From Aeromonas tecta (GTDB lineage: Bacteria; Pseudomonadota; Gammaproteobacteria; Enterobacterales; Aeromonadaceae), in NCBI RefSeq assembly GCF_000820185.1, contig NZ_CDCA01000009.1, forward strand, positions 27,896-91,895: 64,000 bases of DNA, given 5' to 3'. The position numbers and the translations under genes were made by a program. Within the stretch, counting starts at the first letter, position 1. Every line of letters starts with the position of its first letter. Below, in pieces: positions 1 through 64,000 of this stretch. The notes under the pieces were generated by a model. That model was given only the letters and a program-made list of their open reading frames with translations. It did no database searches and was not told the origin of the DNA.

Positions 1-124
1 TGCCACAGCCGGAGGGGCCGAGCAGGGTCACCAGCTCCCCCTTGCGGATGCCAAACTCGATCCCCTCGAACACCCGGGTCTCGCCATAGGATTTGTGCAA
101 CTGATTGACTTCTAAATGAAACAT
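1..124 (-). CDS. ABC transporter ATP-binding protein (partial, N-terminus only)
   Basis: Only the first 41 residues are inside the window; the gene runs off the left edge. The reading frame starts MFHLEVNQLHKSYG and reaches the beginning of a Walker A (LLGPSGCG) exactly at base 1, which is the standard opening of an importer nucleotide-binding subunit. It follows the second permease by 6 bp on the same strand, so it is the energising subunit of the same importer. In Salmonella the comparable 2-aminoethylphosphonate system calls this subunit PhnT. The substrate is inferred from the UTRA-type regulator and the phosphatase-like neighbour, not from the ATPase itself. Confidence 0.85.
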   Translation of the reverse strand, partial: MFHLEVNQLHKSYGETRVFEGIEFGIRKGELVTLLGPSGCG

Positions 125-130
125 GGCTGG

Positions 131-907
131 TCACCGATGAAAGCGATTGGCTGCCCAGGTGAGCAGCAGGGTCAGCAGGAAGTAGCTCATCACCAGCGCG
201 CTGGTGAAGTGGCCGGAGGTGGATCTCATGTTGTAGAGATAGACCTGCAGGGTCTCGTAGCGGGTGCCCACCAGCATGTTGGCGAACACGAACTCCCCGA
301 GCAGGAAGGAGAGTGACAGAAACAGCGCCGCCAGCAGGCCCTTGCGCAGGCAGGGCAACACCACCAGTGCGAAGGCGCGGGAGCTGCTGGCGCCGAGCAG
401 GTGAGCGGCGTCCATCAGATCTTTCAGCGGTATGCCCTGCAGGTTGTTGGCGAGCGCCCGGTACATGAAGGGCAGCACTATGGTGAACCAGGTACCGATC
501 AGTATCCAGGGTGTGCCGATGAGCGGCAATGGGCCGTCCGCGTAGATCTGCAGCAAGCCTACCGAGGAGACCACGGGGGGCACGGCAAAGGGCAGCAAGA
601 TCAGAAGATTCATCCAGGGATCCAGCTTGGGGAAGTAATAAGCCACTACCAGTACGGTCGGTACCAGCACGACTGTCCCCAATAGCAGGGTGGCGAAGCA
701 GACCAGCAAACTGCGGCCGAAGGCGGCAAGGAAACGGGGATCCCCCCACAGCTTGAGATACCAGTCGAGGGTGAAGCCGTCCGGCAACAGGGTGGCGCCC
801 CAGCGGGTGGAGATGGAGTAGAGGAAGGTGGCCAGCAGCGGCAGCAGCAGGGTCGCCACCAGGGCGCCAAGCACCCACTTTGGCCAGCCCGGTTTGATAT
901 CAGACAT
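131..907 (-). CDS. ABC transporter permease (PhnV-like)
   Basis: A 258-residue inner-membrane permease of the binding-protein-dependent class (BPD_transp_1). About six hydrophobic segments are visible. The EAA-type cytoplasmic loop lies near residues 165-185 (DAAHLLGASSSRAFALVVLP), where the ATPase docks. It overlaps the upstream permease by 8 bp, so the two are probably translationally coupled and form a heterodimeric channel. The assignment to a phosphonate or organophosphate importer is from context only; spermidine/iron-type permeases look similar at this level. Confidence 0.85.
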   Translation of the reverse strand: MSDIKPGWPKWVLGALVATLLLPLLATFLYSISTRWGATLLPDGFTLDWYLKLWGDPRFLAAFGRSLLVCFATLLLGTVVLVPTVLVVAYYFPKLDPWMNLLILLPFAVPPVVSSVGLLQIYADGPLPLIGTPWILIGTWFTIVLPFMYRALANNLQGIPLKDLMDAAHLLGASSSRAFALVVLPCLRKGLLAALFLSLSFLLGEFVFANMLVGTRYETLQVYLYNMRSTSGHFTSALVMSYFLLTLLLTWAANRFHR

Positions 908-1796
908 GCCGATTCCCCTTGTTCACATAACTGCGCTTGAGCAGCCACTGGTTGGCGGCCGTGACCACCCCCAGCAGCACCATCAGGATCACCGCCAGCG
1001 CCGCTGCCAGGTTCGGCTCGAGGAAGATATCGCCGGAGACCAGGCTGGCCACTCTGATGGTCACCAGGTTGAAGTTGCCGGTGGTGAGGGCGTAGGCGGA
1101 GGCATAGGCCCCCACCGCATTGGCAAACAGGATGATCAGGGTGCCAAGTAGCGCCGGGGTGAGCACCGGCAGCGCCACATGCCACACGTATTGCCGCTTG
1201 CTGGCGCCGAGCAGAGCGGCGGCCTGGGGCCAGTCATCCTGCAGCGCATCGAAGGCTGGATAGAGCAGCAAGAGGGCGAGCGGGATCTGGAAGTAGGTGT
1301 AGATGAGGATGAGGCCAGCGCCCGAGTAGAGGTTGAAGCCATCGATCCAGCCCCAGGATTTAAGCAAGAGAGTGATGGCGCCGTTGATGCCGAGAATGAT
1401 GATGAAGGCGAACGCCAGCGGCACGCCGCTGAAGTTGCTGGTCATGGTGACAAAGGCCAGCAGCACGCGCTTGACCCCCTCACCGCTGTGGCGCAGGGCC
1501 GCCGCTCCCAGGGTGCCGATGACGAGCCCGGCCAGACTTGCGATGCCGGCGATGCGCAGGGAGTTGCCAAAGGATTGCAGGTAGAAGGGGGAGCTCAGGA
1601 TCTCCTGGTAATAACCGAGACCCCAGCCGTCCGGGGTCTGCAGGCTGCCCACCAGCACCCACACCATGGGGGCGAGCTGGAACAGGATCATCAGCAGGGC
1701 GAAAGGCAGCAGCACCAGGGCGGGCAACCAGTGACGACGAGCTCGGCGCTGGTACGTGCCTTGCTTTGTCAGGGTATCAGTGGCGGCGGGCATCAT
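900..1796 (-). CDS. ABC transporter permease (PhnU-like)
   Basis: A 298-residue permease of the BPD_transp_1 class. The open frame extends upstream to 1937, but the start chosen is the ATG at 1796. It is preceded by GGAGG with 7 bp spacing and overlaps the stop of the upstream gene as TGATG, so the longer N-terminus is only readthrough of the neighbouring gene. Hydrophobic segments begin at LPALVLLPFALL, and the EAA-like loop (AAALLGASKRQYVWHVALP) is near residue 200. It forms the channel with the permease at 131-907. Confidence 0.85.
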   Translation of the reverse strand: MMPAATDTLTKQGTYQRRARRHWLPALVLLPFALLMILFQLAPMVWVLVGSLQTPDGWGLGYYQEILSSPFYLQSFGNSLRIAGIASLAGLVIGTLGAAALRHSGEGVKRVLLAFVTMTSNFSGVPLAFAFIIILGINGAITLLLKSWGWIDGFNLYSGAGLILIYTYFQIPLALLLLYPAFDALQDDWPQAAALLGASKRQYVWHVALPVLTPALLGTLIILFANAVGAYASAYALTTGNFNLVTIRVASLVSGDIFLEPNLAAALAVILMVLLGVVTAANQWLLKRSYVNKGNRHV

Positions 1797-2641
1797 CAGT
1801 GCACCTCCCGCTGGTGGCTGGCCTTGAGCAGCTGAGGGCCGCTCGGCTTGTCGTGAGGCACGCCGAGCAGGTCCGCCATCAGGGCGCAGAGCTGGGTCTG
1901 TTGTAACTTGTGCTCTCCATCCGTCCCCGTTGGCCATTGGGGCACGAAGGCCTCGCCGAACAGCCAGAGTGGCACGTTGCGCTCTTCAGGCAGGGTGCCG
2001 CCGTGGCTGCGATCCGCGTTCATGCCGTGATCCGCGGTGATCAGCACCTGATAACCTTCGCTGAGCCACTGGGGCAGCAGGTCGGCCAGCAGGCTGTCCA
2101 TGCGCCGCGCCTGGTTGCGGTACTGGGGGGAATCGAGACCAAACTGGTGACCCGCGTCGTCTACGCCCATGGGATGGATCAGCAGGAAGTCGGGGTCGTA
2201 CTGGGTGCGCAGCCATTCGCCGTCCAGCAGCAGGTGGCTGTCGGGGTAGCCATCGTCCCAGTAGAAGCAGCCATGCTGGATGGGCAGTTGTTCGTCGTGA
2301 GTGAAGCGATCCCGAAGCGGTTGCCAGGGGCTCTGGTTGTAGAGCTCGCTCACCCAGTGATAGGCCGCCGCTGCCGTGCGTTTACCGGCGGCGCGGGCGA
2401 GGTGGAAGATGGAGTCGTGCTGGCTGAGGCGGCTGACGCCGTTGTGGCTGATGCCGCTCGCCACGGGCGGCACACCGGTCAGTATGCATTCGTAGAGTGG
2501 CCGGGAGAGGGAGGGCAGGGCGCAGGTCAGGGTTGTGAACAGACCGCGCTCTGCCTCCACCATGCCAGCGAGGTAGCCCATGGTGTGGGCTACCTCGGCA
2601 GACAAGCCATCCACAAGTACCACTATCACCTTGTGTTGCAC
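1796..2641 (-). CDS. Alkaline-phosphatase-superfamily hydrolase (phosphodiesterase/phosphonoacetate-hydrolase-like)
   Basis: A 281-residue protein of the type I phosphodiesterase/nucleotide pyrophosphatase branch of the alkaline phosphatase superfamily. Metal-ligand motifs are recognisable. These are an N-terminal VLVDG (Asp11), a nucleophile region around ALPSLSRPLYE, HPMGVDDAGHQFG near residue 158-168 and TADHGMN followed by SHGG near 205-215. No signal peptide is visible, so it should act in the cytoplasm on the imported substrate. It sits between the binding-protein gene and the permeases and overlaps the permease start. The likely role is to cleave an imported phosphonate or phosphodiester. 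The exact substrate cannot be read from the sequence. Confidence 0.75.
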   Translation of the reverse strand: MQHKVIVVLVDGLSAEVAHTMGYLAGMVEAERGLFTTLTCALPSLSRPLYECILTGVPPVASGISHNGVSRLSQHDSIFHLARAAGKRTAAAAYHWVSELYNQSPWQPLRDRFTHDEQLPIQHGCFYWDDGYPDSHLLLDGEWLRTQYDPDFLLIHPMGVDDAGHQFGLDSPQYRNQARRMDSLLADLLPQWLSEGYQVLITADHGMNADRSHGGTLPEERNVPLWLFGEAFVPQWPTGTDGEHKLQQTQLCALMADLLGVPHDKPSGPQLLKASHQREVH

Positions 2642-2650
2642 AGGCTGTCC

Positions 2651-3700
2651 TTACTGCATGTTGATCATGACGGTTTCTTGCCACTGGCGCGGCAGGGCCT
2701 TGGAGCTTTGCTCCCAGGCGGCGTGATCCTGCACCGGCTTGGCGTTGGCGTATTGCTCCGCCGGCAGCAGCTTGGCTTTCACGTCATCGGGCAGGGTGAC
2801 GTTGCTGCGGATGGGGCGGGCGTAGCCACGGGCCAGGTTGATTTGACCCGCATCCGAGAGGATGTATTCCCGCGCCAGCTTGGCAGCGTTGGGGTTCTTG
2901 GCCCACTTGTTGATGATGGTGGTGTAACCGGCGATGACGGAGCCGTCGCTCGGGATCACCACAGCGAACTTGTTGGGGTCGATCTGATCGCGGTAGTTCA
3001 GGGCGTTGAAGTCCCACAGTACCCCCACTTCCACCTCACCCTTCTCGATGTTGGCGATGGTGGGGTCGTTGAGCGACAGGCGGCCCTGCTTGGCCAGCTT
3101 GCCGAACAGCTCCAGCGCCGGTTGCAGGTTCTTCTCGCTGCCGCCGGTGGCATAGGCCGCCGCCAGCACGCCGTTGTTGGCCTGGGAGGCGACGCCCACA
3201 TCCCCTAGGGTCACCTTGTAGTCACCGCCGAGCAGGGACTGCCAGCTGGTGGGAGCGGCCTTGACCAAATCCTTGTTGATCAGGAAGGCGATGGTGCCGG
3301 TGTAGGCCAGCATCCAGTGGCCGTCCGCGTCCTTGGCCCAGTTCGGAATGTCCGCCCAGGTGGAGGGTTTGTAGGGTTGGGTGACCCCCTGCTTGACCGC
3401 GACCGGGCCGAAGGCACCGCCCACGTCACCGATGTCGGCGGTGGCATTGGCCTTCTCGGCGGCAAACTTGGCGATCTCCTGGGCCGAGCTCATGTCGGTG
3501 TCCTGGTGCTTGATGCCATAGACGCTGCCGATCTGCTGCCAGGTGTCTTTCCAGTTCGCCCAGCTGTCGGGCATGCCGATGCTGTTGAGCTGGCCTTCGC
3601 CACGGGCGGCTTTTTCCAGATCCGCGATATTGTCGGCGGCAAACAGTGGCTGACTGATGGCCGCCATGGCCAGTGCACTTGCGATCAAGGTTTTCATCAT
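2651..3700 (-). CDS. Periplasmic substrate-binding protein of the phosphonate-type ABC importer
   Basis: A 349-residue extracellular solute-binding protein. It opens with a Sec signal peptide (MMKTLIASALAMAAISQPLFAAD, cleavage after about residue 22) and has the SBP_bac_1/6-like pattern: GTIAFLINKDLVKAAPTSW mid-protein, and VIAGYTTIINKWAKNP with AREYILSDAGQ late. Two adjacent ATGs (3700 and 3697) are both compatible with the AGAGGG ribosome site. It is the first gene of the operon, facing the GntR regulator across a roughly 260-bp divergent promoter region. It is not obviously the Salmonella PhnS sequence, so the ligand is unknown. Confidence 0.8.
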   Translation of the reverse strand: MMKTLIASALAMAAISQPLFAADNIADLEKAARGEGQLNSIGMPDSWANWKDTWQQIGSVYGIKHQDTDMSSAQEIAKFAAEKANATADIGDVGGAFGPVAVKQGVTQPYKPSTWADIPNWAKDADGHWMLAYTGTIAFLINKDLVKAAPTSWQSLLGGDYKVTLGDVGVASQANNGVLAAAYATGGSEKNLQPALELFGKLAKQGRLSLNDPTIANIEKGEVEVGVLWDFNALNYRDQIDPNKFAVVIPSDGSVIAGYTTIINKWAKNPNAAKLAREYILSDAGQINLARGYARPIRSNVTLPDDVKAKLLPAEQYANAKPVQDHAAWEQSSKALPRQWQETVMINMQ

Positions 3701-3960
3701 CCCATCCCTCTGGACTAGGTCAGTTAAGGTTCGAGAGGGATGCTAGCGGGGAAATATGACGGTGGCGGGGCGCTTTGATGGCAGTTTGATGACAGATGAG
3801 ACCCGTTACCTCTCTGAGGGCTGAGCTGGCTCTGGGCATGCATATGACGGTGGCGGGAGCCTATCGAGGTAGCCGCTTGAAGGCTGATGAGTCTGTCACT
3901 TGGTTGTCATCCTGCCAGGGTACAACTCTGGGCCAACCGTGGCTGGTCTACTCCAGCCCA

Positions 3961-4794
3961 ATGATCGACAGGGATGTGACAGTGAGAGAGCCGCGATTGA
4001 GCGAGCAGGTTGTGGCCGATGGTCGCGGCCCTTCCAAGTGCGAACAGATTTGCCAAACCCTGCGCCGCTACATCGGCAGCGGCCAGCTGGAGGCGGGGCA
4101 ACAGCTGCCCGCCGAGCGGGCCCTGAGCGAGCGCTTCGCCACCACCCGCATCACCATCAAGGAGGCGCTTTCGAGCCTCGAAGCGGACGGTATCATCTAC
4201 CGAGCCGAGCGCCGTGGCTGGTTCGTGGCGCCGCCAAGGCTCACCTATGATCCCGCCATCCACACCCACTTCCACCAGTGGATCGGCGAACAGCAACGGG
4301 TAGCCGAGACCCGGGTGCTGGCCCACGGCGGCGCCCTAGCCAGCAGCGAGCTGTGCCGCTGGATGGGGCTGGCTCCCTTCACCCCCCTCTACGAGATCCG
4401 CCGCCAGCGGCTGATCGACGGCCGCCCCGTGTTGCACGTCAGCCACCATCTGCTGGCGAGCCGCTTCCCCGACATCGCCAGCGCTCCCCTGGCGAGCTCC
4501 CTCACCGAGCTTTATCAGCAGCGTTATGGCATAGGCCAGGGGGGAGCGAGTCTCGAGATCACCCCCTCGGCGGCGCGGGGGGCCATCGCCCGCGCCCTTA
4601 ACCTGACAGAGGGAAGTGCCGTGCTGCGGCTGGTGCGGGTGAACTATGACGAGACGGGCGCGCTGGTGGATTGCGATGTCGAGCATTGGCGGCCGGATGC
4701 CATCCGCATCTGCCTGGACACCCGGGTGCTCTTGCCCCCGTTGGGGACGAGAGCGGGAACGCCAGCACAGAGTCAGGGAAAGATCCGGGCGTGA
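3961..4794 (+). CDS. GntR-family regulator with UTRA ligand domain (PhnR/PhnF-like)
   Basis: The protein has an N-terminal winged helix of GntR type, with pattern QICQTLRRYIGSGQL, PAERALSERFATTRITIKEAL and YRAERRGWFV. A UTRA effector domain follows (LYEIRRQRLIDGRPVLHVSHHL; GSAVLRLVRVNYDETGALVDCDVEHWRPD). UTRA regulators commonly control phosphonate or sugar uptake, and this one faces the ABC importer operon, so it is the probable local regulator. The frame is open from 3796. The start at 3961 (MIDRDVTV) or a GTG at 3982 with an upstream AGGG are both plausible; the extended N-terminus looks non-native. Confidence 0.8.
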   Translation: MIDRDVTVREPRLSEQVVADGRGPSKCEQICQTLRRYIGSGQLEAGQQLPAERALSERFATTRITIKEALSSLEADGIIYRAERRGWFVAPPRLTYDPAIHTHFHQWIGEQQRVAETRVLAHGGALASSELCRWMGLAPFTPLYEIRRQRLIDGRPVLHVSHHLLASRFPDIASAPLASSLTELYQQRYGIGQGGASLEITPSAARGAIARALNLTEGSAVLRLVRVNYDETGALVDCDVEHWRPDAIRICLDTRVLLPPLGTRAGTPAQSQGKIRA

Positions 4795-4868
4795 GGCATG
4801 GGATCCTGCCCTGATGGGGGGAAAGGATCCTGTACAGCGAGAGACGATCCTCGCGTCCGGCCAGGGGA

Positions 4869-5633
4869 TCAGTTGTCGATATTGGGGATCAGATCGTCAA
4901 AGCTCTGGTAGCCGCAGTCGGCCAACTGCAGGGACATGGTGTAGGTCTTGGTGTGCTCCCGCTGGCCGATGGCGGGCCGATTCAACTTGAGCTCCTGATG
5001 CCAGTACTCCTTCATGCGATCGATCAGCGCCATGGCCTCGCTCTCGTCCAGATGGAGCTGGCACAGCGCCATGTAGTTGTTGGACTTGTGCATGTTCTCC
5101 ACCAGATAGTCCCCTAGCACCGCTATGGCCTGGCGCGCCTGCTGGCGGGCGAAACGGCTGTGCTGCTCGAAGCTGATGCGCTCGCTGATGAGGAAGTGGT
5201 AGCTGTTGTCGATGCCGAGCTGCAAGATGCCGAGCCGCTCCAGCTTGCGCAGATAGAGATAGCAGGAAGCATCGGTCAGGCCGTACTCCCGCTTCAGATC
5301 GATCAACGCCTTGTCGCGCCAGAAGATGTTGGCTAGGAAGGAATAGAGGCCGGGCTCCTTGTGAAACGCCTCATCCTGCTCCTGGGTGAAGACGGCGCGC
5401 CGGCTCTGGGCGTCCTGAGTCTTGTCCAGCAACTCCTCGAACGACAGTCCCACCAGGTGACAGATCTCCAGCAGGGTATCGAACGGCAGGGAAGGCTTGT
5501 TCATCATCCGCTTGATGGTGGCGATGGAGACACCCATGGCATCGGCCAGGGTCTGGTAGCGGATCCCCTTGTCGGTGAGCGTCTTCTTCAGGGTATCGAG
5601 GATGTGATTGGCCAGGGTCTGGCTGTAGGTCAT
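4869..5633 (-). CDS. XRE-type helix-turn-helix transcriptional regulator
   Basis: A 254-residue cytoplasmic protein with an N-terminal lambda-repressor-like HTH (residues about 18-60, YQTLADAMGVSIATIKRMM, then LLEICHLVGLSFEELLD). A longer helical C-terminal region has no motif I recognise (around SCYLYLRKLERLGILQLG it resembles a second winged-helix-like segment). It is a single-gene unit, convergent with the GntR gene and with a long, AT-rich upstream region. The target is unknown. Confidence 0.7.
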   Translation of the reverse strand: MTYSQTLANHILDTLKKTLTDKGIRYQTLADAMGVSIATIKRMMNKPSLPFDTLLEICHLVGLSFEELLDKTQDAQSRRAVFTQEQDEAFHKEPGLYSFLANIFWRDKALIDLKREYGLTDASCYLYLRKLERLGILQLGIDNSYHFLISERISFEQHSRFARQQARQAIAVLGDYLVENMHKSNNYMALCQLHLDESEAMALIDRMKEYWHQELKLNRPAIGQREHTKTYTMSLQLADCGYQSFDDLIPNIDN

Positions 5634-6072
5634 GCAACTATTCCTTTATCTGCATTTTGAGTCGTGTCAGAACGTGAATTCTTTTTCTTTTATGGGCTCA
5701 GAAAATGACACCTGTAAAAACCAGAGAAAATAAACCCGCCGAGAATGGCTGAAATGGCCTGACCAGCCAGGGAGCAAGGTGGCAGATAATGATACCCGGT
5801 GGTGCATATCCTTCAACCTTGTAACATTTTGCTGGTGATGCATAACGCATCGCACATAATCCATCTCGAATCGGATTCATGACCTTACTGGTTGAGAAAT
5901 CGATTGTTTGCTTCCAATTTAAGGGTTTTTAAACCGCAAGGTTTTTTTTCTTTCCTGGCATTGAGCGGAACTCGCGAGAGATCCGCTTTTTCTTTTCTCC
6001 AAATCTGAGCCCGCCGTCAAGGCAGAGGCGCATCTTTCGATACTTCTCGCTGTCGGCCCTCCGTAGAAGGCC
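5634..6072. other. 439-bp intergenic region with an orphan plus-strand terminator
   Basis: There is no convincing open frame. Two hairpin-plus-T-run structures point along the plus strand (AAACC-GCAA-GGTTT at 5931-5945, and the one at 5964-5999), although no plus-strand gene lies upstream. A small RNA transcribed rightwards through this space is possible. The leftward promoter of the XRE gene must also lie here. Confidence 0.5.
5964..5999 (+). terminator. Rho-independent terminator lacking an assigned gene
   Basis: The arms AGCGGA and TCCGCT enclose an inner CTCGCGAG palindrome and are followed by TTTTTCTTTT on the plus strand. The nearest upstream plus-strand gene ends at 4794, more than 1.1 kb away and on the far side of a minus-strand gene. 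The hairpin therefore probably ends a short non-coding transcript. Confidence 0.55.
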
Positions 6073-6987
6073 TCATTCCCCCTTGCAGGGGAACAGCTTG
6101 GGGATCTCCCGCACCAGCCAGCTCTTGGCCTTGCCCATAGTATCCCGTCGCCAGGCCAGCGCGACCTGGATCTGGTGCCGATATTCGGGCCCTATCACCT
6201 TGAGCCGTCCCGCCTTGATGTCCTCCTCGATCCAGCTCTGGGGCATGGTGCCGACGCCTATGCCCGCCAGCAGGGCATCACGCTTCTCGCTCATGGTGCT
6301 GACGGTGAGGCGCGGCTGTTTGTCCAGCAGGCGGTAGGTGAGCACCGGCTTGCGCAGGGCGGTGTCGGCGATGGCGATGGCGCGGTAGCGGCGCAGGGTA
6401 TCGTCCGCCAGGGGCTCGGCCTCCTGATGCAGCGGGTGATCCGGGTGGGCGACGTAGAGCATCACCTCCTCCTGCAACAGCTGATGCTTGATACCGGTCA
6501 GCGTCAGATCGGGGTTGAGGGAGGAGATGAGCAGGTCGGCGCGGCCATCCTCCAGACACTCCCAGCTGCCCGCCAGCACCTCGGCGCGAAACCGCAGACG
6601 GGTGTCGGTGAGCTCGGCCAGCCGCTCCACCAGCGGGTAGAGCGCCTGCACCGGCACCAGGGCATCGACGGCCACCGTGATGTCGGTCTCCCAACCGCGG
6701 GCCAGCGCCCGGGTCTCGCCCACCAGATGCTCGGCGGCCTCCAGCAGCACCCGGCCCTGCTCCAGCAGCATGCGCCCGGCCGGGGTGAACTTGGTGCGAT
6801 GGCCGCTGCGATCGAACAGCATGGCGTCCAGCTCGTCCTCCAGCTTCTGCACCGTGTAGCTCAGCGCCGAGGGCACCTTGCCGAGTTCATCGGCGGCCGC
6901 CGCGAAGCTGCCACGACGGTCGATGGCATCCAGCACCCGGATGGCTTCCAGGGTCAGCGCCCGTTCCTTGTTGGTCTCCTTGGCCAT
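6073..6987 (-). CDS. LysR-family transcriptional regulator (YhaJ-like)
   Basis: A 304-residue LysR regulator with a winged HTH at residues about 12-70 (LEAIRVLDAIDRRGSFAAAA, LGKVPSALSYTVQKLEDEL, LFDRSGHRTKFTPAG). A periplasmic-binding-protein-like effector domain follows, with ITVAVDALVPVQALYPLVERL and GIGVGTMPQSWIEEDIKAGRL. It lies close to a pirin gene and a DoxX gene, the homologues of E. coli yhaK and yqjF. In E. coli these lie in the same neighbourhood as yhaJ, and YhaJ activates yqjF in response to nitroaromatic-derived compounds. The same wiring is inferred here. Confidence 0.85.
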   Translation of the reverse strand: MAKETNKERALTLEAIRVLDAIDRRGSFAAAADELGKVPSALSYTVQKLEDELDAMLFDRSGHRTKFTPAGRMLLEQGRVLLEAAEHLVGETRALARGWETDITVAVDALVPVQALYPLVERLAELTDTRLRFRAEVLAGSWECLEDGRADLLISSLNPDLTLTGIKHQLLQEEVMLYVAHPDHPLHQEAEPLADDTLRRYRAIAIADTALRKPVLTYRLLDKQPRLTVSTMSEKRDALLAGIGVGTMPQSWIEEDIKAGRLKVIGPEYRHQIQVALAWRRDTMGKAKSWLVREIPKLFPCKGE

Positions 6988-7246
6988 ATCTACCCTTCAA
7001 TTTTTTTGAACATGTTTGCCAGATTATCTCGCTAACAACTTAGGGCAAGTGACCTTAATATTCAACCAACGCTTCGGCAGGAAGGCCGAGCGGCCAAATA
7101 AGCGATAGTTCAGGACTGTGACACCCAAGATGAGATGTCTGATGTCAGTAAAAGAACAACACTATATTTGAATAACCTCTTGCATGGATGCATTGATTCG
7201 GGCCGACCCGGCCTTGGCAATGACATATAAAACAAGAGAGTGAAAC

Positions 7247-7573
7247 ATGAAAAACGTAATCAAGATGCTGGCCGTTGCAGGCCTGATGACCGCCGGTGTA
7301 GCTCAGGCTGCCGTTCCCGCCAACTTCAGCGCCGCCCCTGGCGTGCTGGTGGTCAACTGGCAGGCGGACGCCGCCATCGACGGCAAGGCCAACCCCATGC
7401 TGGAGGTGCGTGACGAGTCCGGTGATGTGCTGGCATCCGTCCATGCGAACCTGACGGGCACCCAGCTGGTACAGATCCCGAGCCGCACCCAGGGCAACCT
7501 GACGGTCAGCCTGGGCAACGAGAACAGCAGCTACCGCATCCCGTTCGGTCTGGGTGATGGTCGCCAGCGTTAA
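7247..7573 (+). CDS. Small exported protein of unknown function
   Basis: A 108-residue protein with a clear Sec signal peptide (MKNVIKMLAVAGLMTAGVAQAA, cleavage after AQA at about residue 21). A short mature region follows, rich in Val, Asn and Gln, that looks all-beta (GVLVVNWQAD, TQLVQIPSRTQGNLTVSLG). It is preceded by an AAGAGAG ribosome site. It is probably periplasmic. It is co-oriented with the pirin gene 30 bp downstream and may be co-transcribed with it and the DoxX gene. I do not recognise the family. Confidence 0.7.
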   Translation: MKNVIKMLAVAGLMTAGVAQAAVPANFSAAPGVLVVNWQADAAIDGKANPMLEVRDESGDVLASVHANLTGTQLVQIPSRTQGNLTVSLGNENSSYRIPFGLGDGRQR

Positions 7574-7603
7574 TCAACCCTATTGGTACCTGAGGAGCAC
7601 ACC

Positions 7604-8290
7604 ATGATGAAATTGAGAGCCGCAGAAGCGCGAGGCAAGGCCAACTTTGGCTGGCTGGATGCACGTCACAGCTTCTCGTTCGGTCATTACTATGACCCGG
7701 ACTGGATGGGACACTCTGTCCTGCGGGTCATCAACCAGGATCTGGTGTCGCCGGGTGGCGGTTTTGCCACCCACCCTCACGCCAACATGGAGATCCTGAC
7801 CTGCGTGCTGAAAGGCACCATAGAGCACAGGGACAGCCTCGGCCATGCCGAGCAGATCCCGGCGGGGGATTTCCAGCTGATGAGCGCAGGGTCCGGCATC
7901 CGGCACAGCGAGTACAACCCCTCGCAGACCGAGCCGCTCTCCCTGTTGCAGATCTGGATCGAGCCGAACGAAGTCGGCACGACACCGGGCTATCAGCAGA
8001 AGAAGATTGAAAACCAGCCCGGGCTGACGCTGGTGGCGTCACCGGATGGTGAGGGGGGATCCTTCAGGATCCGCCAGCAGGCGAAGGTATGGCGGTTGCT
8101 GCTCGCCGAGGGGGAGACCCTCGAATGGGCATTGCAAGGACGACACGGATACCTGCAATTGATTTCAGGGGAGCTGACTGGCAACGGTCTGGCTGCCCGA
8201 CCCGGCGATGGCCTGCTCAGTCGTGACGAGCAGCGCTGGTCGCTCAGGGCCTCCCAAGGGAGTGAGGCTCTGCTGTTTGATCTGCCCTGA
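7604..8290 (+). CDS. yhaK: Pirin-family bicupin (YhaK-like)
   Basis: About 228 residues with the YhaK pattern: N-terminal RGKANFGWLDARHSFSFGHYYDP, then a cupin motif GGFATHPHANMEILTCVL...IEHRDSLGH and SAGSGIRHSEYNP. The His-Pro-His pair and the downstream Glu-His can supply pirin-type metal ligands. The start is the ATG at 7604 after GAGGAG; the frame's nominal upstream extension lacks a ribosome site. E. coli YhaK is described as a cytoplasmic, oxidation-sensitive bicupin of unknown reaction, and the same is assumed here. Confidence 0.88.
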   Translation: MMKLRAAEARGKANFGWLDARHSFSFGHYYDPDWMGHSVLRVINQDLVSPGGGFATHPHANMEILTCVLKGTIEHRDSLGHAEQIPAGDFQLMSAGSGIRHSEYNPSQTEPLSLLQIWIEPNEVGTTPGYQQKKIENQPGLTLVASPDGEGGSFRIRQQAKVWRLLLAEGETLEWALQGRHGYLQLISGELTGNGLAARPGDGLLSRDEQRWSLRASQGSEALLFDLP

Positions 8291-8373
8291 TAAATAAATC
8301 TCGGCAAAATGAATGAGTTAACAATTCGGTCTTACACTATTAACGAGTTACTGGTAATCAAAGGAATCTGAAA

Positions 8374-8766
8374 ATGGAAAAGATGAAAGACGTGGCACTG
8401 CTGGTGGGTCGTGTATTGCTGGCGCTGATGTTCGTGATTGCAGGCTGGGGCAAGATCAGCGGCTATGCCGGTACCCAGGGTTACATGGAAGCCATGGGGG
8501 TGCCCGGCGCCATACTGCCGCTGGTGATCCTGCTGGAGCTGGGGGGTGGCCTCGCCATCATGCTGGGCCTGTTTACCCGTAGCATCGCCGTGTTGATGGG
8601 TGGTTTCACCCTGATGGCCGCCTTTATTTTCCACTATCAGCCTGCCGAGCAGATGCAGATGCTGATGTTCATGAAGAACCTCTCCATTGCCGGTGGCTTC
8701 CTGGCCCTGGCGGCGGCCGGTGCCGGTGCCTTCAGCCTGGACGCCCGTCTCGGCAAGAACTGGTAA
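8374..8766 (+). CDS. yqjF: DoxX-family membrane protein (YqjF-like)
   Basis: A 130-residue protein with four hydrophobic helices. It has the DoxX signature: an N-terminal VALLVGRVLLALMFVIAGWGKI, GYMEAMGVPGAILPLVILLELGGG, and a C-terminal FMKNLSIAGGFLALA. It is an inner-membrane protein. E. coli yqjF lies near yhaJ/yhaK and is the classic YhaJ-activated gene. Here it is 83 bp downstream of the pirin gene and is followed by a strong terminator. Function is unproven; DoxX proteins are linked to redox stress or to handling of thiol or aromatic compounds. Confidence 0.8.
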   Translation: MEKMKDVALLVGRVLLALMFVIAGWGKISGYAGTQGYMEAMGVPGAILPLVILLELGGGLAIMLGLFTRSIAVLMGGFTLMAAFIFHYQPAEQMQMLMFMKNLSIAGGFLALAAAGAGAFSLDARLGKNW

Positions 8767-8800
8767 GTCTCTGCAAGTTTAAGTTTTCCAACGCCTTTTG

Positions 8801-8827
8801 GCCGGTGCAACTGCACCGGCCTTTTTA
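8801..8827 (+). terminator. Terminator after the yhaK/yqjF-like unit
   Basis: A perfect palindrome GCCGGTGCAACTGCACCGGC is followed by CTTTTTA on the plus strand. It closes the transcription unit before recC. The rest of 8828-9055 holds no gene and presumably carries the recCBD promoter, though I see no strong -35/-10 pair. Confidence 0.8.
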
Positions 8828-9055
8828 TTGGCTGCCTTTTGCCGCCCTCAGGCTCCGTCCTTGATGAGGCTGTGATCCCCGCCGACAAGCGCCTTTTGCA
8901 TCTTCCCCCCCGATCCCTGACAATCCCATTTCGTGCGACGTGACGGCGGTCATTGCTGTTTGCCCCCTCACCTCATCCCTTGCATCGTTGAATTGGCGGG
9001 ACTTGCCCATGTTTACCCTCTGCCACCCCATCTTTTGAATCTGCGGGAGTTGATT

Positions 9056-12000
9056 ATGTTTACTCTCTACCACTCCAATCAGCTGGATCTGCTCAAAGAG
9101 TTGCTGGTGGATCGCATCCGGCAGACGCCGCTCGCCCACCCCTTCGAGCGGGAGCAGATCCTGGTGCAGAGCCCGGGCATGGCCCAGTGGCTCAAGCTGG
9201 AGCTGGCCAAGGCATTCGGCATCGCCGCCAACATCGACTTTCCCCTGCCCGCCAGCTTCATCTGGGAGATGTTTACCCAGGTGCTGGCGGATGTGCCTTG
9301 CATAAGCCCCTACAACAAGGGGGCCATGAGCTGGCAGCTGATGACCATATTGCCGGCCCTGCTGGACAGACCTGCCTTCGCACCCCTGGCCGCCTATCTG
9401 GGGGGCGCCGATCGGCGAGCTGAAGATCAGCCGTCCGAACCGGACCAGGTGCGGCTCTGGCAGCTGTGCCAGAAGGTCGCGGATCTGTTCGACCAGTATC
9501 TGGTCTACCGGCCGGACTGGATCGCCCGCTGGGAAGAGGGGGAGGGTCTGGTCGGCACCGGCCGCCAGGAGCTGGCGGAGGTGAGCGGCCAGGACTGGCA
9601 GCCAGAGCTGTGGCGCGAGCTGGTGGCCCGCACCCTGGTGCTCGCGCCCAGCGGCTATCACAGAGCCAACCTCTACGAGGAATTTATCCACGAGCTGGCG
9701 CGCACCCGGGATCTGCCGGGCAAGCTGCCCCGGCGGGTGTTCGTGTTCGGCATCTCGGCGCTGCCGCCGCGCTACGTGGAGGCACTGCTGGCCCTCGGCA
9801 GCCGGGACGAGGTGGAGGTGCATCTGTTCGTCACCAACCCCTGCCGCTACTACTGGGGGGATCTGCTGGACAGGAAGACCCTCGCCAGATTGGCCAACAA
9901 ACTCAAGCCCGGCACCGATATCGAGGCGTTGCAGGGCCCGGCCAACCCGCTGCTCGCCTCCATGGGCAAGCTGGGGCGGGACTATCTGCACCAGCTGATG
10001 GAGCTGGAGGTGCCGCAGATAGAGGCCTTCGTCGATATCGACGAAACCAGCCTGCTGCATTGCATCCAGAAGGACGTGCTGGAGCTGGGATCCCGAGGGG
10101 AGGGTCAGTTCGAACTGGACAGCAGCCATCACAAGAGCCCCATCAATCCGGCGGATGGATCCCTGCAGATCCACGCCTGCCACGGCCCCATGCGCGAGCT
10201 GGAGGTGCTGCACGATCGGCTGCTGGCGCTGTTCGAGCAAGACTCCAGCCTCACCCCGAAAGACGTGGTGGTGATGATGCCGGACGTGAACAGCTACGGC
10301 CCCTATATCCAGGCGGTCTTCGGCAAGGAGAAGCCGGGGGCGCGCGGGCACATCCCCTTCGCCGTGTCGGACAGGGCCGCCAGCCAGGAGAGCCCGTTGT
10401 TGCAAAGCTTTCTCGCTCTGCTCGGGCTGCCGAACGCCCGCTTCGGTGCGGGGGAGCTGCTCGCCATCCTGGAGGTGCCCGCCGTACTACGCCGCTTCGA
10501 GCTCGATGACGACGAGTTCAACCAGCTGCGGCGCTGGGTGCAGGAGACCGGCATCCGCTGGGGGCTGGACGATGCCTATCCCACCCGCTTCGCGCTGCCG
10601 CCGCTGTCCGGCAACAGCTGGCTGTTCGGCCTGCGTCGCATGTTGCTCGGCTTCGCCATGGGAGACGGGGAGCCGGTGGACGGCATACTGCCTTACGCTG
10701 ACATCGAGGGTCAGCAAGGGCTGGCCCTCGGCAAGCTGGCCTGGTTTGTGGATTCCCTCGCCGAATTTCTGCCGCGGCTGCAACAGCCACAGCGCCTGGG
10801 GGACTGGGTCGCCTGTCTCAACGCGCTGCTCGAGCGCTTCTACCTCGCCGATGAGGACGAAGAGCGGCTGCTGCAGCTCATCCGCACTGCCCTTGCGGAC
10901 TGGCAAGGGGGGCTGGCCGAGGCGCGTTTCGAGCAGCCCATCAGCCCCGAGCTGCTACGGGATTACCTCGGCAGCGTGCTGGGGGAGTCGCGCTCCAGCC
11001 AGCGCTTCCTCGCCGGTCAAGTCAACTTCTGCACCCTTATGCCGATGCGCTCCATCCCCTTCCGCCAGGTCTGCCTGCTCGGCATGAACGACGGCGTCTA
11101 CCCGCGCACTCTGGCCCCCATGGGCTTCGATCTGATGGCGGTAGCCTCCCGGCGCGGCGATCGATCCCGGCGGGACGATGACCGCTACCTCTTCCTCGAG
11201 GCGCTGCTCAGCGCCCAGCAGGGGCTCTATATCAGCTATCAGGGGTTCAGCGCCGAAGACAACAGCGAGAAGGTACCCTCCGTGTTGCTGGCGGAGCTCA
11301 TCGACTATGTGCGCCAGGGCTTCGTGCTGGCGGGGGACGAGGCGCTCGATGACGAGACCTCGGGGGAGCGGCTGCTCAAACACCTGATCATCGAACACCC
11401 GCTCACCCCTTACAGCCACAGCTACTTCTATCCCGAGCCGGGGTCGCGGCTGTTCACCTATGCCGCCGACTGGCTGCCGGCCCTCAATCCCGTGCCGGGG
11501 GCGAGCAACTTCCAGAGCGGCGAGCTCCCGTTACCGCCCGAATGGGGCAAGGAGCAGGGGCTGGAGCTGGCCGAGCTGCTGCGCTTCTATCGTCAGCCCG
11601 CCAGGTACTTCCTCAATCGCCGCCTCAAGGTGTGGTTCGAACTCAACGAGGCGAACATAGAGGACAGCGAGCCGTTCGAACTGGATGGCCTGCAACATTA
11701 TCAGCTCAAAGCCCTGCTGCTGGATGCCCACCTCGACGAGGGCAGCAGTGACGTGCGGCGCGAGCGGTTGCGGCTCAGCGGCCAGCTGCCACAAGGCTGG
11801 TTCGGCAACCTGCTGCTGGACGATCTGGACGAGCAGATGGGCGGCCTGGCCGCGCGGCTGCGGCCCTGGATTGCCGGCGAGGGGGAGGATGAAAAACGGG
11901 CGGTGGAGATCGACATCGCCCTGGCCCAGGGTCAGCTGCAGGGCTGGATCGATACCCAGAAGGGCCGGGCTTTGGTGATCAAACCCGGCAGCTTCAACGG

Positions 12001-12427
12001 CAAGGATCTGTTGCTGGGCTGGGTGCAACACCTCTGCCTCTGCCTGAGCGATTCCCCCGGCGACACCCTGCTGTTCGACGCCAAGCAGAGCTGGCGGCTG
12101 CCGGTGCTGTCCGCCGACGAGGCGCGCCCCAAACTGGCGGCGCTGGTGGCGCTCTGGCAGCAGGGGATGAAGCGGCCGCTGCCGTTCTTCCCGAACACCG
12201 CCTGGGAATGGCTCAAGGCGATGGAGAAGGATCCCGACAAGCCGGATGCCGCCGACAAGCTGGCCCTTGCCCGTTTCAACGGCGGCTACATGGTGACGGG
12301 GGAAGGGGAAGACGTCTACGTCGCCCGCTGCTTCCCCGAGCTCAACGATGAGGTGCTGACCCAGCTGCGGGCCCTGGCCCGCGAACACCTGACGCCGCTG
12401 CACAACAGCCTGGAGGCGCTCCCATAA
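9056..12427 (+). CDS. recC: Exodeoxyribonuclease V subunit gamma (RecC)
   Basis: 1123 residues, the expected RecC length (E. coli about 1122). RecC is the Chi-recognising, strand-splitting subunit of RecBCD in the cytoplasm. Characteristic stretches include FTLYHSNQLDLLKELLVDRI at the N-terminus, ILVQSPGMAQWLKLELA, and LRFYRQPARYFLNRRLKV late in the protein. The start is the ATG at 9056, with GGGAG upstream, and it gives the canonical MFTLYHSN opening; the open frame extends another 41 codons without homologous character. The stop overlaps the recB start by one base (TAATG). Confidence 0.97.
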   Translation: MFTLYHSNQLDLLKELLVDRIRQTPLAHPFEREQILVQSPGMAQWLKLELAKAFGIAANIDFPLPASFIWEMFTQVLADVPCISPYNKGAMSWQLMTILPALLDRPAFAPLAAYLGGADRRAEDQPSEPDQVRLWQLCQKVADLFDQYLVYRPDWIARWEEGEGLVGTGRQELAEVSGQDWQPELWRELVARTLVLAPSGYHRANLYEEFIHELARTRDLPGKLPRRVFVFGISALPPRYVEALLALGSRDEVEVHLFVTNPCRYYWGDLLDRKTLARLANKLKPGTDIEALQGPANPLLASMGKLGRDYLHQLMELEVPQIEAFVDIDETSLLHCIQKDVLELGSRGEGQFELDSSHHKSPINPADGSLQIHACHGPMRELEVLHDRLLALFEQDSSLTPKDVVVMMPDVNSYGPYIQAVFGKEKPGARGHIPFAVSDRAASQESPLLQSFLALLGLPNARFGAGELLAILEVPAVLRRFELDDDEFNQLRRWVQETGIRWGLDDAYPTRFALPPLSGNSWLFGLRRMLLGFAMGDGEPVDGILPYADIEGQQGLALGKLAWFVDSLAEFLPRLQQPQRLGDWVACLNALLERFYLADEDEERLLQLIRTALADWQGGLAEARFEQPISPELLRDYLGSVLGESRSSQRFLAGQVNFCTLMPMRSIPFRQVCLLGMNDGVYPRTLAPMGFDLMAVASRRGDRSRRDDDRYLFLEALLSAQQGLYISYQGFSAEDNSEKVPSVLLAELIDYVRQGFVLAGDEALDDETSGERLLKHLIIEHPLTPYSHSYFYPEPGSRLFTYAADWLPALNPVPGASNFQSGELPLPPEWGKEQGLELAELLRFYRQPARYFLNRRLKVWFELNEANIEDSEPFELDGLQHYQLKALLLDAHLDEGSSDVRRERLRLSGQLPQGWFGNLLLDDLDEQMGGLAARLRPWIAGEGEDEKRAVEIDIALAQGQLQGWIDTQKGRALVIKPGSFNGKDLLLGWVQHLCLCLSDSPGDTLLFDAKQSWRLPVLSADEARPKLAALVALWQQGMKRPLPFFPNTAWEWLKAMEKDPDKPDAADKLALARFNGGYMVTGEGEDVYVARCFPELNDEVLTQLRALAREHLTPLHNSLEALP

Positions 12428-15400
12428 TGGCCAACCCGCTCAATACCCTGCGTTTTCCCCTCCACGGTGAGCGCCTGATCGAGGCCTCCGCCGGTACCGG
12501 CAAGACCTACACCATCGCCGGCCTCTATCTGCGCCTGCTGCTGGGCCACGGCCCGCTGATTGAAGAGGGGGTCGATGCCGGTCAGCCCAGCGCCCACGAG
12601 CGGCCGCTGTCGGTGACCGAGATCCTGGTGGTGACCTTCACCGAGGCGGCCACCGCCGAACTGCGCGGCCGCATTCGAGCTCGCATTCACGAGGCGCGGC
12701 TCGCCTTCCTGCGGGGCGAGAGCCAGGATCCCCTGCTCGCGGGTCTGCTGGCGGAGGTCGAGGATCATGCCCTGGCGGCCAGCCGGTTGCTCGCCGCCGA
12801 GCGGCAGATGGACGAGGCGGCGGTGTTCACCATTCACGGCTTCTGCCAGCGGATGCTCAAACAGAACGCCTTCGAGTCGGGCGCCCTGTTCGAAACCGAA
12901 TTTTTGACCGACGACAGCCAGCTCCGACTGCAGGCGGTGAGTGACTACTGGCGCGCCGAATTCTATCCAGTGGACGAGGCGCTGGCTCGCGCCGTGCGCC
13001 AGCAGTGGCCGAGCCCCGCCGCCCTGCTGCGGGATATGAGCGGCTGGCTGGACAACAGCGAGCTGGAGATCCGCCCCACCCTGGGGGGCGAGACGCTGAT
13101 CGAGCGCCATCGGGAAGCGATGGCGCGTATCGAAGCCATCAAGGGGCAGTGGCTGGCCCAGCTGGACGAGATCCGCCGCCAGACCGAGGGCCAGATCAAG
13201 CTCTACACCGGCAAGAACTACGAAGGCTGGCTCGGCAAGATAAGCGATTGGGCCCAGGACCCCAGCACTGGCTACGCACTGCCCAAGGAACTGGAGCGCT
13301 TCGGCCAGGAGACGCTGGAGGCCAAGCTGAGCAAGGGCAAGACGCCGCCGACCCTGCCGCTGTTCACTCATATCGACGATCTGTTGGCGAGCCGCCCCGG
13401 CATCCGGGATCTCATCTTGCAGCGGGCTGCGCGAGTGGTGCGCGAGCGGATGCAGCTCGGCAAGCGCCAGGCTCATCAGCTGTCGTTTGACGATCTGCTA
13501 CGGGATCTCGACGGCGCGCTCGGCTCCCAGCTTGGCGATCGATTGTGCGAGCGCATTCGCGCCAGCTACCGGGTCGCCATGATCGATGAGTTCCAGGACA
13601 CCGATCCCCAGCAATACCGCATCTTCCACCGTCTCTATGGCGGAAAACAGGATACTGCGCTGCTGATGATCGGTGACCCCAAGCAGGCCATCTACGGTTT
13701 TCGCGGCGCCGATATCTTCACCTACATCCAGGCGCGGCGAAATGTGAGCGCCCACTACAGCCTTGGCCGCAACTACCGCTCAAGTGCCGCCCTGGTGACT
13801 GCGGTCAACGGCCTGTTCGAGCGGGCGGAAGATCCCTTTATCTATGAGGCTGACATTCCCTTCTTGCCGGTCGAGGCGCAGGGCAAGAGCAAGGCATTGC
13901 AGCTCGATGGCCAGCCCGCCCCTGTGCTGCATTGCTGGCAGCTCAGTGGCCAGCCGACCTTCAACAAGGGTGACTACCAGAGCAAGCTGGCCCGCGCTAC
14001 GGCGGCAGAGATCCATCGGCTGCTCAGTCTGGCCCGGGATGGCCGGGCTACCCTGGGCGAGCCGCCGGTCAAGGCGGGGGATATTGCGGTGCTGGTGCGC
14101 ACCGGCGCCGAGGGGCGGCTGGTGCAGCAAGAGCTGGCGCGTCTCGCCATCGCCTCCGTCTACCTGTCCAATCGCGAGAGCGTGCTGGCCCAGGTGGAGG
14201 CGCGGGAGATCCTGCTGATCCTGCACGCCTGTCAGAACCCGAGTGAGGAGCGCAGCCTGCGGGCGGCGCTGGCCACCGGCCTGTTCGATCTCGATGCCAG
14301 GGCGCTCGATACCCTGGCCTCGGACGAGCGCGCCTGGGAGAGCACGGTGCAAGAGTTTATGGAGTACCGCAAGACCTGGCACCGCCGCGGCGTGCTGGCC
14401 ATGCTGCGCGCCCTGTTGCACCGGCGCAATCTCGCCTCCTCCCTGCTGGCGAGCCCCTATGGGGAACGGCGGCTGACCAACTACCTGCATCTGGCGGAGC
14501 TGCTGCAACAGGCGAGCGGCGAGCTGGATGGCGAGTATGCCCTGCTGCGCTGGCTGGGGGAGGCGGTGAGCCGCCCCAACGGCCAGGTAGCGGAGCAGGT
14601 ACTGCGGCTGGAGTCCGAGCGCAAGCTGGTGCAGATAGTCACCATCCATAAATCCAAGGGGCTGGAGTACCCGCTGGTGTTCCTGCCCTTCATCTGCAGC
14701 CACCGCGCCGCCGAGACGCCGCTGTTCCACGAGGTGGACGGCGAGCACAACCGCAGCGTACTGGATCTCACCGAGAGCGAGGCGTCGCTGGCTGAGGCCG
14801 ACAAGGAGCGGCTCGCCGAAGACTTGCGGCTGCTCTATGTGGCGCTGACCCGGGGTGTCTATGCCACCTGGCTCGGGCTGGCGCCGGTGCGATCCGGCAA
14901 TGGCAAATCGGAGCAGACCGACTTGCACCACACCGCCATCGGTTATCTGCTGCAAAAAGGGGAGGCGGGGGATGCCAGTACCCTCGCCACGGCGCTGCAG
15001 GAGCTTGCCCAGGCGCTGCCTGGCGTCGCAGTCGGTGAGCCCTCGCTCACCCGGCCGGCCCCGTTGCCACCGGAAGAAGAGCAACCGGGGGAGCCCCTGG
15101 TGCGCCATTTTGGCGGCAGGTTGGAGCGGGACTGGTGGATCAGCTCCTACTCCGGGCTCGCGGCGCAAGGAAACGGCCACAGCAAGGGGGTGCTGGCCAA
15201 CCCCGGCTTCGATGATGAAGTGGCGCCGGAGGCCACGGCCAGCGTGCTGGCAGAGGCGGGGCAGAGTGTGAGCGAGAGCGCGGCGTTAGAGCCCTCCATC
15301 TTCAGCTTCCCCAAGGGCGCCCGCCCCGGCACCCTGCTGCACAGCCTGTTCGAGACCATCGACTTCCAGCGGGCACAGGGCGAGGAGCTATGTTCCCATA

Positions 15401-16053
15401 TCGCCGCCCTGCTGGCCCAAGACGGCTTCGACGAGAGCTGGGCCCCGGTATTGCAACAGCAGGTGGAGGCGGTGCTGGATACCCCGCTCGATACCGGCTT
15501 TGGCGAGCCGGTGCGATTGCGGGACCTGAGCGCCGAGCGCAAGCAGGCGGAGCTGGAGTTCTTCCTGCCCATGGGACGAGTGACGGCCCCGGCGCTCACC
15601 GCCCTGTGCCAGCGTCATGACCCGCTCTCGGCCGACAACAAGCCGTTAAGCTTTGCCACCGTGCAGGGGATGCTGAAGGGCTTTATCGATCTGGTGTTCG
15701 AGTGGCAGGGACGCTGGTATCTGCTCGACTACAAATCCAATCACCTCGGCATGAGCCCGGCGGATTACGGCTGGCCAGCGCTGGAGCGGGCCATGCGGGA
15801 GCATCGCTACGATCTGCAATACCAGCTCTATTCCCTCGCGCTGCATCGCTTGCTCTCTTTGCGGCTGCCGGGCTACGACTTCGAGCAGCACTTTGGCGGC
15901 GTCTTCTATCTGTTCCTGCGCGGCATGCCACAAGGGGGCGTGTTTCATACCAGCCCGAGCCGCGAACTGGTGCTGGGACTGGACAAATTGTTTAGTGAAG
16001 GTATGACACCTGATGATGATCGTTTAGAAAAATTGAACAAGGCGGATGCATGA
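12427..16053 (+). CDS. recB: Exodeoxyribonuclease V subunit beta (RecB)
   Basis: 1208 residues (E. coli 1180). It is a UvrD-type 3'-5' helicase with a Walker A at EASAGTGKT (Lys26), VTFTEAATAELRGRI, the DEXX-type IDEFQDTDPQQYRIF and YGFRGADI. VTIHKSKGLEYPLVFLPF and LLYVALTRG are motifs V/VI. The C-terminal nuclease retains the active-site DYK (Asp1101-Lys1103, LLDYKSNHLG). With RecC and RecD it forms the double-strand-break resection machine. The gene overlaps both neighbours, so the operon is translationally coupled, and there is no ptrA insertion between recC and recB. Confidence 0.97.
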   Translation: MANPLNTLRFPLHGERLIEASAGTGKTYTIAGLYLRLLLGHGPLIEEGVDAGQPSAHERPLSVTEILVVTFTEAATAELRGRIRARIHEARLAFLRGESQDPLLAGLLAEVEDHALAASRLLAAERQMDEAAVFTIHGFCQRMLKQNAFESGALFETEFLTDDSQLRLQAVSDYWRAEFYPVDEALARAVRQQWPSPAALLRDMSGWLDNSELEIRPTLGGETLIERHREAMARIEAIKGQWLAQLDEIRRQTEGQIKLYTGKNYEGWLGKISDWAQDPSTGYALPKELERFGQETLEAKLSKGKTPPTLPLFTHIDDLLASRPGIRDLILQRAARVVRERMQLGKRQAHQLSFDDLLRDLDGALGSQLGDRLCERIRASYRVAMIDEFQDTDPQQYRIFHRLYGGKQDTALLMIGDPKQAIYGFRGADIFTYIQARRNVSAHYSLGRNYRSSAALVTAVNGLFERAEDPFIYEADIPFLPVEAQGKSKALQLDGQPAPVLHCWQLSGQPTFNKGDYQSKLARATAAEIHRLLSLARDGRATLGEPPVKAGDIAVLVRTGAEGRLVQQELARLAIASVYLSNRESVLAQVEAREILLILHACQNPSEERSLRAALATGLFDLDARALDTLASDERAWESTVQEFMEYRKTWHRRGVLAMLRALLHRRNLASSLLASPYGERRLTNYLHLAELLQQASGELDGEYALLRWLGEAVSRPNGQVAEQVLRLESERKLVQIVTIHKSKGLEYPLVFLPFICSHRAAETPLFHEVDGEHNRSVLDLTESEASLAEADKERLAEDLRLLYVALTRGVYATWLGLAPVRSGNGKSEQTDLHHTAIGYLLQKGEAGDASTLATALQELAQALPGVAVGEPSLTRPAPLPPEEEQPGEPLVRHFGGRLERDWWISSYSGLAAQGNGHSKGVLANPGFDDEVAPEATASVLAEAGQSVSESAALEPSIFSFPKGARPGTLLHSLFETIDFQRAQGEELCSHIAALLAQDGFDESWAPVLQQQVEAVLDTPLDTGFGEPVRLRDLSAERKQAELEFFLPMGRVTAPALTALCQRHDPLSADNKPLSFATVQGMLKGFIDLVFEWQGRWYLLDYKSNHLGMSPADYGWPALERAMREHRYDLQYQLYSLALHRLLSLRLPGYDFEQHFGGVFYLFLRGMPQGGVFHTSPSRELVLGLDKLFSEGMTPDDDRLEKLNKADA

Positions 16054-18122
16054 CGGGCGCAGCAATGATCGAACGACTGAAGAAATTGGCGCTGGCGGGC
16101 CGCATTCGCCAGCTGGATCTGCAATTTGCCAAGCTGGTGGCGGATCTCGGTGGCTCGCCCGAGCTGGTGCTGGGTGCCGCGCTCACCTGTTATGAGTTGG
16201 GTCGTGGTCACGTCTGTCTGCCGCTGGACTTGTTGACCCATTCAGGCAGTGCGCAGGGCCCCTGGCGCCCGTTCGGGTTGGATCCCGATCAGAGTCGGGA
16301 TCTGCTGCAGGATCTTGACGATCCTGCCCGCTGGCCCGCGTTGTTTGCCCAGAGTCCTCTGGTGGGTCAGGAGGGGAGCGAGGGGGAAGCGCCGCGCTGG
16401 CCGCTGCGACTGTGGCAGGGGCGTCTCTACCTCACCCGCTATCACGATCATGAGCAAGGGGTAGCCCGCCATCTGCGTGCCTTGAGCGAGCGGGCCGAAT
16501 GGCCGGACATTGCCCCGGCCCTGTCACGGCTGTTTGCCCGCGATTATGGCCAGATCTTTGCCGCTCTGCTCAAGGTGCGACTCGCCTCCGACTTCTCGGT
16601 CCGCCATTTCATCGAAAAGTATCTGGATCTGGTGTGCCCGGATGAGGTGGATTGGCCCCGGGTCGAAGCCCTGCTAGCCAGTGCCCAGGCGGCCAGCGAG
16701 CTGAGTACGCTGGATGCCCTGGTGCCGGAGGCGCTCTGCTGCAACGGCCAGAAGCTGGCGGCGGCCACGGCGGCGGCGCGCCCCTTCGCGGTGATCTCCG
16801 GCGGCCCCGGCACCGGCAAGACCACCACGGTGGCCAAGTTGCTGGCGATCCTGGTGGAAACCGGTCTGCAACAGGGCAAGGCCCCGGCCATCCGGCTGGT
16901 GGCCCCCACCGGCAAGGCCGCGGCGCGCCTCACCGAGAGCATAGGCGCGGCCCTGCAGGCGCTGGATCTGGCCCCCGAGGTGGTGGAGGCGATCCCGACC
17001 GAGGCGGGTACCCTGCACCGGTTGCTCGGGGTGATCCCCGGCCGTAGCCAGTTCCGCCATCATGCAGGCAACCCGCTGCACCTGGACCTGCTGGTGGTGG
17101 ATGAGGCCTCCATGGTCGACTTGCCAATGATGGCGCGCCTGCTGGATGCCCTGCCCAAGTCTGCACGTCTCATTCTGCTCGGTGACAAGGATCAGCTCGC
17201 CTCGGTGGAAGCCGGGGCCGTGCTCGGCGATATCTGCAGCTTTATCTCTCAGGGCATCAGTCTGGATCAGGCGGGTTGGCTCTTCCACCAGACCGGCTAT
17301 CGGCTGCAGGGCACGCCAACAGGCGCCCCGGTGCGCGACAGCCTCTGCCTGCTCAGCAAGAGTTGGCGTTTTGACAAGCACTCCGGTATCGGTCAGCTGG
17401 CGCGCGCCTGCAACGCGGGCGACGCGGCGGCGGTGGAGGCTGTCTGGGGCGCAGGCTTTAGCGACATCAGCCTGCATCCCTGGGCCGGCGAGGCCTACGA
17501 GGGGCTGATAGCCCAGGGGGTGGCCGGCTATGGTGCCTATCTCAAGGCCGCCCGGGAGGGGCAGGATCCCGCCGCCGTGTTCAAGGCGTTCAACGGCTTC
17601 CAGATCCTCTGCGCCCTGCGCGACGGCCCCTTCGGGGTGGAAGGGTTGAATCAGCGGCTCGAACTCGCCCTGTCCCGAGCCGGGCTTATCCAGCGTGACG
17701 GCGATTGGTACACCGGCCGCCCGGTGATGGTGGTGCGCAACGATCACGGGGTTGGCCTCTACAACGGCGACATGGGGCTCTGCCTGCCGGATCACAGTGA
17801 CGAATCTGGCCAGAGTGGCCGCTTGAAGGTCTGGTTCGAGCAGCCGGACGGCAGCCTGCGTGCGCTGTTGCCAAGCCGCCTGCCCCCTCACGAGACCGTC
17901 TATGCCATGACCATCCACAAGTCTCAGGGCTCGGAGTTTGCCCACACAGTGCTGGTGCTGCCGGACAGCCCCAGCCCCTTGCTCACCCGCGAGCTGGTCT
18001 ACACCGGCATCACCCGCGCCAAGGCCCGCCTCGCTCTCTACGGCGATCGCGCCCTGCTGGCGCAGGCGGTACGGAAAAAGACCGAGCGGTATTCGGGATT
18101 GGCGGAGCGGTTGGGGGAGTGA
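16050..18122 (+). CDS. recD: Exodeoxyribonuclease V subunit alpha (RecD)
   Basis: 690 residues, longer than E. coli RecD (608) with most extra length in the N-terminal third. It is a superfamily 1B 5'-3' helicase with Walker A SGGPGTGKTTT (Lys257), VAPTGKAAARL, DEXX motif VVDEASMVDLPMM, GDKDQLASVEAGAV and the C-terminal AMTIHKSQGSEF...VYTGITRAK. The ATG at 16050 overlaps the recB stop (ATGA). It completes RecBCD and regulates Chi-dependent nuclease activity. Confidence 0.97.
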   Translation: MTGAAMIERLKKLALAGRIRQLDLQFAKLVADLGGSPELVLGAALTCYELGRGHVCLPLDLLTHSGSAQGPWRPFGLDPDQSRDLLQDLDDPARWPALFAQSPLVGQEGSEGEAPRWPLRLWQGRLYLTRYHDHEQGVARHLRALSERAEWPDIAPALSRLFARDYGQIFAALLKVRLASDFSVRHFIEKYLDLVCPDEVDWPRVEALLASAQAASELSTLDALVPEALCCNGQKLAAATAAARPFAVISGGPGTGKTTTVAKLLAILVETGLQQGKAPAIRLVAPTGKAAARLTESIGAALQALDLAPEVVEAIPTEAGTLHRLLGVIPGRSQFRHHAGNPLHLDLLVVDEASMVDLPMMARLLDALPKSARLILLGDKDQLASVEAGAVLGDICSFISQGISLDQAGWLFHQTGYRLQGTPTGAPVRDSLCLLSKSWRFDKHSGIGQLARACNAGDAAAVEAVWGAGFSDISLHPWAGEAYEGLIAQGVAGYGAYLKAAREGQDPAAVFKAFNGFQILCALRDGPFGVEGLNQRLELALSRAGLIQRDGDWYTGRPVMVVRNDHGVGLYNGDMGLCLPDHSDESGQSGRLKVWFEQPDGSLRALLPSRLPPHETVYAMTIHKSQGSEFAHTVLVLPDSPSPLLTRELVYTGITRAKARLALYGDRALLAQAVRKKTERYSGLAERLGE

Positions 18123-18136
18123 TAATGAGGAATTAC

Positions 18137-18901
18137 ATGAAGAAGAACGCTAGGTGGATGGGGATAGCTGTTTATGTCGGTGCGAATTGTTTACCTAATG
18201 CAGCTGTGGCTGACACCGATATTGAACAAGATATGTGTGCGAAGTTGCCAGAGGTGATCAAAAATGGCAATAAACTATATCAAATTAAGGAATATGATAA
18301 AGCAAGAAAATATTTTATTGAGCAAGTTTCACTGAGCGAAGGGTGCAATCATGCCTTTGAAAAACCGGATAAAGCTGCGATCGTCACTGCATATAACAAC
18401 GTAGCCCTTTCTTATATAAAAGAAGGCGATTCCCTCAAGGCTCGTGCATGGTTGTCATTAGCGCCAAATGATAAAAAATCAAAATTCAACTATGGCCTTC
18501 TAGAAAATATACCTGTAACTAATGGGGGTAATATTGTAGGTACCTATTGGCAATATGCTGGGTTGGGGGGGTGGAATGTTGCTTCGGTAGAGAAGCAAGG
18601 TAATAACTATGATGTGTCATTGAGCCTCCTTTACTTCGGACTAAGAGGAATGGCATATGGACCTAACATTGGTGATATATCCCAAGTAGTTGCGGTGAAA
18701 AATGATGTAGGGATAATAAAACTCAAGAGTGAGGAGGGGAATTGTGAAATTTCCATGAGGTTTAGTGATGCGAATAGTGGAACTTTATCGATAAAAACTT
18801 CTCCAGAAATGAAAGAGTGTGGGTTTGGACATAATGTATATGCTTATGGAGATTTTGTACGAGTATCGTATAAGCCTACATCGCTGACTATCGATTACTA
18901 G
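18137..18901 (+). CDS. AT-rich secreted protein with TPR-like N-terminal half
   Basis: About 254 residues. The start is the ATG at 18137 with GAGGA 5 bp upstream, just 14 bp after recD. A signal peptide (MKKNARWMGIAVYVGANCLPNAAVAD) precedes a helical region reminiscent of tetratricopeptide repeats (LYQIKEYDKARKYF; AYNNVALSYIKEGDSLKARAWL). A beta-rich C-terminal half contains four or more cysteines. The base composition is visibly much more AT-rich than recD, suggesting later acquisition. It is a periplasmic or exported protein of unknown role, and nothing links it to RecBCD beyond position. Confidence 0.7.
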   Translation: MKKNARWMGIAVYVGANCLPNAAVADTDIEQDMCAKLPEVIKNGNKLYQIKEYDKARKYFIEQVSLSEGCNHAFEKPDKAAIVTAYNNVALSYIKEGDSLKARAWLSLAPNDKKSKFNYGLLENIPVTNGGNIVGTYWQYAGLGGWNVASVEKQGNNYDVSLSLLYFGLRGMAYGPNIGDISQVVAVKNDVGIIKLKSEEGNCEISMRFSDANSGTLSIKTSPEMKECGFGHNVYAYGDFVRVSYKPTSLTIDY

Positions 18902-19202
18902 TTATTTACATTCCACACATCAGCACTCGCAGGCTAAGTCACAATGTATTATGTTTGTAGGTTTTGGCTGAGCGTAACGAAGTTTAACACTTACCAATAT
19001 ATATCCCACCCCGACTGACAGCCCTTCTCCCGCAAGGGGAGAAGGGAGAGATTATGCTTCCGTCGAAAGATTATTCTTTACTAATATAATTCTCAAGCTG
19101 AGCCTGTGTGAAAAAATAACAGGTCTGCTTATTCTGACCATAAAGAATAAAGCCCCCGAACAGGAGGCTTGTTTGGATATCACCTGCAAATGAACGGTGT
19201 AT
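18902..19202. other. Intergenic region with a GC hairpin repeat and a leftward terminator
   Basis: There is no gene. A 9-10 bp stem hairpin (CCCTTCTCCC at 19022-19031 with its complement ending at 19046) has no T-run and resembles the dispersed palindromes common in bacterial intergenic DNA. A separate terminator for the leftward hydrolase gene lies at 19141-19172. Confidence 0.5.
19141..19172 (-). terminator. Terminator of the alpha/beta hydrolase gene
   Basis: Read on the minus strand, the arms AAGCCTCC and GGGGGCTT enclose TGTTC and are followed by TATTCTTT. It lies about 30 bp past the hydrolase stop codon. Confidence 0.7.
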
Positions 19203-20168
19203 TTATTTTTTCAAAAACGGCAGCAATACTGTCATTAGCTGCTCCGGGCACTCTTCCGTTACAAAGTGACCACATTCACTGAGCATTGCGCCCTGCAGAT
19301 TCACCGCTCTTCCCTGCATCGTCTGCTGTGGTGCATCACGGGTGGCATGATCTGCACCGATTGCGAGAACCGGCATCATCAATTTCTTCTCTGCCCGCTT
19401 TTTATTCTGCGCGATGGTTTGCGGAATCGCCCGGTAATACGAAAATCCTGCACGTAGTCCACCTGGTGAAGAATAAGCATCGATATAGGTTTGTACGGCG
19501 ACGCGCTCACGACGATAAGACCAGTGGTCAAAAATAAAAGTCAGATATTCCCGTTCTTTGCCGGCTGTCAGCATTTCCGGCAAATCCTGCACCTGATTAA
19601 ACATAAAGTGCCAGAGGAAAATATTCTCCTGCGGATCGACAAAGATGGACGGTGCCGGCGCCAAGCCTGGAATAACGGCTTCGGTTAATGCTATTTTTTT
19701 TATGTCTGCGGGATAGTCACTCGCCAGCGCATAACCAACCCACATGCCAATGTCGTGACCGACAACAGAATATTTCTTATGGCCCAGCTGATTCATCATC
19801 CTGTGCAATGTGGTTGCCACCGCCCCGGTATCATAACCCGTGTTCGGCCGTGCGGAATAACCGGTGCCTGGCGGATCAACCGCTATCGCCATATAGCCTT
19901 CGGCTGCGAGTCTGGTCATCACGTATCGCCATGCATACCAAGTCTGCGGCCAGCCGGGGATCAGTAGCACAGGCTCCCCCTTTCCCGCCGTCACGTAATG
20001 CATCTTCTGTCCCGCAATATTGACATACTGATGCTGAAAATCTGCCTCATTAACCGGCGTTGTTGCCGATGCCACTGTCGGGTTTTGTGCATTTGCCGCG
20101 ATGGCAGTGCCATGTAATGGGAACAGCATGACCAGCGCCAGCAATACCCTGATGAGTGATGTGTTCAT
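19203..20168 (-). CDS. Exported alpha/beta-hydrolase (epoxide-hydrolase/haloalkane-dehalogenase-like)
   Basis: About 321 residues. The start is the ATG at 20168 with GGAAAAGG upstream; the longer frame to 20291 runs through the operator region. A signal peptide (MNTSLIRVLLALVMLFPLHGTAIAA) is followed by the alpha/beta-hydrolase core. The oxyanion motif is LLIPGWPQTWYAW, DPPGTGYS follows, and the nucleophile elbow is VVGHDIGMW, giving an Asp nucleophile typical of epoxide hydrolases and dehalogenases. A late GADHATR (acid) and SECGHFVTEE (catalytic His) complete it. It is periplasmic, with substrate unknown. It is transcribed divergently from a TetR gene. Confidence 0.82.
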   Translation of the reverse strand: MNTSLIRVLLALVMLFPLHGTAIAANAQNPTVASATTPVNEADFQHQYVNIAGQKMHYVTAGKGEPVLLIPGWPQTWYAWRYVMTRLAAEGYMAIAVDPPGTGYSARPNTGYDTGAVATTLHRMMNQLGHKKYSVVGHDIGMWVGYALASDYPADIKKIALTEAVIPGLAPAPSIFVDPQENIFLWHFMFNQVQDLPEMLTAGKEREYLTFIFDHWSYRRERVAVQTYIDAYSSPGGLRAGFSYYRAIPQTIAQNKKRAEKKLMMPVLAIGADHATRDAPQQTMQGRAVNLQGAMLSECGHFVTEECPEQLMTVLLPFLKK

Positions 20169-20252
20169 ACCTTTTCCGTCTGAATTATTGATAAAAAATA
20201 CCCGCAGCAGACCATAGACAGAGCCTGTGTCAGCTGCGATAGCACCTATTGT

Positions 20253-20333
20253 TTGTCGATCAACAGTGAATAGGTTAAGAGGGCTGTACAATCTTTGTCA
20301 ATCAACAAAAAATAATTCTTTGTTAATCGACAA
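20253..20333. promoter_or_regulatory. Palindromic operator region between the hydrolase and TetR genes
   Basis: A 39-bp imperfect palindrome (20295-20333) has arms TTGTCAATCAACAAA and, on the opposite strand, TTGTCGATTAACAAA. A third half-site TTGTCGATCAACA lies at 20253-20265. This is the expected architecture for TetR-family repression of both divergent promoters. Confidence 0.65.
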
Positions 20334-20379
20334 CCAACTGATAGCCTCTGTCTGAAATGACCGATACGGAGACTGTGTT

Positions 20380-20988
20380 ATGGCCGGAAGACCAAGAGAG
20401 TTCGATCGTGAAGAGGCATTGCGCAAAGCAAAAGAGGTGTTCTGGCAGCGGGGCTATGAAGGGACATCCCTGTCTGATCTGGTTGCTGCACTGGGGATTG
20501 CTTCTGCCCGTATTTATGCCGCCTTCGGCTCAAAGGAAAATCTTTTCCGTGAGGCGATAGCGCATTATCTGGCCGAAGAAGGCGCTTTTGCAGACGCCGC
20601 CCTGTCACAACCGGACACCCGCCAGGCTGTCAGGCAACTGCTGGTTAACGCGGTTGAAAACTACACCCGAGACGATCGGCCGCACGGCTGTATGGTGGTG
20701 CTGTCACTGACCAACTATGGCCGTGACAACGAAGAGATCATGGCATGGCTGGCCGGTTACCGCCGGGAGCGGATTGACGGCATCATGCAACGTATCCGGC
20801 AGGGCGTTCAGTCTGGCGATCTGTCAGAAAACACCGATATACAGGCGCTCGGGGATTATGTGGCAACCCTGTTTCACGGGATTTCCATCCAGGCCCGGGA
20901 TGGCGTCAGCCGGGAGCGTCTGATGGCAATGACAGATATCGCCATGCACACGTTCGATGCCCTGACGACCCCACCGGCCGCGCATTAA
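20380..20988 (+). CDS. TetR/AcrR-family transcriptional repressor
   Basis: 202 residues with an N-terminal TetR HTH (residues 8-54; EEALRKAKEVFWQRGYEGTSLSDLVAALGIASARIYAAFGSK, read in pieces). The ligand-binding region is all-helical, with CMVVLSLTNYGRDNEEI and LGDYVATLFHGISIQARDG. It is probably the local regulator of the divergent hydrolase and the downstream SGNH gene (17 bp gap). The upstream near-palindrome is its likely operator. Confidence 0.88.
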   Translation: MAGRPREFDREEALRKAKEVFWQRGYEGTSLSDLVAALGIASARIYAAFGSKENLFREAIAHYLAEEGAFADAALSQPDTRQAVRQLLVNAVENYTRDDRPHGCMVVLSLTNYGRDNEEIMAWLAGYRRERIDGIMQRIRQGVQSGDLSENTDIQALGDYVATLFHGISIQARDGVSRERLMAMTDIAMHTFDALTTPPAAH

Positions 20989-21005
20989 TTTCAGGAGAAT
21001 TTCTG

Positions 21006-22187
21006 ATGTCCTATTCAGTGCCTTCGATCCTGCCAATGCGCGACGAGTGGATATGCAGCTGGTTGTCGACCTCTCAGCCGGCATCGGGGGAGGCGTTCCC
21101 GTTTCCGTCGGATATACCGGTAATACATGGGGATCAGACACTCCGGCAGACATTGCGCATCAGCCGGGGCGGTCAAAAGCTGCGGCTGATCTTTTCCAAC
21201 CGTTATGGTGAACAGCCGCTGGTCATGGGCGAGAGCTATATTTCCGTGTCTGATCTATGCCGCGCACTGCCTATTACCTTTAACGGGCAAATAGGCGCGA
21301 CAATTCCTGCGGGGGGGATTCTGTGCAGTGATGAAATTGCACTGCCTATTCCGTCTCTATCGGTGATCACTCTGCGGACCTATCTGCCGGAACAAATACC
21401 GGTCAATACCTTCCATTGGGATGCCCGTCATTTTTCGTTGCTTGAGTCGGGTAATCAGGCCATCAGGGAAGAGGCCGGCGACGGCCAGAAAATCAGTTCC
21501 CGTTTTCTGGTTGAAAGCGTGCAGGTTCAGCCGGAATCTGCGGGCAGCACTCTGGTCGTTATTGGTGACTCTATGGTTGATGGTAACGGCGTGGACATGG
21601 ACATCTATGGCCGTTGGACGGACTTTTTGGCAGAGCGCTTTATTGCCGAAGATATTGCCGTGGTGAATGCCGGGCAGTCGGGCTCCCGGTTATTGAAAGA
21701 CGGCGTCGGTATCTCTGCATTGTCACGTTTTGGGCGTGATGTGCTTGAGCAGCCCGGTGTCACCGCCTGTATCGTGCAGGTCGGACTGAATGATATCGGG
21801 TTGGCGGGTACGGCATTGGATCCGGAACATCCGCTGCCGTCGGCAACAGTGCTTATCAACGGCTATCGGCAATTACTGACGATGGCTCGGGATTACCATA
21901 TCCGCATGACAGGCGTAACCCTGGTACCGTTGCGGGGAACCGGTGAGTATGGAATTGAGGGCTTTTATCAGCCTGAAAAAGAAGCTGTCCGGCAGGAATT
22001 GAATCACTGGATGCGCACCAGCGGGGAATTTGATGCGGTTATTGACAGCGACCTGCTTGTTCGGGATCCGGAATGCATTTCGCAGCTTAGCGCGCAATAT
22101 GATTCCGGGGATCATCTTCATCTCAATCGTGAAGGGCATCTGCGGGTCGCGCAGTCAGTTCCGCTGACCGTTATCCGGGCTGATTGA
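21006..22187 (+). CDS. SGNH/GDSL-family esterase
   Basis: 393 residues with no signal peptide. The N-terminal 170 residues look like a beta-sandwich accessory domain (TLRISRGGQKLRLIFSNRYGEQPL). The C-terminal SGNH hydrolase has block I VVIGDSMVDGNG (Ser nucleophile), block II NAGQSGSR, block III VGLNDIG and block V DSGDHLHLN (Asp-His). The arrangement resembles bacterial rhamnogalacturonan acetylesterase-like lipases. AGGAG precedes the start. It is probably co-transcribed with the TetR gene, giving a small hydrolase, repressor and esterase cassette. Confidence 0.82.
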   Translation: MSYSVPSILPMRDEWICSWLSTSQPASGEAFPFPSDIPVIHGDQTLRQTLRISRGGQKLRLIFSNRYGEQPLVMGESYISVSDLCRALPITFNGQIGATIPAGGILCSDEIALPIPSLSVITLRTYLPEQIPVNTFHWDARHFSLLESGNQAIREEAGDGQKISSRFLVESVQVQPESAGSTLVVIGDSMVDGNGVDMDIYGRWTDFLAERFIAEDIAVVNAGQSGSRLLKDGVGISALSRFGRDVLEQPGVTACIVQVGLNDIGLAGTALDPEHPLPSATVLINGYRQLLTMARDYHIRMTGVTLVPLRGTGEYGIEGFYQPEKEAVRQELNHWMRTSGEFDAVIDSDLLVRDPECISQLSAQYDSGDHLHLNREGHLRVAQSVPLTVIRAD

Positions 22188-22207
22188 TTGCTTATTTCCC
22201 GGCAGTA

Positions 22208-22236
22208 TAAAAGACCCCACTATTTCGCGGGGCGTT
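22208..22236 (-). terminator. Possible leftward terminator downstream of the VOC gene
   Basis: On the minus strand, CCCC and GGGG arms around CGCGAAATAGT are followed by TCTTTTATA. It lies about 200 bp past the VOC stop. The interval 22237-22431 has no supported gene (a 78-codon minus frame there has no family resemblance or ribosome site). Confidence 0.5.
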
Positions 22237-22431
22237 ACCACTCAACACTAACCCGTTATATCCATCTACCCAGGCCGTTGCCTGTACTTCGGCTGTGCAT
22301 ACAGGGAGTACTTTGCCTAACCTGTGTCTGCAAATGCAGGAGGGGATGAACACACACACTGCGGATGAGCCGAAAGCGTTAACTTGGGCAGCTAGTCTGT
22401 TCTTTGGCCAACTGGTGTCGATCTCCATGGG

Positions 22432-22830
22432 CTAGATGGTCAATTCCAGCCGATTGCCTTCGGGGTCCAGGAAGGTGCTTTCGTAATAGCCGTCGCCGGT
22501 CCAACGCGGGCCGTCCAAGTGTTTTACGTCAGCTCCCTTGAGCAGCTTGAGGCGGGCGCTCATCTTGTCCACCGCCTCCACACTGCCGAGGGCGAAGGCG
22601 AGATGGGCCAACCCCTGTAGTGGGTGCGGCAGGCTCAGATCCGCCGGGAACAGGATGGGGGTGTGCATCAGCTCCAGACTGGCGCCCCCTTCGAAGCGGA
22701 TAAAGTAGGAGGAGAACTGCTTGGCTGGATTGTAGTAACCCTCATTCGCCTCCCCGCCAAATAGCTTGCAGTAGAAGGCCTTGAGTGCGTCCAGGTCCTG
22801 AGCCCAGATGGCGACGTGATGAATGTGCAT
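22432..22830 (-). CDS. VOC-family (glyoxalase/bleomycin-resistance) protein
   Basis: 132 residues, one vicinal-oxygen-chelate module pair. Likely metal ligands are His5 (MHIHHVAIWAQDL), Glu in ASLELMHTP, His in GLAHLAFALG and Glu in the C-terminal NRLELTI. This is the glyoxalase I-like arrangement. It is cytoplasmic. It is divergent from an AraC regulator with only 49 bp between the two starts, so the AraC protein may control it. The substrate is unknown. Confidence 0.85.
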   Translation of the reverse strand: MHIHHVAIWAQDLDALKAFYCKLFGGEANEGYYNPAKQFSSYFIRFEGGASLELMHTPILFPADLSLPHPLQGLAHLAFALGSVEAVDKMSARLKLLKGADVKHLDGPRWTGDGYYESTFLDPEGNRLELTI

Positions 22831-22879
22831 GATGGCTGGTTCCTTGAATTGATGCCCGCCATGCTATGCTCTGGCCGAA

Positions 22880-23872
22880 ATGTCTGACATGGCTGAGCCC
22901 GTCCTGATGATGTCTGAAACTGCCAATCACGAGATCATTGAAGTCTCTCCCGATTGCCGCGAGCAGATCTGCTGCGACAGCTTGCTGCCTGCATTGGCGC
23001 AGGGGCAGGTGTGGCTGGCGGGCCATTCTCAACTGCGCACCCATTACCGTATCGAGCGTCGCTTCACCGATGTGCACTGCTTTCTGATCACCCTGGGGGG
23101 TGAGGGGGAGGTGCTAGTCGGCGATCGCATGGAAAGGCTCCCGCGCGGGGAGTGGGCCCTGATCCCGGCGGGTCAGCCGCTCTGCTATCGCTTATCAGAG
23201 AAGTGGTTGCCAGAGACGCGATTACCAGAGAAGGGGTTGCCAGGTACGCGGTTACCAGAGACGGGGTTAGCAGAAGAGCCGTTGCCCGAGACGGGCGGGG
23301 AATGGGATCTGCTGTGGCTGTTGCTGCACAAAGATTCCCCCTGGGATGTCTTCGCCAGCAGCCCCCGCTTGGGTTGCACCTCCCAGCAGACGGGTCTGCT
23401 GCATACCTTCGAGAACCTCTATGCGGAGCAGGAGCGCCATCAGGACCCGCTGCTCAGCGCCCTGTTGGTGGAGCAACTCGGTTTTTATCTGCGCCGCCTG
23501 CTGCAAAAAGGGGAAGGGCAGAAGCGCGGCGAGCGGCTGGCCCTGCGCCTCGAGTTGCTGCTCAAAGAGACGCTGGCCGAGTGTTGGGACATCGGCCGCA
23601 TGGCCGGGGCGCTGCACCTCTCCGAGCGTCAACTCTATCGGCTCTGCCAGCAGCATTTTTCACTGGCCCCCATGGCGCTGCTGCAACGGCTGCGGCTGCA
23701 ACGGGCCGCGTTGTTGTTGGCCAGCCGCAGTGAATCGGTCAAGGAGGTGGCGAGGCTGTGCGGCTTCAAGAACGAGTACCACTTCTCCACCGCCTTCAAG
23801 CGCCAGCACGGCCTGGCTCCCAGCCACTACCGCGGCCTGCATCATCCCGGCTTCAAAGCCACACCAACCTGA
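22880..23872 (+). CDS. AraC-family transcriptional regulator with a pentapeptide-repeat insert
   Basis: 330 residues. The N-terminal cupin-like sensor half (FLITLGGEGEVLVGDRMERL...GEWALIPAGQPLCYRL) is joined to a C-terminal double HTH (WDIGRMAGALHLSERQLYRLCQ; VKEVARLCGFKNEYHFSTAFKRQ; HGLAPSHYR). Between them, residues about 104-138 consist of degenerate five-residue units (LPETR, LPEKG, LPGTR, LPETG, LAEEP, LPETG). These are encoded by 15-bp DNA repeats at 23188-23292. Several start codons are possible (22880, 22889, 22907). It probably regulates the divergent VOC gene. Confidence 0.82.
   Translation: MSDMAEPVLMMSETANHEIIEVSPDCREQICCDSLLPALAQGQVWLAGHSQLRTHYRIERRFTDVHCFLITLGGEGEVLVGDRMERLPRGEWALIPAGQPLCYRLSEKWLPETRLPEKGLPGTRLPETGLAEEPLPETGGEWDLLWLLLHKDSPWDVFASSPRLGCTSQQTGLLHTFENLYAEQERHQDPLLSALLVEQLGFYLRRLLQKGEGQKRGERLALRLELLLKETLAECWDIGRMAGALHLSERQLYRLCQQHFSLAPMALLQRLRLQRAALLLASRSESVKEVARLCGFKNEYHFSTAFKRQHGLAPSHYRGLHHPGFKATPT
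23188..23292 (+). repeat. 15-bp tandem repeats inside the AraC-type gene
   Basis: About seven diverged 15-bp units of the form GNGGTTGCCAGAGAC encode repeated L-P-E-T-R/G pentapeptides. Because the period is a multiple of three, copy-number change would alter the linker length without a frameshift. Confidence 0.8.
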
Positions 23873-24053
23873 CCGCTGCCCTGAATGGCGTTTTGCTCAT
23901 ATTGATCTTTATTGGACCGATAACCGGAGGGGCGGATCCGAGGTGTGTCGGTCGATAAGATGCGTTCTCGGGCGTGCCTAGGCGGGCGCTGGCTTCTACA
24001 CTCAATCATCGCACCCCCATGGCGATGGGGAGAGAGGACAAGGACAGTCTTTT

Positions 24054-25055
24054 ATGCTGCAAGATGCGGAAATGCTCAGGATCACGGACGTCAGCGAAGG
24101 GGTGGTGCACGGCATCCTCGAGGTGATCAGTGAAGGGGTCTGGGACTGGAACGCCAACACCGGCTTCGTCTATCGCAACTCCGGCTGGTACCGGATGCTG
24201 GGTTATGAGCCTCACTCTCTTGAGAACACGGTATTTACCTGGGAGAACGTGATCCATCCGGACGATCTGGCGCGGGTGATGGCCTGCTTCGATGCCTATC
24301 TCAGTGGCGAGGCCGCTCACTACAAGGTCGAGTATCGTTGCCGCACCAAGGAGGGGGACTTCGTCTGGATTGAGGACAGTGGCCGGATCATCGCCCGCAA
24401 TCCCGATGGTTCCGTGGCCCGCATGATAGGGGCGCATCGCGATATTCACGCCCAGAAACAGCTATACGTCCGGCTGGAGCTGCAGAATCGTACGCTGGAA
24501 CATCAAGTCGCCGAGCGCACCGCCGAACTGGAGCGGCTCAACCAGGAGCTGCAACGCCAGGTCGAAGAGAATCGCCGCTTGGCGGAAACGGATTCTCTGA
24601 CCGGGGCGGCCAGTCGCTATCGACTGGAACAGGTCATCAGGCTGGAGTCCGAGCGTGCCAAGCGCTTCAAGGAGACCTTCTCCGTCATAGCCATGGATGT
24701 GGACGACTTCAAGCGGATCAACGATCGCCATGGCCATGGGGTCGGCGATCAGACCCTGATCGAGATAGTGCGGCTGGCGCGGGACAGCATCCGCGAGATC
24801 GATCTGATCGCCCGCTGGGGAGGGGATGAATTCATGCTGATCCTGCCCAATACCTCGTTGTCGGATGCCCTGGTGGTGGCCGAGAAGCTGCGCCAGCGGC
24901 TGAGTCACGCCAGGGTGCAGGAACAAGAGTGCATCACCATGAGTTTTGGCCTGATCGAATATCACCCCGACGAGGCGCTGAGCCAGCTGATGGTGAGGGT
25001 GGACAGGGCTCTTTATCAGGCCAAGCTGGCGGGCAAAAACCAGCTCTGTGGCTAG
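24054..25055 (+). CDS. PAS-domain diguanylate cyclase (GGDEF)
   Basis: 333 residues. A PAS_3-type sensor domain (residues about 25-140; GVWDWNANTGFVYRNSGWYRMLGYEP, PDGSVARMIGAHRDI) connects through a coiled coil (LEHQVAERTAELERLNQELQ) to a GGDEF domain. The active-site RWGGDEF is intact, the upstream TDSLTGAASR is present, and REID five residues before it fits the RxxD inhibitory site. No EAL domain or transmembrane segment is present, so it should be a cytosolic, product-inhibited c-di-GMP synthase. It is monocistronic. Confidence 0.92.
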   Translation: MLQDAEMLRITDVSEGVVHGILEVISEGVWDWNANTGFVYRNSGWYRMLGYEPHSLENTVFTWENVIHPDDLARVMACFDAYLSGEAAHYKVEYRCRTKEGDFVWIEDSGRIIARNPDGSVARMIGAHRDIHAQKQLYVRLELQNRTLEHQVAERTAELERLNQELQRQVEENRRLAETDSLTGAASRYRLEQVIRLESERAKRFKETFSVIAMDVDDFKRINDRHGHGVGDQTLIEIVRLARDSIREIDLIARWGGDEFMLILPNTSLSDALVVAEKLRQRLSHARVQEQECITMSFGLIEYHPDEALSQLMVRVDRALYQAKLAGKNQLCG

Positions 25056-25198
25056 GGCTCAGTCCGCATTGCCGAGACCTTTCTGACGTCGATACGTTTA
25101 CCTCCCCCCCGGATGCGGCTTGACCTTGGGATCATCTTGACTCCAACCCGGCACGCTGGTCTGATGCGCGCTCTTTAATTCCCATGAGATACATCTTA

Positions 25199-25618
25199 AT
25201 GAAGAAGATCCTCCTGATTGCCCTGACTGCACTGCCGCTGGTTGCCCACGCCGGTCTGATGGATTCCCTGACCGACAGCGTGTCCAGCAGCCTCACCAGC
25301 AGCGCCAAGGAGATGGCCGGTACCGCCATGGACAGCGCCTCCAACGAAGCGATCAAGAAGGCGCTGGATATCAAGGAAGGCGGCTCCAACAAGCAGGCCA
25401 TCAAAGACAAGCTGGGCGCCCCGGCCAGCACCAAGACCGAAGCCGGCCTGGAAGTCTGGATCTATGACTTGAGCGCCCTGAACAAGGTATCCCCCATGCT
25501 GGCGGAGACTTCCAAGACCCTGTTCAAGGATGCCGAAGCCGCTCAGAAGAGCGTCGTCATCAAGTTCGAAGGCGAGACCGTCAAGACCCTGAACCTGGTT
25601 GACAACACCAAGGCGTGA
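25199..25618 (+). CDS. Exported protein with BamE/SmpA-like motif
   Basis: About 139 residues with a Sec signal peptide (MKKILLIALTALPLVAHAG). The ATG at 25199 is preferred over 25184 because it begins a canonical signal. The mature part has a Ser/Ala-rich helical stretch. It then has SNKQAIKDKLGAPASTKTEAGLEVWIYDL, which resembles the BamE/SmpA pattern of a helix, LGxP, and a Trp-containing strand. There is no lipobox Cys. It is periplasmic with unknown function, and is followed by a strong terminator. Confidence 0.7.
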   Translation: MKKILLIALTALPLVAHAGLMDSLTDSVSSSLTSSAKEMAGTAMDSASNEAIKKALDIKEGGSNKQAIKDKLGAPASTKTEAGLEVWIYDLSALNKVSPMLAETSKTLFKDAEAAQKSVVIKFEGETVKTLNLVDNTKA

Positions 25619-25637
25619 GTCTGACCGACATGCGTGA

Positions 25638-25664
25638 AAAAGGGGCCTCTTGGCCCCTTTTTTG
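25638..25664 (+). terminator. Rho-independent terminator
   Basis: Arms AAGGGGCC and GGCCCCTT with a TCTT loop are followed by TTTTTG. It ends the BamE-like gene. Confidence 0.88.
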
Positions 25665-25713
25665 TGGTCGATGATCAGCACTGCAGCGTTCGTGCAAGCT
25701 AGTGCCCGCAACG

Positions 25714-25740
25714 AGAGAGGGTGGCCTTGGCCACCCTCTT
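25714..25740. terminator. GC-rich hairpin at the 3' side of the Spy-like gene
   Basis: An 11-bp perfect stem (AGAGGGTGGCC with its complement) and a two-base loop lie immediately downstream of the leftward gene at 25757. The T-run is poor on both strands, so it is a probable but atypical terminator. Confidence 0.55.
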
Positions 25741-25756
25741 GCCGATCCGACGCCGC

Positions 25757-26098
25757 TTACTTGTTGGCTTCGGCGAACTGCTTCATCGCTTCGGCGTGTT
25801 TGGTCATGCCATCGGCACGCAGCTCCAGGTTCTTGACGAATTCGGCCTTCTTGGCCGGGTCTTCAATCTTGTCGTAACGCTGTTGCAGGTGAGCCTGCAT
25901 CTGCTCCGGGGTCATGTTCTGCATGCGCGCCATCTTGTCGTGGCGGCCACCGTGGTGCTTGCCATCCTTCATGGCGCAGTCGCTCATCATCGGAGCACCG
26001 GGCTGGGCCGTGGTCACGGCTTCGCTGGCGGCGTAGGCACCCAGCGGCAGGCCGAGGATCAGGGTGGCGGTCAGGAAGGTTTTGGTCAGTGGTTTCAT
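25757..26098 (-). CDS. Small periplasmic Spy/CpxP-like protein
   Basis: 113 residues with a signal peptide ending at about residue 23 (LGAYAAS). The mature protein is rich in His, Met and Lys: a CAMKDGKHHGGRHDKMARM segment, then MTPEQMQAHLQQRYDKIEDP. The last part resembles the LTxxQ motif of Spy/CpxP chaperones. The His/Met cluster could bind metal. It is divergent from an OmpR-type response regulator with 200 bp between them. By analogy with cpxP/cpxRA it is a candidate target and accessory of that two-component system. Confidence 0.7.
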   Translation of the reverse strand: MKPLTKTFLTATLILGLPLGAYAASEAVTTAQPGAPMMSDCAMKDGKHHGGRHDKMARMQNMTPEQMQAHLQQRYDKIEDPAKKAEFVKNLELRADGMTKHAEAMKQFAEANK

Positions 26099-26298
26099 GG
26101 TGTAACTCCTTTCGGATTGAGTTCAGGGTCGACTTGTTCGCCTTGACCCCTAGTAAACGCCGAAGAATTGTCTGAAATTTGCCAGTTGGAGCCTATTTTG
26201 TAGCAGAGTGTGGCATCCTGCCGCTCTGGCACATTTTGACACAATCCACCCGGTCGATTTTCGTATACTCGTGCCAGCTCTAATCAGGAGAGGCAGTG

Positions 26299-27021
26299 AT
26301 GAACCAAGGCAGTCCCCATATTCTGGTGGTCGACGATCACAGCGAGATCCGCGATCTGTTGAAGCGTTTTCTGGAACAGCACGGCATGCGTGTCAGCTGC
26401 GCCCGTGATGGCAAGGAGATGAAGCGGCTATTGGACGAGCGGGAATTTGACCTGCTGGTGCTGGATCTGATGATGCCGGGAGAGGATGGCCTGACTCTGT
26501 GCCGCGAGCTCAGGGTCAAGTCCCGCCTGCCCATCATCATGCTCACCGCCATGGGTGAGGAGACGGATCGCATCATAGGGCTGGAGATGGGGGCCGATGA
26601 CTATCTTGCCAAGCCGTTCAATCCCCGTGAGTTACTTGCCCGTATCAAGGCGGTGATGCGCCGCACCCAGGCCGAGCCCCAGCCGGTGCCCGAGGCATTG
26701 ACCCGGGATCTGCGCTTCGATCGCTGGTTGCTCGACATCAATCGCCGTGAGTTGGTGGATGAGGAAGGGGTGGGGATGAGCCTCTCCACCGCCGAATTTG
26801 ATCTGCTGCGGGTCTTCCTCGAACGGCCGCAGCGGGTGCTGAGTCGGGATCAGTTGCTGGATCTGGCCCGCGGTCGGGAGGCGGTAGCCTTCGATCGCGC
26901 CATCGATACCTTGGTGAGCCGACTGCGCCGCAAGCTGGAGCGTGACCCCAAGAACCCCGAACTCATCAAGACTATCTGGGGCGGCGGTTATCTGTTTGCC
27001 GCCGACGTGACTCAGGAGTGA
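26299..27021 (+). CDS. OmpR-family response regulator
   Basis: 240 residues. The receiver domain has acidic pair Asp12-Asp13 (LVVDDH), phospho-acceptor Asp56 (LVLDLMMPGEDG), the Thr of IMLTAMG and Lys in DDYLAKPFNP. The C-terminal winged helix has LSTAEFDLLRVFLERPQRVLSRDQLL and IDTLVSRLRRKLE...IKTIWGGGYLF. AGGAG lies 8 bp before the ATG at 26299 (a GTG one codon earlier is also possible). It forms an operon with the kinase 4 bp downstream. The input stimulus is unknown. Confidence 0.93.
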   Translation: MNQGSPHILVVDDHSEIRDLLKRFLEQHGMRVSCARDGKEMKRLLDEREFDLLVLDLMMPGEDGLTLCRELRVKSRLPIIMLTAMGEETDRIIGLEMGADDYLAKPFNPRELLARIKAVMRRTQAEPQPVPEALTRDLRFDRWLLDINRRELVDEEGVGMSLSTAEFDLLRVFLERPQRVLSRDQLLDLARGREAVAFDRAIDTLVSRLRRKLERDPKNPELIKTIWGGGYLFAADVTQE

Positions 27022-27025
27022 GCCG

Positions 27026-28417
27026 GTGGCCATGATCAAGCGATTGTGCAGCAGCCTGTTGCCCAAGGGACTGACCGGCCAGATAGTGCTGGTCGCCCTG
27101 GCGGGACTGGTGCTGATCCAGCTGCTCAGCATCCAGATCTACCGCTCGGACCGGGAGGAGGCGCTCGGCTACGTCAACAGCCGCAACGCCATGCAGCGCA
27201 TCATCTCTGTGGTGCGGCTGCTCACCCTGTCGCCCCCTTCGCTATATCACGAGATCCTCAAGGCGAGCCGCAGCGAGACCCTGCTGTTGCGCCTCTCCGA
27301 CGAGCCGCTGCAGCCGGATAACCGTAGCCCCCGCTTCGAGAAGCTGGTGCGGGCCAAGCTCGACTATCCGCCGCAACTGGCGGTGGAGATCAGCGCCGAG
27401 CTGAAGCAGGAGTTCCAGCGTAGTCAGGCCTGGCGCCACCATAACCGCATGATGAAGGATCGCAGCGGCATGCCACCGCCCCAGGACATGCGACTCTATG
27501 GCTCCATTCAACTGCCCAATGGCGGCTGGCTGCAGTTCAGCTCACTGGTAGACAAGGAGTCGGCCAGCTGGTCCTGGCAGACCACCCTCAACCTGATCCT
27601 GGTGGCGAGTCTGGTAATAGGCCTGATGATCTGGTTGTTTCGCCGCGCCACCCTGCCGCTCAAGCTGCTGGCCGCCAACGCGGATCGGTTGGGGCGTGGT
27701 GAGGACATAGAGCCGTTGCGGGAAGAGGGGCCGACCGAGATCCGGGAGTCCATTCAGGCCTTCAACCGCATGCACACCCGGCTCGCTCGCTTCGTGCAAG
27801 ACAGAACCCGCATGCTGGCGGCTATCTCTCATGATCTGCGCACGCCCATCACCAGCCTGCGCCTGCGCACCGAGTTTCTGGCGGAGGGAGAGGACAAGGA
27901 TCGCATCCAGCAGACCCTGCAACAGATGGAGCAGATGCTGGCGGCGACACTGAGTTTCGCCCGGGAAGAGGGACAGCAGGAGGCGACCAGGGAGCTGGAT
28001 CTGGTCAGCCTGCTGGAGAGCCTGTGCGACGACTATGCCGACACCGGCCAGCCGGTCACCTGTCTGGCCGAGGGCAAACAGGTCTATGCCTGCCGTGCCA
28101 ATACCCTGCGCAGGGTGCTGCAAAACCTCATCGGCAATGCCATCAAGTATGCCGGCAGCGCCGAGGTGTCACTGGAGCGCCGTGAGGCCGAACTGCTGAT
28201 CCGGGTCTGCGATCAGGGGCCCGGGATCGACGAGAGCCGGCTGGAGGATGTGTTCAAACCTTTCGTGCGACTCGACGAGGCCCGTAACACCGAATCAGGC
28301 AGCGTGGGGTTGGGGCTCGCCATCGCCCGCACCCTGGTGCATCAGCACGGTGGGGAACTGAGCCTCCATAACCGGCCAGAAGGCGGGCTGGAGGCGAGGA
28401 TCAGCCTGCCGCTGTGA
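27026..28417 (+). CDS. EnvZ-type sensor histidine kinase
   Basis: 463 residues starting at a GTG with AGGAG 7 bp upstream. Two transmembrane helices (about residues 17-37 and about 190-210, LILVASLVIGLMIWLFRRA) flank a periplasmic sensor of about 150 residues. HAMP follows, then HisKA with His269 in AAISHDLRTPITSLR. HATPase_c has the N box NLIGNAIKYA, G1 DQGPGI and G2 SVGLGLAIA. It is probably the partner of the preceding regulator, and a bidirectional terminator follows. Confidence 0.93.
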   Translation: MAMIKRLCSSLLPKGLTGQIVLVALAGLVLIQLLSIQIYRSDREEALGYVNSRNAMQRIISVVRLLTLSPPSLYHEILKASRSETLLLRLSDEPLQPDNRSPRFEKLVRAKLDYPPQLAVEISAELKQEFQRSQAWRHHNRMMKDRSGMPPPQDMRLYGSIQLPNGGWLQFSSLVDKESASWSWQTTLNLILVASLVIGLMIWLFRRATLPLKLLAANADRLGRGEDIEPLREEGPTEIRESIQAFNRMHTRLARFVQDRTRMLAAISHDLRTPITSLRLRTEFLAEGEDKDRIQQTLQQMEQMLAATLSFAREEGQQEATRELDLVSLLESLCDDYADTGQPVTCLAEGKQVYACRANTLRRVLQNLIGNAIKYAGSAEVSLERREAELLIRVCDQGPGIDESRLEDVFKPFVRLDEARNTESGSVGLGLAIARTLVHQHGGELSLHNRPEGGLEARISLPL

Positions 28418-28428
28418 GGTGCATGTTA

Positions 28429-28462
28429 CGAAGAAGGGCGCCCTGTGGCGCCCTTCTTCGTT
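28429..28462. terminator. Bidirectional terminator between the kinase and TonB-receptor genes
   Basis: A 14-bp stem (CGAAGAAGGGCGCC with its complement) has a CTGT loop. It serves the rightward kinase gene and possibly the leftward receptor gene 70 bp away. Confidence 0.75.
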
Positions 28463-28533
28463 CTGCATGGTAACCCCATCGGCTACTGGCGAGGGGGATG
28501 GCCAGCGGCAATCGCCTGGGGTTAGGGCCTTTC

Positions 28534-30489
28534 CTAGAAGTTGTAGGTCATCCCCAGGGTGTAACGACGACCATCCAGCACGGTATCGTAGCTGTCGTAA
28601 TCCACCGTCTTGTCGAGCAGGTTGTAGATGCCTGCGGTGACATTCAGATTTGCATTGGCCTGGTAGACCAGACCGGTGTCGAAGAAGGCGTAGGACGGGG
28701 TGCCCTCCGCCATCCTGGCCCGGTTCAGATAGTCAGAGGTCTTGCTGCGAAAGTTGACCCTGGACCAGAGGCTGACGTCAGCCGTGGTCTGCCAATCGAC
28801 CGTGCCGTTGAACATGTGACGCGGCATCTGGTTCAGCGCCTGGCCAGCCATGGGGCCGCTCTCCTGCTTGGACTGGGTGTAGGTATAGCTGGAAGCCAGC
28901 GACCAGTCCGCGTTGATCGCCCAGTTGGCCGTGCCTTCCACCCCGCGCATGTTTGCCTTGTCGACGTTGATGCGATCGCTGATGAAGTCGTAGACGTGGC
29001 CATTCAGGGGACAGCCGGGATCGCTCTTGCTGGAGCAGCGGCGGATCTCGGAGATCTTGTCCTCGAAGTCGGTATTGAATAGGGTCAAACCTGTGCTCAG
29101 CCCTTCCCGGCCATCCCACAGCAGGGCTATCTCTTCACTCACGCTGGTTTCCGGCTTGAGCTCAGGATTACCGACCAGGATGCCGTCCTGGGTGCCGCCC
29201 CCGGTAGCCTGGCCCCAGTTGGCGGCCGACATGCGCAGATCCGGTGAACGATAGCCGGTCGATACTCCGCCCTTGAGGGTCCAGAATTCGGCCGGATGCC
29301 ATACTCCGTACAGTCGAGGGCTCCAGTGGGTGCCGTAGTTCTGATCCCGATCCATGCGCACCCCACCGGTCAGGGCGAAGCTGTCAGTCAGTGCCCACTC
29401 ATCTTCCAGGAAGATGGCCCAGCTCCAGCGTGTCAGCTGGCTGGCGAGATTGCCCACCTTGAGCTGGTTGCCCTGATCCTGCAGATCCTCATAACGGTAC
29501 TGACCACCGACGCTCAGATAGTGATCCCCCAGCTCGAACTGGGTATGGGTATCGGCGATGCTGTTGATCATCTTCATCTGGCGGCCGGGGTTGGTGTTCT
29601 CTTCCCGCTGCAGATAGCTGGTAGAGGAGCCGAATTCATAGTGGCCGTCGTGGGTGATGGCGTAGTTGGTACGCTCATAGGTGCTCAGATTGGGTTTGGC
29701 CTTGGCCGGGATCGAATTACCCGGTGTCCGGTCACGATCCTGCAGGCCACGGCTGAACTCGAAATCGATACGGTTGCGCTCATCCGGAGTCAGGCTGAAC
29801 ACCGCGGTGCCATTTTTCATCTCCTGCTCGGCAAATCCATTCTGGATCTGGTCTTCCGCTCGATGGGAGAGTTGGCCATTGAGGCGTATTCCCAGCAGCC
29901 CATCCACCAGGCTGCCGGCGGTGTAGGCGTCGGTCTGGAAGATATCACCGGACGCCTTGTTCTCCTGGAAGGTACCGTCGGCATGAACCGAACCCTGCCA
30001 GGCCGCCATGTCGGTAGTCTTGCGGGTGATGACGTTGATGACACCGCCCATGGCATCCGACCCGTAGCGGGATGACATGGGGCCACGCACGACCTCGATG
30101 CGTTCGATGGCCTGCAGAGGCGGCAACCAGCCCTGCTCGATACCGGGGCCATCACTGTTGGGGCGAGTACCACGGCTATCGACGCGTTTGCCATCGACCA
30201 GCATCAGCGTGTATTTGGAACCCATACCACGAATGCTGATATCACTGCTGCTGCCACCGCCGGTGATCACCACGCCGGGCACGTCTTTCAGGGCGTCGGT
30301 AACGTCACGGTAGGCGCGTTTTTCCAGTTGTTCGCGGGTCACCACAGAGATGGAGGCGGCGGTATCCTCTATCTTCTGCTGGAAGCCGGAGGCGGTCACG
30401 ACCATGACTTCCGGTTCGGCGGCATAGGCCTGGGGGGCTAGGGATGCAAGCATCAGTGTGGTCAGCTGGTGACGGCTTGTTTTTATCAT
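28534..30489 (-). CDS. TonB-dependent outer-membrane receptor (siderophore/catecholate type)
   Basis: About 651 residues. The start is the ATG at 30489, giving a signal peptide (MIKTSRHQLTTLMLASLAPQAYAA); the upstream extension to 30618 is not plausible. A TonB-box-like PEVMVVTAS precedes the plug (VTREQLEKRAYRDVTDALKDVPGVV; ISIRGMGSKYTLMLVDGKRV; ERIEVVRGPMSSRYGSDAMGGVINVITRK). A 22-strand barrel follows, ending in aromatic Phe (MTYNF). The plug resembles FepA/CirA-type receptors. A Fur-like box upstream supports iron regulation. Confidence 0.9.
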   Translation of the reverse strand: MIKTSRHQLTTLMLASLAPQAYAAEPEVMVVTASGFQQKIEDTAASISVVTREQLEKRAYRDVTDALKDVPGVVITGGGSSSDISIRGMGSKYTLMLVDGKRVDSRGTRPNSDGPGIEQGWLPPLQAIERIEVVRGPMSSRYGSDAMGGVINVITRKTTDMAAWQGSVHADGTFQENKASGDIFQTDAYTAGSLVDGLLGIRLNGQLSHRAEDQIQNGFAEQEMKNGTAVFSLTPDERNRIDFEFSRGLQDRDRTPGNSIPAKAKPNLSTYERTNYAITHDGHYEFGSSTSYLQREENTNPGRQMKMINSIADTHTQFELGDHYLSVGGQYRYEDLQDQGNQLKVGNLASQLTRWSWAIFLEDEWALTDSFALTGGVRMDRDQNYGTHWSPRLYGVWHPAEFWTLKGGVSTGYRSPDLRMSAANWGQATGGGTQDGILVGNPELKPETSVSEEIALLWDGREGLSTGLTLFNTDFEDKISEIRRCSSKSDPGCPLNGHVYDFISDRINVDKANMRGVEGTANWAINADWSLASSYTYTQSKQESGPMAGQALNQMPRHMFNGTVDWQTTADVSLWSRVNFRSKTSDYLNRARMAEGTPSYAFFDTGLVYQANANLNVTAGIYNLLDKTVDYDSYDTVLDGRRYTLGMTYNF

Positions 30490-30642
30490 GTTGGCCTGAA
30501 CTCTTGGGTGGGGAAATGACATCCATCCTTGGGTTGCATGATGTATCCGGTGTCGCTCGTTCTTGCATGAATCTAAAAAAGCTTCAATTGGAGAGCAATT
30601 CCGTTCATCGGCAGGCATTGTAGAGACTGATCAAGATTGTGT

Positions 30643-30663
30643 AAATGATAATTAATATCATTT
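30643..30663 (-). promoter_or_regulatory. Fur-box-like palindrome upstream of the TonB receptor
   Basis: The core ATGATAATTAATATCAT, extended by A/T pairs on each side, is a near-perfect palindrome. It fits the GATAAT-type repeat array recognised by Fur and lies about 155 bp upstream of the receptor start. The remaining interval 30490-30843 holds no gene except the csp terminator. Confidence 0.75.
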
Positions 30664-30765
30664 AAGTTGTGTGGGGTGGCCAAGTAGTGAGGAGATCGTG
30701 GAGAAAAAGCGCAAGAGAGTGGAAATATGGGGAGGTATTGGAGAGAAAAGTCGAAAATCAGATAA

Positions 30766-30792
30766 CAAAAAACCCGCCTAGGCGGGTTTTTT
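30766..30792. terminator. Terminator of the cold-shock gene
   Basis: A symmetric hairpin with arms AAAAACCCGCC and GGCGGGTTTTT acts as an intrinsic terminator in either direction. It is 50 bp past the csp stop. Confidence 0.88.
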
Positions 30793-30843
30793 CAATTCTT
30801 GCAGAAGGACTTTCCGATAAACGGGAAGGCTTCCTGGCTTGAA

Positions 30844-31449
<606 letters not shown>

Positions 31450-31734
31450 TTATCGCTTGCTGCGGAACTTGTTGCTGACGGAGTCTATCCAGCTGAAGGT
31501 ATCGGGCAACACCTGATTCTTGGCGCGCTCTTTGGCCTTCTCCCGCGCCAGTGCCGAGGCAACTTTGGCCACCTTGGCGCGCTCCGCGGCGACTTGAAGC
31601 CGTCCTTCCTCGCGAATCTTGTTGCGCTCCCCGTTGGTCAGGGTGTGATCGGCGTTGGCCTGGGCTTTCTGCAGCAACAGGGTGATCTCGGCCTTCTCGG
31701 CCTCGGTGAGGTCTTTCATTTCCAGTTTTTTCAT
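31450..31734 (-). CDS. Small basic helical protein (YjbD/DUF3811-like)
   Basis: 94 residues, start at 31734 with CAGGAG 7 bp upstream (the open frame continues upstream to 31899 without merit). The sequence MKKLEMKDLTEAEKAEITLLLQKAQ...LTNGERNKIREEG is highly charged, predicted all-helical and without signal or membrane segments. It recalls the enterobacterial YjbD family of unknown function; the family call is from memory and is tentative. Confidence 0.65.
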   Translation of the reverse strand: MKKLEMKDLTEAEKAEITLLLQKAQANADHTLTNGERNKIREEGRLQVAAERAKVAKVASALAREKAKERAKNQVLPDTFSWIDSVSNKFRSKR

Positions 31735-32265
31735 GGCGCGCTCCTGCGGCAGGTAATGGCACACCCTAGCACATTCCGGCGGTACATCTCTTATGCAATC
31801 GTCGCCTTGCCACCGAAAGTGCAGCTTGAGTGCCATTTCCCATCCTGTTCTCGCTCTTTCATGGGTAGTTTCATGCGGCTTGTTGCTGATGAGAGTCACG
31901 ACTCTGCAGAGAGCGGGCTGATGCTGTACCGGGCCAGGTCATCGATGAGGTGAGCCTGGGGCGGGTGCCGAGTGTGCTTTGTCACGGCTGCGAGTCGTTT
32001 GGTGGATGAGCTCATCGGGTGGAGCCGTTGTTCGGACGAGCAAAGGTGTGGCGGCGCCGTGGATGAACTTTCCAGATAGTCTGAACTCGGCCTCAGCAGT
32101 CGATTTTGGCCGGGAATTTTGAGGCTGGATCATGGTGGGAGGTTAGGGGTATGCTGGTATCAGTGCGATCCAAGATCGTCACTGCAAGCGTACTGAGACC
32201 TATGATTCGGCTGACACGCTGGAACCCCGGTTCCAACTGTCTGGGTAACATTTTGGAGTCTGATG
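31735..32265. other. Intergenic region without a recognisable gene
   Basis: 530 bp. I see no open frame with a ribosome site, no repeat and no tRNA-like structure. Promoters for the leftward YjbD-like gene and the rightward small gene at 32266 are presumably here. Confidence 0.4.
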
Positions 32266-32388
32266 ATGAGTAACAAAGAACAGCATCACGGCAAAGATGC
32301 CAAGAAAAAACCGCAGATGTCACTGAAAGAGAAGCGTGATGCTAAACGGCAGAAAGCCGACCTGAAAAATGGCAGCGCGATTAAGTAA
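32266..32388 (+). CDS. 40-residue Lys-rich small protein
   Basis: The frame starts MSNKEQHHGKDAKKKPQMSL and ends NGSAIK. GGAG lies 7 bp before the ATG at 32266, and an intrinsic terminator begins about 37 bp after the stop. It is highly basic and hydrophilic, with about a quarter lysine, and has no cysteine or aromatic core, so it is probably disordered or nucleic-acid associated. The ribosome site, codon pattern and terminator together argue for a genuine gene. Function is unknown. Confidence 0.65.
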   Translation: MSNKEQHHGKDAKKKPQMSLKEKRDAKRQKADLKNGSAIK

Positions 32389-32424
32389 CGCTCCTCCTGC
32401 TGTAGTTCCTTCGGAGCCAGTATC

Positions 32425-32452
32425 AAGCCAGCCTGTCATGGGCTGGCTTTTA
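32425..32452 (+). terminator. Terminator after the 40-residue gene
   Basis: Arms AGCCAGCC and GGCTGGCT with a TGTCAT loop are followed by TTTATG. It overlaps the 3' end of the convergent SBP_bac_3 gene. Confidence 0.75.
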
Positions 32453-33206
32453 TGTTTTTGGCCGATGAGGTTGCCCCATAGGCGGCGAAGATCCGCTCAT
32501 AGCGTCCATCTTGTTTCATTCGTGTGAGCTGGCGATCGAACCAGCGCTGCTGCGTGGCCTGACGGAAGGCAAAGTGATAGTGAGTGGGGGCGAATAGCTC
32601 GGACTGCCTGATCTGGGCGGGGGCATAGCGTCCCGCGTTCTGTTCATCCTCGATCTGCTCCGCCAGATAGTAGTAAAACACCCTCTGTTCCAGGATGACG
32701 GCATCCGTTCGCCCCAGTAATAGCTTCTGCACTTGACCCTCTTGTCTCGCGACTTCTTCGTAGCGAGGGTTGTGATCGGCCATGCTGGTGAACTCATTCC
32801 CCAAGATCTGGCGCGCTCGCTGGAAGGCACTGACGCGTAGACCCTGCAGGTCGGCCATCCGCAGAATAGGGGGGTTGTTGATGGTAAAGATGCGGTTGTG
32901 GAAGGTGAGTACCGATTGTGACAGATAGGCATGATTGAGCATACCGGGCTTCACGTTGATGATGGCGTCCAGCTTGCCCTCTTCCAGCATGCGGAAGGTG
33001 CGCTCCAGCGGCAGGTATTTAAACTGTGGCTCGTAGCCACTGCCGGCAAAGGCTTCCCGCAGGAGATCTAGCTCGATGCCCCGCCCTTCTTGCGCTATCA
33101 CATAAGGTGGAATGGCAAAACTGACGCCCACCCGTAACGGTTCGGCGATCAGAGGGCCCATATGCAGCAACAGGAGGAGGCACAGCAGGCGGTTAAAAGA
33201 GCCCAT
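32436..33206 (-). CDS. Periplasmic amino-acid-type solute-binding protein (SBP_bac_3)
   Basis: About 256 residues from the ATG at 33206, which starts a good signal peptide (MGSFNRLLCLLLLLHMGPLIAE); the frame is open to 33248. The mature part follows the SBP_bac_3 pattern: LRVGVSFAIPPYVIAQEGRGIELDLLREAF, FKYLPLERTFRMLEEGKLDAIINV, LQGLRVSAFQRARQILG. There is no permease gene nearby. Orphan proteins of this type often act as sensors or scavengers. It is the last core-like gene before the AT-rich island. Confidence 0.82.
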   Translation of the reverse strand: MGSFNRLLCLLLLLHMGPLIAEPLRVGVSFAIPPYVIAQEGRGIELDLLREAFAGSGYEPQFKYLPLERTFRMLEEGKLDAIINVKPGMLNHAYLSQSVLTFHNRIFTINNPPILRMADLQGLRVSAFQRARQILGNEFTSMADHNPRYEEVARQEGQVQKLLLGRTDAVILEQRVFYYYLAEQIEDEQNAGRYAPAQIRQSELFAPTHYHFAFRQATQQRWFDRQLTRMKQDGRYERIFAAYGATSSAKNIKASP

Positions 33207-33611
33207 GCATGTTCTCAGATGGATGACTCGTGCCGATGATAACCGCAAGGTCTAATAAGAGAGACAGGCTCTATGCAATGGCGGTAGAAACAGTGTGGAA
33301 GGGGCGATGACTGCGTCAGAAGCAGGCAAAAAAAGGCCCTGAACAATCAGGGCCTGGCAGTTCGTCATATTGGATCAAAATGGTTCTATTCACCACAAAT
33401 GTAAGTATTTTTGTTTTATCGATAAAAATCAATTGGTTAAGTGTTGCTGTAGAAATAATGTAAACATTTTCGTTAGTTTTCATGGGTTGAATAGGTCAAA
33501 TTTTACATTTTCGAGTAGCAAGACAGAATGGACAGAGCCCTGCCTATTGTGAGCAAGCTTTTAGAAGCACTCCAACAAGGGGCTCGCTCGCCCCTTGGTA
33601 TGACAATGAAG
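33207..33611. other. Left edge of the AT-rich island
   Basis: No gene. A hairpin (AGGCCCTGA with its complement) lies at about 33338-33360. Directly after it the sequence becomes strongly AT-rich and stays so until ssb. This composition step is the best available marker of the left island boundary. No target-site duplication could be recognised by eye. Confidence 0.5.
33573..33600 (-). terminator. Hairpin downstream of the SMC-like ATPase gene
   Basis: Arms CAAGGGG and CCCCTTG around a CTCGCTCG loop lie 15 bp past the stop codon of the leftward operon. The T-run on the minus strand is weak, so termination efficiency is uncertain. Confidence 0.5.
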
Positions 33612-36600
33612 TTATTTATTATTGGAATTGTCACTTGTTACGCCTGTGGTTGGTAATCTTGGGGCGAAGTCACGTTCATTCTGTACCTGACTGACGACAC
33701 CAAAGGTCTCGAGTTGCAGAAACTTAGATCCAAAAACTTCGGTAGGAATTTTCAATTTAAGCAAATTGAAGAAGTTCTCATCATGAGTTGAGATAATAAT
33801 CTGCTTGTCAAATCGCAGCGAAATGTTTCTAAGCAAGTCTATTACTGCAAGCACATTAATTGAATCCATGGATTGAATAGGGTCATCAATAAGAATAACA
33901 TCTAGATTATTCCCTTTATCATCTTTGGCATGTAAGGCGTTGGCCAGAAAAACACTCAGACTTAAAATGTTTAGCTGTGCTGAACTAAAATATAATATTG
34001 GTGATATGAGGCCACCAGATTCATCCTTTATCACAATATTGAGCCCTGGCTGAGCACTATCAAAATCAGGGATGAAATCAACCTCTTTAAAAGAGGGATG
34101 AGGATCAATCTTGCTGTATATAGCGTTGATAAGATTAGAAAAGAAGAAAGCCCCGATTCTTTCCCGCAATTCTTTGAAGACTAGTTCACGATCAGCAGAC
34201 AATTTAGTATTGACTAATTGGTGTTCCGATATTTTTTTGTCAATATCAGAAAGTCTTTTGCGTAACTCCAAACTTTCTAAGTAAGGCTTAAAAGTCTCTA
34301 ACTGAACTATCAGCAGATCAATCTGATTGATCTTCATCGTAATGTCAGCTGATTTTTTAGATAAAGTTTGAATTGCTAGTTCAATTTTTTGCTTGATTAA
34401 AACCACATCCGGCTTTATATCTTCCTCTAGCAATCTACTTAAGCTACCCAAAAACGAGTCCACGAAGAATGTTGCATCGTTAATATTTTTTGAAATACTC
34501 TCTTTTTGAGAAACTAGCAATTGGAAATCAATCCAGTTCCCATCATCTAGCATAGTCTGTTGGAGTTCATTACACCGTGCAGACAATGTAACCATTTGAG
34601 CATAGCTTTCCTGAATGGAGCTTTCGAGATTGAGTCGCTTCTGGGCACAATATTCCAAAAGGTTATCAACATTTCGAATAACTTCCTTTTTTGCAAATGC
34701 CAAAACGGATGTATATGACTCTTTTGTTGTGATGCCATCTATAGATAAAAGTAGTACCTCAAGACGAGAGGTAATTATTTCCATCTGTGCCTGTAGGTCA
34801 GTAAGGTGCTTATTGCTCAGGTTGAGCAGCTCCTGTTGGGAGGAGCTAGTGCTAGAAAGGGCTGCTAGCTCTGTATTAACACGTGAATGCAGCTCACTTG
34901 AATTCAAGTTCCAAACTTTGACTTGTAGAGTCGCAATAGTTTGTTCTGTGATAGTAATCGTTGTGGTAAGCGAATGTAATATTTGTTGATTGGACTCAAT
35001 TCGTGAAGATAATTGATTGAGCTGAGTTTGGAGATCAATAATTCTCTTGTGAAGTCGCTCTTGGGCTTCGTTCAGAGTTGAATCAATTATGGATTTAAGC
35101 TGGCTTATGCGTGCTGCTATTTTTTCCAACTGTCTTGCGTTCTGTTTTGCAGCCTCAGTCAGGAGGTCGTTATTTCTGATCGATGATATGAGTGTATCTG
35201 AAGATGGATGATTTGCTCGACATAGAGGGCAGGTATTACTGGGCCAATCAGCTAGATAGGTCAGACCTTGTGACACTAACCGTTCAATTACTTGCTTCTG
35301 TTGCGTAAGTGCTAGTTGGGTATTTCTAATTGCAGAGTCATTTTGTAGTAATAACTCTAGCTCTTGGTGCGCAAAATAAACTTCTTGAAGGCGGGTAATC
35401 GGTAATTCGAAAAGAGTGGAGTCAGGCCCTTTCAATATTTCCATATTAACTGGAAGTACAGATAATTTCCCTAAATTTAATTTAATATTCTCTTGTTGAG
35501 CTTTGTCCATCGTGATGGAATTAAATTTCTCTTGGTATCTTGTTTTTAAAGTCTGTAGCTCATGCTGATGGATTGAAAGTTCTGAATAGGCCGCAGGGCT
35601 GTCAGTCAATACGGCTCGTAAAGCTGATGCATGACGTTCAGTCGCAGATAGAGCATCCTGACACTGTTTCACACTCGCATGGGCTGCACTTAAACTTAAA
35701 GAAATATTAGACTGCTCATTAATTAGTGTATTTCGCTCATCGGACGCGGATTTTAATTTTGACTCTTCAATAAGAAAAATTGGAGCTAATCCTTCAATAG
35801 TGGATAGCTCTGTCAGTTGCTCATTTTGTTTCTGCCATTCTTCTAAATACTTGTTATAAGTAGAAGACATTGCCTGATATCGTTGGGAATCAGCAACACC
35901 TTTTGTCAGCAAAATAAATTTGGGGGTTTGCTCAGCAACAACATCTAGTTGAAGCTGAAATTCCTCTAGACGAAATGTCAGTTCCGATAATGCAGCTTCC
36001 TCTTTCCGTGTTGCTTCGTCGCTGGATGACAACGAATGCTTTCGCTCAGTGAGTGAGCTAAGAAGACTATATTCCATATTGGAGTCGAAAGCCTCTGTGA
36101 CATACGAGATATTCTCACCATCATGGTTTAAACTTTTCGCCAATGAATTGAATTTTTCAAAAATCATTGTATCGACTGGCGCCTTCAAAAGTCTTTTGAT
36201 ATCAGTTTTTTGCTGTTTAAGGCTGTCCAAGGTTATCTTGTTTTCGGTTAGAATAGCCGTGAGCTCCATACGTAGCATCTCGTCCTCACCACCGAAATAC
36301 TGCATGAAGAGTTGATATCGTTCTTGCGGTTTTGCTTCTTTCAGAAAACGATCAATCGCATCTTGTGAGAGAATTATCTTCTCAAAACCCTTCCCTTCCG
36401 TTTTAGTCTTGGTGGGCCCCAAGTTTAGATCCATGGGTGTGTTGGACCTCAATTTTGGAAGCGATCTTGGAAAATCTCCGCATGTGGTTATTACGTCTAC
36501 CCGAGTGACAATATTATCTGGAACGTCTTTGTTACGAAGAATCTTTAATGGAATCTGATCTTGTTTTGTTCCCCGAGCGGCTCTATTATTAATTTTTTTA

Positions 36601-36803
36601 TTATGTTCTGCTGTATATCTTCCCAAATTCGAGGTAAATGCCCATTCTACTGCATCGTAAAATGAGCTTTTTCCAAATCCATTGGGAGCATATAGTGCAA
36701 TAAAATTTGAGGGTGTGCCATCACCAAGGGTAAAGTCGAAAACCCCATCTTTTTTGAACTTGTAGGCTCGAAAGCCTTCGATCTCAACTTTTTTTATTTT
36801 CAT
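33612..36803 (-). CDS. SMC/Rad50-like ABC ATPase with zinc hook (island defence operon)
   Basis: 1063 residues. The ABC head halves sit at the two ends. They carry Walker A YAPNGFGKSS (Lys45), a Q-loop region IILSQDAIDRF, signature-like YFSSAQLNILSLS, Walker B VILIDDPIQSMDS and H-loop ISTHDENFF. Two long coiled-coil arms meet at a zinc hook TCPLCRANH (Cys525-Cys528). This is a DNA-end or DNA-structure-handling machine of the Rad50/RecN/SbcC class, but no SbcD-like nuclease follows. It is the last gene of a four-gene overlapping operon. It probably provides the sensing motor for the protease and MBL effectors. Confidence 0.85.
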   Translation of the reverse strand: MKIKKVEIEGFRAYKFKKDGVFDFTLGDGTPSNFIALYAPNGFGKSSFYDAVEWAFTSNLGRYTAEHNKKINNRAARGTKQDQIPLKILRNKDVPDNIVTRVDVITTCGDFPRSLPKLRSNTPMDLNLGPTKTKTEGKGFEKIILSQDAIDRFLKEAKPQERYQLFMQYFGGEDEMLRMELTAILTENKITLDSLKQQKTDIKRLLKAPVDTMIFEKFNSLAKSLNHDGENISYVTEAFDSNMEYSLLSSLTERKHSLSSSDEATRKEEAALSELTFRLEEFQLQLDVVAEQTPKFILLTKGVADSQRYQAMSSTYNKYLEEWQKQNEQLTELSTIEGLAPIFLIEESKLKSASDERNTLINEQSNISLSLSAAHASVKQCQDALSATERHASALRAVLTDSPAAYSELSIHQHELQTLKTRYQEKFNSITMDKAQQENIKLNLGKLSVLPVNMEILKGPDSTLFELPITRLQEVYFAHQELELLLQNDSAIRNTQLALTQQKQVIERLVSQGLTYLADWPSNTCPLCRANHPSSDTLISSIRNNDLLTEAAKQNARQLEKIAARISQLKSIIDSTLNEAQERLHKRIIDLQTQLNQLSSRIESNQQILHSLTTTITITEQTIATLQVKVWNLNSSELHSRVNTELAALSSTSSSQQELLNLSNKHLTDLQAQMEIITSRLEVLLLSIDGITTKESYTSVLAFAKKEVIRNVDNLLEYCAQKRLNLESSIQESYAQMVTLSARCNELQQTMLDDGNWIDFQLLVSQKESISKNINDATFFVDSFLGSLSRLLEEDIKPDVVLIKQKIELAIQTLSKKSADITMKINQIDLLIVQLETFKPYLESLELRKRLSDIDKKISEHQLVNTKLSADRELVFKELRERIGAFFFSNLINAIYSKIDPHPSFKEVDFIPDFDSAQPGLNIVIKDESGGLISPILYFSSAQLNILSLSVFLANALHAKDDKGNNLDVILIDDPIQSMDSINVLAVIDLLRNISLRFDKQIIISTHDENFFNLLKLKIPTEVFGSKFLQLETFGVVSQVQNERDFAPRLPTTGVTSDNSNNK

Positions 36804-37335
36804 TTTGCCTATAGTACTCTATTAGTTTATTAACAATCTCGCCTCTTTTATCTTTCGACTTGCTTGTCAAGTCAGTAGGCGTGTTTTTTATTAGTGGTGC
36901 AATGGCAAGTTTTATATTTGAAACTAGAGAGGGAGTCGTTTGTTGTAACTCTAGATCCGCACCAAGTAGTTCGGCATTAATCTTGGTTTCGACTTCTTTA
37001 GTTGTTAACGTCTTTCCAAGACGATCTAGGACAATTTTTCTAGCTGCATAACGATCATTTTCAATTACATATTTGTCTTGGATCTCTATCGAATCTGGGC
37101 ATAGCATTACCAGATATATATTCCATTTGGAGAAGCGGGCTTCAGGCTTGAACCTAACAGAAATTATGCTCTGGATTGCCTTCCATTTTTCCACTAATTC
37201 AAGTGAGGAATCAAACCAACAGACTATACAATTTATGAAGCTCAGCTCCTTAGCGGAAAACAGCTCGACTTTCAAACCCTCGAATTCAGATGTTAAAAAA
37301 TCTAGATCATGATCTGTCTTTGATAGCGCGATCAT
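36784..37335 (-). CDS. Small middle-component-like protein of the defence operon
   Basis: 183 residues, soluble, with no motif of known catalysis. The stretch FSKWNIYLVMLCPDSIEIQDKYVIENDRYAARKIVLD is followed by a helical C-terminus. Position and size match the 'middle component' of ABC three-component (ABC-3C) conflict systems, which bridges the ABC ATPase and effectors; this is inference from architecture. It overlaps the protease gene by 29 bp and the ATPase gene by 20 bp. The start at 37335 has an AAGGGA site inside the upstream gene. Confidence 0.7.
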   Translation of the reverse strand: MIALSKTDHDLDFLTSEFEGLKVELFSAKELSFINCIVCWFDSSLELVEKWKAIQSIISVRFKPEARFSKWNIYLVMLCPDSIEIQDKYVIENDRYAARKIVLDRLGKTLTTKEVETKINAELLGADLELQQTTPSLVSNIKLAIAPLIKNTPTDLTSKSKDKRGEIVNKLIEYYRQNENKKS

Positions 37336-38590
37336 AATGTCCCTTGAAAATTATCAGTTGTTGGCCAGACAAAGCCTCTCCATACTCTCTGTGCTTGTCC
37401 AGTACGAGTTTATTACGCAAACCTTTTAGGTGTGCGAAAGCATACGTTTTTAAACTATCACCAAAGGCGCTATCGATCCGAGCCCTCTCTCTATATTGAG
37501 GTGATGAAGCAATATCATCGAGTACTTCTTGGATATCTTCAGAACCTGGCATGTCGGAGGCGTTTTCTTGCGGCGTATTTACAAGAATAGTGCCATGGGC
37601 ATCTAGCATTTCTCTAGCAGCCTTTATTAGATCTGATAGTTTCCACAACCAATTGTCATTGCTACAGGAATACATAAATCGAAATCTACGATCCAGCGAA
37701 CTTAGATAATTCATATCGATGACGTCTACACCATCGAGTATTGAACAAATTACTGAAAATTCAAGATAAGCGACCCAGAGATCTCTTTCCAAGATTGTCG
37801 AATCTGGTTCTTTATTGCCTAGCAGCAGCTCTCGCTTATAACGCATCATCAAGTCATAAGGTGCAGGCATATTTTTTTCTATTAGCCATGCGGCTTGTTC
37901 GTTAAGTTTTTCCCGTAGTAGAACAATATTTTTTGGCTTTGCTGCATTGAAACTAAAAATATCATTTTTAAAATTTGAGAAGCCTTGCATGTAAAAAGGA
38001 GTCATCTGTGTTAGATGATTTTCTTCTATAATCTGATCGAAACATTCAATGGAACAGCAACGAATTCGACCATATCGAGCTTCGGGATCTTCGTCATCCA
38101 TTCGAGTTTCCACACCCCATAAATGTGGATGGCCTTGTTGGATACAATAGACGCCACCACCTGACATACCTTGAATGGACTCCTGGCCTGGGCTGTTCTC
38201 CAAATTACACACAATAAGTTGGTTAGCCTTATCATTTGAAGTGCCAATATAAATTTTATGCGGCCTATCTGAGCCAATATTTGACCTAGGAAAACCCACA
38301 TATGAGATTCTGGAGCCAGCGGCCTGCTCTCCCCGCCATATATGCTGTGAAATAGAATTCTGATACTCTACTTTTATGATCGAACAATCATGTACTGGAT
38401 GATGATAAGGTGTTCCAATAATTGTTAACTCTATGCCATTGCGACTGACAATAATTGGGGTGTCAGGGTCATTTATAACGTGATGCGCAGTCAAAACGTA
38501 AGTAAAGTCCAGTGACAAGGTACTTACTAGCACCCCGCTGCCATTATTGACTTTAACGGCGTACGAAATAATCAAATCGTCATTGGTCAT
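37307..38590 (-). CDS. Trypsin-like serine protease of the defence operon
   Basis: 427 residues. The N-terminal ~190 residues form a chymotrypsin-fold protease with an apparently complete triad: His37 in LTAHHVI, Asp68 in VHDCSII and Ser143 in GMSGGGVY. The C-terminal ~230 residues are helical, unrecognised, and could contact the other components. There is no signal peptide, so it acts in the cytoplasm. The start ATG overlaps the MBL stop by 11 bp without its own obvious ribosome site, implying translational coupling. A cytosolic trypsin-like protease next to an MBL enzyme also occurs in type I AVAST systems. Confidence 0.85.
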   Translation of the reverse strand: MTNDDLIISYAVKVNNGSGVLVSTLSLDFTYVLTAHHVINDPDTPIIVSRNGIELTIIGTPYHHPVHDCSIIKVEYQNSISQHIWRGEQAAGSRISYVGFPRSNIGSDRPHKIYIGTSNDKANQLIVCNLENSPGQESIQGMSGGGVYCIQQGHPHLWGVETRMDDEDPEARYGRIRCCSIECFDQIIEENHLTQMTPFYMQGFSNFKNDIFSFNAAKPKNIVLLREKLNEQAAWLIEKNMPAPYDLMMRYKRELLLGNKEPDSTILERDLWVAYLEFSVICSILDGVDVIDMNYLSSLDRRFRFMYSCSNDNWLWKLSDLIKAAREMLDAHGTILVNTPQENASDMPGSEDIQEVLDDIASSPQYRERARIDSAFGDSLKTYAFAHLKGLRNKLVLDKHREYGEALSGQQLIIFKGHYDRAIKDRS

Positions 38591-39638
38591 TAAAAATAAA
38601 CTCTTTGTCTAGTTCTAATAAGCGCCCTGGATAGACATATTTTTCGTGAGGCAAGCGTAGTTCTTGAATGATTTTCTTATAATTAAAATATATGTTGGAA
38701 TCTGTCTTTGTTAAAATCCTAGCTATGGTTTTTTTATTTGGTAGGCCGTGAATTGCACCGTTGGTTGATATTACGTATCGATTACATTCAACTAATTCAA
38801 GAAAATCGATACTCGTATTGTACTGGCTTCCATGATGTGAAACCTTGACTAGGTCTAAGGGTAATTTAGATTCGGGGCTATAGCCTAAGGCACGTAATCC
38901 AGAAACTACAACTCCATCATGGGCATCACCCAAAAAGAGCATTGTAGAGTTGCCCGCTGTAAGAATGAATGCGATGGAGCTTCCATTGGCGATAGATGAA
39001 TCAGACACGAATGTGTCATTGTTCAAAATCTCTTCAAAAGAGAATTGGTAGTCGGTTGCAACGGAGGTTTCTGCCGGATTTTTTTCCTTAGGCCAGATAC
39101 ATAGAAGTTTTTTAAGGGTTGCCTCATTAGGAGAGAGCACCTTGAAAGTAAAAGGGCCGCGCTCTATCGTCTGACCAGACAGAATCAATGGCTCACGGTG
39201 GCAACCTACTTCATCCAAGACAGATTCAAGGGACTTAGCTTGTTGCACACTAGTATTTGGTGAGACGGTTCCTAGGAGAACGCTGTTCTCAGGGATATCT
39301 GGTTTGCTGAAGTAGTCAGTGATCAGCCTTGAGGAATTGAACCATATAGACTTGACCATCTCATTCAGATAACCCGTCGCCTTAAATGCATTCAAGAATC
39401 CACCAATGTGATCGTCGTCGATATGGGTCAGGATAGCTAAATCAATACATTGGTCTCTTTCTTTCAATTCATCTAGAACGACACAAAGAGCACCTTTATG
39501 TTTCTGTGCTGTTCCCCACTTGAAAGTAGCTGAGTTTCCGCCATCGATCAGTAGGTTAAACACACCATCCGAGTCTTCATGAGTGACGAGGATGCAGTCG
39601 CCATGATTGGCTGAAAGTATGCGTACCTTAATGCTCAT
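38580..39638 (-). CDS. ComEC/Rec2-type metallo-beta-lactamase-fold hydrolase of the defence operon
   Basis: 352 residues with the MBL motifs LTHIDDDHIGG (His72, Asp74, Asp76, His77), FLGDAHDG and VSHHGSQYN. This is the pattern of the soluble ComEC C-terminal domain family, many of which are nucleases or phosphodiesterases. The N-terminus MSIKVRILSANHGDCILV is typical of that family, and there is no membrane segment. It is the first gene of the four-gene operon, with AGGGAG upstream and a promoter candidate at 39695-39723. The substrate is not readable from the sequence; a nucleic acid or nucleotide is likely. Confidence 0.87.
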   Translation of the reverse strand: MSIKVRILSANHGDCILVTHEDSDGVFNLLIDGGNSATFKWGTAQKHKGALCVVLDELKERDQCIDLAILTHIDDDHIGGFLNAFKATGYLNEMVKSIWFNSSRLITDYFSKPDIPENSVLLGTVSPNTSVQQAKSLESVLDEVGCHREPLILSGQTIERGPFTFKVLSPNEATLKKLLCIWPKEKNPAETSVATDYQFSFEEILNNDTFVSDSSIANGSSIAFILTAGNSTMLFLGDAHDGVVVSGLRALGYSPESKLPLDLVKVSHHGSQYNTSIDFLELVECNRYVISTNGAIHGLPNKKTIARILTKTDSNIYFNYKKIIQELRLPHEKYVYPGRLLELDKEFIFNDQ

Positions 39639-39694
39639 TCAGGCTCCCTATACCCCCTGCTCCAAGGTAGAAAATCTTTATCTATACGGTCAAT

Positions 39695-39723
39695 AAGATA
39701 GCGCTTCTAAGAACATTTTCCAA
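39695..39723 (-). promoter_or_regulatory. Candidate promoter of the MBL-protease-ATPase operon
   Basis: On the minus strand, TTGGAA and TATCTT are separated by 17 bp, about 57 bp upstream of the MBL start. The rest of 39639-39937 contains no gene. Confidence 0.5.
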
Positions 39724-39937
39724 GAACTCTAGCTCTCAATATCAAGAGCGAATCGCCCCGGCCTTCCTAGGCACTTTTGAATCATTCCTAATGCGATTTT
39801 TCATACACTACTAGCGATAGTACGTTGTTGAAATTGACCATCGCCTACGGCCCCCATTGAGTGGATTGCAAACGCATAGTTTCCACTAGTTGGTGGCATG
39901 GTTCACTTTTCATGGAAGGGTGTATGAAGCTATACGC

Positions 39938-40258
39938 TCAACCCATGTTGGAAAGAAGGCGCCTCATTTCATCTTCTGGACTGTACTGCTTACAGGGTTC
40001 TTGTGATTTCTTCAATATATGATTTATTTTTCTGGTCATACTGATATGCGAAGAATCGAAGTCTTGTTGGCATCGGTCTAAAGCCCGCTCAATTGCAACT
40101 TGAGCTAGGAATAATTCATTGCCCTGTAAAACATCATTAGATTTTTTTATGGCACCTTTGTACATAGTATCTAGGGTATCTTCACTTTTGGCTCGTTTGA
40201 AGCGGATGAGCATGTTTTCATAAGTAAAATACTGCATGTCATCGATATTTTTTGTCAT
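39938..40258 (-). CDS. Small soluble protein of unknown function (island)
   Basis: 106 residues, charged and helical (MTKNIDDMQYFTYENMLIRF; VAIERALDRCQQDFD; INHILKKSQEP). AAGGAC lies 6 bp before the ATG, and codon use is AT-rich like the neighbouring cargo. It reads in the same direction as the defence operon, 300 bp upstream of it. It could be an island regulator or a separate cargo gene; no family is recognised. Confidence 0.6.
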   Translation of the reverse strand: MTKNIDDMQYFTYENMLIRFKRAKSEDTLDTMYKGAIKKSNDVLQGNELFLAQVAIERALDRCQQDFDSSHISMTRKINHILKKSQEPCKQYSPEDEMRRLLSNMG

Positions 40259-41467
40259 GTGTTTGTCCTTATGTGAAGGAAGAAATGAACATAGTGCTAT
40301 TGTCTAAATAACGGTACTTGAATGGAGTCCAGTCAGATAGAAGGACATGGAAGCATGGTATCCCGGTAACGATACGGTGTTGGTCATACGGAAGGGATGA
40401 GTCATTGAAGCACTCCTCCGTATATCACTGGAGCTCTCAGACAGAAGCGGCCATGTGTCGATCTAAACAATTCATAACCGGGAGGCGGGGTTTGCGTCTC
40501 GACAACGCCAGCTGGGTGAGACCATGACGTATGTGCGTGTTATTTGTTCAACAACCCACAGACTCCCTACAGTATGCTCAAGAAGAGACTGAAATTCATC
40601 CCCGAGGAAGACATCTAGCATAGCGTAAACAAGACTCTGGTTTGAGGCCAGTTTCAGGTAATAACTATGTACGCGCCATGGCACCGCTCTGATATCGCTT
40701 TGATATCGCTTTGATATCGCTTTGATATCGCTTTGATATCACTTTGATATCGCTTTGATATCACTTTGATATCGCTTTGATATCGCTCTGATATCGCTCT
40801 GATATCGCTCTGATATCGCTCTGATATCGATTTGATATCGCTCTGATATCGCTCTGATATCACTTTGATATCTCTGGTAATGCTGCCACACCTCCGGCGC
40901 AAGCTGGGAACTATCTATGTCGATAGAGCCTATAATGGCTTTCTAAAGTTCCCCAATGTGGTGCTTAAGCTTCACGGTCAGCGTTCGGCGGGCAGATTGG
41001 GCCGTTGCCCCCTGCCTGAGGTCGAGCTGGTCGGCTCGAATGTCTGCTCGGCCCAGCCCGAGACAAACAGTCAGCTCTATGGGCCGAATCCACGATAGGC
41101 CGTTAGCTTGCCAGTGATGCCACTCCCTAGTTTGAGACGGTCAGCCAGATGCTCATCAATCGCAGCTGCCCTGCATAGGGGATGAAATCGCCCGTGAATG
41201 AGATCTCCGGCCCGATCACTGTCTCAACCAACGGGTAACTACCAGGTGCATTGCCCCAGATTCCCAAGACACTTTCGCGCATCATGTAGCCTAATAAGCC
41301 CCAATGAGAAATACCACAAGATCATGAACTTTGAATGGTAGTACTATGGGAACACCCAAAGTTCACGGTTATCTACGGAGAATGATAAAGTGAACTGAGA
41401 TTTCTTCTCATAAGACATTTCTATGGCTATTTTTAAGACTACTTCTTGAAAGAAGGGCATGATAATA
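40259..41467. other. 1.2-kb gene-poor stretch with repeats and coding remnants
   Basis: It contains the 11-bp repeat array (40685-40878) and mosaic sequence. A plus frame at 40865-41098 begins with a transposase-like LPHLRRKLGTIYVDRAYNG before losing sense. A 52-codon minus frame lies at 41127-41285 (reading VIGPEISFTGDFIPYAGQL). Both look like fragments of former genes. A 9-bp inverted repeat TGAACTTTG/CAAAGTTCA (41325-41333 and 41357-41365) sits about 100 bp before the antitoxin-like gene and might be its operator. Confidence 0.5.
40685..40878. repeat. Seventeen-copy 11-bp tandem repeat (GATATC-containing)
   Basis: GATATC recurs at 40691 and every 11 bp up to 40867 (17 copies), with unit GATATCGCTTT or GATATCGCTCT. 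Because 11 is not a multiple of three and no stop arises, all frames stay open, creating a spurious 11-residue peptide repeat. It is close to one helical turn per unit. It could be a protein-binding iteron array or a slipped-strand minisatellite. Confidence 0.92.
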
Positions 41468-41920
41468 ATGGCTTATTTGACATATCACCCTAGTCAACAA
41501 CATCCTTCCAATAATCGACTTGTCATGTCTCTAGACATTCCGAGCGACCCATTGGGTGTCCATTTATGGATCGTTGCAGGTATTTCACCTGACATTATAA
41601 TTCAGCTCGTTGAATCAGTCGGGTCTGACATTAAGGCTATTTGTCATCTGGCTGGGATTAGCCAAAGTACCGTAAACCGAAAACTCAAGAATGGAACTCC
41701 TCTAACCCTTGAACAAGGAACTAGGATATACAGCGTCATACAAGTACTTGATGCAGTAATCTCGCTACACGATGGTGATCTTGCTATGGCAATGTCTTGG
41801 TTAGATTGTCCTGCAAAAGGACTGAGAGGTGAGAAACCTGTGAACGTCTTGACTACAGCAATTGGTGTCCAAGCCGTAGTCGATCTCATTGGTCGGATCG
41901 AACATGGAGTCATTTCCTGA
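41468..41920 (+). CDS. Orphan Xre/MbcA/ParS-type antitoxin-like protein
   Basis: About 150 residues. An HTH (IKAICHLAGISQSTVNRKLKNG) is followed by a DUF2384-like C-terminus (AMSWLDCPAKGLRGEKPVNVLTTAIGVQAVVDLIGRIEHGV), the toxin-binding part of antitoxins paired with RES-domain toxins. The usual toxin gene should follow directly, but two terminators come instead, so no partner is present. AAGGG is 10 bp before the ATG at 41468; 41459 is an alternative. It may have been kept as a regulator of the island. Confidence 0.8.
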   Translation: MAYLTYHPSQQHPSNNRLVMSLDIPSDPLGVHLWIVAGISPDIIIQLVESVGSDIKAICHLAGISQSTVNRKLKNGTPLTLEQGTRIYSVIQVLDAVISLHDGDLAMAMSWLDCPAKGLRGEKPVNVLTTAIGVQAVVDLIGRIEHGVIS

Positions 41921-41925
41921 ATTCT

Positions 41926-41945
41926 AGCCGTTCAAACGGCTTTCT
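41926..41945 (+). terminator. First hairpin after the antitoxin-like gene
   Basis: Arms AGCCGTT and AACGGCT are separated by CA and followed by TTCTG, immediately after the stop codon. Confidence 0.55.
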
Positions 41946-41990
41946 GAAGTGAGACCACTGGCAACTAAGGCTCGTTACAGAAAAACTTGG

Positions 41991-42020
41991 AAGACCTTAC
42001 ACTGTAAGGTCTTTTATAAA
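41991..42020. terminator. Terminator between the antitoxin-like and recombinase operons
   Basis: A 10-bp stem AAGACCTTAC with its complement has an ACT loop and is followed by TTATAAATTTT on the plus strand. Opposite-strand transcription from the recombinase operon also meets this hairpin. Confidence 0.75.
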
Positions 42021-42074
42021 TTTTAGCCTGGGTGCTAAGGATGCGGACAGCCCTGAATTGTCCTTTTACACTCA

Positions 42075-42485
42075 TCACGAGTATCGGTCTTGCTTCTTTG
42101 GTAGTGGAGTGTTCAATTGGGCTATCGAAATGCCATGAGCATATGCATTGTACTGCCAGATGACAAATTGACTTAATAGCTCGTTGTTCTCTCGTTTTAA
42201 ACGTATATTTTCAGCCTCAAGTCTTGCTATTTTATTTGCTGCGATAGAAAGTGAAGCTGGTGTTTTGGGGGCCTTTACATCACCATGTCTCAATTCATTT
42301 TTTTTGTCTTGAAACGATTTTTTGATTCGATGATAACTTTGAATCGTTTGTCTTGAGTGAGATAAGCCCAGTCTGGAACTCATCTGTTCACAGAGTTTTT
42401 CCCACGTTAGCTTTACATCAAAGTGCCAGCTATCAATTAGCCCTACAATCTCAGAAATGTCTTTCTCTGATAGATGTTTAGCCAC
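42075..42485 (-). CDS. gmtX: GmtX-like small accessory protein (TnpC-like)
   Basis: 136 residues, basic N-terminus and a C-terminal coiled coil (ANKIARLEAENIRLKRENNELLSQF) resembling Tn554 TnpC and the third gene of recombinase-trio elements. It has a GTG start with GGAGGA 7 bp upstream, located inside the end of the upstream gene (8-bp overlap). It is the last gene of the recombinase operon. It is likely a DNA-binding or orientation accessory to strand exchange. The gmtX name rests on size, position and general resemblance. Confidence 0.65.
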   Translation of the reverse strand: MAKHLSEKDISEIVGLIDSWHFDVKLTWEKLCEQMSSRLGLSHSRQTIQSYHRIKKSFQDKKNELRHGDVKAPKTPASLSIAANKIARLEAENIRLKRENNELLSQFVIWQYNAYAHGISIAQLNTPLPKKQDRYS

Positions 42486-44646
42486 GTTTCATTCCTCCGA
42501 GTGCCTTTAGTTTATCAAGAGCTTTCGGCCGGGTTCGCATTTGCTCTGGAGTTCCAGGATTTAATATTTTATCTTTAGATACTTCAAGTTTTGGTAAGCG
42601 TTTTTTTCCATTGATGTCTAATGCTTTATCAAGACGTGAAACTTTATCTATTGCTAATTTAATCAGAGTCCCATCAGGGATTGAATTATCTTCCAATTTT
42701 TCGATAAGTGCTTTGCAGTGTTCTATCGTAATAAGTCGCTTGTTAAGAAATGCTTCTGAGTTAACCAAACCATTATTCACGGCTTGTTGATCACCAGTTA
42801 AGAGTATTTCTTCATGCTTTAACTTATTCTTTAAGCGTTTCAGCTTTTCATCATCTCCTTTTTCACAGACTTGTTCTTCACAGTTCACGCAGTCTCGATG
42901 TTTTTCGCAAGGATTGAGTACATATGAATGGATACAGACACCAAACTCAGTTACATGTGCAGTTATATTTTCATCTGCATTGATCTCTTGCAGCGTTTCA
43001 GGAGTGACAACAACAAGTTCCGCAATGCCAAGGTTAGAGTGGCTATTATGATTTTTTGTGATTGCTCGAAGTTTTGTGTTTAATTGTTCAGGAGTCTGGT
43101 GATTATAAACACGTGTTTGCTTTGGGTCGGCTCTCCCAGACCAACGAGTTAATAGTGTGTCAGACATTCCGCCTAATTTCGCCATCGTATTTAACAGGTG
43201 GCGTAACTGATGACTGAGTACCTTCATTGATAGATAGTCATGGCGCTCAAACAACGACCGTTGATTTGTCATACCACTACTATCTTTTGTTTTCTTCTTT
43301 GTCGCAGATAAATCTTCATTTATCGTGCCAATGGTTGGCATCCAAAGCTCTGTTGTACTTGAACCTTTCATACTATGGAAAGAATTGTTCATTTGAGAAA
43401 AAAGTGCATCAGACCATTTGATTTTTATGCCATCGCCTGTCTTGAATGCGATCTGGGGAAAGCCATTTTCTTTTATTTTTTCACGTACAATTTCATTTAG
43501 CTCAACCATTGTTACTTCATAATGCTTTCTATCTATTCCATACTTCTTAAGAAGTTGATTACTTAAGGTTTGACCTTTTTTTGTTTGGAGTCCTGTTTTT
43601 ACAACGATCTCACCTTTCACTTCTACATATTCTTCAAAAAGATCTACCTCAAGGCCTAGGGCAAAGCTAACCTGTTCCCTAGTAAGCTTCTCATTTAAGG
43701 TAATACCTGCGGGACAAGGAAGAAAATTTGTTTTTTCTTCTACTGATTGAGCAAATGCCCTTGCGTCAGCAGACAGGCTTCTTAACCGTTCAACCGCTTC
43801 CTTAACGATGTCCCACATACATTCAGGCACCCATTCAACTTCGAAACCATATCCTTTCCCTGAAAACCAACGGAGGCCGAGTTGTTTTTTACCTTTTGCA
43901 TCTTTTGCGACCTCGATGCAATCAGCCTTCAAATAAAATAGCTCAGACCCTCGTGCTGGTGCTGCCATTAAAAGCGCAATGCAAGCCGTGGTAAATATAT
44001 CCCGTGATGAGAGGTTGTTTTCTCCAAGGGAAAATATTTCAGCAATAGCCACTAAGGCATCATCATTTGGAAGTTTTTTATCACGATATTGTTTACCTTT
44101 CTCTCCAACTTTTTCAAGCGCATCCTCTCCTCTCTTGACAGGGTTTTTCCATGTGAATCTTTTAACTATTCTCTTCTCACAAAGAAAGCGGCTCATAACT
44201 TCAAGCTCTATACCGCAATGATACGCTGCTTGAGGAGCATAATTTTCACGAGCGAGTTGAGCTGCGTTATCCAAGATGGCAGGGTTTACTTGAGTTATAT
44301 CTACTGAGCCATGCGCTCGCAACATAGCCAGTTCAATAACACGCAGTGCTTTTGATTCATTTTTGGGTTTTGTGGGTGCATGGCTCTGTTGATAGGTGAA
44401 GTATGCTTTAGCAAAAGGCATGATTGAGTCATCAAGTTCAAATTCCTTTCCCCGTTTTCTTGCATTCACTCCCAGCTTGGTGAAATTAACAACACCAGTC
44501 CAGTATGCAGAGTCGTAGCAATATTCTTCTTGAGAACTCTTAATTGGAGGCAAGTGAGGATATGACTCGCACAACTCGATAAAGTCAGCTAGATTCTGTT
44601 TATGTTCAAACTCATACTTTGGTTTGAAATTAATTAGTTCAGACAT
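42478..44646 (-). CDS. Large tyrosine-recombinase-like protein (probable GmtZ-type integrase)
   Basis: 722 residues. Catalytic-domain motifs are readable: Arg in AAPARGSELFYL, HQLRH (LSHQLRHLLNTMAKLGG), Trp in LTRWSGRADPKQ and the Tyr nucleophile in RVYNHQ. This gives an R-H-R-W-Y set like Flp-type variants. A Cys-rich patch (CEKHRDCVNCEEQVCEKGD) follows, possibly zinc-binding, then a helical tail. It overlaps both adjacent genes by 8 bp. Within GMT elements it is most likely the GmtZ integrase, but the assignment between this and the 541-residue protein is uncertain. Confidence 0.75.
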   Translation of the reverse strand: MSELINFKPKYEFEHKQNLADFIELCESYPHLPPIKSSQEEYCYDSAYWTGVVNFTKLGVNARKRGKEFELDDSIMPFAKAYFTYQQSHAPTKPKNESKALRVIELAMLRAHGSVDITQVNPAILDNAAQLARENYAPQAAYHCGIELEVMSRFLCEKRIVKRFTWKNPVKRGEDALEKVGEKGKQYRDKKLPNDDALVAIAEIFSLGENNLSSRDIFTTACIALLMAAPARGSELFYLKADCIEVAKDAKGKKQLGLRWFSGKGYGFEVEWVPECMWDIVKEAVERLRSLSADARAFAQSVEEKTNFLPCPAGITLNEKLTREQVSFALGLEVDLFEEYVEVKGEIVVKTGLQTKKGQTLSNQLLKKYGIDRKHYEVTMVELNEIVREKIKENGFPQIAFKTGDGIKIKWSDALFSQMNNSFHSMKGSSTTELWMPTIGTINEDLSATKKKTKDSSGMTNQRSLFERHDYLSMKVLSHQLRHLLNTMAKLGGMSDTLLTRWSGRADPKQTRVYNHQTPEQLNTKLRAITKNHNSHSNLGIAELVVVTPETLQEINADENITAHVTEFGVCIHSYVLNPCEKHRDCVNCEEQVCEKGDDEKLKRLKNKLKHEEILLTGDQQAVNNGLVNSEAFLNKRLITIEHCKALIEKLEDNSIPDGTLIKLAIDKVSRLDKALDINGKKRLPKLEVSKDKILNPGTPEQMRTRPKALDKLKALGGMKRG

Positions 44647-46264
44647 ATTCCAGCTCCTTTTTATTACACTCCAGTATTACTTGCATGACGGCATAAATTG
44701 CGCGGTCATTAACTGCGGCTACAGTGAGGTCATTGGTTATCTGTGCGATCCGATCTCGCTCATTAACGAGCCAGTTTAATACCAAATGATGCGGTGCATG
44801 ACGCCACGGCCGAAATTTTGGGCAGATATAGCAGGCTACAGGAGCATTATCGAAGCACGGGGAGTTGGTGCCACACGAACCAATATCTCCGCTAACCTCA
44901 CGGCAAGGAATGCGCGTAGCATCTGGAGATTGAGACTGTGCTTCGGCTTCATCTTCAACTACTTTCCCCGTAAACGCATTAGCGTATTTAACCAATTGAG
45001 GACTCATAATATCACTGATTTTTTGTGCAAATTCAGGAATGTTTTTTATGTAAACATCAGCATGCTGTGTATCAGAGTGATCGAGAAGTGTTGCCACTGT
45101 TATTAAGCCACAATGCTCTTTAGCTGCCCTTGTTCCAAGGGTATATCGGAAACGATATGCGTTAGCATGAAGTTTTTGACCTGTACGCTCGGAAGTAATG
45201 TCAAGCTTGTCGATTGTGAACTTCAGGACAGCATTTAAGTAAGAAGATGCACAATGGAACATGTCCGTCTTTTTAAGAATTGATAATAAATCGGCATCAT
45301 CAACATCACAAATATTAGGTAAATGTTTATATTCAAAATAAGGGTATTGATAACTTAATAGTTCTTCAATGCGCCTAGTGTTTCCGAAGCCCATAGGGAA
45401 AAGTGGAAGTTCAAGCCTCTCTTCATCACTTAATATATGTCCAACAAGGCATTCGGCATCAGCGATGACATTCTGCTTATGCTTCATAAGCACTTGCCCA
45501 ATGCTCTCAATAAACGCAGCCCTCCGGAAGGATGAACGAAAACCGAACCCTCTCTGCTTTGCACGTGGAATGTTTAGGTAATAATAAATTTCACCAAGTG
45601 GTGATACATCTGTTTTTATGTCCTTAATTTTGAGTGATGCTATTTGAATAGGGCGTCGCCCTGATGCAGAAAACAGCTGAACTATTGAGTATTCTTCATC
45701 TGTGACTCGGCCTTCAGCGTATGCATGATCTAAACCTGCAATAATTGCTTCATGTTCGAGGTCTGAGAACGGTCCATCAATAGGGTCAAATGATGCGACA
45801 GGTAATCCTTTGTCTCGCCCTTTAAAACGCCACTTATTTATTAGTTCTAATGTATTTTTGTCGATGATATTAAAACCCCAAAAATCTGCCTGTCTAATAA
45901 ATGCGCGCAGAGAGGACGGTTTATCATGATCATTCTTATCAGGAAATGCCATTTTGAATGCTAGTAAACCTAATTCACTAAAGGTCGTATGTTTTGTGAC
46001 TCTTGTGTATTTTATGAGCATTTCACATAGGGAATTAACGTACCAAGAAGATTTATTTTCAGAAAAATAAACTAAAGCTCCCCTGATTTCTTCCGCTATA
46101 TTTTTATCATAACCGGATAAAGCAAACCCTACTCGTACTTTAACCTCACGGTTCAATCGCCAATATTCATCATATATATCGAATTCATAACCATTGAAGG
46201 ACGTTGTTTTCGAAACCTCCTTGAGTTGTGCTAATTTTCTATCTTGAAAAGTTATTTTTTTCAT
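44639..46264 (-). CDS. Second tyrosine-recombinase-like protein (possibly VPA1269-type)
   Basis: 541 residues. It has Arg in SASGRRPIQIASLKI, a YRFRYTLGTRAA block aligned with the usual HxLRH (so the first His is replaced by Tyr), and LLDHSDTQHADVYI carrying the final His and Tyr. The C-terminus has a Cys-rich segment (CREVSGDIGSCGTNSPC...CYICPKF). The altered catalytic His suggests reduced or partner-dependent activity, as in heteromeric recombinase trios. AGAGG precedes the ATG. It lies between the 441- and 722-residue recombinases on the same transcript. Confidence 0.72.
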   Translation of the reverse strand: MKKITFQDRKLAQLKEVSKTTSFNGYEFDIYDEYWRLNREVKVRVGFALSGYDKNIAEEIRGALVYFSENKSSWYVNSLCEMLIKYTRVTKHTTFSELGLLAFKMAFPDKNDHDKPSSLRAFIRQADFWGFNIIDKNTLELINKWRFKGRDKGLPVASFDPIDGPFSDLEHEAIIAGLDHAYAEGRVTDEEYSIVQLFSASGRRPIQIASLKIKDIKTDVSPLGEIYYYLNIPRAKQRGFGFRSSFRRAAFIESIGQVLMKHKQNVIADAECLVGHILSDEERLELPLFPMGFGNTRRIEELLSYQYPYFEYKHLPNICDVDDADLLSILKKTDMFHCASSYLNAVLKFTIDKLDITSERTGQKLHANAYRFRYTLGTRAAKEHCGLITVATLLDHSDTQHADVYIKNIPEFAQKISDIMSPQLVKYANAFTGKVVEDEAEAQSQSPDATRIPCREVSGDIGSCGTNSPCFDNAPVACYICPKFRPWRHAPHHLVLNWLVNERDRIAQITNDLTVAAVNDRAIYAVMQVILECNKKELEYV

Positions 46265-46300
46265 ATAACTACCTCTTCTCTCGTAGGTTTTAAAAAACCC

Positions 46301-47620
46301 TTAACAAGGGATATCTTCATCATTATTTTCGACTATACTACCTTTATTTTTAACTCTTGTTTTTTGAAGCTCCAGCCCGATCTTCATAGCTTTTTTATGT
46401 TTATATAACCTAGTGTAAAACTTTGCTGAATCTGAGCCCTCTTTCCACCCTTGCACCCAACATCTGAGCTCTTCAGATTCTTCATAAGTTATATCATCAG
46501 CCTTAATAAGTTTCTCGACAAGCTCTGAAAATCTATCATTCCATGTATGCCTTAAACCATGAGGTTTAACTTTAAAACCAACAGTATCACTAAGTTCTTT
46601 AAATATTTTATTAAAAGCAGATGACGACATTGGAGTTGCTTTATTGGCACCGTTTTGATGGCTGATAAATAAGTAAGGGCAGGTGTTAGCTCCAACAACG
46701 GAACTTCTATAATTAAGTACATATTCCTCAAACATACTAGCCAATTGTGGTGTTATTTCCACAGTACGGCTTAGAGTTTTAACTCGTGGTTGGTTCAGTC
46801 GAGGGTCATTTTTATTGTCGGGATCACGCCAGATATTTAATGTAATTCCAGAGATTCCTTGGACAAGGTCGGTCGTTTTTATATTAAGAGACTCGCCTTT
46901 ACGGCAGCCAATATCAAGTAGCAAGTTTACAATTAGTTGGTTACGAAATTTTACTGCGTTTCCTTTCCATGGATTGGTAGACGAATCGAGTCTAACAGTA
47001 TCTAGAATTTTAGCTTCTTGAGTCTCATCAAGTGATTGGAACTCACCTATTCCAGCTTTATTTTCTTGATTGTTAGCCGGTTTTGAACCTCTCTTCGCTA
47101 TCAGCCAGTTATACATCCGCTCAGATTCATCCGATTCAAACAAGCTATCAGCGAGCCACTTAATGTATTTAGCTGCTTCAGTAACATTATTATAGCCATT
47201 AGTGCTTGTTACTTCTGTGACATCGATCCTGACACCATAACGAATTTTTTCTTTTTTTAATGGCTTCAATATAGCTATATTTTCATTTTTCTTGCTAAAA
47301 GCTATATTTTTTATAGCCTCATCTAAATTTGATTTTTTTTTCTTAAGCCAGCTAGTGATTAACTCGACTTCATCACGCTTGAGCCAATCACCACGAGTAA
47401 AACGCTCTTCTAATCTAATGTTAAGATAATCACATATTTCGAGTAATAGTTTGATGGAATTGAGTTTACTTTTTATTGTGTTATACGCATCCCCGTTGTT
47501 TCGATGATGTATCGTTGAGTACAGGGTTGGGTAAGTCATAGGATGATCGCTTTCTGTATCAACCAAGACAGCCATTCGCTCTCCAGATTCATGTACAAAT
47601 TGTCTAAGTTGATATTTCAT
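46301..47620 (-). CDS. gmtY: Tyrosine recombinase (GmtY-like)
   Basis: About 439 residues from the ATG at 47620 (a TTG two codons upstream is possible). Canonical motifs: Arg in DIGCRKGESLNIKTTDL, HGLRHTW, Trp in CWVQGWKEGSDSAKFY and the nucleophile Tyr in KFYTRL. It is the first gene of a four-gene integration/excision operon and the one nearest the island end at ssb, as expected of the main recombinase of a GMT-type island. It catalyses site-specific DNA strand exchange. Confidence 0.8.
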   Translation of the reverse strand: MKYQLRQFVHESGERMAVLVDTESDHPMTYPTLYSTIHHRNNGDAYNTIKSKLNSIKLLLEICDYLNIRLEERFTRGDWLKRDEVELITSWLKKKKSNLDEAIKNIAFSKKNENIAILKPLKKEKIRYGVRIDVTEVTSTNGYNNVTEAAKYIKWLADSLFESDESERMYNWLIAKRGSKPANNQENKAGIGEFQSLDETQEAKILDTVRLDSSTNPWKGNAVKFRNQLIVNLLLDIGCRKGESLNIKTTDLVQGISGITLNIWRDPDNKNDPRLNQPRVKTLSRTVEITPQLASMFEEYVLNYRSSVVGANTCPYLFISHQNGANKATPMSSSAFNKIFKELSDTVGFKVKPHGLRHTWNDRFSELVEKLIKADDITYEESEELRCWVQGWKEGSDSAKFYTRLYKHKKAMKIGLELQKTRVKNKGSIVENNDEDIPC

Positions 47621-47675
47621 ACACAATCAAACCTTACATATATTAATGGTGTTGGATTACCAAAATAAGACTATA

Positions 47676-47718
47676 AAAAAAGCCCACAGAAATCACAATG
47701 ATTTACGGTGGGCTTTCT
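47676..47718. terminator. Hairpin between the recombinase operon promoter and ssb
   Basis: Arms AAAGCCCAC and GTGGGCTTT carry an inner AAATC/GATTT pair, with TCTTTTAG after it on the plus strand and A-runs before it, so it can end transcripts in both directions. It may shield the island from ssb readthrough. Confidence 0.6.
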
Positions 47719-47782
47719 TTTAGTTATTTGTTTTATAAGGATATTTTACTATATACCTTACAATATTACTCTATGGTGAAAC

Positions 47783-48364
47783 TCAGAACGGAATGTCGTC
47801 GTCGAAATCCATCGGCGGCTCGTTGTAAACCGGCGGGGCAGACTGGGGTTGCTGCTGTTGCTGAGGACGGCTGTAACCGCCTTGCTGTTGCATGCTTTGC
47901 TGAGGGGCGGCGGTAGGGCGCTGCATGTTTTGCTGCGGAGCAGCCTGTTGCGGCTGGCCCCAGTTGCCCTGGGACTGTTGACCACCCATGCCTTGACCGG
48001 CGCCGCCTTGCGGACGGCCACCCAGCATCTGCATCACGCCGCTGAAGCTGTCGACCAGCACTTCAGTGGTGTAGCGCTCCTGGCCACCCTGATCCTGCCA
48101 CTTGCGAGTCTGCAGTTTGCCTTCGACATAGACCTGGGAGCCTTTCTTCAGGTACTCGCCCGCCACTTCGGCCAGCTTGCCCATGAACACCACACGGTGC
48201 CACTCGGTGCGCTCTTTCTGCTCACCGGTCTGCTTGTCGCGCCAGGATTCGGAGGTGGCCAGGGTGATGTTGGTCACGGCACCGCCACTCGGCATGTAGC
48301 GCACTTCCGGGTCTTGCCCTAGGTTACCGATCAGAATGACTTTATTGATGCCTCGACTGGCCAT
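47783..48364 (-). CDS. ssb: Single-stranded DNA-binding protein
   Basis: 193 residues. An N-terminal OB fold ([57 protein letters not shown], given in parts) is followed by a Gln/Pro/Gly-rich linker and the conserved acidic tail MDFDDDIPF that recruits repair proteins. It is essential for replication and repair. The AT-rich island begins within about 20 bp of its stop codon, leaving the gene intact. Confidence 0.97.
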
Positions 48365-48880
48365 AATCTCTCTTCCACCCTTTATATACCGGCCAGGCCT
48401 GATGCCCGGACCAATTCAACATATCGTTCGTTTTCGGTGAGATGCCTGCCACTGGGTGGGCAGCATCGTCACTCAGGTCATGGCTGTGTTCGATCCGGCA
48501 GTATATATCACCAGCCGTTCGTCGCAGCGTTTGCTCGCAATAGTAACAGTTGGCGAGCATGAGCGCACACCTTCCTGCCGGAGCACGTCAATCCCGCCAC
48601 CGGATCGAGATGTAACTTACCCGAGGTGCGGGGGCACCAGCAAGTAGAGGGTATGGGGGGAGGCGAGGCTCGCTCAGGCCGCTGATAAAGGGAGTTGCAG
48701 GCACTAGTAGACCCCCCAAATGGGGAGGGTATGCTAGTCGTTTGTATTGATTGAGAAATTACTAAGCTTCAAAGGAATCACCATCCTGCCTAATACTTTT
48801 TTAATACTTCGGTCGGAAGGGGGATTGGTACTCTCTCCTGGCAAAATGCCCCGACCTGAATGTGCAAGGAAGTCTGCTTG
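48365..48880. other. Regulatory region between ssb and the LuxR-type gene
   Basis: No gene supported. It should hold the ssb promoter. A weak LexA-like element (CTGG-8 bp-ACTG on the minus strand, near 48496-48511) deviates from CTGT-8-ACAG in both half-sites, so SOS control of ssb from here is doubtful. Confidence 0.4.
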
Positions 48881-49519
48881 ATGACGCCCGAATACCCCTT
48901 AGTGCTGATAACCGAAAATAATGCACAAGCTATCAGCTTTCAGCGCCACCTCAGTGAGCAACTTGGTTTGTCCATCTTGTTGGTCGGGGAGCTGGATGCG
49001 TTGCCGCAATCCTCTGATACAGAATGCCAACCGCTGCTGCTGATCGATCTGGATTACCTCAAGTCGGCGCAGCAAGCGGACTGGAGCGCGGCTATCTGCA
49101 GTCGTTTCGGTGAGGCCAGTGCGGTGTTGCTCAATGCTCCGACCAGCACGGATCGGGAACTGCTGCTGATGTGGCCTCACATCAGCGGGCTCTTTTTCCG
49201 TCAGGACAGTCTGGATCGGTTGGTGATCGGCATTCGCAAGGTGCTGCAGGGGGAGTATTGGATCCCGCGCCACCTGCTGTGTGACCTGGTCGATTATTAT
49301 CGCAAGGGCAGTGGCCAGCCGCTGCGCAACCAGATGCTGCTGACGGCCCGCGAGCAGGAGATAGTCCGCCACCTGATGACGGGAGCCTCCAATACCGAGA
49401 TCGCCGACAACCTGTTTGTGAGCGAACACACCATCAAGTCCCACCTCTATAACGTGTTCAAGAAGTTGAACGTCAAGAACCGCTTGCAGGCGGTGAGCTG
49501 GGCCAAGGAGTTTCTCTGA
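48881..49519 (+). CDS. LuxR-type regulator of the CsgD/VpsT family
   Basis: About 212 residues from the ATG at 48881 (AAGGA upstream; 48860 is an alternative). A degenerate receiver-like N-terminal half is followed by a LuxR HTH ([48 protein letters not shown], read in parts). The layout matches CsgD/VpsT biofilm regulators. Where VpsT has its c-di-GMP-binding W-[FLM]-[TS]-R motif this protein has WIPR, so nucleotide binding is uncertain. It lies between ssb and uvrA. It probably influences biofilm or surface genes. Confidence 0.85.
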
Positions 49520-49544
49520 GCATCGGGGTTAGGATGCTAATAAC

Positions 49545-49560
49545 CTGTCTATTCATCCAG
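49545..49560 (+). promoter_or_regulatory. LexA-box-like site upstream of uvrA
   Basis: CTGTCTATTCATCCAG fits CTGT-N8-CCAG, one base from the LexA consensus CTGT-N8-ACAG, and recalls the E. coli uvrA box, which also carries TATTCAT. It lies 55 bp before the uvrA start, supporting SOS induction. Confidence 0.7.
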
Positions 49561-49614
49561 TAGTCTCTATGCCATACTGGTTCGCTCTGGTTTGTGTATC
49601 GAGCGTGCAAGAAG

Positions 49615-52443
<2,829 letters not shown>

Positions 52444-52459
52444 GCAGAGCGTCAACGAA

Positions 52460-52485
52460 CAAGGGGCCTAGGCCCCTTTTTTGTT
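52460..52485 (+). terminator. uvrA terminator
   Basis: Arms AAGGGGCC and GGCCCCTT with a TA loop are followed by TTTTG, starting 17 bp after the uvrA stop. Confidence 0.9.
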
Positions 52486-52579
52486 GGGCGAGAAAGGGGC
52501 TGGGTGGTCAGGGGCGCGCAGATCCCGGCCACTGTCGGTCCAGGCTGGCGAACCAATTTGTTGGCGGAGAGAGTGGAAA

Positions 52580-52705
52580 TTAGTGGGTCAACATCAAGAA
52601 GGCGAGTGCGACGATAAATCCAAGCAAGATAAATAGAAATGACCCTATGCCCCAGATGGCGGCCAGGATGCCTATTACTTTTTCTCTTCTGGTTTGATTC
52701 TTCAT
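52580..52705 (-). CDS. 41-residue single-pass membrane peptide
   Basis: The frame reads MKNQTRREKVIGILAAIWGI and continues with a hydrophobic stretch to end LMLTH. A basic N-terminus followed by about 28 mostly hydrophobic residues predicts an inner-membrane small protein with its N-terminus inside. The ribosome site is weak, which lowers confidence. It lies alone between uvrA and ompW, in otherwise empty AT-rich DNA. Confidence 0.5.
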   Translation of the reverse strand: MKNQTRREKVIGILAAIWGIGSFLFILLGFIVALAFLMLTH

Positions 52706-52943
52706 AAAAGACCGATTACAGCTGCGCTACATGGCCGTAATAAAATACCTTGATTGTGATAATTAAACAACGATCCTGGCGGTGATTTGGCCTATTAAAG
52801 GTGTATTTAAATTATGCTTTAATAATTTAAAAGTGAAGAGAAACTACCATAACTTATTATATTTACTGGTGTTTATATCTTGTCTTGATGCTTTTACCAT
52901 CAGCTAAAGATGTTGTGCGCATCTACCTATTTATTGATAACTA

Positions 52944-52957
52944 TTGAGCTGAATCAA
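52944..52957 (+). promoter_or_regulatory. FNR-box-like site upstream of ompW
   Basis: TTGAGCTGAATCAA matches TTGA-N6-TCAA, about 73 bp upstream of the ompW start. ompW is oxygen-regulated through FNR in E. coli, so the site is sensible. The rest of 52706-53029 is AT-rich leader without a gene. Confidence 0.6.
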
Positions 52958-53029
52958 TAACCGTTCATTCACATCCTTTTATAGTTTTCGGGCTTACAAC
53001 ACATAAAGAAAACAAAAAGGAAATACGTG

Positions 53030-53641
53030 ATGAAAAAGATCCTTCCTCTACTGATCGCAGCCGCTTTTGCTTCCCCCGCCGTCATGGCACATCAGGCCGG
53101 AGATATTCTGGTGCGTGGTGGCCTGGCCTTTGTTTCCCCGCAGACTAGCAGTGACGACGTGCTGGGCACGGGTGAGCTGGATATCGACAGCAACATGCAG
53201 CTGGGGCTGACCCTCTCCTACATGCTCACCGATAACTGGGGGGTTGAGCTGCTGGCCGCCACGCCTTTCTCCCATTCGGTCTCGACCCCGGGCCTGGGTG
53301 AGGTTGCCAAGGTCAAGCATCTGCCGCCGACCCTGATGGCGCAGTACTACTTCGGAGATGCCAACAGCAAGGTGCGTCCTTACGTGGGAGCCGGTATCAA
53401 CTACACCTTCTTCTTCGATGAGGAGGGCCGCGGCGCACTGGATGGCACCGACGTCAGCGTCGACTCCTCCTGGGGACTGGCGGGTCAGGTGGGGCTGGAC
53501 ATGGCGATCAACGATCGCTGGTTCGTCAACGCGTCTGCCTGGGTCATGGACATCGACACCGAGGTGCACACCGCGGTAGGCACCATCAATACCTCCATCG
53601 ATCCGGTGGCCTTTATGTTCGGCGTCGGCTACCGCTTCTAA
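53030..53641 (+). CDS. ompW: Outer-membrane protein OmpW
   Basis: 203 residues. A signal peptide (MKKILPLLIAAAFASPAVMA) is followed by HQAGDILVRGGLAFVSP, LGLTLSYMLTDNWGVELLAATPFSH, KVRPYVGAGINYTFFFDE and a C-terminal FMFGVGYRF. This is the eight-stranded OmpW barrel with terminal Phe. It forms a narrow hydrophobic channel in the outer membrane. The ATG at 53030 is preferred over a GTG one codon earlier, with AAGGA upstream. Confidence 0.95.
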   Translation: MKKILPLLIAAAFASPAVMAHQAGDILVRGGLAFVSPQTSSDDVLGTGELDIDSNMQLGLTLSYMLTDNWGVELLAATPFSHSVSTPGLGEVAKVKHLPPTLMAQYYFGDANSKVRPYVGAGINYTFFFDEEGRGALDGTDVSVDSSWGLAGQVGLDMAINDRWFVNASAWVMDIDTEVHTAVGTINTSIDPVAFMFGVGYRF

Positions 53642-53689
53642 CCAGCATCAGGTTGGCCGCCTCAAGGCCATGACGAAGCACGTCTCTTT

Positions 53690-53716
53690 TGGCCCGGCTC
53701 TGTTCGGGCCCTTTTA
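53690..53716 (+). terminator. ompW terminator
   Basis: Arms GGCCCG and CGGGCC around GCTCTGTT are followed by CTTTTATA, about 50 bp after the ompW stop. Confidence 0.65.
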
Positions 53717-53842
53717 TATCCGAAATCGGGCATTATTCGTGATCTCATCCGTTATAAGCCCCACTTGCTACTCTCCCATCGTCTCCCTCTGCCGATAGAC
53801 CCTGCGTTCACGTCATTTTTCCCAACGAGTGAGGATGTCTCT

Positions 53843-55822
53843 ATGGGTTTGTCTATCGTGCAGCGGATCATCGCCGGATTTGTGCTGATGCTGTTGCTGC
53901 TGGTTCTGCTTGGCTTCATCAGTATCCTGAAGATCCGGGGTATCAATGAGGGCCTGTCGCAGGTTTCTGATCGTGCCACTCCCCTGGTGATTGCCGTCGC
54001 CGGGCTTAAAGGTGCCTTGCAAGACAGCAACCGCTGGGTGCTGACCTACAGAACCAGTGAAGATGCGGCCCAGTTGCCGCAGCTGGCCAGCCAGTTCAAG
54101 GCGCAACAGGCGCACTTCGCGCAATTGAGCGGGGAAATGGGCAGATTCACCGGAGTGGAAGAGGCAAATGCGCGCTTTCGCCAGGTGGCTGGCGCCACTC
54201 AGGGTTTCTTCGGCCTGGCCGATCAGGTGCTGGCCCAGCATGGCCAGTGGGTAGCGGCACTGGAACTCCGTCATCAACTGGAGATCGCCTTCATCCGACT
54301 GGAGGACACCTACCAATGGGCCGCCGATCTCCTGCTGCAGCAAGCCTCCAGCAAGCGATCCATGCGCAACAAGGCTGAACTCATCACCTCCGGCATCGCC
54401 CGGGATCTGAAGAATATCCGCCGAGCCGATGCCGGCACCGATCTCAACGAACTGGAGAAAGTGCTCAGCAAGGATATAGAGATGGCTCGCAAACGGCTCG
54501 AGCGGGTGCTGGTACCGGACGATGTGAAGCAACGCTTCGTCGCCAATCTGGATCGAATGCAGGAGCTGGCGCTCGGTCCGCAGGGGCTGCTGGCTACCAT
54601 GCGCCAGGCCCAGCAGTTGGCCGCGTCGTTGCAGGGATTGAATCAGCAGCTCGATACCAGCCTGGCCAACAGCCTGAGCCTGCTGGATGAGATGGGTCAG
54701 TCGGCAGGCAGCATCGCCAGCCAGAGCCGCATCACCGCGGATGATGCCGTCAGCAGCGCCAGCCTGTGGATCCTGCTGGTAGCGACCATCTCGGCCGCCG
54801 CCGCGCTCATCATCGGCTACACCACCACGCGCAGTATCCAGCGTCCGCTCCAGCTGATCGATCAGGAGCTGGGCCGGATGGCGACCGGTGACATGACCCG
54901 GCGCATCGACTATCGCAGCCGCTGCGAATTCGGCAGCCTGGCCCGTTCCATCAATACCCTGGCGGACAAGACCGGCGAGTTGCTTTCCCAGATCAATGCC
55001 GGCTCCCGCCACCTGGTGGAGGAGGCGAGCCGCGCCGCCGAGATAAGCGAGCGCGCCATGTCCAGGGTGCAGGATCAGAAGAGTCAGACCGATCAGGTCG
55101 CCGCCGCCATCACCGAGCTGGAAGTGAGTGCCACCGAGGTGGCGCGATCCACCGATGGCACCAAGCGGGAGGTGGACTTGGCCGATGAGGAGGCCCGTGC
55201 CGGTCGTCAGCAGGTGGCGGCTACCCGTCACATCACCGAACAGCTGGCGGGTGCCATGGAAGAAGCGGTCGGCATTACCCACAAGCTGGGGGAATTTAGC
55301 AACCACATCGGCAGCATCCTGGATGTGATCCGCAGCATCGCCGAGCAGACCAATCTGCTGGCGCTCAATGCCGCCATTGAGGCCGCCCGTGCCGGTGATG
55401 CCGGTCGCGGTTTTGCCGTGGTGGCGGATGAGGTGCGGGCACTGGCCAACCGGACCCAGACGTCGACCGAGGAGATCCAGGCCATGATCGAGAACCTGCA
55501 GAGTGCGAGCCAGCAGGTGGTGGAAGTGATGGGGCGCAGCCAGCAGCAGACGCTCGGCTGTGTGACGCAGACACGGGATATGGACTTGGCGCTGCAGTCC
55601 ATCGCCGAACGGATGAGTGCCATCAAGTCGATGGCGGATCAGGTGGCGCTGGCGGCCCAAGAGCAGATCTCGGTCAGCCAGGGGGTCGCGCGCCACATCG
55701 CGGGGATCGCAGACGTGGCCTACGAGACCGAACGGGAGGCCCGTGAATCGGCAAGCAGCAGTGAAGTGCTGGCGGATCTGGTCGCCAGACAGCAGCAATT
55801 GATCGCACATTTCAAGGTTTAG
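53843..55822 (+). CDS. Methyl-accepting chemotaxis protein
   Basis: About 659 residues from the ATG at 53843 (GAGG upstream; the frame is open from 53765). TM1 is at about residues 10-30, followed by a helical periplasmic sensor of about 270 residues and TM2 ([19 protein letters not shown]). HAMP follows, then a cytoplasmic signalling domain with the hairpin tip [38 protein letters not shown], read in parts. The long helical ligand domain resembles the helical bimodular class. It is directly followed (8 bp) by a binding-protein gene that probably supplies its ligand input. Confidence 0.92.
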
Positions 55823-55830
55823 GAGGGCTT

Positions 55831-57255
55831 ATGTCTAACAAGTGGATCGGGGCCCTGAGTCTCCTGTTATGTGGCCAGCTGATGGCCAGTGAATTGGTGA
55901 TCGAGAGCTGGCGTATCGATGACAAGGCCTTGTGGGAGCAGAAGATCATCCCCGCCTTCGAGGCCGCTCATCCGGGTATCCAGGTGCGATTCAACGGGGT
56001 GCAGAACGTCGAGTACATGCCGACGCTCTGGGCCAGTCTGAAGGATGGCAAGGCGGGGGATCTCATCACCTGCCGCCCCTTCGATGACTCTCTTGCCCTG
56101 TTCAAGGCCGGTCATCTGGTGGAGCTGAGCGAGATGGCCGGGATAGAAAACTTCCCGAGCTTTGCCCAGTCGCCCTGGCAGACCGATACCGGTGCCCAGA
56201 CCTTCTGCGTACCCATGGCCTCGGTCATTCACGGCTTCTTCTATAACAAGCAGATCTTCAGTGAGCTGGGCCTCTCGGTGCCGCAGACCCGCGACGAGTT
56301 CTTCAACGTGCTGGACAAGGTGAAGGCGGATGGCCGCTATGTGCCCTTGGCCATGAGCGGCTCTGAGAGCTGGGTGGCCTCCGAGCTGGGTTTCCAGAAC
56401 ATAGGACCCAACTACTGGAAGGGGGAGGATGGCCGGTTGGCGTTGATCGGTGGCCAGGAGCGACTCGACAACCCGCAATACGTGCGGGTGTTCGAGGAGC
56501 TGGCCCGCTGGCGCTCCTACCTGGGCGAGGGGGGCGAGAGCCGTGATTACGCCAGCACCAATGCGCTGTTCACCGCCGGCAAGGCCGCCTTCTATGCGGC
56601 GGGATCCTGGGAGATTGCTCCCTTTACCGGCAAGGTCGACTTTGGCGTCATGCGGCCACCGGTAGCCAGGCAGGGGGACGGTTGTTTCTTCACCGATCAT
56701 ACCGACATCGGCATGGGGCTCAATCCGGCGAGCAAGAACAAGGAAGCCGCCATGGCCTTCCTGCAGTGGCTGACCACCTCCCAGTTTGCCGAGCTTTATA
56801 CCAACGCGTTGCCCGGCTTCTTCTCTCTCTCCAACCACTTCTTTGAGGTGATCAATCCGGCGGCGAAGGAGATGATGGAGTGGCGCGATCAGTGTGACTC
56901 TTCCATCCGGGTGGCGACCCAGATCCTCTCCCGTGGCACGCCCAAACTGGGGGATGAACTGGCCGAGGTGAGTCAGGCGGTGCTGCTCGGCAAGCTGGCG
57001 CCACTGGCGGCGGCGCAGCAGCTGGAGCAGGGGCTGAAGGGCTGGTATGGCCCCCATCAGGGCCCGCAGGCCAAGGGTCAGGATTGCCAATGTGATGTGC
57101 CGGCCGCCGCCTCAGCCGCGGTCGGGACTCTGCCTGCGGCGGACCTCGCTCCTGCGATGAGCCCGGTAGCCTCCGCGGCGGTTGCACCACTGCCGGTGTC
57201 ATCGCCCGAGGTGGAAGCGGCGCTCTCCCAGCAGCTAGAGGCTCCGACACCATAA
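55831..57255 (+). CDS. Sugar-type periplasmic binding protein paired with the chemoreceptor
   Basis: 474 residues. A signal peptide (MSNKWIGALSLLLCGQLMAS) precedes an SBP_bac_1 fold (ELVIESWRIDDKALWEQKIIPAFEAAHPGIQV; CVPMASVIHGFFYNKQIFSELGL; AAFYAAGSWEIAPF; IGMGLNPASKNKEAAMAFLQWL). An unusual C-terminal extension of about 55 residues, rich in Ala, Pro and Ser, follows a CQC pair. There are no permease or ATPase genes around it. With the MCP upstream on the same transcript, its likely job is chemotactic sensing rather than transport. Confidence 0.85.
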   Translation: MSNKWIGALSLLLCGQLMASELVIESWRIDDKALWEQKIIPAFEAAHPGIQVRFNGVQNVEYMPTLWASLKDGKAGDLITCRPFDDSLALFKAGHLVELSEMAGIENFPSFAQSPWQTDTGAQTFCVPMASVIHGFFYNKQIFSELGLSVPQTRDEFFNVLDKVKADGRYVPLAMSGSESWVASELGFQNIGPNYWKGEDGRLALIGGQERLDNPQYVRVFEELARWRSYLGEGGESRDYASTNALFTAGKAAFYAAGSWEIAPFTGKVDFGVMRPPVARQGDGCFFTDHTDIGMGLNPASKNKEAAMAFLQWLTTSQFAELYTNALPGFFSLSNHFFEVINPAAKEMMEWRDQCDSSIRVATQILSRGTPKLGDELAEVSQAVLLGKLAPLAAAQQLEQGLKGWYGPHQGPQAKGQDCQCDVPAAASAAVGTLPAADLAPAMSPVASAAVAPLPVSSPEVEAALSQQLEAPTP

Positions 57256-57272
57256 TCGGCAGCGCATCGACG

Positions 57273-57299
57273 ACGGGAGGCAGCAGCCTCCCGTTTTTA
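57273..57299 (+). terminator. Terminator of the MCP/binding-protein operon
   Basis: Arms CGGGAGGC and GCCTCCCG with an AGCA loop are followed by TTTTTAT. It abuts the stop codon of the convergent GNAT gene. Confidence 0.88.
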
Positions 57300-58112
57300 T
57301 TCCTGCCTGGGCGCGGCGCCGGGGCTGTGCCAGCGGCAGAGACTGCCGATGCGGGCCACGGGCATGAAGCCTAATGAGCGGTAGACCCTCTGGGCGTGAT
57401 AGTGCTCATCGGCCACTATGATGAGGCGTTCGACCTGCGTCAGACCCTGACGGGCAACCTGGCTCAATAGCTGGCGACAGAGCCCCCGGTTACGCCAATC
57501 CTGATGGGTGCGCACCAGCTGGAAGCGCCCCATGGTCCCGCTGAAGAACAGGCCGCAGCTGGCGACCAGCTGATCGGCTTGCCAGATCCCCCACCATTGC
57601 CCCAATCCATCGGTGATCATGGCTTGATACAAGCTGCTGCGAGACTGCAGATAAGGCAGATAATTCTCTGCTGGGTAGCTCGGATCTCGCTCATCACACT
57701 CCAGTGTCAACCAGTCATCCCAATCGGCAGGGGTGAAGGGGCGAGCCTTGGCGGTCGAGCCAAGCGGAGTCGGTGGCTGCAAGCCGGTGGCATCCAGTGC
57801 CAGTACCACGCATTCCATGTATTGATAACCCGCCGCCACGAAGCCGGCGACCCGGCTGTTCTGCCCTGCGGCCAGTGGCCACTGGAAGGTACGGTGCTGC
57901 ACGCGTGGATCCTGGCCGATCAGCTTGTCGAAGCTGGCCTCGAGCCAGCCCTTGTCACGATCGCTGGGGGGAGTGGGGAGCAACAGATAATTACCGAAAT
58001 AGTAATCCGGTGCCGAGGGGGTGCGTACCGCCCAGAACTGTTCATGGTCGACAACCTCGCCCTGATAGCGATCGAACAGCAAATCGGTGGCAAAGCCGGG
58101 GTGATCTTCCAT
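57297..58112 (-). CDS. GNAT-family N-acetyltransferase
   Basis: 271 residues. A divergent N-terminal half is joined to a C-terminal GNAT fold with acetyl-CoA loop FQLVRTHQDWRNRGLCRQLLSQV (R-N-R-G-L-C as the Q/RxxGxG/A site) and the late VYRSLGFMPV. It is cytoplasmic, acceptor substrate unknown. A ribosome site (GGAG) is 7 bp upstream. A terminator-like hairpin lies only 53 bp upstream of its start on the same strand. Confidence 0.82.
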   Translation of the reverse strand: MEDHPGFATDLLFDRYQGEVVDHEQFWAVRTPSAPDYYFGNYLLLPTPPSDRDKGWLEASFDKLIGQDPRVQHRTFQWPLAAGQNSRVAGFVAAGYQYMECVVLALDATGLQPPTPLGSTAKARPFTPADWDDWLTLECDERDPSYPAENYLPYLQSRSSLYQAMITDGLGQWWGIWQADQLVASCGLFFSGTMGRFQLVRTHQDWRNRGLCRQLLSQVARQGLTQVERLIIVADEHYHAQRVYRSLGFMPVARIGSLCRWHSPGAAPRQE

Positions 58113-58164
58113 GATGGGGCTCCTGCAAGTGATTCAATTGGTTATCGGCAGGCAGGGGGAGAAG

Positions 58165-58191
58165 TTAAAAAAAGGGCCGGGAAACCCGGCC
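58165..58191 (-). terminator. Minus-strand hairpin upstream of the GNAT gene
   Basis: Arms GGCCGGG and CCCGGCC with a three-base loop are followed on the minus strand by CTTTTTTTAAC, a classic intrinsic terminator. There is no minus-strand gene between it and metF. It would end a short leader or a small RNA before the GNAT coding region. Confidence 0.7.
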
Positions 58192-58339
58192 AAACAATCA
58201 CACGCAGATTCAGAACGTCCAGGACGATCCGCCCGCATGATAGCGCGACTGGGGCCATTTTGGGATGGGGGAGGATCGTTTGTTAAATTGAATCGCAAAA
58301 TAAAAAACCGCTGATCTGACGGCGGTCGGTAAATCGGTA

Positions 58340-58396
58340 TTGACTTTGATCCGTTTTGTCATAAAGATAGCAAGACGTTTAGACGTCCAAACATCC
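58340..58396 (+). promoter_or_regulatory. metF promoter with tandem MetJ (met box) operator
   Basis: TTGACT and TAAAGA are separated by 16 bp (58340-58345, 58362-58367). Directly after lie three head-to-tail 8-mers, AGACGTTT, AGACGTCC and AAACATCC (58373-58396), matching the AGACGTCT met box of decreasing quality. MetJ with S-adenosylmethionine should repress here. Confidence 0.85.
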
Positions 58397-58436
58397 GTTT
58401 TGACGTACAGGAATCGGTTGTAGGACAGGGAGATAA

Positions 58437-59336
<900 letters not shown>

Positions 59337-59355
59337 TGTGGCGGCTAGTAGAGAC

Positions 59356-59390
59356 AAAAAAAGCCAATGAGTCACCTCATTGGCTTTTTG
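59356..59390 (+). terminator. metF terminator
   Basis: A long stem (AAAAAGCCAATGAG with its complement) with a TCAC loop and flanking T-run. It may also serve the convergent gene ending at 59404. Confidence 0.9.
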
Positions 59391-59403
59391 CTATGGGCGG
59401 GGA

Positions 59404-60468
59404 TCAGGGCCTGGTCGGCTGGATCTCCTTGGGTTCAAGGGTGATGACCGCATTGCCGGCGGCACCGGGATACTGCTGATAGCTCTGGTCCTGCTCCAGG
59501 GTGTAGAAGGTATCCAGATAGTCATCGTTGTTGGTCATCCAGGAGTCGGGCAGCGCCTTGACGATGCGGCCACCGAGATCGAGGAAGGGCAGGGCCTCCG
59601 GCACGCCACCGGCGGTAAAGCCGAGCTTGAGTGCCTCTATCAGCAGGGCGCTGAGCTCCTTGTAGTTGACGTTGTCATCCTGCTCCATCATGACCAGATC
59701 GACGGCGCCCCAGCGATAGCGATCCCAGTACACCAGGATCTGGTTCGGGCTGTAGTCGGTGTTGTCATAGTCGAGATAGGGCATGTCGACGATGTCCACC
59801 ACGGGCTCATCCCGGCTGGGATTGACCCCGGCGACTACGGCATAGACCTCGGCGGCCCCGAGCAGCCAGGGCTCCTGATCATCGCTCAGTCTGATCTTCT
59901 TGAGGATGCTGGTTTTCAGGGGGCTTGTGCTGCTTTTTTCTTGTGGGGCAGCTTGTAACTCTGCTGCGGCCAGCGCCTTGCGCATTACCTTCAAACCGGC
60001 GTTCTTGGCCTTGACGGGATCGGCCTCCACTACCAGTACCGGGCGCGCCGGTGGCTGGTTCACATCGAGATAAATGGGGTTGCCGGCCGTATCGAAGGCT
60101 TCGATGGCGCTCCAGCTCTTCTCATCGCCGCTCGGCACATAGGCGATCAGTGGTTCGACCCCCTGCTTCAGGGCACTCGCCTGTTCGGGATTGGCCAACC
60201 GCAACTGCATCAGTTGTGTGACTTCCCCCTCCAGCCCTTGTCTGCTGATGGCGGCCTGGTTGGCATCGCTTGCCTGGCGTTTCAGCCTGGGGCTGGCCTG
60301 TTGCAGCAGGTTGGGCAGCGGGCTCTGGTACTCCTGATTGCTGAGCAGGGGCAGCAGGTTTTTTTGTTGCAACGCGAGCTGGCGTGCCAGCTCCCGATCC
60401 GTATCGGCAGCCTGGGCAGTGGTGCTGCCCAGCAAGGCCAATAATAAAATGACAGCCTGATTCCTCAT
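59404..60468 (-). CDS. Exported protein of unknown function (DUF3103-like)
   Basis: About 354 residues from the ATG at 60468 with GGAG 10 bp upstream; the frame is open to 60534. A signal peptide (MRNQAVILLLALLGSTTAQAA) is followed by a charged helical N-terminal region. A conserved-looking C-terminal half has VYAVVAGVNPSRDEPVVDIVDMPYLDYDNTDYSPNQILVYWDRYRW. I associate this pattern with the DUF3103 family of Vibrio and Aeromonas, tentatively. It is probably periplasmic or secreted. Confidence 0.65.
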   Translation of the reverse strand: MRNQAVILLLALLGSTTAQAADTDRELARQLALQQKNLLPLLSNQEYQSPLPNLLQQASPRLKRQASDANQAAISRQGLEGEVTQLMQLRLANPEQASALKQGVEPLIAYVPSGDEKSWSAIEAFDTAGNPIYLDVNQPPARPVLVVEADPVKAKNAGLKVMRKALAAAELQAAPQEKSSTSPLKTSILKKIRLSDDQEPWLLGAAEVYAVVAGVNPSRDEPVVDIVDMPYLDYDNTDYSPNQILVYWDRYRWGAVDLVMMEQDDNVNYKELSALLIEALKLGFTAGGVPEALPFLDLGGRIVKALPDSWMTNNDDYLDTFYTLEQDQSYQQYPGAAGNAVITLEPKEIQPTRP

Positions 60469-60616
60469 TCTTATTCTCCAGTATTGAGTCTGACAGAGGC
60501 GCGCATCGGGGAAGAATCGACGCCTCAACTGCACTAGACGGCAATTGGTTTCAGCTGTGAACCATTCTTGCTGAATTATGTGCGGCGTCTCACTGGAGTC
60601 TCCCCAGATGGTCAGG

Positions 60617-61768
60617 TCAGACGCGCAGCCGGTTGACTTGATGCAATCCTATGCCGACCAGCAGTCCCCAGCAGGCGGAGCCGACCCCAAGCAGGCTGAT
60701 CCCGGAAGCCGTGATGATGAAGGTCAACAGCGCCGCTTCCCGCTCCTCATCTTGCTGCAGCGCGCCGTGCAGGCTGCTGCCGATGGTGCCAAGCAGCGCC
60801 AGACCCGCCACGCAGGTGACCAGTGCGGTGGGGAAGGCGCTGAACAGGGCCACCACGGTCGCACCAAAACAGCCGGTCAACAGGTAGAAGCAACCGGCCC
60901 AGACGGCGGCTGGCCAGCGGCGACTGGCGTCGGGATCGACCTCTTTGCCCATGCAGATGGCGGCCGTGATGGCGGCGAGGTTGAAGGCGTAGCCACCGAA
61001 CGGGGCCAGCAGCAGGCCGGTCAGACCGGTCCAGGTGATGAGGGAAGAGGTGGCAGGTTGATAGCCGTGGGCGCGCAGAATGGTAATGCCGGGCATGTTC
61101 TGTGACGTCATGGTGACGATGAACAGCGGCAGGGCTATCCCCAGCAGGGCATCCAGGGAGAATGATGGTGTCATCCAGACCGGGCTGGAGAGCTGCCAAT
61201 GGACTGTGCTCAGCTGCAATTCTCCCCGAAAGGCGCAGAGCAGCATGCCGACGGCCAGCACCAGCACCATGGTATAGCGTGGCCACAGGTGGCGGCCAGT
61301 CAAAAACGCTAACAGCAGGGCCCCCAATAGCAGGGGATCCTGTGGGGCGACCTTGAACAGATCCAGCCCGAAGCGAAGCAGAACCCCGGCCAGCATGGCG
61401 GCGGCCAGGGGCGCCGGGATGTGACGCATCAATCTATCGAACCAGCCACTGATCCCGCACAGGGTGATCAGCAGCGAGGAGATAACAAAGGCGCCAATGG
61501 CTTCTGCCAGGCTGAAGTTACCCAGACTGGTGATGAGCAGGGCGGCTCCCGGGGTCGACCAGGCGGTGAGTACCGGAACGCGGTAATAAAGAGAGAGGCC
61601 GATGCAGCTCATCCCCATACCGATCCCCAGCGTCCATAGCCAGGAGGAGACTTGGGCGGCATCGGCGCCGGCGGCGGTAGCGGCCTGAATGATCAGCACG
61701 ACCGAGCTGGTGTAACCGACCATGACGGCGATCAGACCTGCGGCCAGATGGGGTAGGGCAAAGGGCAT
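60617..61768 (-). CDS. benE: Benzoate/H+ symporter family protein (BenE)
   Basis: 383 residues, about 12 transmembrane helices. The start at 61768 (MPFALPHLAAGLIAVMVGYTSSV) has AAGGAAG upstream, rather than 61855, which lies inside the operator region. BenE landmarks include GYTSSVVLIIQAA, VPVLTAWSTPGAALL, SQNMPGITILRAHGY and APFGGYAFNLAAITAAICMG. It is an inner-membrane importer; benzoate is the family's named substrate, not proven here. It is divergent from an XRE-cupin regulator. Confidence 0.9.
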   Translation of the reverse strand: MPFALPHLAAGLIAVMVGYTSSVVLIIQAATAAGADAAQVSSWLWTLGIGMGMSCIGLSLYYRVPVLTAWSTPGAALLITSLGNFSLAEAIGAFVISSLLITLCGISGWFDRLMRHIPAPLAAAMLAGVLLRFGLDLFKVAPQDPLLLGALLLAFLTGRHLWPRYTMVLVLAVGMLLCAFRGELQLSTVHWQLSSPVWMTPSFSLDALLGIALPLFIVTMTSQNMPGITILRAHGYQPATSSLITWTGLTGLLLAPFGGYAFNLAAITAAICMGKEVDPDASRRWPAAVWAGCFYLLTGCFGATVVALFSAFPTALVTCVAGLALLGTIGSSLHGALQQDEEREAALLTFIITASGISLLGVGSACWGLLVGIGLHQVNRLRV

Positions 61769-61796
61769 GGCGACTTCCTTGTTGATGGCTGGCAGC

Positions 61797-61853
61797 TTGT
61801 GCGTTATTACGTACAATGTAGTGCTAACTATAGGCTCGTGCGTTATGACGCAC
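61797..61853. promoter_or_regulatory. Paired palindromic operators between benE and the XRE-cupin gene
   Basis: Two related palindromes are present: TTGTGCGTTATTACGTACAA (61797-61816) and GTGCGTTATGACGCAC (61838-61853). They share the half-site GTGCGT with a four-base TAT-type centre, and their centres are 39 bp apart. They are probable binding sites of the adjacent regulator on both promoters. Confidence 0.7.
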
Positions 61854-61883
61854 AAGCTGGCTTTGCAACATGCAGGGGGAAAT

Positions 61884-62453
61884 ATGCAAGAGATGAGTCG
61901 ACACCTGGCTCAGCGGTTGAAGGGGCTGCGTAGCGAGCTGGGGTGGAGTCTGGATGTGGCAGCCCGTGAGACGGGCGTGAGCAAGGCCATGCTGGGGCAG
62001 ATAGAGCGAGGGGAGTCCAGTCCGACGGTGGCGACCTTGTGGAAGATTGCGACCGGCTTTCGGGTCTCCTTCTCCAGTTTCATTGAGCCAACCCCGGCGA
62101 TGCTGGGTGAGACCCTCTATCGCACCGCCGCCGCCATTCGCCAGCAACCGGCGGGTGAAGGCATGCAGGTGGCACCGCTATTTCCCTATGAAAGCCGCTT
62201 TGGCTTCGAGTTGTTCGAGCTGACCCTGTTGCCGGGCTACCTGCGAGAGTCTGAACCTCATGAGCCGGGCGTGACCGAACATGTGATCGTCATCAGCGGC
62301 GCCATGGAGGTGCTGGTCGATGGGGACTGGCAGTCGCTCGAGCAGGGGGAGGCGGTCCGCTTTGCCGCCGACCGTCCTCATGGCTATCGCAATCTGGGCA
62401 TAGCCCCCGCCGTCTTCCATAACCTGATCCATTATCCGCTGGCCAGACCCTGA
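61884..62453 (+). CDS. XRE-family regulator with C-terminal cupin domain
   Basis: 189 residues from the ATG at 61884 (GGGGGA upstream; frame open from 61722). The HTH is RLKGLRSELGWSLDVAARETGVSKAMLGQIERGESSPTVATLWKIA, read in parts. The cupin_2 sensor is GVTEHVIVISGAMEVLVDGDWQSLEQGEAVRFAADRPHGYRNLG. The architecture is common in regulators of adjacent transporter or catabolic genes, and it sits divergent to benE with matching operators between them. It is convergent with nnrS, leaving a 3-bp gap. Confidence 0.9.
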   Translation: MQEMSRHLAQRLKGLRSELGWSLDVAARETGVSKAMLGQIERGESSPTVATLWKIATGFRVSFSSFIEPTPAMLGETLYRTAAAIRQQPAGEGMQVAPLFPYESRFGFELFELTLLPGYLRESEPHEPGVTEHVIVISGAMEVLVDGDWQSLEQGEAVRFAADRPHGYRNLGIAPAVFHNLIHYPLARP

Positions 62454-62456
62454 GGG

Positions 62457-63653
62457 TTAACCGGGGCGTCCGTCGGCCCTGGGCCGGGTCAGAATGGGTG
62501 TATAGACCCAGACAAACAGCCCATAGGCCGCAATCCAGCTCCAGCCACTCAGGTTCCAGCCATTCAGGGTGAACGCGGGCCAGAGCAGCGGGATCAACAC
62601 CCGCATGCAGGCCGACAGTATGACCAGCGCAAAAGCCAGGGTGATCCTGCGCCCCACTTGCAAGGCTCTGCCGCTATGGCCGAGTGATACTCGCGCGATC
62701 ATCCCCAGGATCATGGCGCCTATGGTGCCGACACTCAGCAGATGGCTGGCGAGCGACAGGCTGATGGACCAGCCTGCTGCCTGAGCCGCCAGCGCAAGCA
62801 GGCCAAGCGGAATAAACAGGTACGCAAGGTGCAGCGACCACAGCAAGGGATGGGTGAGTGTCGCCAGCGGCCGCCAACGCAGTTGTCGCCACAGATGCAG
62901 CAGAGCCGCCACTATATATAGAGGCGCCATATAAAGGCTGGTGGTCCATGGAGTGGGCAACAACAGCCAGAGCAGCATGACCAGCCAGATCGAGGCGAGG
63001 GCTGCGCGTTCCAGCAGTGGCAGGGGGGCGGCTTTCTCCTGGCCTGTTCCTCTGGCGGTAAAGAAGGGGATGACCCGCCCGCCCATCACGGCAATCAGGG
63101 TGCTGAACAACAGCACCGTCGTGATCAGCAAATGCTCCGTGGTGAGCCAGTCATCCCGCCACAGCCAGCTGGCACCGTTGAGCAGGGTCAGGATCAACAG
63201 CAAGGGGACGAAGAAGAGGTTGCGCCATTGCCGGGTCACCATGATGGGGCGGGCAAGGAACCAGGCGCAGAGGGGCAGCCAGACAAGATCCGCCACCATC
63301 AGCAGCTGGCTGCCTTCCCCCAGCCAGGGCAGCAGACAGCGCGGGGCGGCCCACAGACCCACCACCAACGCCAAGGGCCAGCTGCGAATGCCAGGATGAG
63401 CCGTCCAGTTCTGCACCGCGGTCAGCAGAAAGCCCGCCACTATGGCGGCGCCGAAGCCGAACAACATCTCATGAGCATGCCACCAGACAGGGTTGGCTAT
63501 CCCGGGCAGACGCAGCCAGCCATTGAGCTGCCCCAACCAGCCCAGCATGGCCAGGCAGGAAAACAGTGCGCCAAACAGGAAGAAGGGCCTAAACCCCAAG
63601 CGGAACAGCGGGACTATCTGTTCTTCCTTATGGCTATCCAGGATCTGGTGCAT
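62457..63653 (-). CDS. nnrS: NnrS family membrane protein
   Basis: 398 residues, about 12 transmembrane helices, with NnrS hallmarks: FRLGFRPFFLFGALFSCLAM, NPVWWHAHEMLFGFGAAIVAGFLLTAVQNWT and GRVIPFFTARG. NnrS is a haem- and copper-containing inner-membrane protein that protects against nitric oxide stress. Its promoter is overlapped by a strong inverted repeat, suggesting repression relieved by a signal. Confidence 0.92.
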   Translation of the reverse strand: MHQILDSHKEEQIVPLFRLGFRPFFLFGALFSCLAMLGWLGQLNGWLRLPGIANPVWWHAHEMLFGFGAAIVAGFLLTAVQNWTAHPGIRSWPLALVVGLWAAPRCLLPWLGEGSQLLMVADLVWLPLCAWFLARPIMVTRQWRNLFFVPLLLILTLLNGASWLWRDDWLTTEHLLITTVLLFSTLIAVMGGRVIPFFTARGTGQEKAAPLPLLERAALASIWLVMLLWLLLPTPWTTSLYMAPLYIVAALLHLWRQLRWRPLATLTHPLLWSLHLAYLFIPLGLLALAAQAAGWSISLSLASHLLSVGTIGAMILGMIARVSLGHSGRALQVGRRITLAFALVILSACMRVLIPLLWPAFTLNGWNLSGWSWIAAYGLFVWVYTPILTRPRADGRPG

Positions 63654-63673
63654 GACAGCAACCTTAATTGAGT

Positions 63674-63714
63674 ATTTGAAAAGACTATTATAAAGTGGCT
63701 TTTCAAATGTTCAA
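63674..63714 (-). promoter_or_regulatory. nnrS promoter embedded in an inverted repeat
   Basis: On the minus strand, TTGAAC (63709-63714) and TATAAT (63687-63692) are 16 bp apart. Perfect 10-bp arms ATTTGAAAAG/CTTTTCAAAT (63674-63683, 63699-63708) flank the -10 element. This is typical repressor-operator geometry, but the arms are not the usual NsrR sequence. Confidence 0.7.
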
Positions 63715-63811
63715 TTTAAATCCAGTGAAGGCGGAATCGAGACCGTTGCGGCTGAAAAGAGAGCGATTCGCTGATGTTCTGAGCGAACGAACAATTATGG
63801 TGAAAAAGCCC

Positions 63812-63839
63812 TTGTCATCCCGGCGCCGCTCCCTATAAT
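63812..63839 (+). promoter_or_regulatory. rRNA operon promoter P1
   Basis: TTGTCA and TATAAT are separated by 16 bp, with a GC-rich discriminator (GCGCCCC) after the -10, the hallmark of stringently controlled rrn promoters. AT-rich DNA lies upstream near 63690-63725, which could act as an UP/Fis region. Confidence 0.82.
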
Positions 63840-63927
63840 GCGCCCCTACCAGCACGGCACAACACGCCGGGTTGATGAGCTAGCTTCACAGTGAAGCGGG
63901 CGCCGAAAGAAAAGCGAAAACAAGCGC

Positions 63928-63955
63928 TTGACTTTCGAAGTGAGAAGCGTATTAT
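63928..63955 (+). promoter_or_regulatory. rRNA operon promoter P2
   Basis: TTGACT and TATTAT are separated by 16 bp, again with a GC-rich GCGCC discriminator, about 115 bp after P1, matching the P1-P2 spacing usual in gammaproteobacterial rrn operons. Confidence 0.82.
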
Positions 63956-63982
63956 GCGCCTCCTCAGCGCGATAAGCGTGAC

Positions 63983-63997
63983 GCTCTTTAACAATTT
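63983..63997 (+). promoter_or_regulatory. rrn leader boxA antitermination element
   Basis: GCTCTTTAACAATTT corresponds to the boxA NusB/S10 binding site (TGCTCTTTAACA) of rRNA leaders. The 16S rRNA gene should start within a few hundred bases beyond the window. Confidence 0.88.
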
Positions 63998-64000
63998 GAA

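Follow-up and report, generated by a model that had tools for sequence, protein, structure and literature searches.

The window, a stretch of 64,000 nucleotides of Aeromonas tecta DNA, carries on its reverse strand four genes for an MBL-fold protein, a trypsin-fold protease, a small middle component and a large Rad50/SMC-like ATPase (Table 1). Read along the operon in this order, the ORF coordinates give overlaps of 11, 29 and 20 bp, and positions, strand and overlaps were all confirmed as the original prediction, made from the letters of the sequence only, had given them. Of the 84 relatives fetched, 32 have all four parts in the same order by phmmer, a few being split or truncated; the association of the four genes is therefore more than chance, and both the reading as one operon and the expected co-occurrence in other genomes are borne out. 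Across 30 sets (window included) the four proteins agree in their pairwise distances, with correlations of r = 0.94–0.97.

The MBL has a predicted ComEC-like fold with intact metal-site residues (HIDDDH at 72–77, D238, H268-H269), in which the pro-nuclease fold of Tuck et al. is recognised. The catalytic residues of the protease are H37, D68 and S143, and the ATPase has K45, CPLC at 525–528 and DDP at 973–975. In length-filtered sets of related loci together with the window, H72, D74, D76, H77, D238, H268 and H269 of the MBL are kept in 36/36 sequences, the three protease residues in 34/34 and K45, C525 and C528 of LmuB in 32/32, while D973-D974-P975 is kept in 31 of 32, the remaining row being gapped there. 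The intact MBL centre, the complete His-Asp-Ser triad and the CxxC hook of the 1063-residue ABC ATPase, all noticed at the outset, are thus present here and throughout the related sets.

Judged by sequence, the Lamassu operon rides in a recombinase element inserted just after ssb. In all five same-genus genomes chosen for comparison the flanks of the element adjoin without the insert, and the GC content is 36–47% within it versus 52–63% outside (1-kb steps). The third protein of the recombinase module reaches 11.8 bits for Phage_integrase in Pfam (E 0.21, not significant), and the 136-aa product of the fourth gene has no significant family match. Rfam gave nothing at the gathering threshold in positions 32000–48500, and literature on the module nothing relevant among the matches listed.

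Table 1. Positions in the window of the operon, its predicted functional sites and the element around it.
Feature	Position	Strand	Remark
Mobile element of about 14.4 kb, border precision about 10 bp	33362..47782		between ssb terminator and ssb stop codon
LmuB, Rad50/SMC-like ATPase, CPLC zinc-hook motif and DDP Walker B	33612..36803	-	1063 aa
LmuC / ABC-3C middle component 1 (MComp1)	36784..37335	-	183 aa
Trypsin-fold protease fused to ABC-3C docking domain CTD4, PADLOC LmuA PDLC03855	37307..38590	-	427 aa
Glu161 of protease, predicted S1-pocket residue tracking gate type	38108..38110	-	rank 1 by mutual information
MBL-fold pro-nuclease, PADLOC LmuA PDLC03854	38580..39638	-	352 aa
Predicted gate-2 cut site T191-S192 of MBL	39063..39068	-	Thr in 120/120 close homologues
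Predicted gate-1 cut site T129-S130 of MBL	39249..39254	-	alignment with Hachiman-/Avs1-like Ile position
Small protein, 136 aa, fourth gene of recombinase module	42075..42485	-	syntenic relatives in L110-L114
Recombinase-like protein 3, 722 aa	42478..44646	-	syntenic with recombinases 1 and 2 in relatives
Tyrosine recombinase 2, 541 aa	44639..46264	-	508 bits for NF041502 (site-specific integrase, cut-off 350)
Tyrosine recombinase 1, 441 aa	46301..47626	-	Phage_integrase 45.5 bits

Assignment to Lamassu

There is hardly any doubt that the operon is a Lamassu (ABC-3C) system and hence of a kind which already bears a name. All four proteins match Lamassu models in PADLOC with 154–939 bits, LmuB reaching 939 bits for PDLC03865 over residues 1–1040 of 1063, LmuC 154 bits for PDLC03873 and the protease 395 bits for the LmuA model PDLC03855. 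In Pfam LmuC scores 53.7 bits for MComp1 (cut-off 27.3), and what had been called a 183-residue linker protein retains its length and position but is this middle component. The protease is an LmuA with a C-terminal docking domain, CTD4 being matched with 163 bits (cut-off 27.6) at residues 178–396, while Trypsin_2 stays slightly below its cut-off (26.5 versus 27.6 bits); the best Foldseek matches of its predicted fold are SplA and DegS. By sequence the protease gave only a weak match to DegS and LmuC no match, and for the ATPase a phmmer search of the PDB matched only Rad50. A nine-sequence LmuB profile matched Rad50, SMC, PtuA and other structures, and none of the matches listed (60 of 77) bears the name Lamassu. 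Homologues on plasmids carry the NCBI label 'ABC-three component system', and two scans of viral contigs found 3 and 5 loci, the contigs being the same for three of these.

The original prediction had seen in the operon a merger of AVAST and ABC-3C. An MBL/trypsin logic is indeed joined here to that of ABC-3C, but the Pfam and PADLOC profiles returned the named system Lamassu and the claim of novelty falls. Every one of the four proteins matches a PADLOC Lamassu model, and it is published that the MBL-trypsin pair is shared between systems (PMC12799240); the operon is therefore not a new system, and a new hybrid was rejected. The proposed anti-invader function is likely; Lamassu is known as an anti-phage kind of system.

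We take 'hydrolase-protease variant' to be the Lamassu name fitting the LmuA/LmuA/LmuC/LmuB set given by PADLOC; that variant has the same four proteins in the same gene order. According to a review (PMC10586767), the CPxC hook is found in many LmuB as it is here, whereas LmuB generally has Glu changed to Gln where the Walker B motif here ends in DDP, and has about 650 aa in place of 1063. In Tuck et al. (Science 2025, PMC12799240) the MBL-trypsin pair is common to AVAST, Lamassu, Hachiman and DRT. The cascade is demonstrated there for the Hachiman and AVAST pairs, in which the protease cuts two gating loops of the pro-nuclease at isoleucines, and Lamassu is listed among the systems sharing the pair. 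As in Hachiman HamMAB, the operon has a separate upstream MBL pro-nuclease and an N-terminal trypsin domain on the core defence protein, and two stretches of low pLDDT are candidate counterparts of the two insertions near the HamMAB active site; it differs in the sensor (LmuBC versus HamB) and in the gates, which are Thr-Ser here and Ile there (PMC12799240). Canu caspase-nuclease loci have a related MBL nuclease which is also gated by a protease, but this is a caspase instead of a trypsin, and a conserved glycine stands at the gates (same source). AVAST type 1 (Avs1a/Avs1b) shares the MBL and the N-terminal trypsin domain. Membership of it was nevertheless rejected: a STAND NTPase as on its protease is absent from the 427-aa protein, in which Pfam up to E = 1 found only Trypsin_2 and CTD4, and the MBL reaches 186 bits versus the curated Avs1a cut-off of 420.

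Mapped gate positions of the nuclease and the predicted pocket of the protease

The cut sites reported for PflHamM and EpiAvs1a have a spacing of 100 residues (PMC12799240), and the mapping of the sites to the MBL rests on this spacing and on an alignment of relatives. Both mapped positions are conserved and hold threonine here (T129 in gate 1, T191 in gate 2) in place of the isoleucine of Tuck et al., and on this mapping Thr129 and Thr191 are reasonably probable cut sites. Gate 1, like gate 2, has Thr in 120/120 close homologues, and the residue next to T191 is S in 85, A in 27 and T in 8. The predicted structure has pLDDT below 50 at residues 123–129, 185–187 and 189–193.

Column 129 is Thr in 31/36 MBLs of this Lamassu branch; in short-LmuB Lamassu, Hachiman-like and Avs1-like loci it is Ile in 15/15, 7/8 and 8/8, respectively, these group labels having been set by gene lengths. 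PADLOC was run on two of the 15 short-LmuB loci (L045, L065), which both match Lamassu, and on three of the eight labelled Hachiman, where L077 and L076 match HamA and L043 has no match. Gate 2 repeats the gate-1 residue before S/G/A/T in 35/36 loci of the branch, and elsewhere in 14/15 short-LmuB, 6/8 Hachiman-like and 4/8 Avs1-like loci; an Ile-[SG] pair at spacing 98–103 occurs in 8 of the 16 Hachiman- or Avs1-like loci. The match between gates was also examined in 442 sequences, consisting of the window, 84 loci and 357 of 359 proteins (two fell outside 300–450 aa). The gate-1 dipeptide recurs in the sequence's own gate 2 in 87 of 161 representatives at 60% identity (30.0 when shuffled) and in 34 of 69 at 45% (11.9 when shuffled), reached each time in 0 of 20000 shuffles. 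Among the columns scanned (96–141) column 129 is the peak at both levels with 128 second, and a control region is without excess; at 38% (29 representatives) columns 128 and 139 outscore 129.

By motif we take protease residue 161 to be chymotrypsin 213, an S1 determinant. By mutual information with gate type it ranks first of 226 columns at three redundancy levels (225 columns at the strictest), with Thr gates paired with Glu/Gln, Ile/Val/Leu gates with aliphatic residues and Met gates with Phe. The discovery set had 75 rows: the window plus 74 loci that have a T/I/M/V/L gate and an adjacent ORF of at least 280 aa downstream. Among these, L067 is not a trypsin (CHAT domain) and is the source of the single Thr161. 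Of the 33 loci with proteases read at a later stage, 31 keep the pairing rule (13/14 and 18/19), and Glu/Gln at 161 with a non-Thr gate was seen neither in the discovery set nor in the two later ones. Some later loci are near discovery loci (the MBL of L137 is 89% identical), and the MBLs, not the proteases, of some (L118, L162) are within the 442 sequences. The first later set, in which L126 and L143 align weakly, leaves out L115-L117 (same contigs as L140, L142 and L144), the duplicate L140, L142 (residue 161 uncalled) and 11 loci without an adjacent trypsin. The second leaves out 12 discovery duplicates (L145, L147, L148, L156, L157, L164, L166, L167, L170, L171, L174 and L175), the second locus pieces L159, L160 and L161, five loci with residue 161 uncalled (L173, L177, L178, L179 and L184) and the unclassifiable L162 (gate 1 Lys, gate 2 Met, pocket Phe).

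Proposed cascade and its alternatives

A nuclease-protease cascade is the likely mode of action of the operon. LmuB, the Rad50-like ATPase, is predicted to sense invading DNA with LmuC, and LmuBC would activate the trypsin-fold protease, which presumably docks through CTD4. The protease in turn would probably cut the two loops of its MBL partner, after Thr129 and Thr191, and the nuclease thus unleashed would degrade DNA and may bring about abortive infection. That the protease activates the nuclease is, by analogy, very probable. Protease and MBL had been predicted as two effectors licensed side by side; in the published account of the sister systems (PMC12799240) they form a cascade in which the protease activates the nuclease. 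Parallel effectors released by LmuBC, with the protease digesting cell proteins and the MBL acting independently, would fit that earlier view and the LmuA proteins of other Lamassu systems, which are regarded as direct effectors in the review (PMC10586767). They are nevertheless very unlikely here, as gates and protease pocket covary and the pair is transferred jointly among unrelated sensors, with the cascade shown in two of them (PMC12799240). Within the cascade the cuts might fall after isoleucine as in HamM, at Ile106/Ile115 of loop 1 and Ile204 of loop 2, the threonines being structural. The reported cleavage does fall at Ile (PMC12799240), and Ile115 is conserved in 121/121 and Ile106 in 119/121 close homologues, the latter also in 30/36 sequences across the branch. 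Across Lamassu MBLs, however, Ile115 is found in only 24/36 and Ile204 in 16/36, fewer than Thr129; Ile106 lies inside a predicted helix (103–110), none of the three aligns with the reported sites, and the exceptions at column 129 change along with gate 2 in four of five cases, so that cuts after isoleucine are unlikely.

The matching of gates and pocket would amount to a specificity code of gated nucleases, to which we give about even chances: the same pre-cut residue would stand in both gates, the S1-pocket residue of the partner (161 here) would co-evolve with it, and the pair would stay matched across unrelated sensors. A Thr/Glu dialect would belong to long-LmuB Lamassu including the window, an Ile dialect to Hachiman, AVAST and short-LmuB Lamassu, and a Met/Phe dialect to Bacillota. 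Shared ancestry alone might produce the same gate-gate and gate-pocket matching. The combination of Thr with Glu/Gln maps to a single origin on the trees, L139 (gate 1 Thr, gate 2 without a Thr pair, pocket Val) and L153 (Thr in both gates, pocket Phe) violate the rule, and tree-controlled independent pairs of exact residues gave 18 for, 9 against and 7 ties (p = 0.061). Ancestry alone is rather improbable, however, as residue 161 outranks every other scanned protease column, at 60% and 45% clustering the mapped column has the strongest match between gates, Met/Phe pairs occupy two separate places of the trees, and pairs of residue classes gave 13 for, 4 against and 3 ties (p = 0.025), a test run after the exact-residue test had missed p < 0.05. 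Gate and pocket each change at least four times and jointly five times, therefore about three changes coincide; the tree-aware support for gate-pocket matching is modest.

While the operon is known as a system, a sequence rule predicting the cut position of the nuclease and the preference of the protease would be new. Among the literature matches listed there was no further paper on a gate code or a Lamassu cut site, Huang et al. and Li et al. being outside the scope, and for an Argonaute-trypsin paper nothing relevant was among those listed (8 of 408). The work of Huang et al. reportedly concerns a 'trypsin-MBL module'. The rule makes this Lamassu branch testable with two point mutants and offers a route to enzyme pairs that fit each other in loci lacking annotation. 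Should it hold true, it also shows how the two enzymes of a killing module stay fitted like lock and key as the module passes from one sensor to another. Strict orthogonality is unsupported as the reason for such a code, two Thr/Glu loci (L028 and L146) being held by one and the same genome (G801).

Assignment and occurrence of the operon

Judged by PADLOC profiles, all four proteins of the operon belong to Lamassu: two LmuA models matched the metallo-beta-lactamase-fold (MBL) pro-nuclease with 407 bits and the trypsin-fold protease with 395 bits, the middle protein scored as LmuC (154 bits) and the ATPase as LmuB (939 bits). Pfam placed CTD4 on the protease (163 bits) and MComp1 in the middle protein (53.7 bits), both ABC-three-component names, and plasmid homologues carry the NCBI annotation 'ABC-three component system'. 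The original prediction of a candidate anti-invader system was based on a real observation and its defence reading was right, but the system had already been named.

The motifs given in that prediction were found at their residues in a sequence check. Among length-filtered related loci plus the window, MBL residues H72, D74, D76, H77, D238, H268, and H269 were kept in 36/36, protease H37, D68, and S143 in 34/34, and ATPase K45, C525, and C528 in 32/32. The Walker B motif of LmuB (residues 973–975) reads DDP in 31 of 32 rows, the remaining row being gapped, instead of the Glu-to-Gln exchange given for LmuB in general in the accessible part of a review (PMC10586767).

Coordinates of the features in the window and their surroundings
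Feature	Position	Strand	Remarks
Low-GC element carrying the operon	about 33362–47782		between ssb stop codon and ssb terminator
Four overlapping ORFs (352/427/183/1063 aa)	39638 down to 33612	minus	overlaps 11, 29, 20 bp
LmuB Walker B	33879–33887		
106-aa ORF	39938–40258		upstream of MBL
Repeat array, 11-bp unit CGCTTTGATAT	40685–40872		17 head-to-tail copies, 93% match; upstream of operon
Xre/ParS-type antitoxin	41459–41920		TIGR02293, 84 bits (cut-off 57)
Four-gene recombinase module	42075–47626		three recombinase-like genes (441/541/722 aa), one small gene (136 aa); adjoins ssb

Family profile searches with the 106-aa ORF gave no significant match, and among 114 loci the repeat array was present only in the own-genome copy.

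The four genes also occur together elsewhere. The 84 relatives compared were four chosen plasmid loci and the best 80 among 122 found in GTDB genomes; an LmuB-like gene lay downstream in 35 of the 84, and all four parts were detected by phmmer in 32. Pairwise distances among the four proteins correlated at r = 0.94–0.97 (30 sets), and the proteins therefore travel as one unit. Distribution of the system is patchy: counting the own genome each time, an MBL relative (E ≤ 1e-6) occurred in 1/37 genomes of the genus, which is the own genome, and at E ≤ 1e-12 in 4/369 genomes of the class and 7/398 of the phylum.

Predicted gate residues of the nuclease and the protease pocket

What is new here is the prediction of Thr-Ser gates together with gate-pocket covariation; no earlier statement of either was found in the accessible literature text, two directly relevant papers lying outside it. 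The reported first cut site was transferred to window column 129 by aligning MBLs of relatives grouped by genomic context. Hachiman-like, Avs1-like, and short-LmuB Lamassu loci mostly have Ile here (7/8, 8/8, and 15/15, these labels resting on gene length, and L043, labelled Hachiman, giving no HamA match), whereas the long-LmuB Lamassu branch mostly has Thr (31/36, with four Ile and one Met). Gate 2 repeats gate 1's own residue, followed by a small residue, in 35/36 long-LmuB Lamassu loci; the same holds for 14/15 short-LmuB, 6/8 Hachiman-like, and 4/8 Avs1-like loci. T129 and T191 are both invariant in the best 120 of 1784 homologues. An Ile-[SG] pair at a spacing of 98–103 was seen in 8/16 Hachiman- or Avs1-like loci, and the part of PMC12799240 available reports cut sites 100 residues apart.

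Matching between the gates is clear in bulk and modest after ancestry is removed. From 442 MBL sequences, 161, 69, and 29 representatives were taken at 60%, 45%, and 38% identity. The column-129 dipeptide recurred in the own gate 2 in 87/161 (30.0 expected) and 34/69 (11.9 expected), values reached by 0/20000 shuffles each, and column 129 was the maximum among columns scanned in 96–141, neighbours 128 and 127 being enriched too. A control region of the same MBLs gave no excess matching (13 vs 16.0 expected; 6 vs 7.6). At 38% the excess was smaller (10/29 vs 4.9 expected, reached by 0.8% of shuffles), and columns 128 and 139 outscored 129. Independent pairs were also counted on a tree built without the gate loops. 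With exact residues, 18 spoke for matching and 9 against it, with 7 ties (p = 0.061); with residue classes the counts were 13, 4, and 3 (p = 0.025). Among close relatives, one of the two gates sometimes drifts to a near-synonym (Ile/Val, Phe/Tyr).

Among 226 protease columns (225 at the strictest level) residue 161 proved to be the best tracker of gate type at each of three redundancy levels. In 75 rows it is Glu (24) or Gln (6) with Thr gates, Leu (24), Ile (9), Val (5), Ala (2), Met (2), or Thr (1) with aliphatic gates, and Phe (2) with Met gates. From the motif L-x-G-[IV]-x we take it to be the counterpart of chymotrypsin 213, one of the residues lining the S1 pocket. In loci with proteases read after the rule was found, it holds in 13/14 and then 18/19, including 7/9 with non-aliphatic gates (Thr 5/7, Met 2/2); the exceptions are L139 (Thr in gate 1, gate 2 without match, Val161) and L153 (Thr/Thr gates, Phe161). 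In trees built from 89 rows, made before the second later test set, gate and pocket each changed at least four times and jointly five times, therefore about three switches coincide; by tip order, one of them pairs Thr with Glu/Gln and two pair Met with Phe.

To judge from the Lamassu work covered in PMC10586767, LmuB-LmuC would sense invading DNA. They may then rearrange the CTD4-docked protease or set it free; Tuck et al. propose oligomerisation (PMC12799240). The protease is predicted to cut the MBL after T129 and T191, and the freed nuclease would degrade DNA, as the same accessible text shows for HamM.

The ssb site and other partners of related MBLs

In 5/5 relatives chosen for comparison the flanks adjoin without the element. 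Four further members of the genus (G007, G018, G032, G035) have a related four-gene module adjoining ssb, and another related module lies elsewhere in the own genome (G000:C26), next to genes resembling ars genes by eye. The module at ssb in sister genome G032 carries an AVAST type 3-like pair (L110:2386–9271), Avs3a-like with 1442 bits (cut-off 2800) and Avs3b-like with 127 bits (cut-off 200). Defence cargo appears to be swapped at this site. Relatives of the Xre/ParS-type antitoxin occur in three of the recombinase-module loci (L110, L111, L113); the scanned ORFs around it in the window included no recognisable toxin partner.

Related MBLs also have other partners. In Rudanella (L041:9953–14018) and Spirosoma (L042) the MBL gene is followed by a 521-aa trypsin protein and a 473-aa short pAgo. 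PADLOC, run on the Rudanella locus only, matched the C-terminal part of the former to Argonaute-partner models (214 bits) and the latter to pAgo_I (591 bits); the pAgo had no Pfam match. The main text of PMC12799240 names four carrier systems of the nuclease-protease pair, and a short Argonaute is not one of them. MBLs of three plasmid loci adjoin annotated caspases, with gates FG/YG (L120), FG/FG (L122), and MG without clear partner (L121). Further partners are a trypsin-NACHT/STAND-like protein (L069), CHAT (L067), a trypsin with TPR (L071, weak), and a trypsin adjoining an AAA_35 ATPase (L043).
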